DNA from: Comamonadaceae bacterium
GTDB taxonomy: Bacteria > Pseudomonadota > Gammaproteobacteria > Burkholderiales > Burkholderiaceae_C
Reading direction: 5' to 3'
Length of the DNA: 64,000 bases
Assembly (NCBI GenBank): GCA_947452785.1
Contig: CANGDZ010000004.1
Span: 1 to 64,000 of the forward strand
Below the pieces are notes generated by a model, which worked only from the letters and a program-made list of their open reading frames with translations, ran no database searches and was not told the DNA's origin. Of this stretch, positions 1 through 64,000 are shown piece by piece. The position numbers and the translations under genes were made by a program. Every line of letters begins with the position of its first letter. Positions within the stretch are counted from its first letter, which is position 1.

Positions 1-156
1 GCGAAACATGGCTTGTTCAGGGCTTTCGCCTCTGTCAATGCCGCCTTGCGGAAACTGCCAGCTGTGGGTGCGGATGCGTTTGCCCCAGAACACCTGATTT
101 TTCTGGTTGAGCAAAATGATGCCGACGTTAGGCCTAAAGCCTTCACGGTCAAGCAT
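1..156 (-). CDS. rppH: RNA pyrophosphohydrolase (NUDIX), N-terminal part, truncated by window edge
   Basis: Reverse complement reads [52 protein letters not shown]..., typical RppH N-terminus; divergent from proS. Confidence 0.9.
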
Positions 157-248
157 AATCAAACCCCAAATTTTTATATTGCATTCATTATGCACGCCTT
201 CATGCGTGCAGCAAGAGGATGCGCCCTGCAACGTCTGGATCTGCCCTC

Positions 249-1994
249 ATGAAAGCCTCTCAATTTTTGATTTCTACCCTCAAGGAAGCCCCTGCGGATG
301 CCGAAATCGCCAGTCATCAACTGATGACGCGCGCGGGCTTGATCAAGAAGCTCGGCGCTGGTATCTACAACTACATGCCCATGGGCTTGCGCGTGATCCG
401 CAAGGTCGAGGCCATCGTGCGTGAAGAGATGAACCGGGCCGGTGCCATCGAGATGACCATGCCGGTCGTGCAGCCGGCCGAGCTGTGGCAAGAGACGGGC
501 CGCTTTGACAAGATGGGCCCCGAGTTGCTGCGCATCAAAGACCGCCATGGCCGTGATTACGTGATTCAGCCGACCAGCGAAGAAGTGGTGACCGACGTCG
601 TGCGCCAAGAGTTGCGTAGCTACAAACAGCTACCCAAAAATTTCTACCAAATTCAAACCAAATTTCGTGACGAGCGCCGTCCCCGTTTTGGTCTGATGCG
701 CGGGCGTGAATTCACTATGAAAGACGCCTACAGCTTTGACCGCGACATCGTCAGCGCCAAAGCCAGCTACCAGGTGATGGCCGGGGCTTACCGCAAGATT
801 TTTGACCGCTTTGGCCTGACCTACCGCGCCGTGGCCGCCGACAGCGGGGCCATCGGTGGCGATTTGAGTGAAGAATTCCAGGTGATTGCGGCCACCGGCG
901 AAGACGCCATCGTGTACTGCCCCACCAGCAGCTACGCCGCCAACATGGAAAAGGCTGAAGCCTTGGTCCCGAGCCAGCCGCGCGGCGCGGCCGATCAGGC
1001 GCTGACGAAAACCGCCACGCCGAGCAAGAGCACCTGCGAAGACGTCGCCGCCTTGCTGAACGTGCCACTGTCCACCACCGTCAAGTCCTTGGTGCTGGCC
1101 ACTGACACTTTGAACAATCAGGGTGAAATTGTGAAGTCCCAAGTCTGGCTCTTGCTGCTGCGCGGCGACCACGACATGAACGAAGTCAAAGTGGGCAAGC
1201 TGCCGGGCATGGAGGGCGGTTTCCGCTTTGCCACGTTGAGCGAGATTGACGAGCACTTTGGCTGCAAGCCCGGTTACCTGGGCCCACTGAACTTGAAAAA
1301 GCCGGTGCACCTGGTGGCCGACCGCGACGTGGCCGTGATGGCCAACTGGATTTGCGGCGCGAATGAAGTGGACTTTCACATTACAGGTGTGAACTGGGGC
1401 CGTGACCTGCCCGAGCCTAGCTTGGTGGCTGACATTCGCAACGTGGTGGCGGGCGACCAGTCGCCAGATGGTTTGGGCGAGTTGGCGATTGAGCGCGGCA
1501 TTGAAGTCGGTCACGTGTTCTATCTGGGCACCAAATATTCCAAGGCCATGAACGCCACTTTTCTGGATGAAAACGGCAAGCCGCAATTTTTTGAAATGGG
1601 CTGCTATGGCATCGGCATCACCCGCTTGCCGGCAGCGGCCATTGAGCAAAACCATGACGAGCGCGGCATCATCTGGCCGGACGCGATTGCGCCGTTCACC
1701 GTGGTGATTTGCCCTATCGGCATGGACCGAAGCGAAGCCGTCAAGGCCGAGGCCGAGCGCATCTACGCCGCATTGCTGGCCGATGGCGTGGACGTTATTT
1801 TGGACGACCGCGGCGAGCGCCCCGGCGCCATGTTTGCCGACTGGGAATTGATTGGGGTGCCGCACCGCATCACGATTGGCGACAAGGGCCTCAAGGACGG
1901 CCAAGTTGAATACCAGCACCGTCGCGACAGTGCAGCCAGCAAAGTCAGCACCGCCGAGGTGCTGGCCCATGTGAAAGCCCGCCTGGCGGGTTGA
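249..1994 (+). CDS. proS: Proline--tRNA ligase
   Basis: [49 protein letters not shown]...; bacterial-type ProRS with insertion/editing domain. Confidence 0.97.
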
Positions 1995-2662
1995 AGGGCA
2001 AGGCCGTGCTGTCGGCGCAAGACACTCCCCTCGGGCGACGGAAGGTGCTGCAGCGCCTCGCGCTGCACGCCATGTCAGGTGCAGGCGCGAGTGGGGTGAT
2101 GGTGTCCAACGCGTTGGCCGCAGGGCAAATTGAGGAACCCTTGTCGCAGGCCGTGCGCACCGCATTGACGGCGGCCGTGGCTGCGGCCGATCCCCCAGAG
2201 CCGGTTCTGGGCTCCGCGCCAGAGCGACAAGCCTATGAGCAGTGGCGTGCACAGTGCAATGCCCTGCTGACCAGGTGGCTGCCGCAGCCTGTGGATCGGC
2301 AGGAGTTCTTGCAAACGCTATGGTACGAAGCGCGCCGCGCGGGTCTGTCTTTGTCCTTGGTGCTGGGTTTGATCCAAACCGAAAGCGCGTTTCGCAAATA
2401 CGCTATCTCTTCTGCGGGGGCCAGAGGCTATATGCAAGTCATGCCTTTTTGGACACGGACCATCGGCGATGGTGATGAAAGCAAGTTGTTCCACCTGCAA
2501 ACCAATTTGCGTTTCGGCTGTGTGATCTTGCGTCATCTTTTAGACCGCGAACAAGGCGATATGTGGCTGGGCTTGGGCCGCTACAACGGCTCGCGCGGTC
2601 AGGCCCCGTATCCGCGTGCGGTGCTGTCCGCACAGCGCGTGTGGTTTCAGGCGGTCGACTGA
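1991..2662 (+). CDS. Lytic transglycosylase, SLT domain
   Basis: [26 protein letters not shown]...[14 protein letters not shown]...[12 protein letters not shown]-domain motifs; overlaps proS stop. Confidence 0.85.
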
Positions 2663-2663
2663 G

Positions 2664-4595
2664 ATGGGGTTCTTGTCGTGCTTCCATAAAAATCGGCACT
2701 GGGGCTGCCGAGAAATGGGAGCGGCGCTGCTGGCTGGCCTGTTGTGCGGCATCGCAGCCTGGACCCCTGTACAGGCGCAATCAACGCCTCCCACTTTGTC
2801 TCCCACTTTGCCCGCAACGCAGTCCGCGCCAGCGGCTTTCACGCTGGACATACAAGGCCCGACTGAGATCGCCGCTTGGCTCAAGCCCCATCTGAGCTTG
2901 GGGCAATTCAGTCAGTTGAGCGATTTGACCGACAGCGAGTTGGACAAGTTGCTGGAAGATGCACAGTTACAGGCCCGCGAGTTGTTGGCCACCCAGGGCT
3001 ACTTCAATCCGCAGTTGGCCTGGTCCAAGCCAACGCCAACACCTTTGAGCGCACCCGCCACAGATCGCAAGCCCATTGCCCCAGCGTCCCCAGAAGCCCC
3101 AGAAGCCCCAATGGTCGCGGCCAGGCACATCGTGTTGACGTTGGAGCCTGGCCTGCAGTCCCATGTCGATCGCGTCAGCCTGGTGTTGACGGGTGACTTG
3201 GCGCAACGCGCAGACCGGCAAAAACTCGCCGAAGTAGTGAAGGCGCAATGGCTCTTGCCCGCAGGCGAAGCCTTCACGCAATCCGCCTGGAGTGCCGCCA
3301 AAACACAGGCAGTGAACCTCTTGGCCGAGCGTTGGTACCCTTTGGCGCAGGTGAGCCAAAGTGAAGCCTTGGTGGATGTCGAAACCCACAGCGTCACTTT
3401 GTCGCTGACGCTGGACTCGGGGCCTTCGGTGCTGTTGGGGCCGATCCAGGTTACCGGGGCAGAGCGTTATGGCGAGTTGCAGGTGCGGCGCTTGGCGCAG
3501 TTGCAAGAGGGGCAGCCCTACCGCCGGATCGACTTGTTGCAAGCGCAGCAGCGTTTGGTGGCCAGTGGCTTTTACGACTCGGTGTTCGTCAATTTGGACG
3601 CCGATGTGGCCAGCACGGTACGACCGGTGAAGATCGAGCTGCGCGAAGCTCCCAAGCAAAAATGGGTGATGGGCTTGGGTTACCGCTCCAGCGCCGGCAC
3701 CCGCTTCACGGCGGAGCACACACACCACAGCTTGCCTGGGATCCATTGGCGCTCGGTGAGCAAATTGTCGGTCGACCCGAACCTGCAAAGCATGGGCTTG
3801 GATTTGCTCGGGCCGCCAAATGAGGACGCTTGGCGTTGGTCCACCGCGGCCAAGTTGGAGCATCAAAATTTTGTAGGCTATGCCGTCACCAGCCAACAGT
3901 GGCGCGCCGGTCGCCTGCAACGCGGTGATGTGATCGACCGCAATGTGTACATGCAATACGACATGTCGCATACACAAGGCACACAACAAGGCATTCGCGA
4001 GTCCGTCAGCGGCAATTTCGCCTGGACTTGGCGTCGCTTTGAAAACTTGCCATTTCCCTCAGAGGGTTTGGGCTTTGTCGCCGAAATCGGACCCGGCTTG
4101 ACCTTGGGTGAGCAGCGCCAGCCCTTTGTGCGCGGTGTTGCTCGCGCGCTGGTTGTGCAGCCTTTGGGCACTGGCGGCAGTCGTTTGGCTTTGCGCAGCC
4201 AGTTGGCTGGTGTGTTCGCCCGCGAGATTTCGGGTGTACCCACCACGCAATTGTTCACTGCCGGTGGCGACAACAGCGTGCGCGGCTATGCGCTCAACAG
4301 TCTGGGGGTGTTGCAAAGCAACGGCGTTGTGGCGCCTGGGCGTTACCTGGCTTCGGGCACGGTGGAGTGGCAGCGCCCGATCACGGTGGGCCGCCAGCGC
4401 ACCGAATGGGAGAGCGTGGTGTTTGTGGACGCTGCCGCCGTGGGCGACACGGCCCAAGCGCTGAAAGCCCATGTGGGCGCGGGTGCGGGCGCGCGATGGC
4501 GCAGCCCCTTGGGGCCCTTGCAAATTGATTTGGCGCAGGCCCTGGACACGCACAGCTGGCGTTTGCATTTGAGTGTGGGGTTTGTCTTTCGATGA
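2664..4595 (+). CDS. tamA: Outer-membrane translocation/assembly module TamA (Omp85/POTRA family)
   Basis: POTRA-like N-terminus, C-terminal surface-antigen barrel (GGDNSVRGY..., ending GFVFR); followed by tamB. Confidence 0.85.
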   Translation: MGFLSCFHKNRHWGCREMGAALLAGLLCGIAAWTPVQAQSTPPTLSPTLPATQSAPAAFTLDIQGPTEIAAWLKPHLSLGQFSQLSDLTDSELDKLLEDAQLQARELLATQGYFNPQLAWSKPTPTPLSAPATDRKPIAPASPEAPEAPMVAARHIVLTLEPGLQSHVDRVSLVLTGDLAQRADRQKLAEVVKAQWLLPAGEAFTQSAWSAAKTQAVNLLAERWYPLAQVSQSEALVDVETHSVTLSLTLDSGPSVLLGPIQVTGAERYGELQVRRLAQLQEGQPYRRIDLLQAQQRLVASGFYDSVFVNLDADVASTVRPVKIELREAPKQKWVMGLGYRSSAGTRFTAEHTHHSLPGIHWRSVSKLSVDPNLQSMGLDLLGPPNEDAWRWSTAAKLEHQNFVGYAVTSQQWRAGRLQRGDVIDRNVYMQYDMSHTQGTQQGIRESVSGNFAWTWRRFENLPFPSEGLGFVAEIGPGLTLGEQRQPFVRGVARALVVQPLGTGGSRLALRSQLAGVFAREISGVPTTQLFTAGGDNSVRGYALNSLGVLQSNGVVAPGRYLASGTVEWQRPITVGRQRTEWESVVFVDAAAVGDTAQALKAHVGAGAGARWRSPLGPLQIDLAQALDTHSWRLHLSVGFVFR

Positions 4596-7500
4596 ACCAA
4601 AGGCCAGTCATCTTGCCCACGCACAGTCGTCTTCACCCCTTTTTGCGCGGGCTGTTGGGTGGCCTGGCGCTGCTGTTGCTGAGCTTGGCGGCTGTGTGGG
4701 TTTGGGCAGGATCTGAAGGGTCATTGGACACGGCATTGCGCGGCGTCTCGGCCTTGCTGCCAAAAGGACAAACACTGTCGGCTCAAGGGGTGCAAGGTCG
4801 GCTTCGCGGCGGCGGGGTGCACAGCGCCCGCATGGGGCAAGTGATTTACACCGCACCGGGCTTGCGTGTGCAAGCCGAGCAAGTGACGCTCAGCCTGGAC
4901 GGCGCCCAACTTTGGCAAGGCCGCTGGCCCATGACACGGCTGCAGATTGGCCATGTACAGGTCCAAGATCAGCGACCCGCCACGCCGAGCTTGCCGCCAG
5001 TGCAATGGACCTTGCCCTTGGACGTTAAGTTGGACTGGCAATTGGACCGTTTGGACTGGCAAGGTACGCCTGCTTTTCAGCTCACTCAACTGCAGGGCAG
5101 CTACAGCTACCAAGCTCAGATGCACCAGCTCAAGCTGCACTCACTGGAATTTGCCCAAGGCCGCTACAGTGGCCAAGCCAGCTTGCAAGCTGTGCAACCC
5201 ATGGCGCTGCAGGTGGAACTGAATGGCCAGGTCCAGACGCCGCAGACCGGGCGCATGGCTGCTGTGCCGGTGCAGGCGCAATTGCGCTTGCAGGGTGATG
5301 TGGGGCCTGCGGATACGGCGCTGCAATTGACCGCGAACTTGACGCCGCAATTTGCACCTCGCGCAGATACGCAAGCCCCTGCAGCGTCGGCGATGCAAGC
5401 GCAAGTGAGTGCGCAGATCCGTCCCTGGCAGACGCAGGTGGTGACGCATGCGCAGGGGCAATGGCGCGGCGTGGACTTGGCCCGCCTCTGGCCAGGCGCA
5501 CCATCGACGCTGCTGGACGGCGCGTTGACGGCCAGCCTTTCGGCCACAGAAAGCGCTTCACCCCGTTGGCAAGGGCAATTGCACTTGAACAACCAGCGCC
5601 CAGGCCCATGGGATCGTCAGTTGCTGCCCATTCAGTCGCTTCAAGCCCAGGTGTCGCGATTCAACAGCCTTTGGCAAGTGGACGGATTGCAAGCCCGCAT
5701 CGGAAGTGGTCAAGTGCAAGGCCAGGGCCGCGAAACGGCGCAGGGCTGGGTGGGGCAGTTGCAGTTGGACCAGGTGCTGCCCGCGCAGATCTTCACGGGT
5801 CTGCCAGGTCCGGCGTGGCGTGGTCAGATACAAGCGCAAGCTTTGCCCTATGGCGCGGTGCAGGTGCAAGCGAACATGGCGGCAGCGGCCTCCATGCGCA
5901 AGCCCCCAAGCCAGGCGCCGCTCTTGCAGTTCAAAGGGCAGTGGCAAACCGGTGAATGGGCGGTGCAGCAACTGGACCTGCGCCTGGCCGACGCCGTGCT
6001 GTCGGGCCAAGGCCGCATCCACACCACAGGCCCGGTGCTGCAAGGTCAGGTGCAGTTGGCCTTGCCTGGCATGAACCTGCAACTTTCGGGCGAGGCTGCA
6101 CCCACCCGGGGTCAAGGGCAGATGCAGATGGCCGTGACCGATGCCGCCAGCGCCGCCGCTTGGCTTCAGCGCTGGCCGGTGGGGGCGAATTGGCTGCACG
6201 GCGCGCAGATGACTGGCCAGGCGGCACTCTCAGGCCAATGGCAAGGCGGCTGGCAACACAAAGACAGCCAGCTCAGCATCGATTGGAAAGCGCCTGCCTT
6301 GAAATTTCAAACCACACCCACAGCCTTGCCGGTGCAGCTGACGCTCGCCCAAGGTCAAGTGCGGGGCACGCTGGCTGACCTGCAAACGCATTGGCAGGGC
6401 CAAGTGCAGCAGGGCCCGTGGCTGGCCCAGGTCAATTCGCGCTTGTCGCTGGTTACGCCTTGGGGGGCACGCTCGCCGAGTTGGCAAGGGCAGCTGCAAG
6501 CTTTGGAACTGGAACTCAAGCACGCGCACCAAGAGGGCCGTTGGCAACTGCAATTGCCGCAAGCCGTGGACTGGCGCTATTCCCCTGCGTCGCAGGCGGG
6601 CACCCTCACTTGGCAAGGCGGTGCTGTGCAGTTGCGAGGCCCCACCCCCGGCGTGGCGCAGCTGCGGTGGTCCGCGGGGCAGTGGGCGCTGGCCCCACGC
6701 GGGGGGCTGCCTGTGCCCGATGCGCTGCAATTGCAAATCGACGATGTGCCTTTGCGCTGGGCGCAGGCTTTGGGCGCTTCCGAGCTGCTGGGCGATGTGA
6801 TGCTGCAGGGCCGGGTCGATGTGAAGTCTTCCCAACCCTTGGCCCTGTCTGCGGTTCTGGAGCGCAGCCGAGGCGATTTGCTGCTGCCGCTGGAAGGGGC
6901 CAACCAGCCCCTGGTGCCGGCCGGCTTGCGTGAAGCCCGTGCGCGTTTGAACATCACCGGCGCCGAGGCCAAGGTGGACATGTCGTGGGACAGTGAGCAA
7001 CTGGGCCAGCTGTCTGCGCAAGGCCAAACGCAGATCACGGACAAGGGTGAGTGGTTGGCCACTGCGCCGATTGCGGGCCAGGTCAAATCCAGCTTGCGCC
7101 GCGTAGGCCTGTGGTCCTTGCTCGCGCCGCCGGGCTGGCGCGTGCAAGGGACTTTGGATACGGCTTTCGAATTTTCGGGCACACGCAGCCAACCGCGCTG
7201 GCAGGGCATGCTCGCCGCTGATCAACTCACCGTGCGCTCTGCGGTGCAAGGCATCGAGTTCAGCCAAGGCCAGCTGCGGGCGCGGCTGCAAGACCAGCAA
7301 GTGCAGTTGACGCAATTGAGCTTCAAAGGCGAGGGCGCGCAAGGTGGGCAATTGCAAGCGCAAGGCACACTGAATTGGCTGCCGTCGAATCCGTCAACAC
7401 CCATGCCCATGCCGAGCTTGCAGCAAGTGCGCATTGCATTGAAGCTGCAGGCGCAAGGCCTGCGCGTGAGCAACCGCGCCGACCGGCGCTTGGCCATTTC

Positions 7501-8419
7501 GGGTGCGGTCGATGCTCAGCTCGACCAAGGGCGACTGCGCCTCAAAGGCCGCGTGCAGGCCGATCAGGCGCTGTTCATCTTGCCCGAGAACACCACTCCG
7601 ACCTTGGGCGACGATGTCGTGGTGCGACGCCGTGGCGCTGCGGCGAATGTGGCCGTGCCAGGGGTGGCCCAGCCCTCGGCGATGCCGTCTTGGGTGGGTG
7701 TGCCCGAGGTGCAGTTAGTGTTGGACTTGGGCCCCGATTTTCAGGTGCAAGGTCAAGGCCTGCAAACCCGTTTGGCGGGCGTGCTCAACTTGAGCAGCAG
7801 CGCAGCGACCCAAGGGACTGTGCGCTTGAGCGGCGATGTACGCACCGATGGTGGACGTTACAAAGCCTACGGTCAGGCCTTGAACATCGAGTCGGGCTTG
7901 CTGCGTTTCAATGGTGCTTTTAACAATCCCGATTTGGACATCGTGGCCATCCGCCCCAACTTGTCGCAGCGGGTGGGTGTGTCGGTCGGCGGCACCGCAC
8001 TGCAGCCGCGTATTCAGCTTTTTTCAGACCCCGACTTGCCGGACGCCGAAAAACTCGCCTGGTTGGTCTTGGGCCGTTCGGGGGCCGATGGCGGCGCCGA
8101 GTCTGCCATGCTGCAGCAAGCGGCCGTCACCTTTCTCAGCCGGGATGGCAAAGGCGTCGCCACCCAGTTGGCAGGCGCTTTGGGTTTGGATGAAATTTCT
8201 TTGGGCCGTGGCAGTCGGGGGGACAGCACGGCCACCGGCACCGCCATCAGTCTGGGCAAGCGCTTGTCGCGTGATTTTTATCTGGTCTACGAAAGCAGCC
8301 TGAGCGGCACCTTTGGCAGTCTGTATATGTTCTACGACCTGTCACGCCGTTTCAAACTGCGGGCGCAGACCGGGGACCAAAACGCTGTGGACGTGATCTT
8401 TACGGTGCGCAAAGATTGA
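4592..8419 (+). CDS. tamB: Translocation/assembly module TamB (DUF490)
   Basis: 1275 aa, N-terminal TM anchor, beta-rich Q/W-rich body, C-terminal DUF490-like SDPDLPDAEKLAWLVLGR...; overlaps tamA stop. Confidence 0.9.
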   Translation: MNQRPVILPTHSRLHPFLRGLLGGLALLLLSLAAVWVWAGSEGSLDTALRGVSALLPKGQTLSAQGVQGRLRGGGVHSARMGQVIYTAPGLRVQAEQVTLSLDGAQLWQGRWPMTRLQIGHVQVQDQRPATPSLPPVQWTLPLDVKLDWQLDRLDWQGTPAFQLTQLQGSYSYQAQMHQLKLHSLEFAQGRYSGQASLQAVQPMALQVELNGQVQTPQTGRMAAVPVQAQLRLQGDVGPADTALQLTANLTPQFAPRADTQAPAASAMQAQVSAQIRPWQTQVVTHAQGQWRGVDLARLWPGAPSTLLDGALTASLSATESASPRWQGQLHLNNQRPGPWDRQLLPIQSLQAQVSRFNSLWQVDGLQARIGSGQVQGQGRETAQGWVGQLQLDQVLPAQIFTGLPGPAWRGQIQAQALPYGAVQVQANMAAAASMRKPPSQAPLLQFKGQWQTGEWAVQQLDLRLADAVLSGQGRIHTTGPVLQGQVQLALPGMNLQLSGEAAPTRGQGQMQMAVTDAASAAAWLQRWPVGANWLHGAQMTGQAALSGQWQGGWQHKDSQLSIDWKAPALKFQTTPTALPVQLTLAQGQVRGTLADLQTHWQGQVQQGPWLAQVNSRLSLVTPWGARSPSWQGQLQALELELKHAHQEGRWQLQLPQAVDWRYSPASQAGTLTWQGGAVQLRGPTPGVAQLRWSAGQWALAPRGGLPVPDALQLQIDDVPLRWAQALGASELLGDVMLQGRVDVKSSQPLALSAVLERSRGDLLLPLEGANQPLVPAGLREARARLNITGAEAKVDMSWDSEQLGQLSAQGQTQITDKGEWLATAPIAGQVKSSLRRVGLWSLLAPPGWRVQGTLDTAFEFSGTRSQPRWQGMLAADQLTVRSAVQGIEFSQGQLRARLQDQQVQLTQLSFKGEGAQGGQLQAQGTLNWLPSNPSTPMPMPSLQQVRIALKLQAQGLRVSNRADRRLAISGAVDAQLDQGRLRLKGRVQADQALFILPENTTPTLGDDVVVRRRGAAANVAVPGVAQPSAMPSWVGVPEVQLVLDLGPDFQVQGQGLQTRLAGVLNLSSSAATQGTVRLSGDVRTDGGRYKAYGQALNIESGLLRFNGAFNNPDLDIVAIRPNLSQRVGVSVGGTALQPRIQLFSDPDLPDAEKLAWLVLGRSGADGGAESAMLQQAAVTFLSRDGKGVATQLAGALGLDEISLGRGSRGDSTATGTAISLGKRLSRDFYLVYESSLSGTFGSLYMFYDLSRRFKLRAQTGDQNAVDVIFTVRKD

Positions 8420-8425
8420 ACGGGT

Positions 8426-8749
8426 TCAAGCCTGTCCGTTGACCACTTGCTGCAACTCACCCGATTCGTACATCTCCATCATGATGTCCGAGCCGCCAAT
8501 GAACTCGCCTTTGACGTACAGCTGAGGAATGGTCGGCCAGTTACTGTATTCCTTGATGCCTTGACGGATTTCAGCGTCGTCCAGTACGTTGACTGTTTTC
8601 ACTGTTTTGGTGTCCACGCCAAGGGCTTTCAGGATTTGGATGGCACGGCCAGAAAAGCCACACATAGGAAAGCTGGCGCTGCCCTTCATGAACAAGGTGA
8701 TGTCGTTGTTCTTAACGAGGTCGTCAATGCGTTGTTGGGTGTCGCTCAT
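8426..8749 (-). CDS. grxD: Monothiol glutaredoxin Grx4 family
   Basis: FPMCGFSGRAIQILKALGV CGFS motif, GGSDIMMEMYESGEL. Confidence 0.95.
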   Translation of the reverse strand: MSDTQQRIDDLVKNNDITLFMKGSASFPMCGFSGRAIQILKALGVDTKTVKTVNVLDDAEIRQGIKEYSNWPTIPQLYVKGEFIGGSDIMMEMYESGELQQVVNGQA

Positions 8750-8852
8750 GGTGGCTCCTGGGGTGACCCTGATCGGGCGTCAAAAAGAAGGGCTTAGGGT
8801 AAACCGATACCGTGATTATTTCACTTTGAAAGGGCGGTTTGACCCAGCAGGG

Positions 8853-9707
8853 TTATTTTGGCGGTTTTTTGCCACCGCTGCAGCGGGCATGCCCCACCAA
8901 ATCGGCTTGCGACTGAACCTGGACGAACCCGGCCTGCGTGAGCAAGTCCCTGACGGCCTCGGCTTGGTCAAAGCCATGCTCTAGCAGCAGCCAGCCGCTG
9001 GGCGACAAGTGGGTGAGCGCATCGGCCACAATGCGGCGCAAATCGGCCAGGCCGTCGGCGCCACTGATCAGGGCTTGCAGGGGTTCGTGGCGCAGCGCGG
9101 CCAGGTGCGGGTCGGCGTCGGCAATGTAGGGCGGGTTGGAGACGATAAGGTCAAACTCACTGTCCACCTGGGAAAACCAGTCGCTGGCGATGAACTTGAC
9201 AGGTAACTTGAGCTGCGCGGCATTGGTCCGCGCCACAGACAGCGCGTCTTCGCTCGCGTCCACCGCCCAGACCTGAGTGTCGGGGCGCGCGTGTTGCAAG
9301 GCCAGGGCGATGGCGCCGCTGCCGGTGCCCAAGTCCAGGATGCGCAATAGGCCTGGCCGTTGGGATAGGGCTGGCAAAACCGCCAAAGCCCAGTCCACCA
9401 AGGTTTCCGTGTCGGCTCGCGGGTCGAGCACGCGCGCGTCAATCGCCAGCATCAGACCAAAAAACTCTTTGCGCCCGGTGATGTAGGCCACGGGCTCGCC
9501 CGCCAAGCGGCGGTGCAGCGCCACTTGCCAACGGGCCTGTGGCGCAGGACTCAGCAGGTCGGTGTCGTGCGCCAGCAACCAGGCACGTTCGTGCAAGGGG
9601 CGCTCTAGGCTGTGCAGCAAGAGCATTTGCGCGTCCAGGCGCGCCATCCCAAGGGTTTGGGCCTGGGCCAGGCATTGCGCGAGCGTAGGGCTGGAATGGT
9701 CCGTCAT
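8853..9707 (-). CDS. prmC: Peptide chain release factor N5-glutamine methyltransferase
   Basis: [21 protein letters not shown] motifs; overlaps prfA. Confidence 0.95.
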
Positions 9708-10792
9708 GCAGCAGCGCCAATTTCCAGCTCTGCCAATTGCTGCGCGGCTTCATAGGCTTGCAAGGCGTGGACTACGTCTTGCAAATCGCCTTCCATGATG
9801 CTCAGCAGTTTGTACAGCGTCAGATTGATGCGGTGGTCGGTCAAGCGGCCTTGCGGAAAGTTGTAGGTGCGGATGCGGTCGGAGCGGTCGCCACTGCCAA
9901 TCAGGCTTTTGCGCTCGGCCGCGTCTTTGGCGGCGCGCTCTGAGCGGTCTTTTTCTTGAATCCTTGCCGTCAGCACTTTCAAGGCCTGGGCTTTGTTGCT
10001 GTGCTGGCTGCGGCCGTCTTGGCATTCGGCCACGATGCCGGTGGGCAAGTGGGTGATGCGCACCGCTGAGTCGGTTTTGTTGATGTGCTGCCCCCCCGCA
10101 CCGCTGGCGCGGTAGGTGTCAATGCGCAAGTCGGCCGGGTTGATCTTGATCGCCTCGGCCTCGTCGGGCTCGGCCAACACGGCCACGGTGCAAGCGCTGG
10201 TGTGGATGCGGCCTTGCGTTTCGGTGGCGGGTACGCGCTGCACTCGATGGCCGCCGGACTCGAACTTGAGTGCGCCATACACCTGGTCGCCTTCGATGCG
10301 GATCACGACCTCTTTGTAGCCGCCCAGTTCACTGGGCGACTCGGAGATGATTTCGGTTTTCCAGCCTTGGTTTTCCGCGTAGCGCGAGTACATGCGCAGC
10401 AGATCGCCAGCAAACAGGGCCGACTCGTCGCCGCCGGTGCCTGCGCGGATTTCGACAAAGGCGGGGCGCGCATCGTCAGGGTCTTTAGGCAACAGCATGC
10501 GCTGCAGTTCGGCCTCCAGCGTTTCCAATTCGGCGCTGGCGCTGGCCACTTCTTCTTCGGCCATTTCGCGCATTTCTTCGTCAGCCATCAGGGCTTGCGC
10601 GGCTTGCAAATCCTGGCTGCGTAATTGGTGTCGGGCGTAGCGCGTGGCCACGGCGCTGACCTCGGCATGCTCGCGCGAGAGCTTTAAGAACTGCGTCATG
10701 TCGCGCATGATGTCTTCTCGCGACAGCAAAAAGTCCAGTTCCTGCAGCCGCAAGGCGTAGCGCTCGAGTTGGGTTTTTAAAAATGACTTCAT
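9704..10792 (-). CDS. prfA: Peptide chain release factor 1
   Basis: [21 protein letters not shown] (GGQ motif), [15 protein letters not shown]; start at [12 protein letters not shown]. Confidence 0.97.
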
Positions 10793-10939
10793 GTCTTCAG
10801 CGGTAGGGGGAGCGTTGTAGGGGCTTGCCTGCAAGCGATGGCTTGTTGGACCGGGCCGGGTGCATCGCCAGCAGACTGGCTGCTACTGTGGGCAGGGCAG
10901 GGCAAGGGTGCGTTGCAGCGAGAACAGTTTGCGAGGTCG

Positions 10940-12211
10940 CTAACGCTCGTTGCGCAAAAACAGCCGTTGCACGGCCTGCGCGGTCTGCTGTGCATGCTCG
11001 GTATCGGCAGCCCTCAATTCGGCCATGGCGCCGTGCAGCATTTTTTGCGTCAAGCCGCGCGACAGCGCTTCCAATACTTTTTCTGGGCTCTCGCCTTTGG
11101 CCAGTAATTTGTGGGCGCGTTGAAGTTCTGCCTCACGCCAGGCCTCGGCTTGGGCTTGCAACTCGCGGATCAAGGGCACGGTGCCGCGTTGCACCATCCA
11201 GTGCATAAAGCTTTGCACCCCCGCGTCAATGATGACCTCGGCCTGAGCCACTGCCGCTTGGCGGTGTGCCTGGCCGGTTTGCACCACGCTGGCCAAATCG
11301 TCGACGGTGTACAGGTAGACGTCTTCCAGTGATTTGACTTCGGGTTCAATGTCGCGCGGCACGGCCAAGTCGACCATGAACATGGGGCGGTGCTTGCGTT
11401 TCTTGAGGGCCCGCTCCACCGCGCCCAAGCCAATCAAAGGCAAGGTGCTGGCGGTGCAGCTGATGACGGCATCAAACTCGTGCAGACGATCGGGCAAATC
11501 GGCCAGGCGCATGACTTCGGCCCCATAGCGGGCCGCCAGTTTCTCGCCGCGCTCCAAGGAGCGGTTGGCAATCGTCATGCTTTTCGGTTGTCGCGCCGCG
11601 AAGTGGGTCGAGACCAGCTCGATCATTTCGCCCGCGCCGACAAACAACACCTTGATGGTCCGCAAATCTTCAAACAGCTGGCTGGCCAACCGCACCGACG
11701 CGGCGGCCATGCTGATGGAATGCGCGCCAATCTCTGTGGTTGAGCGCACGTCTTTGGCCACCGCAAAACTGCGTTGGAACAACTGATTCAAGGTGCTGCC
11801 CAGCGCGCCGGCTTGATCAGCGGCGCGCACGGCGTCTTTGAGCTGCCCCAAAATTTGCGCCTCGCCCAGCACCATCGAGTCCAAACCGCTGGCGACGCGA
11901 AAGGCGTGCCGCGCCACATGGTCTTCTTCCAGCAAGTAGGTGTGCTGGCGCAGCTCATGGGGCGAGACGCCGCCGGTGTGCGCCAGCCAGTTCAAAGTGT
12001 CGGTCATGGCCGACTGATCGGCGGCGCAATACACCTCGGTGCGGTTGCAGGTCGACAGGATGGCCGCTTCAGGCAGCTTTTGCGTGCGTTGCGATAAGTT
12101 TTGACGCAAACCTTGCAAAGTGGGCGGCAATTGGTCCAAGGCGAACGCAAACCGACCGCGCAAATCGAGCGGTGCGGTGGTGTGGTTTAAGCCTAAGGCC
12201 CAGACTGCCAT
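10940..12211 (-). CDS. hemA: Glutamyl-tRNA reductase
   Basis: [48 protein letters not shown]. Confidence 0.97.
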
Positions 12212-12312
12212 ATCCGGCCATTATAAAAGTACCCCACACCGAAACCGGGGTTTTCTTGAAATCCAGCCTGAAACGCCGGTTCCCGCTGGAATTGACGGCA
12301 CAATCTCAGCGC

Positions 12313-12594
12313 ATGAGCTTCTTGCAAATGGTGCTGCACCTGTTGTTTTTCTTTCTGCCCGCCTTGGCCTTGGCAGCGTGCAGCGTGCTGTGCAGCGCTT
12401 GGCGATTTCGCCCCGGCGCTTCCACACCATGGACACGCCGCTGGGCCTGGAATGCGGCTGCGGGTGCGTTGGTGTTGCTGGCGGGCTTGGTCGTTTTTGA
12501 CAACGACGGCAAGATGGCCACTTACGCCGCCTTGGTCGTGGTCAGTGCTACGGTCGAGTGGGTGTTGCAAAAAGGCTGGCGGGCGCGCTTATGA
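12313..12594 (+). CDS. Small membrane protein of unknown function
   Basis: MSFLQMVLHLLFFFLPALALAACSVLCSAW...; several hydrophobic segments. Confidence 0.6.
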   Translation: MSFLQMVLHLLFFFLPALALAACSVLCSAWRFRPGASTPWTRRWAWNAAAGALVLLAGLVVFDNDGKMATYAALVVVSATVEWVLQKGWRARL

Positions 12595-12643
12595 CTTTGG
12601 CGCTGAGAGCCGCCCTGTAATTGGCTTGCTTATCTGTACGCAA

Positions 12644-13413
12644 TCACGTCGGGCTGAACAGGTCCACCCGGTCGGTGATGATGCCGTCGGTGCCCAGTGC
12701 CAGCAAATGCGCTGAGGCCCATTCGTCGTTCACGGTGTAGCTCAGGCAGCGCATGCCTGCGGCGTGTACCTGTTCCACGGTCTGCGTGTCCCACAGCGCG
12801 TAGTTGCACACCACAGCTTGGCAGCCCAGTTCTTGGGCTTGCGCCAACCAACCGTCACGCCAACTATCAAGAAGCAGGCCGCGCGGCAAATGCGGCGCGG
12901 TGGCTTTCGCGCCAGCCAAGGCCTCGGGTTGGAACGAAGTCAACAAGGGCGCGATCTCTGTGCCCGATTCGGCACCTGCCCACAAGGCCGCAGCCTCGCG
13001 GCCCACCACTTCGCCCGTGTGTCGTTCGGTGCCTGGCGTGGGTTTGATTTCGATGTTCAGCAGGTAGTGGTTGTGGCGGCAAAACCGGGCCAGATTGGCC
13101 AGCGTGAGCAACGGCTCGCCCGCATAGGCGCGTGAGTGCCAGCTGCCGGCGTCCAGTTGAGCCAAGTCGTGCCAAGGCTGATCCCCGCCCACGCCGTGGC
13201 CGTTGGTGGTGCGGTTCAAGGTGGCGTCGTGCATCAAGAACACCACGCCGTCGCTGCTGAGTTTGGCGTCGCATTCGAACATGCGGTAACCGTGCTGCGC
13301 GCCCAGTCGGAAAGCGACCAAGGTGTTCTCGGGTGCCAGTTTGCCTGCGCCGCGGTGCGCGACCCAGCGGGGGTAAGGCCAGTCGGGTAATGCGTGGGGT
13401 GGCGAGGCGTTGT

Positions 13414-13417
<4 letters not shown>
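12644..13417 (-). CDS. ugpQ: Glycerophosphodiester phosphodiesterase
   Basis: [58 protein letters not shown]; 3' of ugpC. Confidence 0.95.
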
Positions 13418-14442
<1,025 letters not shown>

Positions 14443-14445
14443 GCG

Positions 14446-15297
14446 TTATTTCTCGGTATCGACCAGGCCCTTGACGAACCATTTCTGCATCAGGACCACC
14501 ACCAGCGCGGGCGGCAACATGGCCAAGATGGCGGTCGCCATGACCAAATTCCATTCCACTTGGCCGTCTGCTCCCGCCGTCATGCTGCGGATGCCCATGA
14601 CGATCGGGTACATGCGCTCTTCGGTGCTCATCAGCAAGGGCCAAAGGTACTGGTTCCAGCCGTAAATGAACTGGATTACAAACAAGGCCGCCATGCTGGT
14701 GCGCGACAGAGGCAGCAACACATCCCAAAAGAAGCGCATCGGCGAGGCGCCATCCATCTTGGCGGCTTCAGCCAGTTCATCGGGCACGGTCAAGAAAAAC
14801 TGTCGGAACAAAAAAGTGGCTGTGGCCGAGGCAATCAACGGGATGGTCAAGCCAGCAAAGCTGTTGACCATGCCAAAGTCGGCGATCACTTGGTAGGTGG
14901 GCACAATGCGCACCTCGACCGGCAGCATCAGTGTGACAAAAATGCCCCAGAACACGACTTTGCGAAACGGGAAGTTGAAATAAACGAGCGCAAAAGCGCT
15001 GAGCAAAGAAATGGTGATCTTGCCAAAAGCAATGCTCAGGGCGGTGACCAAGCTGACCCACATCATGCGGGCCACAGGCACTTGGCTGGTCACGCCAGGG
15101 CCCTCACCCATCAAGATGGTGCGGTAGTTGGTCCAAGCATCTTGGCCAAACCAGAGGGGAATCGGTGATTGCGCCATCTCTTGCGCTGAATGGGTGGAAC
15201 CCACCAAGGCCAGGTAGATGGGAAAGACGATGATCAGCACACCCAGGGCTAAAAGGGCATGCGAGAAAAAGTCAAGCCAGCGGTGTCGTTCAACCAT
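14446..15297 (-). CDS. ugpE: sn-glycerol-3-phosphate ABC transporter permease
   Basis: Membrane permease, EAAKMDGASPMRFFWDVLLPLSR EAA loop. Confidence 0.93.
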   Translation of the reverse strand: MVERHRWLDFFSHALLALGVLIIVFPIYLALVGSTHSAQEMAQSPIPLWFGQDAWTNYRTILMGEGPGVTSQVPVARMMWVSLVTALSIAFGKITISLLSAFALVYFNFPFRKVVFWGIFVTLMLPVEVRIVPTYQVIADFGMVNSFAGLTIPLIASATATFLFRQFFLTVPDELAEAAKMDGASPMRFFWDVLLPLSRTSMAALFVIQFIYGWNQYLWPLLMSTEERMYPIVMGIRSMTAGADGQVEWNLVMATAILAMLPPALVVVLMQKWFVKGLVDTEK

Positions 15298-15298
15298 G

Positions 15299-16192
15299 TC
15301 AGTAATTTACTTTGCGTTCAACATAGCGAAATTGCAGCACGGTCAGGCTGATCACGATCACCATCAGGATCACCGACTGGGCTGCCGAGCCACCCAGGTC
15401 CATGGCTTTGAAGCCATCAAAGTAGACCTTGTAAACCAGGATGGCGGTGTCCTTGCCTGGGCCGCCTTTGGTGGTGGCGTCCACAATGCCGAAGGTTTCA
15501 AAAAAGGCGTACACGGTGTTCACCACCAGCAAGAAAAAGGTGGTGGGCGTGAGCAAGGGCAATTGCACGGTCCAAAACCGCTGCCAGACGCTGGCACCGT
15601 CAATCGACGCAGCTTCGACCAATGATTTCGGAATGCTTTGAAATCCGGCCAGGAAAAACAAGAAGTTGTAGGAAATTTGCTTCCAGACGGAGGCGATGAC
15701 GATCAAGGTCATGGCGTGCGAGCTGTTGAGCAAAATATCCCAATGGACGCCGCACTTCTCTAGCAGGTAGGCGACCAAGCCCACCGATGGTGAGAACAAA
15801 AAGAGCCACAGCACACCGGCCACCACGGGTGCGACGGCGTAGGGCAAGATCAACAGACTGCGGTAAATCCAGATGCCGCGCACAATGCGATCAGCAAAAA
15901 ATGCCAGGAGCAAGGACAAGGAAATACCCAGACCCGCCACCAGCACGGAAAACAAGGCCGTGGTTTTGAACGAGGCCAGGTAGGTGTCATCGCGCCACAA
16001 AGCGGCAAAGTTTTCCAAGCCGTTCCATTGCACCGAAGTGCCAAAAGCATCGGACTGTTGCAAAGACTGCACCAAGGCCTGACCTGCGGGCCAAAAGAAA
16101 AACGCCAAAATAATGAAGCCTTGGGGCGCAATCAGCACCCAAGGCAACCAGCGTGAACGGAAAAGTACTTTTTTATCGCTGCTCAAAATCAC
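15299..16192 (-). CDS. ugpA: sn-glycerol-3-phosphate ABC transporter permease (GTG start as drawn)
   Basis: Membrane permease, [32 protein letters not shown] loop. Confidence 0.93.
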
Positions 16193-16194
16193 TC

Positions 16195-16224
16195 AAGCCA
16201 GCAGACTTTCGCGTCTGCTGGCTT
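16195..16224. promoter_or_regulatory. Perfect 12-bp stem-loop between ugpB and ugpA
   Basis: AAGCCAGCAGAC-TTTCGC-GTCTGCTGGCTT; no T-tract on the minus-strand 3' side. Confidence 0.75.
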
Positions 16225-16247
16225 GCCTTCTGTGAAGCCCTGAAGAA

Positions 16248-17561
16248 TCAGGACTTGTTGGCTTTTTCGAATTTTTCCAGCAACTCGTTGCCGCGCTTGA
16301 CGATGCTGTCCAAGGCTTCTTTGGCAGATTTTTTACCCGCCCAGACCTGCTCCAACTCTTCGTCTTCAATGGTGCGAATCTGCACATAGTTGCCCAAACG
16401 GATGCCGCGCGACTTTTCAGTGGTCTTGCGGATCATCTGGTTGACCGACACGTCCGTACCTGGATTTTGCTTGTAAAAACCAGATTCCTCAGTCATCTTG
16501 AAAGACGCCATGGTCACAGGCAGGTAACCGGTGCGCTTGTGGTTAGCGGACTGGATCGCAGGGTCCGACAGGTAGTTGAAGAATGCGGCCACGCCTTTGT
16601 ATTCTTCAGCTTTTTTACCGGCCATGGCCCATAAGCTGGCGCCACCGATCACGGTGTTTTGCGGCGCACCGGCCACATCGGGGTAGTAAGGCAAGGTGCC
16701 GACGGCGAACTTGAATTTGGCATTCTTGCTCACGCCTGCGTAAGCAGCAGAAGAGTTGATGCTGATCGCACATTCACCCGATTCAAAATTGGCACCGGCG
16801 TTGCCAGCACGACCCTTGTAAACAAACAAGCCTTGTTGGGCCATGTTGCCCAAGTTTTCAATGTGGCGCACATGCAAAGGCGAATTCAGCACCAAGCGGG
16901 CGTCCATGCCCTTCATGCCGTTGCCTTTGGTGGCCAGTTCGGTGTTGTGCCAGGTGGAGAAGCTCTCCAGCTGGGTCCAGCCTTGCCATGCGGTAGTGAA
17001 CGGGCACTTGTGGCCGTTAGCCTTGAGCTTGGCCGCGGCCAAAGCGACTTCAGGCCAAGTTTGGGGCAATTTCTCGGTCGACACGCCGGCGGCCTTCAAT
17101 GCATCCAAGTTCACCCACATCACCGTGGTGGAACTGTTAAAGGGGAAGGACATCATCTGGCCGTTGGGCGCGGTGTAGTAACCCGACACGGCTGGCACAT
17201 AAGCCTTGGCGTCAAACTTGTAGCCGCCATCGCGCATGATTTTTTCAACTGGAATGACCACGCCTTTGGAGGCAGAAGCCATCATCGTCGCAGTGCCCAC
17301 CTCAAAGACTTGCAGAATATGCGGTGCATTGCCGGTCCGGTAGGCCGCCACTGCAGCAGTCATGGACTCGTCATAGTTACCCTTGAAGACAGGAACCACT
17401 TTGTAGTCTTTTTGTGTGGCATTGAAATCTTTGGCGATGTCACCCACCCAGTCGCCCAAAGCGCCGGACATGGAGTGCCACCATTGGATTTCGGTTTGGG
17501 CCTGCGCCGACATGCTGCTGGCGGCAAGCGCCATGGCAGCCAGTGTGAATTTGAATTTCAT
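16248..17561 (-). CDS. ugpB: sn-glycerol-3-phosphate periplasmic binding protein
   Basis: Signal peptide MKFKFTLAAMALAASSMSAQAQ; TEIQWWHSMSGALGDWVGDIAKDFN. Confidence 0.95.
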   Translation of the reverse strand: MKFKFTLAAMALAASSMSAQAQTEIQWWHSMSGALGDWVGDIAKDFNATQKDYKVVPVFKGNYDESMTAAVAAYRTGNAPHILQVFEVGTATMMASASKGVVIPVEKIMRDGGYKFDAKAYVPAVSGYYTAPNGQMMSFPFNSSTTVMWVNLDALKAAGVSTEKLPQTWPEVALAAAKLKANGHKCPFTTAWQGWTQLESFSTWHNTELATKGNGMKGMDARLVLNSPLHVRHIENLGNMAQQGLFVYKGRAGNAGANFESGECAISINSSAAYAGVSKNAKFKFAVGTLPYYPDVAGAPQNTVIGGASLWAMAGKKAEEYKGVAAFFNYLSDPAIQSANHKRTGYLPVTMASFKMTEESGFYKQNPGTDVSVNQMIRKTTEKSRGIRLGNYVQIRTIEDEELEQVWAGKKSAKEALDSIVKRGNELLEKFEKANKS

Positions 17562-17794
17562 TGCGTCGTCCTAAAGGGTGGAAGTTGGACACACCATAAC
17601 GTGTTTGTGTGACATTTTGATTAAGGATCCGTGATGCAGGAATGACAATTCGGGGTTTCCATAAGGTTTGCTTGTTTGTGCAACCCTGGTGAAGAAGTGA
17701 CTTCACGGGGAAGGGTTATGTTGCACTGCGATAAAATCGCCCCTCAGCCTATGGCGCACACCTGTGCCTGGTCCAGGCTGCGACTGGTTAGACA

Positions 17795-20700
17795 ATGAAC
17801 GCACCCACAACGCTCCAAAACCTGATGCAAGCCGACGAGTCGGCGCCGCGCCTGCGCGAGATTCCCTACAACTACACCAGTTTCTCGGACCGGGAAATTG
17901 TGATTCGTCTTTTGGGCTCCCGCGCCTGGGAGTTGCTGAACCAGCTGCGCCAGGAACGGCGTACCGGCCGTTCGGCCCGCATGCTGTACGAGGTGCTGGG
18001 TGATATTTGGGTGGTGCAGCGCAATCCCTACCTGCAAGACGATTTGCTGGACAACCTCGGCCGGCGCCAAATGCTGGTCGACGCCCTGAACCACCGTCTG
18101 GGCGAAGTGCAAAAGCGCCGTACCCCCGAAGCCGATGCGCCCCGTGATGCGCTGGTGGGCGAATTGCTGACCCTGGCGCAACAGGCCTTGAAAGCTTTTG
18201 ACCAGGCCATTGCGGCCATGGCCAGCTTGCGTCGCCAGACACAAAAAGCCCTGGGCCGCCTGACGGCCAAAGACAACATCAAGTTTGACGCGCTGTCGCG
18301 CGTCAGCCATGTGACCGACGCCACCGACTGGCGTGTGGAATACCCGTTTGTGGTGCTCACGCCCGACAGCGAAGCCGAAATGGCGCAGCTGGTCAAAGGC
18401 TGTATTGAGCTGGAGCTGACCATCATTCCGCGTGGCGGTGGCACCGGTTACACCGGCGGCGCGATCCCGTTGACTTGGCAAAGCGTGGTGATCAACACCG
18501 AAAAGCTCGAAGGCATGAGCCAGGTGGAACTGCTGGACCTGCCGGGTGTGGACCGCCCCGTGCCCACGCTGTGGACTGAAGCCGGTGTGGTCACGCAGCG
18601 CGTGGCCGATGCGGCTGAGCGCGCAGGTTTTGTGTTTGCGGTTGACCCGACCTCGGCCGAGGCCAGCTGCATCGGAGGCAACGTCGCCATGAACGCCGGT
18701 GGCAAAAAAGCCGTGCTGTGGGGCACAGCGCTCGACAACTTGGCCAGCTGGCGCATGGTCACGCCCGACGCCGAATGGCTGGATGTGGTGCGCATGGACC
18801 ACAACATGGGCAAGATCCACGACGCCGAAGTGGCCACCTTTGAGCTGCGCTACTTCAAAGCCGACGGCAAAACTCCGCTGCGCACCGAAACCTTGGTGAT
18901 TCCCGGCAAAACGTTCCGCAAGGAAGGCCTGGGCAAGGACGTGACTGACAAGTTTTTGGCCGGTTTGCCGGGCGTGCAAAAAGAGGGCTGTGATGGCCTG
19001 ATCACCAGCGCCCGCTGGGTGTTGCACCGCATGCCCGAACACACCCGCACCGTGTGCATGGAGTTCTTTGGCAACGCCAAAGACGCCGTGCCCAGCATTG
19101 TGGAGATCAAAGACTTCATGTTTGCCGAGCAAAAACGCTCGGGCGTACTTCTGGCCGGCTTGGAGCATTTGGACGAGCGCTACATGCGCGCCGTGGGTTA
19201 CACCACCAAGTCCAAGCGCGGTCATTTTCCCAAGATGCTGTTGCTGGCCGACATTGCCGGCGACAACCCCGATGACGTGGCACGCGTGACGTCTGAGGTG
19301 GTGCGCTTGGCCAACTCACGCAGTGGCGAAGGCTTTGTCGCCATCAGCCCTGAAGCGCGCAAGAAATTCTGGGCCGACCGCAAACGCACGGCCGCCATCA
19401 GCCGCCACACCAACGCCTTCAAGGTCAACGAAGATGTGGTGATCCCGCTGCCGCGCATGGCCGAGTACACCGATGGCATCGAGTACATCAACATCGACTT
19501 GAGCTTGCGCAATAAGCTGGCCCTGTGCAACGAGCTGGAGCAGTTTTTGGCACGCGGCAACTTGCCCTTGGGCAAGCAAGAGGACGCCAACGACATTCCC
19601 GCCGCCGAGCTGCTCGAAGAGCGCGTGGGTCAAGCATTGGCGGTGGTGCGCGAGACGCGTGCCTTGTGGCAAGGTTGGCTGAACGACCTGGACGGTTTGT
19701 TTTTGCCTTTGCAAGACCACAGTCTGCGCGCCAGCTGGAAAACCCAGATTCGCGAGCCTTTGCGCGCTATTTTTTCGGGCGCAGCTTTCGAGCCGATCCT
19801 GTCCGAATGCACCGCCATTCACAAACGTGTGCTCAAAGGGCGCGTGTGGGTGGCCTTGCATATGCATGCCGGTGACGGCAATGTGCACACCAACATCCCG
19901 GTCAACAGCGACAACTACGACATGCTGCAAACCGCGCATGAAGCGGTCACCCGCATCATGGCGTTGGCGCGCAGCCTGGACGGCGTGATCTCTGGCGAGC
20001 ATGGCATTGGCATCACCAAGCTCGAATTCATGAGCGATGCCGAGTTGCAACCGTTTGCCGATTACAAACAGCGCGTTGACCCGCAAGGGCGCTTTAACAA
20101 AGGCAAGTTGATGCGCCATGTCAAAGGCCCGCAAGGCGAAACCTTGCAAGCCGATTTGACCAACGCCTACACCCCCAGCTTTGGCCTGATGGGCCATGAA
20201 TCGCTGATCATGCAGCAGTCGGACATTGGCGACATTGCGGCCAGCGTGAAAGACTGCTTGCGCTGCGGCAAGTGCAAACCCGTGTGCGCCACCCATGTGC
20301 CGCGCGCCAATTTGCTGTACAGCCCACGCAACAAAATTTTGGCCACTTCCCTGCTGGTGGAAGCCTTTTTGTACGAAGAGCAAACCCGCCGCGGCGTGTC
20401 GATCAAGCATTGGCAAGAGTTTGAGGACGTGGCCGACCATTGCACGGTGTGTCACAAATGCCTGTCGCCTTGCCCGGTGAAGATCGACTTTGGCGACGTG
20501 ACCATGAACATGCGCAATTTGCTGCGCAAGATGGGCAAGAAGAGTTTCCGTCCGGGTAATGCCGCAGCCATGTTCATGCTCAACGCGACCAACCCCGAAA
20601 CCATCAAGCTTGCGCGCGCCGCCATGGTGGGTGTGGGTATGCGGGCGCAGCGTTTTGTGGCCGGCCTGCTCAAGGGCGTGGCGCGCAAGCAGACCAGTGC

Positions 20701-21667
20701 ACCGCCTGCTTCGGTGGGCGCAGCGCCCATCAAAGAGCAGGTGATTCATTTCATCAATAAAAAGATGCCGGGCAACCTGCCCAAGAAAACTGCACGCGCT
20801 TTGCTCGACATTGAAGACAACAATTACGTGCCGATCATTCGCAATCCGCAAGCCACCACCGCGGAGACCGAGGCGGTATTTTATTTCCCTGGTTGCGGCT
20901 CGGAGCGTTTGTTCAGCCAAGTGGGTTTGGCCACACAGGCCATGCTGTGGCATGCGGGTGTGCAAACCGTATTGCCACCGGGCTACCTGTGTTGCGGCTA
21001 CCCGCAAAAAGGTTCGGGTCAATTTGACAAAGCCGATCAAATCATCACCGACAACCGGGTGCTGTTCCACCGCGTCGCCAACACGCTGAACTACCTGGAC
21101 ATCAAAACCGTGGTGGTCAGTTGCGGCACCTGCTATGACCAGTTGCAGGGCTACCAATTCGACAAGATCTTCCCTGGTTGTCGCATCATCGACATTCACG
21201 AGTTCTTGCTTGAAAAGGGCATCAAACTCGAATCGCAGGGTGCGTACCTGTTCCATGATCCATGCCACAGCCCAATGAAGTTGCAGGAACCCATGAAGAC
21301 CGTCAAAGCCTTGCTGGGCGATCAGGTGATCCAGTCCGAGCGCTGCTGCGGCGAGTCGGGCACATTGGGCGTGACGCGTCCTGACATTGCCACGCAGGTG
21401 CGCTTTCGCAAGGAAGAAGAACTGCTCAAGGGCGAAGCCGCTTTGCGTGCCAGCGGTGCGCTGGCGCCGCAAGCCAACGTCAAAATATTGACCAGTTGCC
21501 CTAGCTGTTTGCAAGGCTTGTCGCGCTATGGTGACGACATGAAGAATGGTCTGCTCGAAGCCGACTACATCGTGGTCGAAATGGCCAAGCACATCCTGGG
21601 TGAAAACTGGATGCCTGAGTATGTGAGTGCCGCCAACGCCGGTGGCATCGAGCGCGTGCTCGTTTAA
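17795..21667 (+). CDS. Fused FAD-linked oxidase / CCG-domain Fe-S oxidoreductase (GlcD-GlcF-like fusion, DUF3683 N-terminus)
   Basis: [18 protein letters not shown]-binding motif; [11 protein letters not shown] and [11 protein letters not shown] 4Fe-4S motifs; GCGSERLF...CCGYPQKG and DPCHSPMK...[12 protein letters not shown] motifs. Confidence 0.88.
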
Positions 21668-21681
21668 TCTGAAAGTGCCCC

Positions 21682-22098
21682 ATGGCCGGTTTGACCAAAG
21701 ACACCCCGACGCCCGAGTCGCTTACTGTGCACAGCCAATCGCGGGTGCTGGAGGTGGGGTTCTCTGACGGGGTGCAGTTTCGCATTCCCTTTGAGTTGAT
21801 GCGTGTGTACTCCCCTTCGGCCGAGGTGCAGGGGCACGGCCCAGGCCAAGAAGTGCTGCAAACCGGTAAGCGTCAGGTGGGTATCGAGAGCTTGGAGCCG
21901 GTGGGCAACTATGCCGTCAAGCCGACTTTTTCTGATGGACACGAATCAGGCTTGTTCACGTGGGAGTACTTGTACTTTCTCGGTTCTGAGCAAGAGGTGC
22001 TGTGGACGCAGTACCATGACCGCCTGAGCGTCGCCGGTGTTGATCGCGACGCGCCGATGACCTCTGCGGCGGGCAGCAACTGCGGCCATTCCCATTAA
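21682..22098 (+). CDS. DUF971 / gamma-butyrobetaine hydroxylase-like N-terminal domain protein
   Basis: [34 protein letters not shown]...[24 protein letters not shown]; upstream of ubiE. Confidence 0.88.
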
Positions 22099-22120
22099 AT
22101 CTTGCCCTGAAAGCACACCC

Positions 22121-22852
22121 ATGAGCTCGACCCATTTCGGATTCAAAACGGTGGATGAAACTGCCAAAGCCCAACATGTGCGTGGCGTGTTCGACTCGGT
22201 GGCCTCTAAATACGATGTGATGAACGACCTGATGTCGGCGGGGCTGCATCGCGTCTGGAAGGCCTATACCGTGCAGGTGGCCAACTTGAAAGAAGGCGAT
22301 CAGGTGCTGGACATCGCCGGCGGCACGGGCGACTTGGCTTTGGCATTTTCCAAAAAAGTGGGCGCTTCAGGTCGGGTGGTGCACACCGACATCAATGAAG
22401 CCATGCTGTCTACGGGGCGCGATCGTTTGCTCAATTTGGGCGTGGTCTTGCCTACCTTGGTGTGTGATGCCGAGCAGCTGCCGTTCCCAGATGGACATTT
22501 CAACCTGGTCAGCGTGGCCTTTGGCCTGCGCAACATGACCCACAAAGACCTGGCCTTGAAAGAGATGCGCCGTGTATTGAAACCCGGTGGCAAGTTGTTG
22601 GTGCTGGAGTTTTCCAAAGTCGCCAAGCCCTTGCAAAAATTCTACGACTGGTACAGCTTCAAGGTCTTGCCGCCCATGGGCAAACTGGTGGCCGGTGACG
22701 ACAGCAGTTACCGCTACCTGGCGGAATCGATTCGCATGCACCCCGACCAAGAAGCGCTTAAAACCCTTATGAAAAGTAGCGGTTTTGGCCATGTGGATTT
22801 TCACAATCTGAGCGCAGGGGTGGTAGCCTTGCACGTCGGCATCAAATGCTGA
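22121..22852 (+). CDS. ubiE: Demethylmenaquinone/ubiquinone methyltransferase
   Basis: [47 protein letters not shown]. Confidence 0.97.
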
Positions 22853-22895
22853 TGGGTGTTGAACTGCCACTACGGCTGCCTTCCTTGGAGACATT

Positions 22896-23870
22896 GTGAA
22901 AAAATTTGTGAATTTGTTCTTGGTCTTGATCCTGGCTTTGGGCGGCTTGAATGCCGAGGCCAAACGCATGGGCGGGGGCCGATCCATGGGACAACAATCG
23001 GGAAATGTGATGCAGCGCGAGGCCGTGAAACCTGGCGTGCCAGCGCAGCAAGTCGCTCCTGCGGGCGTGAACAAACCGGCCACTCCTGCGGCCGCACCTG
23101 CCAAAAGGCCTTGGGGCGCGATGCTGGGTGGTTTGGCCGCCGGCCTGGGCTTGGCTTGGTTGGCACACAGCTTAGGCATGGGCGAGGCCATGGGCAATAT
23201 CTTGATGTTCGGCTTGCTGGCTTTTGCGGCCATGGCCTTGATCGGTTGGTTCATGCGCAATCGTCAAGCCGGGGGCGCAATGGGGTCCGGTGGCTTGGCT
23301 TACCAAGGTGCGGGCAACACAGCTACCTCGCCTGAAGTGCTGCGCCAATACAACCCTGAAAAAGTGGGTAACGACGCTTCGGCCCGTCCTTGGGAGGCGA
23401 ATGCCACCACTTTCGACAGTACGGCCCCAGCCGCCACCGGCTCCATGATCGGTTCGGCTTTGAATGGCCCGCAGAGCTGGGGCACACCTGCGGGCTTTGA
23501 TGCCGACGGTTTCTTAAGCGCCGCCAAGCGCAACTTCAACACCTTGCAGGACGCTTGGGATCGCTCCGACATCAGCATGCTGCGTTCCATGATGACCGAC
23601 TCCATGCTGAGCGAAATTCAGGCGCAGTTGGCCGAGCGTGAAGCCACGGCCTCGGGTCAACCGAATAAGACAGAAGTCCTCATGTTGGAAGCCCAGTTGC
23701 TTGGCATTGAAGAGTTGCCGGATGTCTATATGGCCAGCGTGGAGTTCAACGGCATGATCCGTGAAGAAGCCCATGCCAGCCCGAGCCCCTTCCGTGAGGT
23801 GTGGAACATGACGAAACCGCGCCAGGGCGGCAGTGGCTGGTTGGTCGCAGGCGTTCAAGCGCTGCAGTAA
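22896..23870 (+). CDS. Tim44-like domain membrane protein
   Basis: Signal peptide, GGGRSMG motif, Tim44-like C-terminus FLSAAKRNFNTLQDAWDRSDISMLRSMMTDSMLSEIQAQL. Confidence 0.85.
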   Translation: MKKFVNLFLVLILALGGLNAEAKRMGGGRSMGQQSGNVMQREAVKPGVPAQQVAPAGVNKPATPAAAPAKRPWGAMLGGLAAGLGLAWLAHSLGMGEAMGNILMFGLLAFAAMALIGWFMRNRQAGGAMGSGGLAYQGAGNTATSPEVLRQYNPEKVGNDASARPWEANATTFDSTAPAATGSMIGSALNGPQSWGTPAGFDADGFLSAAKRNFNTLQDAWDRSDISMLRSMMTDSMLSEIQAQLAEREATASGQPNKTEVLMLEAQLLGIEELPDVYMASVEFNGMIREEAHASPSPFREVWNMTKPRQGGSGWLVAGVQALQ

Positions 23871-23934
23871 GGGCTTTCACATTTGCAGACCGAATTCGCG
23901 GGAAACCCCGTGCTTTCGGGAATAATCGGGGACT

Positions 23935-24501
23935 ATGGCAACACAGTCCCCTTTTTCTTTGGCCGCCCAGGCTTTGCAACAGTTTGGCGCATCCCTGACG
24001 CCGCCCACCTGGGTGATGGATGAAACCCTGAATCGCGTGGTTCTGTTTGTGAACCATGTGCTGATGCAAGAGCCCGAAGCCATGCGCCGCCTGGCGCGGC
24101 AAAAAGGCCAGCGCATTGAGTTGCAATGGCAAAGGTTCACTCTGCAACTGTCGCCAACGCCTGCAGGCTTATTTGAGCGTTTGCAGTCTGATGGTTTTGA
24201 TTTGCGTTTGACCGCCACCGACGAATCACCCTTGGACATTGCCACAGCCTTGCTGCGCGGCGACAAACCCAGCGTGCGCGTGGAGGGCGATGTGCAGTTG
24301 GCTGCTGAAGTCAATTGGCTGATCGACCATGTGCGTTGGGACGCCGAAGAAGATTTAGCGCGACTGATCGGCGACGCCCCCGCCCACACGCTGGCGCAGT
24401 GGGCGCGCCACGCCATGGCAGCGTTAAAAAGCTTCACGACTCAGAAATTCAACGCCCAACGTCAGGCCTCGGATGAGCCGACACCGAAGGCCAATTCATG
24501 A
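23935..24501 (+). CDS. ubiJ: Ubiquinone biosynthesis accessory factor UbiJ (SCP2-like)
   Basis: SCP2-like sequence located between ubiE and ubiB, overlapping ubiB. Confidence 0.8.
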
Positions 24502-26069
24502 GCCGAATTCTGCGCGGTAGCTTTATTGTCTTCATTGTCCTGCGCTACGGCTTGGACGAGTTGGTGCTGACCAGTTTTCAAAAACCTTGGTTGCGCGTGC
24601 TGGCGCGCGTCCTGTCGGTCGGTCGTGATTTGAAAGCGCCGCGCGGGCAACGCATTCGTGAAGCCTTGGAGCGATTGGGTCCTATTTTTGTGAAGTTCGG
24701 CCAGGTGCTGTCCACGCGGCGCGACCTCTTGCCCATCGACATTGCCGACGAGTTGGCTCAGCTGCAAGACAACGTGCCGCCGTTCCCCTCGGCGGTGGCG
24801 GTGGCCACCATCGAGCGCGCATTTGGCCGCAAGGTCGATGATATTTTTGTGCAGTTCGAGCGCCAGCCTGTGGCGAGCGCCTCGATCGCACAAGTGCACT
24901 TTGCAATTCTGAAAGACAAGCACGGGCAAGAGCGCGACGTGGCGGTGAAAGTCTTGCGCCCCAACATGCTGCCGGTGATTGAAAAAGACCTGTCCCTCAT
25001 GCGCATGATGGCCGGTTGGGTGGAGGGTCTGAGTGCCGACGGCAAACGCCTCAAACCCAAAGAGGTGGTGGCCGAATTTGACAAGTACCTGCACGACGAG
25101 CTGGACTTGGTGCGCGAAGCTTCGAATGCAGCCCAGTTGCGCCGCAATATGCAGGGTCTGAATTTGGTCTTGATCCCGGAGATGATTTGGGATTTTTGCC
25201 ATAACGAAGTCATCGTCATGGAGCGCATGACCGGTGTGCCCATCAGCCAAGTCGAGCGCTTGCGTGAAGCGGGCGTGGACATTCCCCAGTTGGCGCGTGA
25301 TGGTGTGACTTTGTTTTTTACCCAGGTCTTTCGCGATGGTTTTTTCCATGCCGACATGCACCCGGGCAACATCCAGGTCAGTGTAGACCCTGCCAGTTTT
25401 GGCCGCTACATCTCGCTCGACTTTGGCATTGTGGGCACGTTGACCGAGTACGACAAAGAGTATTTGGCACAAAACTTCACGGCGTTTTTCAGGCGAGATT
25501 ACAAACGCGTCGCGCAGTTGCATATCGAGTCCGGCTGGGTGCCCCCAGAGACCCGGGTGGACGAGTTGGAGTCGGCTATCCGTGCGGTGTGCGAACCTTA
25601 TTTCGATCGGCCTTTGAAAGAAATTTCTTTGGGCATGGTGCTGATGCGCTTGTTCCAGACCTCGCGCCGCTTTCATGTCGAGATTCAGCCGCAACTGGTG
25701 TTGCTGCAAAAGACCTTGCTCAACATCGAAGGATTGGGCCGACAACTCGACCCTGAGCTGGACCTGTGGAACACGGCCAAGCCATTCCTGGAAAAATGGA
25801 TGATCGAGCAACTAGGCCCCAAAAAGCTGTTGATGGAACTGCGTGACCAAGCACCGCAATACGCCAAACTGCTGCCCCAACTGCCGCGCTTGTTACATGC
25901 TTATTTGCAGCAGCCGCAAAGCCATTTGCAAGAGCGCAAGCATCTGGACAATTTGATCGCCGAGCAGCGGCGTACCAACCGCATGCTGCAAACGATTTTG
26001 TATCTGTGCATTGGTTTTGTCATGGCTTCTGTGGCCTTGCAACTGCTGATGCATTTGGACTTGTTGTAG
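24498..26069 (+). CDS. ubiB: Ubiquinone biosynthesis regulatory protein kinase UbiB (ABC1 family)
   Basis: [20 protein letters not shown] (KxGQ), [19 protein letters not shown]-terminal TM segments. Confidence 0.95.
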
Positions 26070-26117
26070 TCGAAATTTTTTAACTGAGGCGCCCTTGCTG
26101 CGCAGTGGGAGTGGACC

Positions 26118-27563
26118 GTGCTGCTGACCTTGGTCATTGCCTATTTGCTGATCACCATCGCCATTGGCTTGCTGGCCGCCAAACGGGTCAAGAGCTCGGC
26201 CGACTTTGCGGTGGCCGGGCGGCACCTGCCCCTGGCCATGATCGTCACCACCACCTTCGCCACCTGGTTTGGTTCTGAAACCGTTTTGGGCATTCCGGCC
26301 AAGTTCGTCAACAGCGGTTTGAACGGCGTGGTCGAAGACCCGTTTGGCGCAGGCAGTTGTCTGATTTTGGTGGGCGTCTTTTTCGCCGCCAAACTGTACC
26401 GTATGAACTTGCTGACCATCAGCGACTATTACCGCGAGCGCTATGGGCGCACCGTGGAGGTGGTCTGCTCGGTCATCATCATGGTCAGTTATTTGGGTTG
26501 GGTGTCCGCCCAGGTCACGGCGCTGGGTCTGGTGTTCAATCTCTTGTCGGCGGGTAGCATCAGTTTGCCCATGGGCATGGTGATTGGCGTGCTGTCCATC
26601 TTGGCCTACACCTTGTTTGGCGGCATGTGGTCGGTGGCGGTGACCGACTTCATGCAAATGATCATCTTGGTGGTCGGCTTGGCCACCATCGCTGTGTTCG
26701 CGGGTCAGCAGGCCGGTGGCGCCGACAAGGTGTTGGATTTGGCGATCAGCCAAGACCTGTTCAAGTTTTGGCCCGAGCCCAACTTCAAAGACCTGATTTT
26801 CTTTTTTGCGGCCGCCATCACCATGATGTTGGGCTCCATTCCACAGCAAGACGTGTTTCAACGTGTCATGTCCGCCAACAGCGAGCATGCGGCCACCAAG
26901 GGGCCGATTCTGGGCGGTATCTTCTATATCTTTTTTGCGTTCGTGCCCATGTTTTTGGTCGTCAGCGCCATGATCATCATGCCGGACAAAGCCTTGCTGC
27001 TGATGAAGGACGACCCGCAAAAGGTGTTGCCCACCTTGGTGATGGAGCACATGCCCTTTGCCATGCAGGTTTTGTTTTTTGGCGCGCTGTTGTCTGCCAT
27101 CAAGTCCTGCGCCTCGGCCACCTTGCTGGCGCCCAGTGTGACTTTCACCGAAAACATCTGGCGCCAGTTTTACCCCCACAGCAGCGATCAGCAGGAACTC
27201 AAAGCGATGCGGGTGACGGTTTTGGTGTTCAGTGTCCTGGTGCTGATCTACGCCACAGCCATGCAGGGCAGCAGCATTTACGAAATGGTGTCAGGCGCTT
27301 ACCAAGTCACCCTGGTGGGGGCCTTTATTCCTTTGGTTTTTGGTTTGTACTGGCCACGCGCCACCACCCAGGGGGCTTTGTTCTCCATTGGGGCCGGACT
27401 GGGTGTGTGGCTGGCCTTGACGCTCACCCCGGCAGGGGCTGAGTTTCCGGCCCAATTGGCGGGTGTTCTGGCCAGTTTGGCCGGCATGTTGATCGGTTCG
27501 CACATGCCGCAAGGCATTCGCAACCAAAAGGCGCCGCACCACGCCCTTCCTCACCTGGGCTGA
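26118..27563 (+). CDS. Sodium:solute symporter family protein
   Basis: SSS-family: VAGRHLPLAMIVTTTFATWFGSETVLGIPAKF..., about 12-13 TM segments. Confidence 0.85.
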   Translation: MLLTLVIAYLLITIAIGLLAAKRVKSSADFAVAGRHLPLAMIVTTTFATWFGSETVLGIPAKFVNSGLNGVVEDPFGAGSCLILVGVFFAAKLYRMNLLTISDYYRERYGRTVEVVCSVIIMVSYLGWVSAQVTALGLVFNLLSAGSISLPMGMVIGVLSILAYTLFGGMWSVAVTDFMQMIILVVGLATIAVFAGQQAGGADKVLDLAISQDLFKFWPEPNFKDLIFFFAAAITMMLGSIPQQDVFQRVMSANSEHAATKGPILGGIFYIFFAFVPMFLVVSAMIIMPDKALLLMKDDPQKVLPTLVMEHMPFAMQVLFFGALLSAIKSCASATLLAPSVTFTENIWRQFYPHSSDQQELKAMRVTVLVFSVLVLIYATAMQGSSIYEMVSGAYQVTLVGAFIPLVFGLYWPRATTQGALFSIGAGLGVWLALTLTPAGAEFPAQLAGVLASLAGMLIGSHMPQGIRNQKAPHHALPHLG

Positions 27564-27577
27564 GCCTGGCCGCCGCC

Positions 27578-27583
27578 TATAAT
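27578..27583 (+). promoter_or_regulatory. Consensus TATAAT -10-like box upstream of fmdB
   Basis: gccgcctataatggaggg; -35 region weak. Confidence 0.4.
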
Positions 27584-27621
27584 GGAGGGTTCTGTACCCT
27601 CAACTTTGACGCCTTTCAATC

Positions 27622-27954
27622 ATGCCAATTTACGCTTACAAATGTGAGTCCTGTGGCCATGCCAAGGACGTTTTGCAAAAAATGGCCGACGAGCCTTTGT
27701 CCGATTGTCCTGTTTGCGGCAAGCCCAGCTTTAAAAAGCAACTCACCGCCGCCGGTTTTCAGCTCAAGGGCAATGGCTGGTACGCCACTGATTTCAAGGG
27801 TGGATCGGGTGGCACGGCCGCACCGGCAGTGCCCACGGGCACCGATGGCGGCGCTGCCTCTACGACCGCAGCCCCCGCAGCAGCCCCCGCCTCCGACAGC
27901 ACCCCTGCTGCCGCAGCTGCCAGTGGTTGCGGCACTTCATGTGCATGTCACTGA
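27622..27954 (+). CDS. FmdB-family zinc ribbon protein
   Basis: MPIYAYKCESCGHAKDVLQKMADEPLSDCPVCG; Ala/Pro-rich tail ending SGCGTSCACH. Confidence 0.9.
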   Translation: MPIYAYKCESCGHAKDVLQKMADEPLSDCPVCGKPSFKKQLTAAGFQLKGNGWYATDFKGGSGGTAAPAVPTGTDGGAASTTAAPAAAPASDSTPAAAAASGCGTSCACH

Positions 27955-27994
27955 ACCACGCCAGCATTGACCTTTTAACTTCAGACTGCTTTCC

Positions 27995-28657
27995 ATGAAC
28001 TTGCGCTTGCGCCATTATTTTGTCACCGGCTTGTTGGTGTGGCTGCCCATGGGGATCACGGTCTGGGTTTTGACCTGGCTGGTCGGCATGCTCGACAGCA
28101 TCTTTTTGACTGTGCTCGGCGCGCTCGATGCGATTATTCCGGGCATTCACGTTGGGGCAGAGAGCTTGCGCCACATGCCAGGTTTGGGGGTCATTCTGGT
28201 GGCTTTGGTCATCTTGTCCACGGGCGTGTTCGTGGCCAATATGTTTGGTCAATGGTGGCTGCGCCAGTGGGGCAGCTTGATCGATCGCATCCCGGTGGTG
28301 CGTACCATTTACACCAGCGTCAAGCAGGTGGCGGACACCTTGTTTTCGGGCAGTGGCAATGCGTTTTCCAAAGCCCTGCTGGTGCAATACCCGCACGCCA
28401 ACTCTTGGACCATCGCTTTCTTGACGGGCCAGCCCGGCGGCGAAGTGGCACGTCATTTCAATGAAGAGTTTGTCAGCGTGTATGTGCCGACAACCCCCAA
28501 CCCCACTTCCGGCTTCTTTTTGATGATGCCCCGAGCGAATGTGGTTGAACTCGACATGAGCGTGGACGACGCCTTGAAATACATCATCTCGATGGGTGTG
28601 GTGGTGCCTGGTGGCCCCGATGCCTTGCCCGTCAAGAAGACTGAAATCCAACAATAA
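27995..28657 (+). CDS. DUF502 family membrane protein
   Basis: YFVTGLLVWLPMGITVWVLTWLVGMLD..., IPVVRTIYTSVKQV, PTTPNPTSGFF. Confidence 0.9.
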   Translation: MNLRLRHYFVTGLLVWLPMGITVWVLTWLVGMLDSIFLTVLGALDAIIPGIHVGAESLRHMPGLGVILVALVILSTGVFVANMFGQWWLRQWGSLIDRIPVVRTIYTSVKQVADTLFSGSGNAFSKALLVQYPHANSWTIAFLTGQPGGEVARHFNEEFVSVYVPTTPNPTSGFFLMMPRANVVELDMSVDDALKYIISMGVVVPGGPDALPVKKTEIQQ

Positions 28658-28678
28658 AGAAGAGAAAGAGCCTCCAAC

Positions 28679-30493
28679 ATGTCCAATATGCGTAGCCATT
28701 ATTGCGGTCTGGTGACCGAAGCCCTCGAAGGCCAAGCTGTGAGCCTGTGCGGCTGGGTCAACCGCCGCCGTGACCACGGCGGTGTGATCTTCATTGATTT
28801 GCGTGACCGCGAAGGTTATGTGCAGATCGTCTGCGATCCCGACCGTCCTGAGATGTTCAAAGTGGCTGAAGATGTGCGCAACGAGTTTTGCGTGCAGATC
28901 AAAGGCGTGGTGCGCGCGCGCCCCGATGGCACCACCAACGACAACATGAAAAGCGGCAAGATTGAAGTGCTGTGTCACGAACTGATCGTGCTCAACGCCT
29001 CGGTGACGCCACCGTTCCAGATCGACGAAGACAACTTGTCGGAGACCACCCGTCTCACACACCGTGTGCTCGATCTGCGCCGCCCCTACATGCAAAATAA
29101 CCTGATGCTGCGTTACCGCGTGTCCATGGAAGTGCGCAAGTTCTTGGACGCTAACGGCTTTGTCGACATCGAAACCCCCATGCTGACCAAGAGCACGCCC
29201 GAAGGCGCGCGCGACTACTTGGTGCCTAGCCGGGTGCACGACGGCCAGTTCTTTGCGCTGCCGCAATCGCCCCAGTTGTTCAAACAGTTGTTGATGGTGG
29301 CGGGCTATGACCGTTACTACCAAATCACCAAATGCTTCCGCGACGAAGACTTGCGCGCCGATCGCCAGCCTGAATTCACTCAGATTGATATTGAAACTTC
29401 GTTCTTGAGCGAAGAAGAAATCCGCGACATGTTCCAGGGCATGATCACCACCGTCTTTAAGAACACCATCAAGGTGGACTTGGGCGAGTTCCCGGTAATG
29501 ACTTACCAAGACGCCATGCACATCTATGGCTCTGACAAGCCCGATTTGCGCGTCAAGTTGCAATTCACCGAACTCACGGACGTGATGGGCGATGTGGACT
29601 TCAAAGTCTTCTCTGGCGCTGCCAACATGAAGGGCGGCCGTGTGGTCGCCTTGCGCGTGCCGAATGGTTCGCTCGAAGGCGGCGGCATCAGCCGCGGAGA
29701 GATTGACGCCTATACCGAGTTTGTCAAAATTTACGGCGCCAAGGGGCTGGCCTACATCCGTGTCAACGACCTGTCCAAAGGTCGTGATGGCTTGCAGTCC
29801 CCCATCGTCAAGAACATCCACGATGCGGCCTTGGCTGCGGTGCTGGAGCGCTCCGGCGCGCAAAACGGTGACCTGATTTTCTTTGGTGCAGACAAAGAAA
29901 AAATCGTCAACGACGCCATCGGTGCTTTGCGCATTAAGATCGGCCACAGCGTGTTCGGCAAAGCCAACGGCTTGTTCGAAGACCGCTGGGCGCCGATGTG
30001 GGTGGTGGACTTTCCGATGTTTGAATACGACGAAGAAAACCAGCGCTACACCGCCGTGCACCACCCCTTTACCGCACCCAAAGACGGCCACGAAGACTGG
30101 ATGGTCACCGCGCCTGAGAAGTGCATCTCCAAGGGCTACGACATGGTGTTGAACGGTTGGGAAATGGGCGGCGGCTCTGTGCGTATCCACCGCGCGGACG
30201 TGCAGCAAAAAGTTTTTGACGCTTTGAAAATCACCCCCGAAGAAGCCCAGCAAAAGTTCGGCTTCTTGCTCGATGCTTTGCAGTACGGCGCTCCACCCCA
30301 CGGCGGCTTGGCCTTTGGCCTGGACCGCATCGTGACGCTCATGACCGGCGCCGAGTCGATCCGTGATGTGATCGCCTTCCCCAAGACCCAACGCGCCCAG
30401 TGTTTACTCACGCAAGCGCCAAGCCCTGTGGACGAAAAGCAGTTGCGCGAGTTGCACATCCGCCTGCGCACGCCAGACGCGGTCAAGGTTTAA
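28679..30493 (+). CDS. aspS: Aspartate--tRNA(Asp/Asn) ligase
   Basis: [43 protein letters not shown]; class II motifs. Confidence 0.97.
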
Positions 30494-30527
30494 GTCGTTG
30501 CCTCGCAGGGTTTCTTGAGCCCCGTAG

Positions 30528-30551
30528 CAAAGCCACACTCGTGTGGCTTTG
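30528..30551 (+). terminator. Probable intrinsic terminator between convergent aspS and the downstream gene
   Basis: CAAAGCCACAC-TC-GTGTGGCTTTG stem-loop followed by TTGTTTGTGTTG. Confidence 0.65.
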
Positions 30552-30574
30552 TTGTTTGTGTTGCCGGTCTGTTT

Positions 30575-31186
30575 TCAGTCACCTACCAGCTTGAGATAAG
30601 CCTGCCGGGTTTCGGGCGAGATTGCGGCCAGCAATTGCGGATAAGTGGTTTGATGCCGGGCCAACATGCGGGCTGAGGCCACGGTTTTGGATTTGCAAAA
30701 CCAGTGGCAACTGTGTTGCATCAACAGCAATTCGGCGGTGATGATGAAAGCCTTGTCTTTGGGGCTGCGCTGGGCGGCGTTGTCGATCGCGCGGGTCAGA
30801 CCGTGGGCATGGATGCTGAAAGCTTTGCGCATGTCGAACATGGATTGCGGTGCGATTTTGTCGACATAGGGCACGCACAGTGGCCAGTTACTCAATTGCG
30901 TGCTGGCCGCGTCCAGTTGGGCAAAGTCGAGCACAAAGTGTTGGAACTGTACATTCAAGTTTTCTTCGGTGCTGGCCAGCATAGACCAGATGCTGTCCTG
31001 ACGCGCCAGATCGTTTTCACCCAAGGCACGCAGATAACCTTCGGTCAAAGTCTCCATCATCTTTTCGATTTGAAACGGCTGCAGCTTGCGCCCCAGCAAG
31101 AGTTTGTGCTGCTGTTGCAGCTTGGATTTGTGCATCCAAGCGGCCAGAGCGAGGATAGACAAGAGGACCCAAAATTCGAGTGTCAT
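30575..31186 (-). CDS. Membrane-anchored hypothetical protein
   Basis: MTLEFWVLLSILALAAWMHKSKLQQQHKLLLGRKLQPFQIEKMMETLTEGYLRALGE; single N-terminal TM, no family recognised. Confidence 0.7.
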   Translation of the reverse strand: MTLEFWVLLSILALAAWMHKSKLQQQHKLLLGRKLQPFQIEKMMETLTEGYLRALGENDLARQDSIWSMLASTEENLNVQFQHFVLDFAQLDAASTQLSNWPLCVPYVDKIAPQSMFDMRKAFSIHAHGLTRAIDNAAQRSPKDKAFIITAELLLMQHSCHWFCKSKTVASARMLARHQTTYPQLLAAISPETRQAYLKLVGD

Positions 31187-31226
31187 GTGGAATGCGGTAT
31201 TGAAGGAGAGGCGTTGGAGGAGGGGT

Positions 31227-31850
31227 TCAGTTGCCCAAGTCAATCACAGTCGACAAAGCCACCGAACCCGGTGCGATGTAGTCGGCCAGTACCCAAGTGC
31301 TGCGGTTATGCACAGGCCACTCATCCAAGAGTTGGTGCAATTTGCGGATGCTGCTCAGATCGAGCGCGGCAAAGGGCTCGTCCATCAGCAAAAGGTCTGC
31401 GCCGCAGGCCAGTGCGGCCACCCAGCTGACTTTTCGTTTGCTGCCGGTCGACAGCATGTACATGGCTTTGTCGGCGTGTTCGACCAGTTGCAGGTGATCC
31501 AGCATCGCGGTGACCACGGCGTGATCGAAGCGCGGGAACTGCTGCGCCATTTGCGCAAAGTACAGGCGCGGCGTCTGGTCGTTCCAGTCTGGCAGACGCG
31601 AATCGTGGGCATAGATGTGAGCCGTCAGTGCGGGTTCGTGCATGGCCAGACCGCTCATGCGCAAAGTGCCGTTGATGGGGTGCTGCTGCCCAGCTAGCAA
31701 ACGCAGCAAGGTGGTCTTTCCCCGGCTCTCGCCCCCTTGAATAAGGGTGATGCCAGAAGCCGGGATGTCAAACCTCAAGCCGGTGAACAGCGGCTGTGTT
31801 GGGTCGTAGCCAAAGCCCAAATTTTCGGCGTGAACCAGTGCAGTGGACAT
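31227..31850 (-). CDS. Stand-alone ABC transporter ATP-binding protein
   Basis: Walker A GGESRGKTT, degenerate signature LSTGSKRK, Walker B LLLMDEPFAALD. Confidence 0.8.
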   Translation of the reverse strand: MSTALVHAENLGFGYDPTQPLFTGLRFDIPASGITLIQGGESRGKTTLLRLLAGQQHPINGTLRMSGLAMHEPALTAHIYAHDSRLPDWNDQTPRLYFAQMAQQFPRFDHAVVTAMLDHLQLVEHADKAMYMLSTGSKRKVSWVAALACGADLLLMDEPFAALDLSSIRKLHQLLDEWPVHNRSTWVLADYIAPGSVALSTVIDLGN

Positions 31851-31858
31851 GAAGGTGT

Positions 31859-32554
31859 TCAGGCCGCAGGCTTCATCAACACCGGCCCGCCTAGGGCGAT
31901 GGCGCGCTGGTAGGCGGGGCGGGCATTGATGCGCTCTTTGTAAGCCACGACATGGGGGTAGGCCGACACATCGCCGCCGCGCAGCAATGCGGCTTCGACC
32001 GCAAAGCTCATTTGAAAATCAGCCATGGCCAGGTGCTCGCCGGTGAACCAGGTGTTGTGGCTCAAGTGCTCTTCCATGAAGGTCAAAGCGGTCTTGAGGT
32101 TCGGGTCAATCAGCTGGGTTTGCACGCTGTTGCAAATGGCCCGCGCAATCGGCCGCACAAAGAACGGCATGGGGCGGGAGGGAATGGCGCCGAACACCAG
32201 CTTCATGACCAGCCAGTTCATCAGCGAGCCTTCGGCGTAATGCATCCAGAAACGATTTTGAAAATGCGCTGGGCTGCCACGTTCGGGGTTCAGGTGCTGC
32301 AACTCAGGCGCGCTCACTGGGCCGTAGGTCTCGACCAGGTATTCAATGATGGCGCCAGATTCGGCCACCACCCATTCGCCATCGGTGATGACGGGGGATT
32401 TGCCCAGGGGGTGGATTTTTTTCAACGCAGGCGGGGCCAGTCGCGTCACGGGGTCGCGGGCGTAGACCTTGACTTCGTAGGGTAAGCCCAACTCTTCAAG
32501 CAGCCACAAAATGCGTTGCGAACGCGAGGTTTCAAGGTGGTGAACGGTGATCAT
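31859..32554 (-). CDS. Glutathione S-transferase
   Basis: MITVHHLETSRSQRILWLLEELGLPYEVKVY...AESGAIIEYL. Confidence 0.9.
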   Translation of the reverse strand: MITVHHLETSRSQRILWLLEELGLPYEVKVYARDPVTRLAPPALKKIHPLGKSPVITDGEWVVAESGAIIEYLVETYGPVSAPELQHLNPERGSPAHFQNRFWMHYAEGSLMNWLVMKLVFGAIPSRPMPFFVRPIARAICNSVQTQLIDPNLKTALTFMEEHLSHNTWFTGEHLAMADFQMSFAVEAALLRGGDVSAYPHVVAYKERINARPAYQRAIALGGPVLMKPAA

Positions 32555-32590
32555 GCGGTCGATATTAGCCCGTTTTGAAAATCCCACTTC

Positions 32591-34699
32591 TTACTCCCAG
32601 CGGTATGCCCATGTCAGGCGCAGTGTGCGAGGTTCTGCCGGATGCACATGCAGATCGCTCACAGGCCGAGCTTCTCCGCGCAATTGAGAGGCGTACCAGT
32701 ACGCCATGTCATTGGTTTGGCTGTTCAACAGGTTGTACACATCCAAACTCAGACGGGTGCGTGGAGTCAATTTGTAGCCTACACGCAAGTTGCCTATCCA
32801 AGAGGCTTGGGATTGCACGCTGCCGTTTTCAAGCAGGGGACGGGGTCCAAAGTAGCGCAACCTCAAGGCCGCAGACCAAGGGCCACCCGACTCATAAGTC
32901 ACGCCCATGTTGGCAGTGTGGGTGATCGCACCCGAGATGAGGTTCCCTTCTGGTGCCACTCCCTTGAAGCGGGCATGAGACCAGGCCAGATCCATGTCGA
33001 GCGCCCATTGGCGGCTCAAAGTGTAGAAGTTGCTCCACTCCAGCCCATAGCGCCGCGAGGGCCTGGTGGCTTCGGTGGTGCCGGCGTCGCCGACAAAGAT
33101 CAACTCCGAAGCCGAGTCCAGTTGCCACAGGGCCATTGTGCTTTGCCAGCCGGGCAGCACTTGGCTGCGCCAACCCAGCTCTTGGCCCATGGTGCGCACC
33201 AGGCCCGGCGCGGGCGAGGCCTTCAGGGCATGGTCTGAGGGGTCAACCTGCAGGGTGGTGCCGCGTGCATCATTGGAGTGAAAGCCATGGCCGTAGTTCA
33301 GGTACAGCTCGGTGGCCGGGTTGCTGCGCCAAATCAGCGCCAGCTTGGGGCTCAAGAGCTGCGCGTTTTGCTGTCCGGAGTTGGCGGGCTGACTGGAATT
33401 GACTTGGAAATGGTGTGCGTCTGCACGCAGTCCGGTGATGCTGCGCAGGGACTGCGTCCAGCGCACTTCGGTTTGCGCCCATAGCGCCAGGCTGCGCTGC
33501 TGGATGCGGTCTTCGCGCACCGTGTTCCAGATTTCCCGTTGCGTGGTGTTGTACAGCCCCACCGGGCTGAGTTGGTCTTGCCGGCCTTGCACACCCAGCG
33601 TGTGAATGACTTCTCGCTCGCCCCAGTTGGACCACAGCGCGTGCGATGCGGCAAAACCTGCCGCCTTGCGGCGCTCAGATTGTTGAAACTGATCGCCGGC
33701 TTCACAATTGCCTTGGGACTGCAGGTTGGCCATGCAATACGTAAAGTTAGACCACAAGTCCAGTCCCGATTGCAGTAACCAGGCATTGGCTTTGGTTTGG
33801 CTGTCGCTGGTTTTACGCGCCCATTCGCCTGACAGGCTGTAGCGACTCGTGAAGCCGCCCGCCGTGGGGTCGAGTGAGCCAAAACGCGGCACCCGTCCTT
33901 GGTCAATGGCGCGTTGTGGGATCTGGTCGGTTGAAGTCCAGCGGTTGCGGTAGGCCATGGCCGCCACCGAAAATCCGTCATTGATCGAGCCTTCGCTGTA
34001 GCGCAGCAGACCGTTGAGTTTGCGGTTGTTCTCGGGCACCAGCCAGGGACCGTTGTGGTTCAGAAACTCCAAGCCATACAGCCACCGCCCAGCGCCCGCA
34101 GTCTGCAAGAACGCGCCAGCCAACAGGCCTCGTTGATAGCCGTAAGGCCCGAATGTCATTTGGGCCAAGTTGCCCTGCAGTTGACGCAGCGTGCTGATGC
34201 GGGCCGAACCGGCCGACGCAAAATCGCCATCCTCTGCGCTGTAGGGGCCTTTGCGGTAGTGCACTTGCTCAATCAACTCGGGTATCAAGAAGTTCAAGTC
34301 GGTGTAGCCCTGGCCATGCGCGTGGCTGGGCATGTTCAAGGGCATGCCGTCGAGTGAGGTGGCAAAGTCGGTGCCGTGGTCCAAATTGAAGCCGCGCAAA
34401 AAATACTGATTCGCTTTGCCATCGCCCGCATGCTGGGTCACGATCAAGCCGGGCACCATTTCCAACACCTCACCAGGACGCAGCAAGGGCACACTGGCCA
34501 AGCGCTGAGCGGAAACTACGCCCTCGTTGCCGGCTTCGGCCAAGCCCGAAAGCTTTTCTGCGGCCGCGCGGATGTCGATGGACGGTAGCTCAGTGACCGG
34601 CTCGGCCCCCGAGGCGCAGTGGGGGGCGAGAAAGCCCCAGGTCAGCCAGTAGCAGAACTGGCGCCAGCCAGACCTTAGCCCTGGATGCCCAAGCGCCAT
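32591..34699 (-). CDS. TonB-dependent outer-membrane receptor
   Basis: Plug domain PGEVLEMVPGLIVTQHAGDGKANQYFLRGFNLDHGTDFATSLDGMPLN; C-terminal TWAYRWE. Confidence 0.88.
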   Translation of the reverse strand: MALGHPGLRSGWRQFCYWLTWGFLAPHCASGAEPVTELPSIDIRAAAEKLSGLAEAGNEGVVSAQRLASVPLLRPGEVLEMVPGLIVTQHAGDGKANQYFLRGFNLDHGTDFATSLDGMPLNMPSHAHGQGYTDLNFLIPELIEQVHYRKGPYSAEDGDFASAGSARISTLRQLQGNLAQMTFGPYGYQRGLLAGAFLQTAGAGRWLYGLEFLNHNGPWLVPENNRKLNGLLRYSEGSINDGFSVAAMAYRNRWTSTDQIPQRAIDQGRVPRFGSLDPTAGGFTSRYSLSGEWARKTSDSQTKANAWLLQSGLDLWSNFTYCMANLQSQGNCEAGDQFQQSERRKAAGFAASHALWSNWGEREVIHTLGVQGRQDQLSPVGLYNTTQREIWNTVREDRIQQRSLALWAQTEVRWTQSLRSITGLRADAHHFQVNSSQPANSGQQNAQLLSPKLALIWRSNPATELYLNYGHGFHSNDARGTTLQVDPSDHALKASPAPGLVRTMGQELGWRSQVLPGWQSTMALWQLDSASELIFVGDAGTTEATRPSRRYGLEWSNFYTLSRQWALDMDLAWSHARFKGVAPEGNLISGAITHTANMGVTYESGGPWSAALRLRYFGPRPLLENGSVQSQASWIGNLRVGYKLTPRTRLSLDVYNLLNSQTNDMAYWYASQLRGEARPVSDLHVHPAEPRTLRLTWAYRWE

Positions 34700-35907
34700 A
34701 GCGATGTGACTTCGGCCGAGCGTGCAGCGTGCAAGGGGTCTTCTTGGTCCATGGCTTTGGCGTGGGTGGGGCGAATGTCGTCGCGGCCCAGCACGGTCAG
34801 TCCGGCTTGCTCAATCCAGCCCAGCAGTTCTTCGCGGGTGCGCAAGCCCAGGTGTTCGGCCAGATCCGACAGAATCAGCCAGGCTTGGCCATCGGTGGTC
34901 AGGTGGGCACGCACGCCGCTCAAAAAGCCGCGCAGCATGTGGCTGTTCTCGTCGTAAATGGCGTGCTCAATCGGTGCATTGGCGCGGGCTGGCACCCAGG
35001 GCGGGTTGCAGACGATCAGAGGTGCTTGGCCTTCGGGGAACAAATCGGCTTGCACTAATTGCACTTTGGGCAGTGCGCCCAGACGCTCCAGGTTGTCGCG
35101 CGCGCAGACCAGGGCACGCGGATCGTTGTCGGTGGCGATGATGCGTTTGACGCCGCGCCGCGACAGCATGGCCGACAACACGCCAGAACCCACGCCAATG
35201 TCAAAGGCCAGTGAGTAGTCGGCAGGCAAAGGCGCGTTGGCCACCAGCGCTACATATTCGCCCCGTACAGGCGAAAACACGCCGTAACTGGGAAAGATGC
35301 GGTTATTGGGCGCACCGCCCAAGGCTTCGACTTCGATGCCTTTTTTGTGCCATTCGTGGGCGCCGACCACGCCCAGCAATTCGCGCAGCGAGGTGACGGT
35401 GTTGGTCTTGCCCTCGATCGGCCCCCAGGCCTCCAAGCAGGCTTGACGCAAGTCCGGTGCGCGGCGCAAAGGAATGGTGCGGTCCGCATTCAGCGGAATC
35501 AACAACATCGACAACGTACGTGCGCGTTGTGACTGGGCTTGCCGATGCAAATGGAACGCTTGCTGTGGTGTGATGGGCGTGGTTTCTTGCGCGCGCGATT
35601 TGGCGCGAGCTTTGCCCGGTTTGATGGGGGCGTTGGCACGGCGCATCATGGCCTGCAACAACAAGCGTGCGTTTTGGAAATCACCGCGCCACACCATGCC
35701 CGTGCCTTCGCAGGCCAGGCGGTAGGCCGAGTCGGCGTTCAGGGTGTCGTCGGCGATGACCACCCGTTTAGGTGGCGCTGCATTGCGCTCAGAGCGCCAC
35801 AGGGCATGGCATTCGGTGCCCTTTTCAGTCCAGCTCAGGCTGGCTGCGGCGGTGTCAGTGGCGTCTGTGGCGGACGAAGTGGTCGTTGAAATAGGGGCTT
35901 GATTCAT
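34675..35907 (-). CDS. Class I SAM-dependent methyltransferase (MTS/HemK-like small domain)
   Basis: AFDIGVGSGVLSAML, VCNPPWVPA motifs. Confidence 0.85.
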   Translation of the reverse strand: MNQAPISTTTSSATDATDTAAASLSWTEKGTECHALWRSERNAAPPKRVVIADDTLNADSAYRLACEGTGMVWRGDFQNARLLLQAMMRRANAPIKPGKARAKSRAQETTPITPQQAFHLHRQAQSQRARTLSMLLIPLNADRTIPLRRAPDLRQACLEAWGPIEGKTNTVTSLRELLGVVGAHEWHKKGIEVEALGGAPNNRIFPSYGVFSPVRGEYVALVANAPLPADYSLAFDIGVGSGVLSAMLSRRGVKRIIATDNDPRALVCARDNLERLGALPKVQLVQADLFPEGQAPLIVCNPPWVPARANAPIEHAIYDENSHMLRGFLSGVRAHLTTDGQAWLILSDLAEHLGLRTREELLGWIEQAGLTVLGRDDIRPTHAKAMDQEDPLHAARSAEVTSLWRLGIQG

Positions 35908-35972
35908 TGACCCATCATAAGGGGCGATGAAATGCAGCGGTCACACAGTGGAAACGAAAGGTTTGGAAGCTC

Positions 35973-35999
35973 TTGACACGGCCTGGGCGTGGCTAGAAT
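35973..35999 (+). promoter_or_regulatory. Sigma70-like promoter upstream of nudB
   Basis: TTGACA (35973-35978) then TAGAAT (35994-35999), 15-nt spacer; ~40 nt before ATG. Confidence 0.45.
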
Positions 36000-36039
36000 G
36001 AGCCATCCTTATTGTCAAATGGCAAGCTGTTGAGCACTC

Positions 36040-36498
36040 ATGTCTGAGCATCCTTCCTACAAAATCCCGCTGTCGGTGTTGGTGGTGATTCACACGCCTG
36101 CACTGGAAGTGTTGCTGATTCGCCGTACCGATTCAGGAACTTGGCAATCGGTCACTGGCAGCAAAGACGCGGAACATGAAGACTGGCGCAGCACAGCGGT
36201 GCGCGAAGTGCAGGAAGAAACCGGCATCGATGCCTTGCACGCAGACTGCCATTTACAGGATTGGGGTTTGGAAAATGTGTACGCGATCTACCCCCATTGG
36301 CGCTGGCGCTACCACCCGCAAGTCAGTTACAACACCGAGCGTGTGTTTGGTTTGTGTGTACCCACAGGCCAGTTGGTGCAGTTGCACGATAAAGAGCACA
36401 CGGCTTGGCAATGGTTGCCTTGGCGTGAAGCGGCAGACACTTGTTTTTCAGCCTCCAATGCCGAGGCCATTTTGATGTTGCCGCGTTACTTGTCGTAA
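36040..36498 (+). CDS. nudB: Dihydroneopterin triphosphate diphosphatase (NUDIX)
   Basis: SVTGSKDAEHEDWRSTAVREVQEETGI Nudix box. Confidence 0.88.
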   Translation: MSEHPSYKIPLSVLVVIHTPALEVLLIRRTDSGTWQSVTGSKDAEHEDWRSTAVREVQEETGIDALHADCHLQDWGLENVYAIYPHWRWRYHPQVSYNTERVFGLCVPTGQLVQLHDKEHTAWQWLPWREAADTCFSASNAEAILMLPRYLS

Positions 36499-36507
36499 GA
36501 GGACAGC

Positions 36508-37266
36508 ATGCCAGAAACCCATTCCGATTTCGTTTTCCCCACGTTCCGTGTCGCCACCTACAACATCCACAAAGGGGTACAAGGCCTGGGGCCGGCAAGG
36601 CGCCTGGAGATTCACAACATCGGCCATGCGATCGAGCAACTCGATGCCGACGTGGTTTGTTTGCAAGAGGTGCGCAATGGGCATCGCGGGGAAGAGAAAT
36701 ACTTCAAGCGCTGGCCTGTATTGCCGCAGGCCGATTTTCTGGCTCCAGAAGGCTATGAGGCCATATACAAAACCAATGCAGTGACCGCGCACGGCGAACA
36801 TGGCAACGCCTTGTTGTCACGCTGGCCCGTGTTGATGCATCAGCATGAAGACATGTCGGACCACCGTTTGGAGCAACGCGGTTTGCTGCATGCCGAAGTG
36901 CAAGTGCAAGCCAGGCGGGTGCATGTGATCGTGGTGCATCTGGGCTTGATCCCGGCCAGCCGGGTGCGGCAGATCACGCAGTTGCTGGCGTTCATCGAGC
37001 GCGAAATTCCGGCCGATGCACCGGTCTTGGTGGCGGGCGACTTCAACGATTGGGGTCGCCGTGTGGGCCTGATGATGCAGGCGGCGGGCTTGGCCGAGTG
37101 GTCACATTCCCGGGCTTCAACTTACCCTTCGCGCCTGCCGATCGTGCAGCTGGACCATGTGTATGCGCGCGGCTTGCGGCCCACGGGGTTGATGGTGCCG
37201 CATGGCCGAATTTGGCGTCAGATGTCTGACCACCTGCCTCTGGTCGCTGAGTTTCAGTGGGATTGA
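36508..37266 (+). CDS. Endonuclease/exonuclease/phosphatase family protein (YbhP-like)
   Basis: RVATYNIHKGV, DVVCLQEVR, VLVAGDFNDW; followed by clsB as in E. coli ybhP-clsB. Confidence 0.88.
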   Translation: MPETHSDFVFPTFRVATYNIHKGVQGLGPARRLEIHNIGHAIEQLDADVVCLQEVRNGHRGEEKYFKRWPVLPQADFLAPEGYEAIYKTNAVTAHGEHGNALLSRWPVLMHQHEDMSDHRLEQRGLLHAEVQVQARRVHVIVVHLGLIPASRVRQITQLLAFIEREIPADAPVLVAGDFNDWGRRVGLMMQAAGLAEWSHSRASTYPSRLPIVQLDHVYARGLRPTGLMVPHGRIWRQMSDHLPLVAEFQWD

Positions 37267-37273
37267 CTGATTG

Positions 37274-38512
37274 ATGCGCCACACCCGCGCCAGCCACTTC
37301 ATTCGCGACGGCCATCAGATCCGGTTGCTCGAAGGCGGCAAAGAATATTTCGCTGCACTCATGGTGGCGGTTGAGCTCGCACGTTCCCAAGTGCATTTGG
37401 AAACTTATATTTTTGATTTTCATGGCAGCGGGGCCGAAGTGGCAGAGTGCTTGATACGCGCCGCGCAGCGCGGGGTGCGTGTGTGGGTTGTGGTGGACGG
37501 GGTCGGTTCAGGGGCGTTGACCGAGGACTGGCGGCAACGCTTTGAGGCGGCCGGTGTCGATTGGCGGGTGTATTCGCCTTTGGGCTCGCTGGGTTTATTG
37601 ATCCCCAGCCGTTGGCGCCGCTTGCATCGCAAATTGTGTGTGGTGGACGGTCAGTTGGCTTTTTGTGGCGGCATCAACATCCTGGATGATTGGTACGACC
37701 CCTACCATGGTCAATTAGAGAAACCGCGTCTTGATTTTGCGGTGAGCGCGACAGGAGCCTTGGTGCAGCAAGTGCAAGAGACCACTGCCCAACTGTGGTG
37801 GCGCATCCAAGCGGTGCGCCATGTGCGTCAGCATCGGTTTCCAGAGGCCTTCAGTTCGTTCAAAGCCGCTGGCTTGCACTTGCCTTGGACCGAGCCTGAC
37901 CAGCCCATGGGGCACTCCCACAGGTTGGCGCGAGCCGGCTTGCTGCTGCGTGACAACTGGCTGCACCGGAGGCAGATTGAAAAAGCGTATTGCAAAGCCA
38001 TTGGTTTGGCGCGCCAAGAAATTGTGATTGCCAATGCGTATTTCGTACCGGGGCGCAAGGTCCGCCGAGCCCTGATCCATGCCGCCAGCCGCGGCGTGCG
38101 TGTGCGATTGCTGTTGCAAGGACGCTATGAGTACTTCATGCAATTTCATGCCGTCCGTCCGGTCTATGGGGCCTTGCTGGCCGCCGGGGTGGAGATTCAT
38201 GAATACACGGCCAGCTTTTTGCACGCCAAAGTCGCTGTGATTGATGCGCACCATGTTCGGCCCTGGGCCACAGTGGGCTCGTCCAACTTGGATCCCATCA
38301 GTTTGCTGATGGCGCGCGAAGCCAATGTGGTAGTGGCTGATGGCCCCTTCGCCCAGCAGTTGCATGCCCGTTTGGTGCTGGCCATTGAGCAGGAGAGCAC
38401 GCCCATCGCCGCCGCAGCCTTTGCCGATCGGCCTCGCTTGCAGCGGGCGCTGGATTGGGCGGCCTATGGTCTGATGCGTTTAGCCTTGATTTTGACGGGC
38501 AAGCGCTATTGA
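37274..38512 (+). CDS. clsB: Cardiolipin synthase ClsB (PLD family)
   Basis: Two HKD-type motifs: HRKLCVVDGQLAFCGGIN and HAKVAVIDAHHVRPWATVGSSNLD. Confidence 0.92.
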   Translation: MRHTRASHFIRDGHQIRLLEGGKEYFAALMVAVELARSQVHLETYIFDFHGSGAEVAECLIRAAQRGVRVWVVVDGVGSGALTEDWRQRFEAAGVDWRVYSPLGSLGLLIPSRWRRLHRKLCVVDGQLAFCGGINILDDWYDPYHGQLEKPRLDFAVSATGALVQQVQETTAQLWWRIQAVRHVRQHRFPEAFSSFKAAGLHLPWTEPDQPMGHSHRLARAGLLLRDNWLHRRQIEKAYCKAIGLARQEIVIANAYFVPGRKVRRALIHAASRGVRVRLLLQGRYEYFMQFHAVRPVYGALLAAGVEIHEYTASFLHAKVAVIDAHHVRPWATVGSSNLDPISLLMAREANVVVADGPFAQQLHARLVLAIEQESTPIAAAAFADRPRLQRALDWAAYGLMRLALILTGKRY

Positions 38513-38603
38513 GCGCGGGCCTCGCGCCATAGAGCCCCCACCCCGCGGTGGTCCTATCAATCGCTGGTACGATGCTTGCCATGTCCAAGAATGCCTCCAA
38601 GCC

Positions 38604-39317
38604 ATGAAAGCTTCACCAGCCGTCTCTTCGCAAGACCATGGCACGCCCATGTCCGTCAAGATCCGTGAACGGGTCGTCGCCGCACGCAAGCGCTACAACG
38701 CCAACGACAACATTGCCGACTACATCCAACCCGGCGAGCTGGAGCTCCTGCTCGATGAGGTGACCGAGAAGATGAAGGGTGTGTTGGACAGCATGGTGAT
38801 TGACACCGAGCACGACCACAACACCAACAACACGGCCCGCCGCGTGGCCAAGATGTACCTCAAAGAGGTCTTCAAAGGGCGTTACGTGACGGCCCCCGAA
38901 ATCACTGAGTTTCCCAATGCGGAGCACCTGAACGAGCTGATGATTGTCGGCCCCATCACCGTGCGCAGCGCCTGTAGCCATCACCTGTGCCCGGTGATTG
39001 GCAAGATCTGGATCGGTGTGCTGCCCAATGAGCACACCAACGTGATCGGCTTGTCCAAATACGCGCGCCTGGCCGAATGGATCATGGGCCGTCCACAGAT
39101 CCAAGAAGAAGCAGTGGTGCAACTGGCCGACCTGATTCAGCGCAAGACCCAGCCGGACGGTTTGGCGATCGTCATGGAAGCGAGCCACTTTTGCATGGGC
39201 TGGCGCGGCGTGAAAGACATGGACAGCAAAATGATCAACTCGGTCATGCGCGGCGTGTTCTTGAAAGACGCCAATTTGCGCCGTGAATTTTTGGCCTTGA
39301 TTCCCCGAAAGGACTGA
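38604..39317 (+). CDS. folE: GTP cyclohydrolase I family protein (divergent)
   Basis: VRSACSHHLCPVIGKIWIGVLP and HFCMGWRGVKDMDSKMINSVMRGVF, aligned by eye with FolE zinc/active-site motifs. Confidence 0.85.
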   Translation: MKASPAVSSQDHGTPMSVKIRERVVAARKRYNANDNIADYIQPGELELLLDEVTEKMKGVLDSMVIDTEHDHNTNNTARRVAKMYLKEVFKGRYVTAPEITEFPNAEHLNELMIVGPITVRSACSHHLCPVIGKIWIGVLPNEHTNVIGLSKYARLAEWIMGRPQIQEEAVVQLADLIQRKTQPDGLAIVMEASHFCMGWRGVKDMDSKMINSVMRGVFLKDANLRREFLALIPRKD

Positions 39318-39319
39318 GC

Positions 39320-39742
39320 ATGTTGGTACGCCTGTTGTATGCGAGTCGCGCTGTCGATGCGGGGCCCGAGATCATTGAAAACATTTTGGGCCAGTCGCGC
39401 CAATTCAATCCCAGCGGAGGCATCACCGGCATCCTGTGCTACGGCGGTGGTATCTTTTTGCAGGCCATTGAAGGCGGACGCGCTGCGGTCAGCGAGTTGT
39501 ATGCGCACATTCAAAAAGACCCGCGCCACAAAGAAGTGGTGCTCTTGCATTACCAAGAAATTTCCGAGCGCCGTTACAGCGGCTGGACCATGGGCCAGGT
39601 CGACGTGACCCGGGTGAACACCAGCATCTTGCTCAAATACTCCGAGCGCGCCGAGCTCGACCCCTACAGCGTGTCGGGATCAGTGTCCCTGGCTTTGCTG
39701 GAAGAGTTGATGGCCACGGCCTCCATCATCGGCAGGTCCTGA
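39320..39742 (+). CDS. BLUF-domain blue-light sensor (short PixD-like)
   Basis: LLYASRA (flavin Tyr), RQFNPSGGITGILCYGGGIFLQAIEG (conserved Asn and Gln), RRYSGWTMG. Confidence 0.92.
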   Translation: MLVRLLYASRAVDAGPEIIENILGQSRQFNPSGGITGILCYGGGIFLQAIEGGRAAVSELYAHIQKDPRHKEVVLLHYQEISERRYSGWTMGQVDVTRVNTSILLKYSERAELDPYSVSGSVSLALLEELMATASIIGRS

Positions 39743-39749
39743 CACAGGC

Positions 39750-40568
39750 ATGCTGATCGGCTGCGACTTCACCAGCAGCCCCAGCCGGCGCAAACCCATT
39801 GTGCTGGCCCTTGGCGATGCACAGCCAGGGCAAGTGCGGTTGCAGCAGCTGCAAACATTCACGACCTTGTCTGAATTCGGCCAATGGCTGGCCGCGCCGC
39901 GCGCCTGGGTCGGCGGCTTTGATTTGCCCTTTGGCCTGCCGCGTGAGTTGGTGACCACATTGGACTGGCCTTTGGAGTGGGTCGCTTGCATGCGGCATTA
40001 CGCCAGCTTGAGCCGAGCCACCATCCGCGATGAATTTGCTGCTTTTTGCAACGCACGCCCGGTGGGCGGCAAGTTTGCGCACCGGCAAACAGACGGGCCT
40101 GCAGGCTCCAGTCCGTCCATGAAATGGGTCAACCCGCCCGTGGCCTACATGCTGCATGCCGGGGTGCCCTTGCTGCTGGATGCGGGCGTGTCGCTGCCGG
40201 GTTTGCACTCGGGTGACCCGGGTAAAGTGGCGCTGGAGGCTTATCCGGGTTTGCTGGCCCGCGAAATTTTGGGCCAGCGCAGCTACAAGAGTGACGACAA
40301 AGCCAAACAAACACCAGAACGTCTGCTGGCCCGCAAAGATGTACTCAGCGCGCTGGAGCGCGGGCAGACCCGCCTGGGTTTGCGATTGAAATTGAGCACT
40401 GTCTTGTCTGAACAATTGGTTCACGACCCTTCAGGCGACGCGCTTGACGCCGCCCTGTGTTTGATGCAAGCGGCCTGGGCCGCACAACAACACTTTCAAA
40501 ACCCCAGCCCCAATGGCTATGGCCTGCCTGACTTCGACCCCCTAGAGGGGTGGATTGTCAGCGCTTAA
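39750..40568 (+). CDS. DUF429 family protein
   Basis: MLIGCDFTSSPSRRKPIVLALG...GGFDLPFGLPRELV...LEAYPGLLAR...DALDAALCLMQA. Confidence 0.85.
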   Translation: MLIGCDFTSSPSRRKPIVLALGDAQPGQVRLQQLQTFTTLSEFGQWLAAPRAWVGGFDLPFGLPRELVTTLDWPLEWVACMRHYASLSRATIRDEFAAFCNARPVGGKFAHRQTDGPAGSSPSMKWVNPPVAYMLHAGVPLLLDAGVSLPGLHSGDPGKVALEAYPGLLAREILGQRSYKSDDKAKQTPERLLARKDVLSALERGQTRLGLRLKLSTVLSEQLVHDPSGDALDAALCLMQAAWAAQQHFQNPSPNGYGLPDFDPLEGWIVSA

Positions 40569-40758
40569 GCGCCTTTTTTCTCCTTACCACCCCAACCAAG
40601 ATGCGTTCCCCTGCAACGGGGTCGGTGCCAACGTGTGCTCGTCAAAATTGTATCTAATCATTATATTTGTATTACATATCAATTTAATAGTAAAATTAAG
40701 GTTACTTTTTATGTTTAAAATAAATTTACGTTTTTAGTACTTTTACAGCGCCTTTTTT
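40568..40758. other. AT-rich segment bracketed by 12-bp direct repeats AGCGCCTTTTTT
   Basis: Exact repeats at 40568-40579 and 40747-40758; ~100 bp of strongly AT-rich sequence between. Confidence 0.7.
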
Positions 40759-40809
40759 TACCAACAGTGCGAAGCGCTGAGCTTGTACGGGCACAAGGGG
40801 AGAAATTTC

Positions 40810-40992
40810 ATGAGTTTGATGGTTTTTTTATCGCTGTCGGTGCTGATGGCCATTTCAGTCGGATTTTTGGTGTCTTTGTTATTGCGTTCATGGCTGAGAA
40901 AGCCGCGTCAAAAAGATGCCCCCGCTGAGGCTGCCAGCCCATCGCATGATTCGCGTGACGACAAAGCCGCAGATCCCAAGGAAGGCTTGTGA
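40810..40992 (+). CDS. Small single-TM protein
   Basis: MSLMVFLSLSVLMAISVGFLVSLLLRSWLRKPRQKDAP...; ATGA overlap with next gene. Confidence 0.65.
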   Translation: MSLMVFLSLSVLMAISVGFLVSLLLRSWLRKPRQKDAPAEAASPSHDSRDDKAADPKEGL

Positions 40993-41654
40993 TGAGGCAA
41001 GCGTTGGTCAACATGGTGGTGAGCGCTTTTTTGTGCTGGGCGATGCAAGGCGTCGCTTGGGGGCAGGCCGAACCAGAGGAGGTTTTTTTGCCCGCCTCCG
41101 TGCACGCGCCAAGCGCTTCTGATGTGGAAGGGTCTTGGATCGAGATGTATGGCGTGCGCCTGAGTAACGCCACGCGAGATGCAATGCGCCAGGCCTTGCA
41201 TGCCCATGGACTCAAGCCCGTGCGTGAAGACGCCCGTTACTGGGTGGACGTTTACGATGCCAAAGGACTGATCCGAGGCGCTTCGCAGTTTTACTTAGGT
41301 TATACCCAGGCCACGCAAAAGTTGGCGTTTGCGGAATATGCGTTCAACAGCTTCATGGACAGCCGCCACACGCAGCAAATTGTCGGCATGGTGACGTCCA
41401 AATATGGACCTCCTGCTGAAACCGTGGGGCAACTGGAAATGGGGGCGTTCACCGCCCGTTGGCGGATGGCCGAAGGGATGCAGATTCAGGTGGTGCGCGA
41501 GTGGCCAGAAACCTCGACCTATCTGAAATTCATCAACCCTTCGGTCGATCTGGAGATGAAAGCAGAGTTGGACCAAGAAACCACCGCGCGCCAAAAACAT
41601 CAACTGGCCGAAGGGGCGGTAGCGCGCCAACCCGCTGCAGCACGAGGGCGCTGA
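40989..41654 (+). CDS. Secreted hypothetical protein
   Basis: N-terminal signal peptide ...VVSAFLCWAMQGVAWGQAEP; no family recognised. Confidence 0.75.
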   Translation: MMRQALVNMVVSAFLCWAMQGVAWGQAEPEEVFLPASVHAPSASDVEGSWIEMYGVRLSNATRDAMRQALHAHGLKPVREDARYWVDVYDAKGLIRGASQFYLGYTQATQKLAFAEYAFNSFMDSRHTQQIVGMVTSKYGPPAETVGQLEMGAFTARWRMAEGMQIQVVREWPETSTYLKFINPSVDLEMKAELDQETTARQKHQLAEGAVARQPAAARGR

Positions 41655-41672
41655 GCATTTCGTCAGGCCTGA

Positions 41673-43388
41673 TCAGATCATGGCTGCTGACATGTCAGTA
41701 GGATCTACATTCAGTTGAGACAAGGCCTTGATGGCTTCGGCATCGGTTCGGTAAAGCCGCAGCCGGGCATCGTCTTGCAATTGACCGGCTTTGCGCAAGG
41801 CGTTGACGACCGGAAGTTTGATGCCACTGATGTGCAGCGTGATGCCTTTGCGCATCAGCATCTGGTGCAGTTGCCCAAAGGTTTCAATCCCCGTCACATC
41901 GATGCGGTTGATCGGGTGGGCAAACAGGCATACGTGTTGAACCTCAGGATGGTTGGCCAAATGATCGACGATGGTGCGCTCAAAGGCGCTGGCGGCGGCA
42001 AAATCGAGTTCGGCATCCATGCGCAAGGCATACACATGGGGCGCCAGTGCGGGCAGTTGCAGCAAGTGGCGATCGCGCAGGGAGCCATCCGGGTGTTGCC
42101 CCACTTCAATGATGCGCGGGTGCAGACGGGTGTGCAAAAAATGCGACAAGCCCACCACCACACCGGTCAGCACACCCCAGTAAATGCGAGGCGCGGTGAG
42201 CAAGGTGATGGCAAAGGTCACGCCTGCAGTGAACGTTTCCGCGCGATCGATTCGCCATAATTTGAGAAATTGCTGCGGCTGAAAAAGACTCGACACTGCC
42301 ACGATGACCGCCGCCGCCATGACGGCTTTGGGCACAAATTGCAAGGCGGGCATCAAAAGCACCAAGGCCAGCAACACAAAGCCAATCGAAAACACCACGG
42401 CCCAACCGGACCGTGCTCCGGCGTACAACATGAGGGCGGAGCGTGAAAATGAAGTACTGGTCGGAAAGCTGCCCGACAACGCCGACGCCAGCTTGGCCAG
42501 GCCTTGGCCGAACAACTCCGTGTTGTCGTCCCAGCGTTTGCCATCGCGCTGGCATTCAATGCGGGCGCTGGAGGCGGTTTCTAAAAAGCTCACCAAGGCG
42601 ATCACCATGGCCGGCACCCACAGCTGATTCAACAGGGTCCAGCCGGGCCAATGCGGCCAGTACAGCGCAGGCAGGCCCGAGGGCAGCAAGCCGATCACAC
42701 TGCCATGCTGTTCATAGCCGATGGCAAAGCCTAAGACCGAGGCCGCGCTCATGACGAACATAACCCCTGGCCAACGTGGCAGCGTGCGGCGCAGCCCGAA
42801 CAAGAGCAACAGACTGCCCACGCCAAACCAAGCGGGCCAAGCGGTGACCCATGCGGGCCAGGTGGCGGCAGCGCTGTCCCACGAGCTCACGCCCAGCAAG
42901 GCAGGCACTTGCGATGCCATGATCAGCAAGGAGGCCGCTTGGGTAAAGCCCATCATGATGGGCGAGCTGATCAGGTTGATCAGCCAGCCATAACTGCCCA
43001 GACCCAGCAGCAACTGAATGCCGCCCGACAACAAAGACAGCCACACCGCCAGCGACACCCAGTCGGGCGAGCCCGGCTCGGCCAGACCCGTCAACGACGC
43101 GCCGATCAACACGCAGGTCAAGGCCGCAGGCCCCACGGACAAGCGGTTGGCACTGCCAAACAGCACCGCCATCAAAGCCGGCACCAGGCAGGCGTAAAGC
43201 CCTGTGACCAAAGGCATGCCCGCCAAGCCGGCATAGGCCACGGCTTGCGGAATCATGACCAGCGCCACCGTCAAGCCGGCCACCACTTCGATGCGCGCCA
43301 ACGCGGGCGTGAGCCGGGGCCAGTGTTTGAAAGTCAAAAAGCGTTGCAATGAAAGCATGCCTGATTGTCGCTGTAGTCGCGTTGTCAC
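41673..43388 (-). CDS. SulP-family anion (sulfate) transporter with STAS domain
   Basis: VVAGLTVALVMIPQAVAYAGLAGMPLVTGLYACLVPALMAVLFGSANRLSVGPAAL; C-terminal STAS NRIDVTGIETFGQL. Confidence 0.93.
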   Translation of the reverse strand: MTTRLQRQSGMLSLQRFLTFKHWPRLTPALARIEVVAGLTVALVMIPQAVAYAGLAGMPLVTGLYACLVPALMAVLFGSANRLSVGPAALTCVLIGASLTGLAEPGSPDWVSLAVWLSLLSGGIQLLLGLGSYGWLINLISSPIMMGFTQAASLLIMASQVPALLGVSSWDSAAATWPAWVTAWPAWFGVGSLLLLFGLRRTLPRWPGVMFVMSAASVLGFAIGYEQHGSVIGLLPSGLPALYWPHWPGWTLLNQLWVPAMVIALVSFLETASSARIECQRDGKRWDDNTELFGQGLAKLASALSGSFPTSTSFSRSALMLYAGARSGWAVVFSIGFVLLALVLLMPALQFVPKAVMAAAVIVAVSSLFQPQQFLKLWRIDRAETFTAGVTFAITLLTAPRIYWGVLTGVVVGLSHFLHTRLHPRIIEVGQHPDGSLRDRHLLQLPALAPHVYALRMDAELDFAAASAFERTIVDHLANHPEVQHVCLFAHPINRIDVTGIETFGQLHQMLMRKGITLHISGIKLPVVNALRKAGQLQDDARLRLYRTDAEAIKALSQLNVDPTDMSAAMI

Positions 43389-43400
43389 TGCGTAGGCGGC

Positions 43401-44759
43401 TCAACGCTGCGGCATGTCTTTGACCGAGTAACCCAGACTGATGGTGGCGTCGCCTGGAATTGCGGGCATGCTGGCGTTCCAGGCTTCCCACCTTTCGCGC
43501 ATCGCCTGCAGTTGCGTGGGCTGGCGCCCGCCCAGGTTGGCGCGTTCCCGCGCATCAGCCGGAATGTTGAACAGGTAGTCGTTGCCATCCACCCGCAGGT
43601 ATTTGTAGTCACCCAGGCGCAGGGCACGTTGGCCTCGGTGGTTCATGCGCCAGTGCATGGGCCGCGCAAAGTGGTGGGATGGGTCGCGCAGCACCTCGCA
43701 CAGCGAGATGCCGTCCAGCGGGTAGTCGGGGTCGGGCGTGGCGCCGCCCAGGATCATCATCGTGGCCGACCAGTCCATGGTCATGCAGTGCTGGTGGCTG
43801 ACGCCGCCGGGCGCGATGCCCGCCGGCCAGTGGGCAATCCAAGGCACGCGAATGCCGCCTTCGGTCAAATCCATCTTGCCGCCCACCAAAGGCCAGTTGT
43901 CACTGAAGCGCTCGCCGCCGTTGTCGCTGGTAAAGACGATCAGCGTGTTGTCCAGTTGCCCGGTTTTCTTCAGCGCATCAATGACCCACCCAATGCCTTC
44001 GTCCATGTGGTGGATCATGCGCTGGTAGGTGTGGATGTTGCCGCCGTGCAGGTGAAACAGGTTGTCTTTGACCTCTTGCGCCAGTGCATGGTCTTCGCGC
44101 GTTTCCCAAGGCCAGTGCGGCGCGGTGTAGTGCAGGCTTAAAAAGAAGGGATCGGCTGCGCGCTCGCCTTGCGCCATTCGCTCGACAAAGTCGACCGCAT
44201 TTCGGGAAATCAGATCGGTCAAATACCCCTCGTGCGGCTGCTCTTCTTCGCCCACCCACAGATCGTGCACACCGCTGGAGGCGCAGTGGCTGAAGTAGTC
44301 CACGCCCCCGGCCATGGGGCCAAAAAATTCGTCATAACCCGAACGCAGCGGGCCGAAAGTGGGCGGGTAACCCAGGTGCCATTTGCCGATCAAGGCCGTG
44401 CGGTAACCCACGGCTTGGAGCTGCGAGGGCAGGGTGGGGTGCGAAGTCGGCAAGCCCAAGGTGGTGCTGTGCCGGGCTTTGCTGTTGATGGGCTCTTCGG
44501 CCGCGCCGCGCAGGCGGTACTGGTAGCGCGCGGTCATCAAGGCAAAGCGCGTGGGCGAGCAGACCGGCGAATTGGCATAACCGTCGGTGAACTTCAGGCC
44601 CTTGGCCGCCAGCTGATCGATCACCGGCGAGACAGGGCCGAACAGGGCATCGCGCCCGCCGTAGCATCCCAGGTCGGCAAAACCCAGGTCGTCGGCGACG
44701 ATGAAGATGATATTGGGGCGTGGTGAGGAGGACGTATTGAGGGGGGTCATGGGGTTCAC
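43401..44759 (-). CDS. Sulfatase (arylsulfatase-like, Cys-type)
   Basis: NIIFIVADDLGFADLGCYG, CSPTRFALMTAR (CxPxR formylglycine motif), GKWHLG, FTSDNGG; no signal peptide. Confidence 0.92.
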   Translation of the reverse strand: MNPMTPLNTSSSPRPNIIFIVADDLGFADLGCYGGRDALFGPVSPVIDQLAAKGLKFTDGYANSPVCSPTRFALMTARYQYRLRGAAEEPINSKARHSTTLGLPTSHPTLPSQLQAVGYRTALIGKWHLGYPPTFGPLRSGYDEFFGPMAGGVDYFSHCASSGVHDLWVGEEEQPHEGYLTDLISRNAVDFVERMAQGERAADPFFLSLHYTAPHWPWETREDHALAQEVKDNLFHLHGGNIHTYQRMIHHMDEGIGWVIDALKKTGQLDNTLIVFTSDNGGERFSDNWPLVGGKMDLTEGGIRVPWIAHWPAGIAPGGVSHQHCMTMDWSATMMILGGATPDPDYPLDGISLCEVLRDPSHHFARPMHWRMNHRGQRALRLGDYKYLRVDGNDYLFNIPADARERANLGGRQPTQLQAMRERWEAWNASMPAIPGDATISLGYSVKDMPQR

Positions 44760-45727
44760 TCGACTTTCATGCCGGTCGACTGGATGGTGCGGGCATAGCG
44801 CTGCGCCAAATCGCTCAAGCGTTTAGCGGCTTCTGTGCCAGTCAGGCCTTCGTAAAACAAATCCATGCTGGCCAATTGCGCTTGGGTTTCTGGACGCTTC
44901 AGGGCTTCGGTAAAGGCTTTTTGCAATACCTGCACCACAGGCTCGGGCGTGGCTGCAGGCACCATGGCCACGTACAGCACTTCCAATTCCAATTCTTTCA
45001 GACCCAACTCGCTCACGGTGGGGACCTCCGGCGCTGAGCGTGAACGCTGGCGACTGGTCACCGCCAAGGGCGTGATCTTGCCCGCTTTGACATGCGGCAG
45101 CATGCCGGGCGTGGCCAAGACGCCGGCGTCCACCTCGCCCGACAGCACGGCCAAGACGGCGGGCGTGTTGCCTTTGTAGGGCACGTGTTGAATTTGGATG
45201 CCCGCCGCGTCCATGAAGATTTCTGCAGCCAAGTGGCCTGGGCTGCCGCTGCCGCCACTGCTGAAGTTCAGGCCCTTGCTTTTGCCTTGGGCGATCAGGT
45301 CTTTCATGCTTTTGAAGCCCGTGCCCGGGTTCGCGCCCACCAACAGACCTGAAGAGACCATCACCATGATGGGCTTGAAGTCGCTGGGCTTGAAAGGCAT
45401 GCCTTTGTAGATGTAAGGGTTGACCGTGAACGCGGTGTCAATGCCAAACAGCACGGTGTAGCCATCGGCCGGGCTTTTGGCCACCAGATCGGCGCCCATA
45501 TTGCCACCGGCACCCGCTTTGTTTTCGGTGATCACCGGTTGCTTGAAGGCGGTGGTGATCGCTTCGCCCACGGTGCGCGCCAGAAAGTCGGACGGCCCGC
45601 CAGGGGGAAAGTTGTTGACGAAGCGAATGGTTTTGCTCGGGTAGGTTTGCGCGAGCACGGCGGGTGCGCTCACGGTCAAGCACAGGGCAAGAGAAAAATA
45701 TGAAAGAGTGCGTCGCGGCAGGTTCAT
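44756..45727 (-). CDS. Tripartite tricarboxylate transporter (TTT) substrate-binding protein, Bug/TctC family
   Basis: Signal peptide ...SAPAVLAQ; YPSKTIRFVNNFPPGGPSDFLAR; ATGA-type overlap with sulfatase. Confidence 0.93.
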   Translation of the reverse strand: MNLPRRTLSYFSLALCLTVSAPAVLAQTYPSKTIRFVNNFPPGGPSDFLARTVGEAITTAFKQPVITENKAGAGGNMGADLVAKSPADGYTVLFGIDTAFTVNPYIYKGMPFKPSDFKPIMVMVSSGLLVGANPGTGFKSMKDLIAQGKSKGLNFSSGGSGSPGHLAAEIFMDAAGIQIQHVPYKGNTPAVLAVLSGEVDAGVLATPGMLPHVKAGKITPLAVTSRQRSRSAPEVPTVSELGLKELELEVLYVAMVPAATPEPVVQVLQKAFTEALKRPETQAQLASMDLFYEGLTGTEAAKRLSDLAQRYARTIQSTGMKVE

Positions 45728-45746
45728 GGTGGTGCTGGGTGTCGCT

Positions 45747-46727
45747 TCAGTCAAGTTGCACGCCGGTGGCTTTGATGGGTTTTTCCCAGCGAGCCAGATC
45801 GGCTTTTTGCGCGGCGGCCAAATCAGCGGAGTTGGAGCCAATGGGCTCGTAGCCGAGCTTGATCAGTTTGTCTTTCAAAGCCGGATCGCGCACGGCTTTC
45901 ATCATGGCTTTTTCCAGGCGGTTGAGTGGCTCGCCCTTGAGGCCGGCGGGGCCGTACATGGCAAACCAGGCCGTGGCTTCCATGTTCACGCCAGATTCTT
46001 TGAGGGTCGGGACTTCAGGCACTTGCGGGTCGCGCTGCGGGCCGGTCACGGCGATGATGCGCACCTTTTTGTTGTGGTGCAGCTCTGCGGTTTCAGACAC
46101 CACATCGAACTTGTAGCCAATGTGGCCGCCCAGCAGCGCGTTGTTGGCCGGAGCGCCACCTTGAAACGGCACATGGTTCAAACTGACGCCAGCCGATTGC
46201 TCCATCAACACCCCCATGAAGTGCGGCAGCGTGCCCGAACCTGGCGTGCCGTAGCTGGCGTTGGCTGGATCGGTTTTGGCTTTGGCCAACATGTCGGCCA
46301 CGGTCTTCACATTCGTGGACGGGCCTGAGACCAAGCCGAATTGAAAGCGCGCGATTTGTGAGACGGGGGTGAAGTCCTTCACTGCGTCGTAGTCGAGCTT
46401 TTTATAAACGTGAGGGAACAACACCATCGGGCCACTGGGCAGCACGATCACGGTTTGACCGTCGGGCTTGGCCGCTTTCACAGCGTTCAGCGCAATGCGT
46501 CCACCAGCGCCCGGTTTGTTGTCGATGATGATGGTGGAAAAGTCGTCGCGAATGGCCTCGGCAATCAAACGCGCCAACACATCGGCCGAGCCGCCGGGTG
46601 CAAAACCGACCAAGATTTTGAGAGACGGTTTTTCTTGTGCTTGTACCGCGGGTACTGCGGCGCACAGTATGGCTGCCCAGCCCATCAGTTGCAGGGTCCG
46701 GCGTGTCATGGCGTGTGTGAAATTCAT
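45747..46727 (-). CDS. TTT substrate-binding protein, Bug/TctC family
   Basis: Signal peptide ...AAVPAVQAQ; LKILVGFAPGGSADVLARLIAE. Confidence 0.93.
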   Translation of the reverse strand: MNFTHAMTRRTLQLMGWAAILCAAVPAVQAQEKPSLKILVGFAPGGSADVLARLIAEAIRDDFSTIIIDNKPGAGGRIALNAVKAAKPDGQTVIVLPSGPMVLFPHVYKKLDYDAVKDFTPVSQIARFQFGLVSGPSTNVKTVADMLAKAKTDPANASYGTPGSGTLPHFMGVLMEQSAGVSLNHVPFQGGAPANNALLGGHIGYKFDVVSETAELHHNKKVRIIAVTGPQRDPQVPEVPTLKESGVNMEATAWFAMYGPAGLKGEPLNRLEKAMMKAVRDPALKDKLIKLGYEPIGSNSADLAAAQKADLARWEKPIKATGVQLD

Positions 46728-46819
46728 GGCGAAATCTTTCCGGTTGGAATGGATGGAGGTTGGCTTGAGCGTCTAGACCCACTCAGGCCAATTGCCCTCA
46801 GAATGTAGCCTGCCCGTGG

Positions 46820-46838
46820 TGATTGATCTAATCAATCA
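46820..46838. promoter_or_regulatory. Candidate MarR operator
   Basis: TGATTGAT-CTA-ATCAATCA, perfect 8-bp inverted repeat in the divergent intergenic region. Confidence 0.7.
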
Positions 46839-46864
46839 TTCCTCTCGCAAACCCTAGGTACCCC

Positions 46865-47383
46865 ATGCGCCCGACTATCGTTTCCGAAGCGTTTGAAGAC
46901 CTGTTGCTGTACCGTATGTACCGACTGACCTCAGTCGCCGGGGCAATGGTCGTGCGTTTGTGCGAAGGCGGCTATGGCATCACCCGGCGGGAATGGCGCA
47001 TTTTGGCACTGCTGCATGGGCCCGTCGGACTGCCGCCTTCGGCATTGGCCGACAAAGTTCAGCTGGACCGAGCGCGGACCTCGCGCGCCATTGGCGCCTT
47101 GGTGGCCAAGAAACTGATCACACGCACCCCAACGCCAGCAGATCGCCGAGGCGCGCTGGTGGCCTTAACCCCCGCGGGGCAAAGCCTGGTGGCAGAGCTG
47201 ATGCCGCAGGTGCAAGCCATCAACCGCAGCATCATGCAAGGACTGACGGATGCCGAAGGGGCGCAATTCCATATTCACTTGGAGCGCTTGCAAGCCAGTG
47301 CGCAAGCCTTGCACGATCAGATGAGCAGCGCGTTGCCCAAGGCCCACCGCCATCGTGGCCAAAAAGGCAAAGCCTTGCCATGA
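46865..47383 (+). CDS. MarR-family transcriptional regulator
   Basis: ITRREWRILALLHGPVGLPPSALADKVQLDRARTSRAIGALVAKKLITRTPTPADRRGALVALTPAG wHTH. Confidence 0.93.
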   Translation: MRPTIVSEAFEDLLLYRMYRLTSVAGAMVVRLCEGGYGITRREWRILALLHGPVGLPPSALADKVQLDRARTSRAIGALVAKKLITRTPTPADRRGALVALTPAGQSLVAELMPQVQAINRSIMQGLTDAEGAQFHIHLERLQASAQALHDQMSSALPKAHRHRGQKGKALP

Positions 47384-47910
47384 ACCGCTTTCGCTCATTT
47401 TTTGTATGTAGCCTGTGGTGTTGCTGTGCGATGGCGTTTGCACAAGACGCCGCATTATCAGCAGCCCCCCAAGTCGAATCGTCTCGCTGGACGGGCTGGG
47501 TCAGTTGGGTGGCCGATGGCGATACCTTGCTGGTGTTGCCTGACCAAGCCCATAAAGCGGTCAAGCTGCGCATAGAGGGCATCGATGCGCCGGAACGCTG
47601 TCAGCCCGGAGGCGATGTGTCGCGCGAAGCCATGATCGACTTGGTGCACCGCAAAACGGTGCAGGTGATCCCGCACGGCACCGACACCTATGGCCGCGTC
47701 TTGGGTCGGGTTGAAATCGACGGGCGTGACGTGGGCGCCGAAATGGTGGCCTCAGGCATGGCGTGGGCCTATAGCTTTCGCGTCACTGCCGGACCTTATG
47801 CCGCCTTGGAGCGACAAGCGCGGCGGCAGAAAAAAGGTTTGTTTGCCCAAGCCCAGCCCATGACGCCCAAGGTGTTCAGGCAGTTTCATGGCAGCTGCCA
47901 AACGCCTTGA
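47380..47910 (+). CDS. Secreted thermonuclease-like (SNase domain) protein
   Basis: Signal peptide; VADGDTLLVLPDQAHKAVKLRIEGIDAPERCQPGGDVSREAM...DTYGRVLGRVEIDGRDVGAEMVASGMAWAY. Confidence 0.9.
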   Translation: MNRFRSFFVCSLWCCCAMAFAQDAALSAAPQVESSRWTGWVSWVADGDTLLVLPDQAHKAVKLRIEGIDAPERCQPGGDVSREAMIDLVHRKTVQVIPHGTDTYGRVLGRVEIDGRDVGAEMVASGMAWAYSFRVTAGPYAALERQARRQKKGLFAQAQPMTPKVFRQFHGSCQTP

Positions 47911-48147
47911 AAAAACAGAGAGCTGGTTTCGATCGCTAACGATTGTGTAAAACCGGTTTGTCACGACAGGAGCCGTTCGCGATCAGGCGACAAACCTCGT
48001 GCATTTCTACAAAGCAGTCATTGACTGTGCTGTTGCCGACTTCAACTTTGACATCGCTTCAACGGCTTGAACGCTCGCATGCAGACTCTGGCATGCAATG
48101 TTCAGTGATCTGCTGCAGCCACACTGTAGGCAACGTTTACAGACGCA

Positions 48148-48177
48148 ATTTGCTATATGGCTTGCCATAGAGCAAAT
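48148..48177. promoter_or_regulatory. Candidate VapBC operator
   Basis: ATTTGCTATATGGC-TT-GCCATAGAGCAAAT, 14-bp arms with one mismatch, 20 bp before vapB start; half-site TATATGGC (48195-48202) over the ATG. Confidence 0.7.
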
Positions 48178-48197
48178 AAAGCCAGATACTTTAATAT

Positions 48198-48455
48198 ATG
48201 GCAATACATCAAAAATCAACCCCCAAGCCGACCGCACGCGTCGGATGGAATAATCGTTCGCAGACGGTCACGATGCCGCTCGAATATCGTTTTCCCGAGT
48301 CTGTGCGCGAGGTTTATATCCGACGAGAAGGAGAAAGCGTGGTCTTAACCCCACGTCCGACCGATTGGTCGGGCTTTTTCGCTTCTGGCTTGAAGGTCTC
48401 TGACGACTTCATGGCAGAAAGCGAGCGCATGCCTATTCAGGAGCGAACATTTTGA
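48198..48455 (+). CDS. vapB: Type II antitoxin, VapB/AbrB-like
   Basis: NRSQTVTMPLEYRFPESVREVYIRREGESVVLTPRPTDWSGFF; overlaps PIN toxin. Confidence 0.88.
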   Translation: MAIHQKSTPKPTARVGWNNRSQTVTMPLEYRFPESVREVYIRREGESVVLTPRPTDWSGFFASGLKVSDDFMAESERMPIQERTF

Positions 48456-48868
48456 AGGATCAGCTGTTCATGCTGGACACCGATGCCTGCATCTTCCTCA
48501 TGCGAGGGGCGTCCCAGAGGCTGGAGGCTAAGGTGCAGTCGGTGCCTCTTGCGCAACAGGTCATGTCGGCAGTGACGTTTGCTGAGCTGACCTATGGCGT
48601 GCAGGCCTCTGCTACCGCCAAGCGCAAACAGAACCAGGCGATACTTGATAGTTTGGCCTTGCACCTGGCTGTGCTGTGCTGGCCTCAAGATGCGGCAAAG
48701 CATTACGCCGAAATTCGTGCCGACCTGAAGAAACGCGGCGCGCAACTGGGTGCGGCTGATCTCATGATTGCGGCGCATGCGCGGGCGATGGGGGCCATTA
48801 TCGTAACGAACAATGTGAAGGACTTCGGGCGAGTGAAGGGCCTGGAAGTCGAGAACTGGACTAAGTAG
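48452..48868 (+). CDS. vapC: PIN-domain toxin VapC
   Basis: MLDTDACIFLMRG...VTFAELTYGV...LGAADLMIAAHARAMGAIIVTNNVKDFGRVKGLEVENW. Confidence 0.93.
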   Translation: MKDQLFMLDTDACIFLMRGASQRLEAKVQSVPLAQQVMSAVTFAELTYGVQASATAKRKQNQAILDSLALHLAVLCWPQDAAKHYAEIRADLKKRGAQLGAADLMIAAHARAMGAIIVTNNVKDFGRVKGLEVENWTK

Positions 48869-48969
48869 GAAACTGTGGCCACGACTTGAGGAGGGTCTGC
48901 AGGGGTTCATTTAAAAAACCGCTGATTTTGAGCTTCCAGCGAATCCTCCAAATCGTGCAGGAAGGGGGG

Positions 48970-49056
48970 GGCTTTAATCAAGCCCACAATGCGCATCTCG
49001 CTCCAGCCCATGTGGCGCGCATCCAGCATCAGCAGCCGTCTGGCAAGCGAACTGCC
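48970..49056 (-). pseudogene. Degenerate fragment of moeB 3' end (direct-repeat copy of 62559-62680)
   Basis: Encodes (minus strand) SSLARRLLMLDARHMGWSEM vs intact SSLAGRLLMLDARHMDWSEV; ~68 bp core with ~8 mismatches; lacks 35 bp present in intact copy. Confidence 0.85.
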
Positions 49057-49117
49057 TATGCCTTTATCCACACCGCGCACGATTCAGCGATAGCAATAAA
49101 AAATTACTCTGCAAGTA

Positions 49118-50056
49118 TTAGCCTGTTGCAAGCTTGGACACTCCAATCGGGACGCGCAGTGAAGTCGATGCGACGGTCCGCTGCACCACATCCGCAAGTA
49201 AGCGCGCCGCAGGCGATGGCTCTCTTCCAGACGCGAATATCAATCCCAGTTTTCTTTGGACGTTCGGGTTTTGAAGGGGTATCACCGCAACTGCGCCATG
49301 AGCCGGATCTGGACAGAGCAGTGAAGGCAGAACCGCGATGCCCAACCCCGCTTCGACCAAGCCCAAAAGTGTCAAAACTTGCGTGGTTTCGTGAACCACG
49401 TTGAGTTGAATGGACTTGGCTTCAAACGCACGGTCCAACGTGTCGCGAATTCCAGAACCCCGCCGGAGTAAAACCATCTCGTATTTTGCGAGATCTGCAC
49501 CAGTGACCTTTTTACGACTGGCCAAGGGATGGTCCACACGACACACCACTTGAAACGCATCATCCATCAGTGGAATCGACAGGCCTAATTTGATGGTGGA
49601 ATCCTCGCTGACGATGGCCACGTCGCATTCTGCTTTGTCGATTTTTTGCATGATCCCACGCATGTTGTCATCAAGAAAAATCACATCAATACCAGGGTAT
49701 CGGACTTTCATTTCGGCCAGTACAGGCGGCAACAGTCGATATACAGCGGAAGATAGACAGGCAATGGAAACCCTACCACGTCCCGAAGAAGCAAATTCTC
49801 TAAGCGCTGCAATCGAATAATCCAAACCCTCCAACAACCTTTCGGCATCTGCCAAAAATGCCGATCCTGCCTCACTGATTCTGACGGTACGGGTTGTTCT
49901 GTCCAACAACTTGACGCCAATTAAAGATTCCAACTGCGTTACCGCTTGACTGGTTGCGGGCTCGCTCAAGTGAAGCGCATTGGCCGCATTGCGAAAACTG
50001 CCGCGGCGTGCAATCTCCACAAAAATTCGCAGGTGCTTGAGGTTGGGATTGATCAT
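49118..50056 (-). CDS. LysR-family transcriptional regulator
   Basis: LKHLRIFVEIARRGSFRNAANALHLSEPATSQAVTQLESLIGVKLLDRTTRTVRISEAG. Confidence 0.95.
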   Translation of the reverse strand: MINPNLKHLRIFVEIARRGSFRNAANALHLSEPATSQAVTQLESLIGVKLLDRTTRTVRISEAGSAFLADAERLLEGLDYSIAALREFASSGRGRVSIACLSSAVYRLLPPVLAEMKVRYPGIDVIFLDDNMRGIMQKIDKAECDVAIVSEDSTIKLGLSIPLMDDAFQVVCRVDHPLASRKKVTGADLAKYEMVLLRRGSGIRDTLDRAFEAKSIQLNVVHETTQVLTLLGLVEAGLGIAVLPSLLCPDPAHGAVAVIPLQNPNVQRKLGLIFASGREPSPAARLLADVVQRTVASTSLRVPIGVSKLATG

Positions 50057-50069
50057 GACGGGGTGATGT

Positions 50070-50165
50070 GTTCAAAGTTTTCAGGCCAGGGAGGTCGTCG
50101 TAAGGCCGATGGCGCTCAAAGTTCAATATGTTCAAATTTTAGATTTATATATAAGATATTTCAAC
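50070..50165. promoter_or_regulatory. AT-rich divergent promoter region with repeated GTTCAA motifs
   Basis: GTTCAAA at 50070, GTTCAA at 50121, GTTCAAA at 50130, between lysR and first Bug gene. Confidence 0.4.
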
Positions 50166-50225
50166 TTGTTTTATGAGTGGTGTGTTTTTAAGATCGGCAC
50201 ATCGCAACATTCCTAGGTTATTCAG

Positions 50226-51239
50226 GTGCACCCAACAGGCCACAAGCCACAACCCCAAGTCAGGACCTGGCAATGGCCAAAGCATGTCTTTGGCGTTTTG
50301 GCGTTGACCGGATGTCTCGCTGTATGTGCTCAGCAACTTGAGTCCACAATTGAATTGGTTGTGCCAACTGCGGCTCAGGGATCGACCGACTTGCTGGCTC
50401 GCCTGGTGGCCAAAGGCCTGACGGAGAAGGGCTTGGGCCCGGTTCAAGTTCGCAACATGCCTGGACGCAGTGGCGCATTGGCCGCAGCCTATGTGGCAGC
50501 AGCACCCCCCAATGGGCGCACCTTGCTGGTGGCCACACCCAGCAGCCATGGAATTGCCTCTGCTTTAGAACGCAACTTGCCTTACGACCCCGTAGCGAGC
50601 TTCACGCCCATCGTTCGCTTTGCTTCGGCGCCCTACCTGTTGGTCGTCAAACCTGACCGTGCGGCCAATCAAGTTGCCTTCACAGAAGCGGCCAAACTGG
50701 CTTCTGGGGCATGGACCTATTCATCCACAGGGACAGGTGGGCCCCACCACCTTGTCGCAGAATTTTATTTCCGCAAAGCGGGCCTTTCCTTGCGCCACCG
50801 GCCTGCAGCAGGTGGCGCTGCCGCTTTGAACATGCTTCAGAGCGGTGAGGTTCAAGTCATGTTGCCCGCAGCGATTCTCGCTTTACCTCGAATCCAACAA
50901 GGGCAACTCAAGGCCTTGGCCGTCACTGGCCCCCAAAGGCTAGCGGCATTGCCCGATGTGCCTACGTTCAACGAAACCGGGGTTCAGATGGACATGGTTT
51001 CTTGGTATGGCCTGATGGCCCCCGCAGGGTTACCTGCCGAACAGGCTGCAAAATTAGCCAGCGGCGTTCTTTCTGTGCTGGCCGATCCGCTGATACAGAA
51101 GTCCTTGAGCGACATGGCGATCAATATCACAGCAGAACGAGGCGCCGACTTCGTGGCCACGATCAAGAGCGAGATGAGCAGTTGGAAATCACTGGTCAGT
51201 GACTTGGGTTTGCAAGTGGATCTCGGCAAAACAGATTGA
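50226..51239 (+). CDS. TTT substrate-binding protein, Bug/TctC family
   Basis: Hydrophobic leader VFGVLALTGCLAVCAQQ; ELVVPTAAQGSTDLLARLVAKGL. Confidence 0.88.
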   Translation: MHPTGHKPQPQVRTWQWPKHVFGVLALTGCLAVCAQQLESTIELVVPTAAQGSTDLLARLVAKGLTEKGLGPVQVRNMPGRSGALAAAYVAAAPPNGRTLLVATPSSHGIASALERNLPYDPVASFTPIVRFASAPYLLVVKPDRAANQVAFTEAAKLASGAWTYSSTGTGGPHHLVAEFYFRKAGLSLRHRPAAGGAAALNMLQSGEVQVMLPAAILALPRIQQGQLKALAVTGPQRLAALPDVPTFNETGVQMDMVSWYGLMAPAGLPAEQAAKLASGVLSVLADPLIQKSLSDMAINITAERGADFVATIKSEMSSWKSLVSDLGLQVDLGKTD

Positions 51240-51258
51240 CCCCACCGCGTTAAAGCAA

Positions 51259-52287
51259 ATGCAACACAACACTTTATGGAAAACCTGTCTGAAATGGGGC
51301 CGCCGCCGCAATGCGCCAACGCCTGTGCTTTGGCGGTTTGCCAAAGCTCTTGGACTAATCGCACTGACGTCCGCAGGTCTTTCACACGCTGCATTCCCCG
51401 AAAAAGCCATTCACATCGTGGTCCCATTTGTACCTGGTGGCGCGGCAGACAGTGCGGTGCGTTTAATGGCCCCCAGTTTGCAAAAACGCTTGGGCCAACC
51501 TGTTCTGATTGAAAACAAGGGGGGTGCCGGTGCGACGATCGGCACCGCTTACGTGGCCATCAGTCCCGCCGACGGATACACCCTGTTGATGGGCAGTGCC
51601 AGTAACGCCATTGGCAATGCCATTCAAAACAAAGTGCCCTATGTTTTTGAGCGTGACTTCACGCCGGTGATGTTGGTGGCGGACGTCCCTGGCGTGGTGG
51701 TGGTGCCAGCGAAATTACCAGTGAAAAACATGCAGGAGTTGATTGCCTATGCCAAAGCGCATGAAGGCCAGCTCAACTACGGATCCCCCGGCTACGGAAC
51801 CAGCGTTCACCTGGCTGGAGAGTTATTCCAAAGCATGACGGGTACCACCATGATGCATGCATCCTACAAAGGTGCTGCTCCCGCCATCACGGATTTGCTG
51901 GGCATGCGCCTGCAGCTTATGTTTCCGGCCTTGGCGGCGGTGCAAGCGCATATTCAAGCGGGAACTTTGCGCGCACTTGCCGTGACGACAAGAAAACGAA
52001 CTGCGCTAGCGCCAGATTTACCCACCGTCAGTGAGAGTGGACTTTCAGACTTTGAGGTCGGCGGCTGGATTGGGATTTTTGCACCCAAAGGCTTGCCCCC
52101 CGATGTACTGCAGACCTTGACACGCGCCATTGATGAAACGATGAAAGAAGACGAGTTACGCCGCAGCCTTTCCAAAATGGGCATTGAAGCCATGCCTGGA
52201 TCGGCGCAGGCTCTGCGCGAACGAGTCGAGTCCGATTCACGGCGCTGGGAAAAAGTCATTAAAAACAGAAAGATGGAATTGCAATGA
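51259..52287 (+). CDS. TTT substrate-binding protein, Bug/TctC family
   Basis: Leader ...ALGLIALTSAGLSHAA; FPEKAIHIVVPFVPGGAADSAVRLM. Confidence 0.92.
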   Translation: MQHNTLWKTCLKWGRRRNAPTPVLWRFAKALGLIALTSAGLSHAAFPEKAIHIVVPFVPGGAADSAVRLMAPSLQKRLGQPVLIENKGGAGATIGTAYVAISPADGYTLLMGSASNAIGNAIQNKVPYVFERDFTPVMLVADVPGVVVVPAKLPVKNMQELIAYAKAHEGQLNYGSPGYGTSVHLAGELFQSMTGTTMMHASYKGAAPAITDLLGMRLQLMFPALAAVQAHIQAGTLRALAVTTRKRTALAPDLPTVSESGLSDFEVGGWIGIFAPKGLPPDVLQTLTRAIDETMKEDELRRSLSKMGIEAMPGSAQALRERVESDSRRWEKVIKNRKMELQ

Positions 52288-53819
52288 ACGCAGATATCGC
52301 ACAGCAAAATCGCTCGCAAGCACAGACCCTGATTGATGCGCTCAGTACGCCCGTTTTGTCTCACTTTATCGATGGTCAAAACTACTTGCGCCAGGATGGT
52401 GCGACGATTTCCAATCGCTCTCCTGTCGACGACACAGAACTCAATCAAACGGCGCAGGGCAACGAAGCGGATGTGGCCACGGCCAGCCTGTCTTCAGAGA
52501 AAGCCTTTGAGAGCTGGCGGCAATGGCCCGCCGAAAAAAGGCGCGATGTGCTCCATGCCATTGCCGACCGCATTGAGGCTAACGCCGAGTCCATTGCGCT
52601 GATGGAAACCGCCGACACAGGCCAGCCCTTAAGATTTACCGGTAAAACGGCGACCCGTGGCGCTGAAAATTTTCGCTATTTTGCTGACCTGTGCACCCGG
52701 GCTGCGGATGGCCACAGCTACCCCACACCGACCCATCTGAACTACACGATGCGTGAGCCGATTGGCCCTGTCGGCGCCATCACGCCCTGGAACATGCCCT
52801 TCATGTTGGCCACTTGGAAAATCGCGCCCGCCTTGGCCGCTGGCTGTACCGTGGTTCACAAACCGGCCGAATGGAGTCCGCTGACCGCCACGTTGCTGGC
52901 CAAAATCGCTTTCGAGGCGGGCTTGCCTGCCGGTGTACTCAACACTGTTCAAGGCTTGGGCAATGAAGCCGGCAGCGCACTGACACAAGATCCTCGCATC
53001 AAAGCCATTGCCTTTGTCGGCGGAACACAAACGGGTTCGCGCATCATGGCGCAAGGTGCGCCCAGCCTGAAGCGCGTGCATTTTGAATTGGGCGGCAAAA
53101 GTCCCGTGGTGGTCTTTGACGATGCGGACCTTGACCGGGCCGTGGATGCCGTGGCCTTCATGATTTTCAGCCTCAACGGTCAGCGCTGCAATGCAGGCTC
53201 ACGCCTGCTGGTTCAACGCTCGATTCACGACCAATTTGTGGAGCGTCTGATTCAGCGTGCGCAAAAAATTTGCGTGGGAAACCCGTTCGATCCTGCAACA
53301 GAGGTGGGGCCGCTGATTCACAGCAAGCAGCTGACCAAAGTGAAAGAGCACTGCTTCAATGCCGTGCAAGCCGGCGCCACGATGCATTGCGGCGGCGTGA
53401 ATGCTTTGAGCGCTCATTTGCCAGCTGCTGGAAATTGGTTTGCCCCGGCCATCGTCTCTGGCGTGACGCCGGCTATGGATATCGTTCAACAAGAGGTTTT
53501 TGGACCTGTCCTTGCCGTTTTGCCTTTTGACGATGAAGCCCATGCGCTTGCGCTGGCCAACGACAGCCGATACGGCTTGTCTACCTATCTCTGGACGGGC
53601 AATGTAGGGCGTGCACACCGTTTGGCAAGGTCCTTTCAGTCCGGCATGGTCTGGGTCAACACCGAGATCGCACGCAATTTGTCGACGCCGTTTGGCGGCA
53701 TGAAAGACAGCGGCATCGGCCGTGATGGCGGTGACTGGAGTTTTGACTTTTACATGGAAACACGCAATGTCTGCATTGCGCTGGACGGTCACGCGATTCC
53801 GCAAATTGGCAAGCTTTGA
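52284..53819 (+). CDS. Aldehyde dehydrogenase, HpaE-like (5-carboxymethyl-2-hydroxymuconate semialdehyde dehydrogenase-like)
   Basis: FELGGKSPVVVFDDADLDRA, LNGQRCNAGSRLLVQ catalytic Cys; C-terminus GGMKDSGIGRDGGDWSFDFYMETRNV resembles HpaE. Confidence 0.88.
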   Translation: MNADIAQQNRSQAQTLIDALSTPVLSHFIDGQNYLRQDGATISNRSPVDDTELNQTAQGNEADVATASLSSEKAFESWRQWPAEKRRDVLHAIADRIEANAESIALMETADTGQPLRFTGKTATRGAENFRYFADLCTRAADGHSYPTPTHLNYTMREPIGPVGAITPWNMPFMLATWKIAPALAAGCTVVHKPAEWSPLTATLLAKIAFEAGLPAGVLNTVQGLGNEAGSALTQDPRIKAIAFVGGTQTGSRIMAQGAPSLKRVHFELGGKSPVVVFDDADLDRAVDAVAFMIFSLNGQRCNAGSRLLVQRSIHDQFVERLIQRAQKICVGNPFDPATEVGPLIHSKQLTKVKEHCFNAVQAGATMHCGGVNALSAHLPAAGNWFAPAIVSGVTPAMDIVQQEVFGPVLAVLPFDDEAHALALANDSRYGLSTYLWTGNVGRAHRLARSFQSGMVWVNTEIARNLSTPFGGMKDSGIGRDGGDWSFDFYMETRNVCIALDGHAIPQIGKL

Positions 53820-53855
53820 GCCTCGCCATAAATCGAAAATCCGCAAGGGAAACGA

Positions 53856-55391
53856 ATGTCGCAAAAACAAAGACCCAATATTCTGTTCATCACCACAGAT
53901 CAACAAAGGGCCGATTGCATTGGGTATGAAAACCCTGTGCTGCGCACGCCGCACCTGGATGCTTTGGCGCGTTCAGGCACACGTTTTTCAAATTGCATCA
54001 CCCCAAGCATCGTATGCCAACCTGCTCGCGCAGCCATCTTGACCGGCATGCTGCCTTTGACGAACGGCGTTTGGGATAACGGCGTGGACCTGAACCCGAG
54101 CATTGGCGCGCAAGGCATGGCGGCGCAATTGGCCCATAGCGGTTATGCCACGGCCTTTGTGGGCAAGGCTCACTTCTCTTCCAAAATCACTTTCCAAGCG
54201 ACAGGTACACCTGAGTGCAGAAAAAGTGCCCCCAGTTACCCGGATGACTGGGTGGGGCCGTACATGGGCTTTGACCATGTGGAATTGGCGGCTCTGGGTA
54301 AATTTCACCGTGCACGATTGCCTGCAGACGCGCCCACCATCCACCGTTTTGAGCATGCGTTGCTCAGCCACCCCAATGCCTTGGAGTTATGGCAAAACTC
54401 CACCACGCAGGGCAGTGGCGCCGCACAGACTTGGGACTCCTGCTTGCCCGAGGAATGGCACAGCAGCGCCTGGGTGGCTGATCGCACATTGGCGATTTTG
54501 GAAAAGCAAAAAGAGGCCGATCAACCATTCTTTGCCTGGGCTTCATTTCCCGATCCGCACCACCCATTTGATTGTCCTGCGCCTTGGAATGCCATGTACC
54601 AGCCCGCAGACATGCTGTTGCCCGAGCACAGAACCTTGGACTTGGAAAAAAGGCCCTGGTGGCACCGTGAAGCACTGGAAGGTTCGCCCAAAATCGCCGA
54701 CCCCGAACTGGCCAAGTTTCGCTCTGAAGGTTTTAAAGTTCCACCGCAGACGGATGAGCAACTGCGAGAGATGACGGCCAATTACTACGGCATGATCTCG
54801 CTGGTCGACCACCATGTGGGACGGATTTTGCAGGGCTTGGAACAAGCAGGTTTGGCCGAAAACACCTTGATTGTTTTCGCCAGTGACCACGGCGACATGC
54901 TCGGCGATCACGGGTTGTACCTCAAAGGGCCGATGTTTTATGAAGGGGTTCTTCGGGTTCCCCTGATCGTGGCAGGCCCAGGTGTTCCCGCTGGTCAATG
55001 CATCGACACACCGGTATCGACCATTGATTTGGCCGCCACTTTCTTAGAGAGTGCGGGTCTTCACAACCAGAGCGTTCAAAGCCGGTCGCTGCACCCCGTC
55101 ATGGCGGGCAAAGAAACACGTGAATGCGCTTGGAGCGAATGGCATGTGCATCCCGCGAGACTGGGCGTGGCGCTTGAATTACGCGCCGTCAGGACTGCGG
55201 CTTACAGCTACACCTTTGAATTTAGTTCGGGCAGCGGCGAGTTGTACGACCTGCAGCAAGATCCCGATCAAATGATCAATCTTTTTGCCGATAAGGAATG
55301 GAGCGATGTGCGCGCGCAAATGCATGCATTGCTGTTGGCGCGACCTGGCGCTATCCGCACAGACTTGGCCGAACCGGTCGGCATCGCATGA
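53856..55391 (+). CDS. Sulfatase / alkaline phosphatase superfamily (Cys-type)
   Basis: NILFITTDQQRADCIGYENP, VCQPARAAILTGMLP (CxPxR), FVGKAHF, FASDHGDMLGDHGLYLKG; no signal peptide. Confidence 0.9.
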   Translation: MSQKQRPNILFITTDQQRADCIGYENPVLRTPHLDALARSGTRFSNCITPSIVCQPARAAILTGMLPLTNGVWDNGVDLNPSIGAQGMAAQLAHSGYATAFVGKAHFSSKITFQATGTPECRKSAPSYPDDWVGPYMGFDHVELAALGKFHRARLPADAPTIHRFEHALLSHPNALELWQNSTTQGSGAAQTWDSCLPEEWHSSAWVADRTLAILEKQKEADQPFFAWASFPDPHHPFDCPAPWNAMYQPADMLLPEHRTLDLEKRPWWHREALEGSPKIADPELAKFRSEGFKVPPQTDEQLREMTANYYGMISLVDHHVGRILQGLEQAGLAENTLIVFASDHGDMLGDHGLYLKGPMFYEGVLRVPLIVAGPGVPAGQCIDTPVSTIDLAATFLESAGLHNQSVQSRSLHPVMAGKETRECAWSEWHVHPARLGVALELRAVRTAAYSYTFEFSSGSGELYDLQQDPDQMINLFADKEWSDVRAQMHALLLARPGAIRTDLAEPVGIA

Positions 55392-55957
55392 CCGCGCGCT
55401 CAGGCCCGGTTGTTCATCGCGCCAAGCGCTTTTTTCTGGTGCTGTTGTTGGCGATGACGCCTCTCGTGTCTCACGCCGAATGCGCCGCCATGCTGCCCGC
55501 TCTGGACCGACTCGAAGCCATGGTCCAAGCCGAAATGACCGCACGCGAGGCCCTGGTGACCATGCGCCGCAATGCACAAGACTGGAAAAACCTGTTGCTT
55601 CGGGGTAGTGATGCCCAAATGAGGCAAACCATGCAAGCCCGATTCGACAGCCAAGCCGCAAGCTATGCCATGCAGCTTGGGAGTCTGCGCAAACAACTGC
55701 AGGCACTGGGTGAGACCCCTCGTCGACTGGATATCTTGGACCAAGAGCAGATCCAACTGTTTGGCAAATACCGACAGGCACTGGCCACCCACGGCGTGAA
55801 TACGCTGGAGGCTGCTTTCCAAGCCGATCGTGAAGTTCAAGGGGCCGACGTCAAAACACTGCGCACCCTGGAGGAAGCGATTGAAGCGCTGGCCACGAAC
55901 AATCGTGGACAGTTTCAAACTGTGCGGCAGTTGCTGAAGACGTGCCCAGCTTCCTAA
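55388..55957 (+). CDS. Secreted helical protein resembling a chemoreceptor periplasmic sensor domain
   Basis: Signal peptide AKRFFLVLLLAMTPLVSHAE; RRNAQDWKNLLLRGSDAQMRQTMQARFDSQ resembles MCP ligand-binding-domain motif (xVQEWKNxLLRGxD...); no TM/HAMP/signalling domain. Confidence 0.65.
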   Translation: MTARSGPVVHRAKRFFLVLLLAMTPLVSHAECAAMLPALDRLEAMVQAEMTAREALVTMRRNAQDWKNLLLRGSDAQMRQTMQARFDSQAASYAMQLGSLRKQLQALGETPRRLDILDQEQIQLFGKYRQALATHGVNTLEAAFQADREVQGADVKTLRTLEEAIEALATNNRGQFQTVRQLLKTCPAS

Positions 55958-55985
55958 ACATCCATTCCACAAGAATAAGTCAGAC

Positions 55986-57725
55986 ATGAACCACCCCGCA
56001 GCACAAACAGGCGCCACGTTGTTGATTGATTCATTGGCTGCGCAAGGCGTTGACACGGTTTTTTGCGTTCCCGGTGAAAGCTATCTGGCGGCGATGGACG
56101 CTTTATACGACTACCGCGATCAAATTAAGCTGGTCGTATGCCGACATGAAGGTTCTGCCACGTTCATGGCGGAAGCGCATGCCAAAGCCACGGGACGTCC
56201 TGGCATTTGTTTTGTCACGCGCGCACCTGGCGCCACGCAAGCCTCTATCGGTTTGCATACGGCCCATCAAGACTCGACGCCGCTGATTCTTTTTGTGGGC
56301 CAAGTGGGGCTGGACTTCATGGGGCGCGAGGCCTTTCAGGAGGTGGATTACCGTCAGATGTTTCAGCCCGTGGCGAAATGGGTGGCTGAAATTGCCGATC
56401 CTGCCCGCGTGCCTGAGATGGTCAACCGCGCTTTTCATGAAGCTTTGTCTGGGCGCCGTGGCCCTGTGGTCCTGGCGCTGCCCGAAAACGTCCTGAGCGG
56501 TGCAGTTCCTGAAACGGTGCGAATTGCCAAACCGGCCAATCCACCCCAAGTCGTCCCCAGTGCCCACGACTTGAAGAAACTGCAGACCCTGCTTGAACAG
56601 GCACAACGACCCTTGGTGATTCTGGGCGGTAGCGGTTGGAACGCGAAAGCCGTAGAAGACATGGGCGCATTTTTGCGCCACGCGGGATTGCCCGTGATTT
56701 GCTCGTTTCGCAGGCAAGACCTCTTCGATAACAATGATGAGCAATACGTCGGCGTCTTGGGACTGGGGGCTGACCCCGCGTTGCAAGATGCGGTCAAAAA
56801 CTCTGACCTGCTCGTGTTGCTGGGCGCCCGCATGGGAGAAGTGCCCAGCTGCGGCTACACCCTGATCGACTCGCCGCAACCGCAACAACTGTTGGTGCAT
56901 TGCATGCCTTGCGCCAAGGAGCTCGGCCGCGTGTACCGGCCCGACTTGGCCATGCTGTCCACCATGCCCGAACTGGCGCAAGAACTGGCACAACTGCAAT
57001 TGCCACCGGATTTAAAAACCCGTTGGAAACCCTGGGTGCAGATCTTGCGCCAAGGCTTCGAATCTTTCACCACGCCCAAACTTTCGCCACACCATCCCGC
57101 ATCGACCGATCAAGACATGGTGGACATGGGCGCGATTTGGCAAATCTTAAGCAGAGATCTTCCTGATGACGTGATCATCACCAATGGGGCGGGTAATTAC
57201 ACCGCTTGGGCCCATCGCTTTTACCGCTACACATCCTTCGGCAGCCAACTGGCCCCCACGAGTGGCGCCATGGGGTACGGCTTACCTGCCGCCATCGGCG
57301 GTCAACTGGCTCACCCTCAGCGTCCTGTGCTGTGCCTGGCTGGCGATGGCTGTTTCATGATGAGCTCCCACGAAATGGCCACCGCGGTGAAATTGAAACT
57401 TCCCATCGTCACCGTGGTGTTTGATAACCAGATGTACGGCACGATTCGAATGCACCAAGAAAAGTGGTTCCCTGAAAGGGTCTACGGCACCGCCTTGGAC
57501 AACCCAGACTTTGTGGCGCTAGGCCGCGCCTACGGCGCCCATGCGCAAGCGGTTCACAGTGCTGAAGAGTTGATGGCGGCGATCTTGGTTGGATTTAAAG
57601 CAAACGGTCCCACCTTGCTGCATGTCCGCACGGACCCCGAACAGATCAGTCCCGGCGGGTCTATCACCTCGATTCGCGAAAAAGCAAAACCGACCACCAT
57701 GGCGCGCCAAGCGCTGGCCCCTTAA
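55986..57725 (+). CDS. Thiamine-pyrophosphate-dependent enzyme (acetolactate synthase-like)
   Basis: CRHEGSATFMAEAHAKATGRPG (catalytic Glu), GDGCFMMSSHEMATAVKLKLPIVTVVFDN (TPP motif). Confidence 0.92.
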   Translation: MNHPAAQTGATLLIDSLAAQGVDTVFCVPGESYLAAMDALYDYRDQIKLVVCRHEGSATFMAEAHAKATGRPGICFVTRAPGATQASIGLHTAHQDSTPLILFVGQVGLDFMGREAFQEVDYRQMFQPVAKWVAEIADPARVPEMVNRAFHEALSGRRGPVVLALPENVLSGAVPETVRIAKPANPPQVVPSAHDLKKLQTLLEQAQRPLVILGGSGWNAKAVEDMGAFLRHAGLPVICSFRRQDLFDNNDEQYVGVLGLGADPALQDAVKNSDLLVLLGARMGEVPSCGYTLIDSPQPQQLLVHCMPCAKELGRVYRPDLAMLSTMPELAQELAQLQLPPDLKTRWKPWVQILRQGFESFTTPKLSPHHPASTDQDMVDMGAIWQILSRDLPDDVIITNGAGNYTAWAHRFYRYTSFGSQLAPTSGAMGYGLPAAIGGQLAHPQRPVLCLAGDGCFMMSSHEMATAVKLKLPIVTVVFDNQMYGTIRMHQEKWFPERVYGTALDNPDFVALGRAYGAHAQAVHSAEELMAAILVGFKANGPTLLHVRTDPEQISPGGSITSIREKAKPTTMARQALAP

Positions 57726-57746
57726 ACCCTTTCAGAAAGACTGACT

Positions 57747-58670
57747 GTGTCCCCATCGACATCCTCATCCTCCGCAGAATCCAATTCTGACGCATCTGCA
57801 ATCACCATTGTGGTTCCTTTTCCACCAGGCGGCATTGACCTCATCTTGTCGCTTTTTATAGAGGGTCTGAGCCAGCGGTTGGGACGAGCTGTTCATTTGG
57901 TGAACCACCCGGGAGGAACTGGCGCCCACGGCACGCTCGAAGTTGCCAAGGCCAAACCCGATGGGCTCACGCTGTTGTTTGCTTCTCAAGGCCCGCTCGT
58001 TTACCAGCCACAACTCAATTCGGTTGGCTACAGCGCCCTGCATTCATTTGTCCCGGTCTGCCGCGTTACATCGACGCCCAGCGTCTTGATGGCATCGGGC
58101 AAGAGTGGTTTCAACAGCATGGCACAAGTCGTGGCTGCTGCCCAACATGCGCCCGGGTCCATTTCTTATTCAACACCGGGCGTCGGTGGCCTTCCACATA
58201 TTGGAATGGCTGCATTCGCTAAAGTCATGGGCGTAGAAATGACGCACAAGCCCATGGCCGGTGCCGCTGCCGCCATCAAGGCCCTGAAAGAGGGTGAAGC
58301 TGAACTGATTGCTGAGCAACTTCCGACCGCCATTGCGCTGGCCAATGAAGGCGCACGGATCATCGGCGTGTTTGCTCAGACTCGGCTGAGTCACTTGCCC
58401 GATGTTCCGACCTTGATCGAGCAAGGCTGCAATCTCTGCTTTCAATCGTGGAATGTGCTGATGGCGCCCGCCAACACACCCACTGCAACGTTGCAGCGCT
58501 TGAGCGAAGCCTGCTTGGCCGCCTTGGTGGATGCCACGCCCGCCATGAATCAACAAATGGGCATCGACCCGGCCTATCTCGGCTCTGCACAAACGGCCAC
58601 TTTCATTGCCGGCGAGCTTGATCGTGCCCATGAACTCGCGCGTCTGAGCGGACTGATCACTGGTAAGTAA
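57747..58670 (+). CDS. Bug/TctC-family protein lacking a recognisable signal peptide
   Basis: MSPSTSSSSAESNSDASAITIVVPFPPGGIDLILSLFIEGLSQRLG; in-frame upstream stop at 57723 leaves no room for a leader. Confidence 0.9.
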   Translation: MSPSTSSSSAESNSDASAITIVVPFPPGGIDLILSLFIEGLSQRLGRAVHLVNHPGGTGAHGTLEVAKAKPDGLTLLFASQGPLVYQPQLNSVGYSALHSFVPVCRVTSTPSVLMASGKSGFNSMAQVVAAAQHAPGSISYSTPGVGGLPHIGMAAFAKVMGVEMTHKPMAGAAAAIKALKEGEAELIAEQLPTAIALANEGARIIGVFAQTRLSHLPDVPTLIEQGCNLCFQSWNVLMAPANTPTATLQRLSEACLAALVDATPAMNQQMGIDPAYLGSAQTATFIAGELDRAHELARLSGLITGK

Positions 58671-58702
58671 GTTTAGAAATTTCAAAACCCATTGGAGACA
58701 TC

Positions 58703-59674
58703 GTGAACAAAAGAATCATGCTTTTAGGTTTAGCCGCAATCTCGTTGACTTGTCAGTGGGGCTCGACCGCACTCGCACAGGCTTTCCCCAGCAAACCCGT
58801 CACCTTGGTCGTTCCCTACCCCGCCGGTGGTGGCGCGGACATCATTGCCCGCATGCTGGCCGAGTCGATGAAATCCACTTTGGGTCAATCCGTGACGGTC
58901 ACCAACCGACCTGGAGGCCAGGGCACCATTGGCACCGCTGAAGTGCTGCGCATGCCGCCTGATGGCTACAACATCGTTTTAAGCGCTGCGGCCACCTTGA
59001 CGGTTCAGCCGCACCGTCAAGACCTGCCTTACAACACACCGGATGACTACGACCCGATCATCAAAGCATCCAATCTGCCCATGGTGTTGGCCGTGCTGTC
59101 CAACTCCAACCTCAAAAGCGCCAAGCAGGCCTTGGAATTTGCCCGCACCAACCCCGGCAAACTCCGCGTCGGCACCCCTGGCAATGGCTCCATTGGCCAT
59201 TTGATTGTGGCCAGCGTGAACACCAAAGCTAAAACCAAATTGGGGCATGTGCCCTATGCCAGTGGGGCTGAATCGATTCCCTCCATGTTGGGCGGGCACA
59301 TTGAGGCGGTGGTCGCTCACCCCTCGGAGTTACTTCCCCACGTCAAGGCCAAAACGGTCACCGTCTTGGCTGTTTTTGAAGAGCAACGCAATCCCAACTT
59401 CCCTGATGCTCCGACCTTGCGTGAACTTGGCTACGACGTTGCCATGGGGGTCTACTACCCCATCGTGGCGCCCAAGGGCATGCCTGCAGACATCAAAGCG
59501 AAACTGTTCAAGGCCGCAAAAGATGCCATGGAAAGCCCATCCTTTAGCGCACAGGCTAAAGAGCGTGGCTACAACTTAGAGATCAAAGATCCAGAAACAT
59601 TGCGCAAAGAGCTTTGGACTGCTTACCGTGAAAACGGGCAGTTGGTTACTGAATTGGGCATGGGGAAAAAATGA
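58703..59674 (+). CDS. TTT substrate-binding protein, Bug/TctC family
   Basis: Signal peptide ...STALAQA; FPSKPVTLVVPYPAGGGADIIARMLAE. Confidence 0.94.
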   Translation: MNKRIMLLGLAAISLTCQWGSTALAQAFPSKPVTLVVPYPAGGGADIIARMLAESMKSTLGQSVTVTNRPGGQGTIGTAEVLRMPPDGYNIVLSAAATLTVQPHRQDLPYNTPDDYDPIIKASNLPMVLAVLSNSNLKSAKQALEFARTNPGKLRVGTPGNGSIGHLIVASVNTKAKTKLGHVPYASGAESIPSMLGGHIEAVVAHPSELLPHVKAKTVTVLAVFEEQRNPNFPDAPTLRELGYDVAMGVYYPIVAPKGMPADIKAKLFKAAKDAMESPSFSAQAKERGYNLEIKDPETLRKELWTAYRENGQLVTELGMGKK

Positions 59675-60132
59675 CCGCTCGCATATCGGGGTTGCTTTGC
59701 GCCTTGTTCTTTGTCCTTTTAGGCGGGGGCCAGATGTACCTGGCGCCACGCTTGGCCGGGGGGCTTGGATTGAATGCGGCCGAACCGGGGCCGGGCTTGT
59801 TTCCCATGATGACCGGTGCGCTGATGTTCTTTTCGGCTGCGGCACTTTTGATTCAATTGCTTCAAGAAAGCCAGATCGAAGAAGCCGTAGAGTCGCGCTT
59901 CCCGCGAGACATCATTTTTTTGGTCGCAGCCATTGCGTTGTACATATTTCTCCTCCCGCGGGCAGGATTTTTTGTCGCTGCATTTTTATTGTTGCTGGGT
60001 GCATTGACTATTTTTAATATGCCCAGCATTTGGCGTCGCCTGCTCACAGCGGCATTGGCCACTGTAGTTTCCTATGGGGTATTTACGCTCGGTCTGAGCG
60101 TCAACATGCCCAATCCAACTTGGTTCAATTGA
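59671..60132 (+). CDS. tctB: TTT small membrane subunit, TctB family
   Basis: ~150 aa, 4 TM, between Bug and TctA. Confidence 0.88.
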   Translation: MTARISGLLCALFFVLLGGGQMYLAPRLAGGLGLNAAEPGPGLFPMMTGALMFFSAAALLIQLLQESQIEEAVESRFPRDIIFLVAAIALYIFLLPRAGFFVAAFLLLLGALTIFNMPSIWRRLLTAALATVVSYGVFTLGLSVNMPNPTWFN

Positions 60133-60133
60133 T

Positions 60134-61642
60134 ATGAATGCCTTTGAAGGACTGGCCTTTGGTTTTTCCATTGCGCTACAAGGTCAAAATTTACTCGCCT
60201 GTTTTGTGGGGGTGCTGATTGGAACGGTCGTTGGGGTTCTGCCAGGCATCGGTCCCATTGGGGCCATGGCGCTCTTGTTGCCCGTCACTTACAGCATGAC
60301 GCCCGCAGGCGCCTTGATCATGCTGGCAGGTATTTACTATGGCTCCATGTATGGGGGATCGACGACCTCGATCTTGCTCAAGGTGCCCGGTGAAGTCTCC
60401 TCGGTCATCACCACCATTGACGGTTATGAAATGGCACGCAAGGGCCGCGCTGGTGCTGCCCTGTTTGTCGCTGCGGTAGGCTCCTTTGTGGCCGGCTCCA
60501 TCGGCATCTTGGGTTTGGCCTTCTTGGCGCCCGTGCTGGCCTCATCGGCCCTGCGCTTTGGTCCTCCAGAGTTCTTTGCGCTGTGCATCCTTGGATTGTT
60601 GGTGCTCTCCCGAATCACGGGTTCTTCATTGGTCCGTGCCGCCGTCATGGTGGCCTTGGGCCTGGGCTTGAGCACCGTCGGCATGGAGCCGATGTCAGGC
60701 GTTTCACGCTTTACCTTTGGCTCTCTTGAATTGGCACAGGGTCTGGAACTGGTACCGATTGCGATTGGTCTTTTTGGTATCGCAGAACTGTTGTCCTCTG
60801 CACATGACAAATTGATTTCCGTAAAGCCACTGAAAGTCAAATTAAAAGAGTTGCTTCCCACAAAGCTGGAGTGGAATCGCGCGCAATGGCCCATCGTTCG
60901 GGGCTCCGTACTGGGATTTTTGTTTGGACTCATTCCAGGACCCACGGCCATCATCGCAACTTTCAGCTCGTATGCACTAGAAAGAAAATTGTCCAAGCAT
61001 CCCGAAGAGTTTGGACATGGGGCGATTGAAGGTGTTGCAGGGCCCGAGAGTGCCAACAACGGAGCGGCGCAAGGTGCGTTCATTCCATTATTGGCTTTGG
61101 GAATTCCCTTTGCACCGGCCTCAGCCATGTTGCTCACTGCGCTCTTGATTCATGGCGCCAAAACAGGCCCTATGCTGATGGTCGAAAGCCCGGAAATATT
61201 TTGGGGCGTCACCTCCAGCATGTACGTTGGCAACATCATGCTGTTGTTGCTGAACCTGCCCATGATTGGTGTTTTCGTCGCATTGCTGCGACTGCCCATG
61301 TATTTAATATCCAGCTTAGTGGCCTTGTTGTGCGTGGTCGGGACCTACGCCATCTCCAATAGCATTTTGGACTTGTGGGTGTTACTTCTCAGTGGCGTTG
61401 CCGGCTATGTTTTACGACAACTGAAATTTGAACCGGTCATTCTGTTGATGGCGCTGGCACTGGGCCCCATCCTAGAGCGCTCCTTTTTGCAGTCGCTCTA
61501 CCTCACCCAAGGCAACTTGGAGGAGATCATGGCCCGGCCCATTTCGGGGGCCATGCTGACGATCGCCCTGGTGGTCCTGATCTATCCTTTGATTCGAAAA
61601 TTGCCTACTCAGATTCAAAAACTCAGGGCACTCAAAGCCTAA
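60134..61642 (+). CDS. tctA: TTT large membrane subunit, TctA family
   Basis: GVLPGIGPIGAMALLLPVTYSMTPAGALIMLAGIYYGSMYGGSTTSILLKVPGE. Confidence 0.96.
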   Translation: MNAFEGLAFGFSIALQGQNLLACFVGVLIGTVVGVLPGIGPIGAMALLLPVTYSMTPAGALIMLAGIYYGSMYGGSTTSILLKVPGEVSSVITTIDGYEMARKGRAGAALFVAAVGSFVAGSIGILGLAFLAPVLASSALRFGPPEFFALCILGLLVLSRITGSSLVRAAVMVALGLGLSTVGMEPMSGVSRFTFGSLELAQGLELVPIAIGLFGIAELLSSAHDKLISVKPLKVKLKELLPTKLEWNRAQWPIVRGSVLGFLFGLIPGPTAIIATFSSYALERKLSKHPEEFGHGAIEGVAGPESANNGAAQGAFIPLLALGIPFAPASAMLLTALLIHGAKTGPMLMVESPEIFWGVTSSMYVGNIMLLLLNLPMIGVFVALLRLPMYLISSLVALLCVVGTYAISNSILDLWVLLLSGVAGYVLRQLKFEPVILLMALALGPILERSFLQSLYLTQGNLEEIMARPISGAMLTIALVVLIYPLIRKLPTQIQKLRALKA

Positions 61643-61658
61643 GGAAGCCTCACTGCAA

Positions 61659-62462
61659 ATGTTAAACCCATCCCTTATTCACGATCTGGCGCAACAACTT
61701 CAAACAGCACGCGCAACACAAACTCAACTGCGGCAGCTTTCCAAAGCTCACCCGCAGGCCACTTTGGCTTCGGCGTACGCCATCCAGGACGCTTGGCTGC
61801 AACTTGAACTGCAACAAGGCCGTTCAGTCAAGGGCCGCAAAATTGGACTGACCTCCAAGGCGCTTCAGCAAACCTTCAAGGCTGCGGAGCCCACGCATGC
61901 CTCCCTGATGGACGACATGTTTTTTACCGATGGCTCCGAATTGCCCATCCATCGGTTCATTGCCCCACGCATTGAATCCGAACTTGCCTTTGTGCTCCAC
62001 AAACCATTGAAGGGACCTCACATCACATTGTTTGATGCTTTGGACGCTATCGCTTACGTCACTCCAGCCATTGAAATCATTGATTCCAGGATGGAATTGA
62101 TTGACCCGCAAACGAAAGGTACGCGCAACGTCATCGATCAGGTGGCAGACTTTGCGGGTTGTGCAGGCATTGTGGTCGGTGGCCGACCCATGCGTCCCGA
62201 CGCATTCGACATCAGCCGTGTGGGCGCCATTGTGTATAAAAATGGATCCATTGAAGATACAGGCGTGTCCGCCGCCGTCATGAATCACCCTGTGAATGCA
62301 GTGGTTTGGCTGGCGAACAAACTGACTGAAAGCGGCGAACATCTGCAAGCCGGTGAGTTGATCTTGGCTGGGGCCTTCACTCGACCAATGCCTGCGGGTT
62401 CAGGTGATAGCTTTCACATTGATTTCGGGGCCTTGGGGTGCATCGGATTTAAATGGGCTTAA
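61659..62462 (+). CDS. 2-oxo-4-enoate hydratase, HpaH-like (2-oxo-hept-4-ene-1,7-dioate hydratase-like)
   Basis: GRKIGLTSKALQQTF...LMDDMFFTDGSELPIHRFIAPRIESELAFVL...IDSRMELIDPQTKGTRNVIDQVADFAGCAGIVVGGRP. Confidence 0.9.
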   Translation: MLNPSLIHDLAQQLQTARATQTQLRQLSKAHPQATLASAYAIQDAWLQLELQQGRSVKGRKIGLTSKALQQTFKAAEPTHASLMDDMFFTDGSELPIHRFIAPRIESELAFVLHKPLKGPHITLFDALDAIAYVTPAIEIIDSRMELIDPQTKGTRNVIDQVADFAGCAGIVVGGRPMRPDAFDISRVGAIVYKNGSIEDTGVSAAVMNHPVNAVVWLANKLTESGEHLQAGELILAGAFTRPMPAGSGDSFHIDFGALGCIGFKWA

Positions 62463-62566
62463 GTCCAAAAGAAAATTGTATGTGCGTTTGGAGAGAACGC
62501 GTGTCTTTTCGCTAGATTACTGCCATGGGCCTGATTGAGCCTATCGGGAACGAAGTGGTTCTACCA

Positions 62567-63322
62567 TCAAGCCCGCAATTTGCTGCACACCGGGCACTGC
62601 GCATGGCGCGCAATGCTTACCTCGCTCCAGTCCATGTGACGCGCATCCAGCATCAGCAGCCGTCCGGCGAGTGAACTGCCCGCGTGGCCGATCAGTTTCA
62701 GCGCTTCAGCGGCCTGCATGCTGCCGATGATGCCCACCAGCGGCGCAAACACGCCCATCGTGGCGCAACGGGTTTCTTCGGGCGCGGGTTCGGGGGGGAA
62801 GACGCAGGCGTAGCAAGGTGACGTGGGCTGGCGCGGATCGAATACCGAGACCTGCCCGTCCATGCGAATCGCCGCGCCCGAGACCAGCGGTTTGCCGTGT
62901 CGCATGCAGGCCAAATTCACGGCATGGCGGGTGGCAAAGTTATCACAGCAGTCCAGCACCACATCGGCCTGCGCCACCAATCGGTCCAAGAGCGCGGCGT
63001 CGGCACTCTCGGCCAAGGCAGTGACCTTCACGTCCGGGTTGATGGCGTGAATGGCTTGCTGCGCCGAATCCACTTTGAGTTGCCCGACGCGCTCCAGTGT
63101 GTGGGCAATTTGCCGTTGCAAGTTGGTGGCGTCCACCTCGTCGTGATCGACCAAGGTGATGTGACCGACACCGGCGCTGGCCAAGTACAAGGCCACCGGG
63201 GAGCCGAGGCCGCCGGCGCCGATCACCAGGGCATGGGCGGCCAAGATGTGCTCTTGGCCTTCAATCCCCAGCTCGTCGAGCAAGATGTGGCGCGAGTAGC
63301 GCAGCAGCTGGTCGTCGGTCAT
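62567..63322 (-). CDS. moeB: HesA/MoeB/ThiF-family adenylyltransferase
   Basis: YSRHILLDELGIEGQEHILAAHALVIGAGGLGSPVALYLASAGVG; Zn motifs CYAC and CPVC. Confidence 0.9.
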   Translation of the reverse strand: MTDDQLLRYSRHILLDELGIEGQEHILAAHALVIGAGGLGSPVALYLASAGVGHITLVDHDEVDATNLQRQIAHTLERVGQLKVDSAQQAIHAINPDVKVTALAESADAALLDRLVAQADVVLDCCDNFATRHAVNLACMRHGKPLVSGAAIRMDGQVSVFDPRQPTSPCYACVFPPEPAPEETRCATMGVFAPLVGIIGSMQAAEALKLIGHAGSSLAGRLLMLDARHMDWSEVSIARHAQCPVCSKLRA

Positions 63323-63353
63323 GACAGGTCAGAGTCGGTGAAGTGCCGCCGAC

Positions 63354-64000
63354 TCAGTTGTCTTTTTTCTCTTCTTTGCGCACAGCCAAGGTTTTGCTCA
63401 CCAAGACCGTCTGGCCTTTGAGTTGGTTCAAGGCTTGATTCAACTGGAAGTCTTTGTCCGAGCCAAACTCGGGCGGGCGGCGCTCGGCCACGGGCTTTTT
63501 GGATTCTTCTTCCAGGCGTTTCATCGCGGTTTCACGAGCTTTTTCGCGTTCAGCATCTTTGGGCTCGGCTTCTTTGCCGTTGCCCAGGTGTTTTTCCAAA
63601 TCCGCTTCACGGGTGCGCAGTACGGCAAACGGGCTGCCGTTTTCGGTTTCGTCCACCATCACATCGGGGACGATGCCTTTGGCCTGAATCGAACGGCCGC
63701 TGGGCGTGTAGTAACGCGCGGTGGTGATTTTCAGCGCCGTGTCGGGCCCCAGTTGGCGCACAGTTTGCACAGAGCCCTTGCCAAAGGTCTGACTGCCCAT
63801 CAGGGTGGCGCGTTTGTGGTCTTGCAGGGCGCCGGCGACGATCTCGCTGGCCGAGGCCGAGCCTTCATTTACCAACACCACCAAAGGGATCTTCTTGAAA
63901 GCGCCTTGCGTGGCTTGGGTCAAACGACCGATGGGGTCGTTGCTGGCGCTGCGGCGCCAAAATTGGGGTGAGGCTTTGTAGGTGAATTTGCTTTCTTCCA
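63354..64000 (-). CDS. ctpA: S41-family C-terminal processing peptidase, 3' part, truncated by window edge
   Basis: [48 protein letters not shown]...[20 protein letters not shown]; frame stays open to 64000. Confidence 0.95.

Follow-up and report, generated by a model that had tools for sequence, protein, structure and literature searches.

Periplasmic sensor domains are usually taken to be the inputs of the receptors to which they are fused, and the question raised by this locus is what such a domain might do when it is encoded by itself. The window analyzed here is a 64,000-nucleotide stretch of a Comamonadaceae genome, in which one gene (55388-55957) had been proposed, in a preliminary description, to encode a signal peptide followed by a helical domain resembling the periplasmic ligand-binding domain of methyl-accepting chemotaxis proteins (MCPs), with no second transmembrane segment (TM), HAMP or signalling domain; a ligand carrier, a co-sensor or a decoy were the roles suggested for it. 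We refer to its product as the sensor-domain protein.

The gene and its operon

The sensor-domain gene lies within a run of genes that all face the same direction (50226 to 62462, + strand), next to a divergent LysR-type gene that is the sole regulator gene seen beside the operon. The features are as follows:

49118-50056, -: divergent LysR-type regulator (PF03466 1e-49, PF00126 1e-19)
50226-52287, +: two TctC-type periplasmic solute-binding proteins (50226-51239 and 51199-52287; PF03401 2e-51 and 4e-76)
52284-53819, +: aldehyde dehydrogenase, HpaE type (5-carboxymethyl-2-hydroxymuconate semialdehyde dehydrogenase; TIGR02299, 709 bits, cut-off 638)
53856-55391, +: sulfatase with CxPxR active-site motif (PF00884 Pfam 2.8e-48)
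55388-55957, +: predicted secreted stand-alone WKNxLLRG four-helix sensor-domain protein (ORF, 189 aa)
55388-55477, +: predicted signal peptide, residues 1-30, cleavage between SHA and EC (sequence form read by eye)
55577-55606, +: QDWKNLLLRG motif, the family signature, precursor residues 64-73, end of helix 1, as in MCPs
55769-55849, +: YR (128-129) and D..V.G.D (147-154) signature, end of helix 3 to start of helix 4
55986-57725, +: thiamine-pyrophosphate (TPP) enzyme, acetolactate-synthase-like (PRK08199, 785 bits, cut-off 539)
57747-59674, +: two further TctC-type solute-binding proteins (57747-58670 and 58703-59674; PF03401 1e-42 and 5e-53)
59671-61642, +: TctB (59671-60132) and TctA (60134-61642) membrane subunits (PF07331 4e-19, PF01970 7e-148)
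61659-62462, +: HpaH-type 2-oxo-hept-4-ene-1,7-dioate hydratase (TIGR02312, 354.6 bits, cut-off 351.5)

The HpaE- and HpaH-type enzymes both score above their NCBIfam cut-offs, which suggests a homoprotocatechuate-type aromatic pathway. The sulfatase has no signal peptide by eye. Elsewhere in the window, a second sulfatase cluster on the opposite strand (41673-46727, -) encodes a SulP-type sulfate permease with a STAS domain, a sulfatase and two TctC proteins, and is without a sensor-domain gene. A putative PIN-domain (VapC-like) toxin-type gene, recognized by eye, is also found near the operon (48452-48868, +).

The only ortholog of the sensor-domain protein that we found (80% identical) is encoded at the same position on a Comamonadaceae metagenome-assembled contig (L002; the same contig occurs in genome G470). 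The ATG of the sensor-domain gene overlaps the sulfatase stop by four bases (ATGA, 55388-55391). An alternative in-frame ATG upstream at 55298 would give 219 aa; however, the ortholog begins with the corresponding overlapping ATG (8001), and no start lies further upstream in its frame, which makes 55388 the probable start codon. The N-terminus reads RAKR-FFLVLLLAMTPLV-SHA followed by EC, with typical n-, h- and c-regions and an SHA-E site and without a lipobox, as judged by eye and by a hydropathy scan only. That scan (19 residues) places the hydrophobic segment at residues 15-33 of the query protein (P0001) and finds no further one past the predicted cleavage. P0001 lies over the scan threshold and the ortholog under it, so that predicted secretion rests on the signal-peptide form seen in both orthologs. 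Pfam and the hydropathy scan detected no second TM, HAMP or MCPsignal domain, in agreement with what had been proposed, and the downstream gene begins 28 bases past the sensor-domain gene, a gap too small for a HAMP or signalling sequence. The protein contains exactly two cysteines, which the ortholog retains; C32 and C186 lie at opposite ends of the mature bundle. A C32-C186 disulfide clamp that would replace the lost membrane anchors is not claimed: helix 1 is about 7 residues longer than helix 4, and the idea is weakened by cysteines at the aligned columns in the TMs of some MCPs.

Homology to MCP sensor domains and predicted fold

Searching with the single protein, we obtained matches at E 1e-11 to 1e-3 from 44 further genomes of the family. 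Almost all fell within frames of 500-700 aa, and those examined were MCPs with HAMP and/or MCPsignal domains, apart from one relative (L003) in which just a HAMP-like stretch was seen. An HMM built from 21 MCP domains only recovered the sensor-domain protein at E = 9e-17 and its ortholog at 1.6e-16, with the qualification that the 21 rows had been gathered by similarity to the sensor-domain protein and are not fully independent of it. The same HMM matched none of 2000 shuffled copies and no other of the window's 555 frames of at least 60 aa. A profile of six non-MCP relatives that are likewise without output domains scored the protein at 3e-15. Across the shared domain, the consensus reads FKTQVQEWKNVLLRGKD ... 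YRKG ... GDxAVxGMDREP, and in the alignment the Q, W, K, N, L, L, R and G of the QDWKNLLLRG motif are as in MCPs; YR, D147, V150, G152 and D154 are all retained as well. The QxWKNxLLRG, YR and D..V.G.D signatures are present in both orthologs. Overall, 16 of the 31 positions that are at least 85% conserved in the MCP domains are retained, including nearly all those of WKNxLLRG, YR and D..V.G.D. At precursor positions 59, 62, 121 and 155, the MCP rows invariably have F, Q, H and R, and the sensor-domain protein has other residues; the ligand may therefore differ or be lost. Taken together, the proposed resemblance is borne out, and the product of 55388-55957 is almost certainly, as judged from sequence, a homolog of the MCP WKNxLLRG four-helix sensor domain.

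No family model in Pfam, NCBIfam or PHROGs fits the sensor-domain protein. It is unmatched by Pfam 4HB_MCP_1 (PF12729) and TarH (PF02203) at E up to 1, two models that score even its MCP relatives below cut-off, and PF03401 (TctC/Bug) likewise gives nothing within that limit. We attributed low-scoring hits in Pfam and the PDB, to APP_E2 and to designed proteins (E 0.03 or worse), to coiled-coil noise. To our knowledge, the WKNxLLRG domain was previously known only within MCPs; a search of the literature, whose coverage left out most subscription journals, found nothing on the WKNxLLRG motif or on a stand-alone chemoreceptor sensor domain.

AlphaFold, run on the mature chain with 24 sequences, predicted a four-helix arrangement with confidence (all-helical, pLDDT 92, pTM 0.84; helices at mature residues 5-42, 46-76, 82-105, 110-120 and 125-155). 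The best solved structures found with Foldseek were the ligand-binding domains of the chemoreceptors MCP2201 and Vc1313, followed lower down by PcaY_PP, Tar and Tsr, which speaks against an unrelated fold. Since helical bundles are common, the Foldseek E-values are weak (0.05 or worse), and the fold match supports the sequence result and is not proof alone. Sequence searches of the PDB found no relative, even via a profile, and a BFVD fold search returned generic helical proteins only. Residues shared with the receptors are found where helices 1 and 3 end and ahead of helix 4; read from the helix order and secondary structure of the model, they would meet at the membrane-distal apex.

Chemotaxis genes, selection and distribution

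In the window's genome (98% complete), we found no MCPsignal and no CheW match, and identical searches were positive in 7 out of 14 control genomes. The second carrier genome (G470) likewise has no MCPsignal match. This absence is not a search failure, because other members of the genus (G088 and G407) do have MCPs. With no MCPsignal in either carrier genome, it is most unlikely that the sensor-domain protein serves a chemoreceptor of its own cell.

At the L002 locus, the sensor-domain gene overlaps the sulfatase stop by the identical four bases and is then followed by TctC, TctB and TctA genes; the aldehyde dehydrogenase and TPP genes are absent. The sulfatase ortholog there (L002/L050) is 93% identical. 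Compared with its ortholog, the sensor-domain gene has a dN/dS of 0.116 at a dS of about 0.9 (Nei-Gojobori, one pair), and eight other operon and regulator genes range from 0.039 to 0.171 (TctB 0.131, TctC1 0.171). The family motifs are the slowest-evolving parts of the gene, with values of 0.036 over residues 61-80 (the WKNxLLRG segment) and 0.029 over residues 117-160 (the YR/D..V.G.D segment) against 0.116 overall; the signal peptide gives 0.224. Neither copy contains a frameshift or stop. A low dN/dS that is lowest at the motifs is not the pattern expected of decay, which argues against a decayed MCP. The concern, raised at the outset, that the frame could be a truncated MCP pseudogene is thus answered by the intact frames and the low dN/dS, and the gene is intact and under selection, by a pairwise estimate from two sequences.

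Within the genus, the sensor-domain gene occurs in 2 out of 90 genomes. Among 17 related sulfatase loci of the genus, mostly beside TctC genes, nothing similar was seen within about 1.5 kb (one of these loci, L056, ends just past the sulfatase). The sensor-domain gene is not a fixed part of sulfatase/TctC operons, and since the 17 related loci are without it, it is an addition to the operon of one lineage. The preliminary description had suggested co-occurrence with TPP and sulfatase genes, and this was confirmed in part: both known copies have the sulfatase next to them, but at L002 the TPP enzyme is missing, and the related sulfatase loci stand without the gene. At six of the related loci (L052, L053, L060, L062, L063 and L066, about 3066-4514), a different second sulfatase-like gene directly follows the sulfatase.

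Weak matches in the genus (E 0.002-1) fell in long frames or in short, low-scoring ones. Profile searches of 300 (order), 401 (family) and 369 (class) genomes, in which at most 8-10 candidates per genome were scored, gave matches almost wholly in long frames, and the short-frame matches that were examined had two TMs, were a frameshifted MCP (L068), or lay near contig ends or were unclassified (L069, L072 and L044). L068 was rejected as a stand-alone form, its MCPsignal domain lying in the next overlapping frame. The 191-aa frame of L069 (134-709) combines one N-terminal hydrophobic segment with the sensor domain, and TM2 is found in no frame; it lies downstream of a response-regulator-like gene, near the contig end, and is possibly a second case without TM2, or else an assembly or sequence error. 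The sole clear case of a predicted secreted single-domain form among these scored candidates is the present protein, which sits on a long branch in the tree. Viral contigs contained no relative, and among plasmids only two Pseudoalteromonas records matched, of which the one read is a 921-aa MCP.

The searches also uncovered forms without an output domain that are anchored in the membrane. In six genomes from six families, a gene encoding TM1, the WKNxLLRG domain and TM2 without HAMP or signalling domain is immediately followed, often with an overlap, by a gene of the PF02690 Na/Pi-cotransporter-like type (E 3e-30 to 7e-36). These two-gene modules (two-TM WKNxLLRG gene plus PF02690 gene) are located at:

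L042, 4729-7047
L045, 4740-7012
L046, 4308-6865
L070, 5549-7944
L071, 3114-5590
L074, 4530-7014

In the tree, the six two-TM proteins group together with modest support (68/96), apart from the sensor-domain protein, and one of their genomes (G730, 1.3 Mb) contains no MCP. The two-TM protein looks like a sensor domain acting on or with the transporter. Other arrangements were observed as well. L041 (7692-9133) encodes two such two-TM proteins in tandem, with no Na/Pi gene seen adjacent, and L043 (6277-6972) encodes one near TauE/SafE-type and LysR-type genes, again with no Na/Pi neighbour seen. A relative of 322 aa in L073 (5219-6187) carries the sensor domain between TM1 and TM2, together with a weak HAMP-like stretch, but has no signalling domain; some 0.5 kb downstream of its gene, in the same orientation, an NMT1-type ABC transporter binding protein is encoded. 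We tentatively raise the possibility, which we consider rather doubtful at present, that the WKNxLLRG domain serves more generally in ligand sensing, for transporters too, acting without an output domain alongside Na/Pi-cotransporter-like proteins and, free and secreted in the tripartite tricarboxylate transporter (TTT) operon of a host that lacks chemotaxis receptors, regulating or feeding transport directly.

Proposed function and comparison with known systems

We propose that the sensor-domain protein would be exported to the periplasm, where its conserved polar residues close to the bundle apex may bind a small (probably anionic) solute of the operon. It may act there jointly with the operon's TctCBA uptake system, either holding the substrate or handing it over, or reporting its presence to a membrane partner. 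We give an even chance to this accessory role, in which a soluble protein of the periplasm binds a ligand and assists the TctCBA uptake operon as carrier or co-sensor; the function is inferred from gene neighbours, with one ortholog. It is the simplest reading because those neighbours with a role in the envelope are uptake proteins, because the output-less form of the domain recurs beside transporters elsewhere, and because the TctC homologue BctC serves both uptake and signalling (PMC5812351). Consistent with this, the second genome keeps the sulfatase overlap and the flanking TctC genes, although genes for the aldehyde dehydrogenase and the TPP enzyme are missing from that locus. Against it stand the 17 related sulfatase loci, most with TctC genes, that are without the sensor-domain gene.

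The main rival to the TctCBA accessory role is that of a periplasmic co-sensor, in which the free domain would dock from the periplasmic side onto a membrane sensor, such as a histidine kinase, and switch that sensor upon ligand binding, much as the helical lipoprotein QseG provides accessory activation of the kinase QseE (PMC6075780, PMC12691602). Its ancestry as a sensor domain, as given by the MCP-only HMM, would suit such a role, and the Foldseek matches include, at rank 15, one chain from the QseG-QseE complex (9m08_C); however, this match does not surpass those to designed bundles, QseG is a lipoprotein whereas the sensor-domain protein has no lipobox, and the operon contains no gene for a kinase, receptor or other membrane sensor, its sole adjacent regulator being of the cytoplasmic LysR type. 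We therefore regard docking on a sensor kinase as unlikely. Improbable, too, is a chaperone-like or envelope-stress helical protein that binds no small ligand. The all-helical AlphaFold model would allow a periplasmic protein to take such a role, but the signature residues of the sensor family are retained and the gene lies among uptake genes; a chaperone for the sulfatase in particular is unlikely because the sulfatase, the gene-overlap neighbour, appears cytoplasmic.

We also considered that the protein could be a functionless remnant, that is, a chemoreceptor sensor domain left behind by gene loss or transfer and translated through its coupling to the sulfatase. The restriction of the gene to two genomes of the genus, its long branch in the tree and a host without chemotaxis receptors are what such a remnant would leave. 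Yet its dN/dS falls in the range of those of TctB and TctC1, constraint peaks at the family motifs in two copies without frameshift or stop, and there is no room for a HAMP or signalling sequence before the downstream gene. The remnant explanation is disfavoured by this selection pattern, and we hold it to be very improbable.

The operon narrows the candidate ligands to a few. That a host without a detectable chemotaxis receptor maintains a free copy of the domain under selection shows that the domain is useful on its own. The WKNxLLRG MCP domain family is widespread, and the sensor-domain protein would be a small, soluble, natural version of it, convenient for finding the ligands of the MCPs because their domains have no Pfam model and no solved structure of them was found.

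In comparison with known systems, the protein has in common with the WKNxLLRG MCPs of Comamonadaceae and other Gammaproteobacteria (in the GTDB sense) the FKTQVQEWKNVLLRGKD, YR and D..V.GMDR signatures and the predicted bundle, but where these receptors have TM1, TM2, HAMP and MCPsignal, it has a predicted signal peptide and nothing past the domain. The best structural match, the ligand-binding domain of MCP2201 from Comamonas testosteroni (5XUA, 6ITS, 7WRM), is a four-helix bundle that binds citrate or malate (PMC10735184); however, there is no sequence-level PDB match to it, and its mid-bundle pocket residues apparently differ from those conserved in the sensor-domain protein. The six two-TM WKNxLLRG proteins share the domain, the lack of HAMP and signalling domains and an adjacent transporter gene, yet unlike the sensor-domain protein they are anchored in the membrane at both ends, and their transporter is a different one. 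BctC and the other TctC proteins of TTT transporters are periplasmic and belong to a similar kind of operon, but have the PF03401 fold as opposed to an unrelated helical bundle. Stand-alone sCache_heme proteins are secreted lone sensor domains with a role unlike that of the receptor-fused form (PMC12889525); they provide a precedent for stand-alone secretion, but with a Cache fold, a c-type heme and an unrelated sequence. What is new here is the stand-alone, predicted secreted form of an already known MCP sensor domain.
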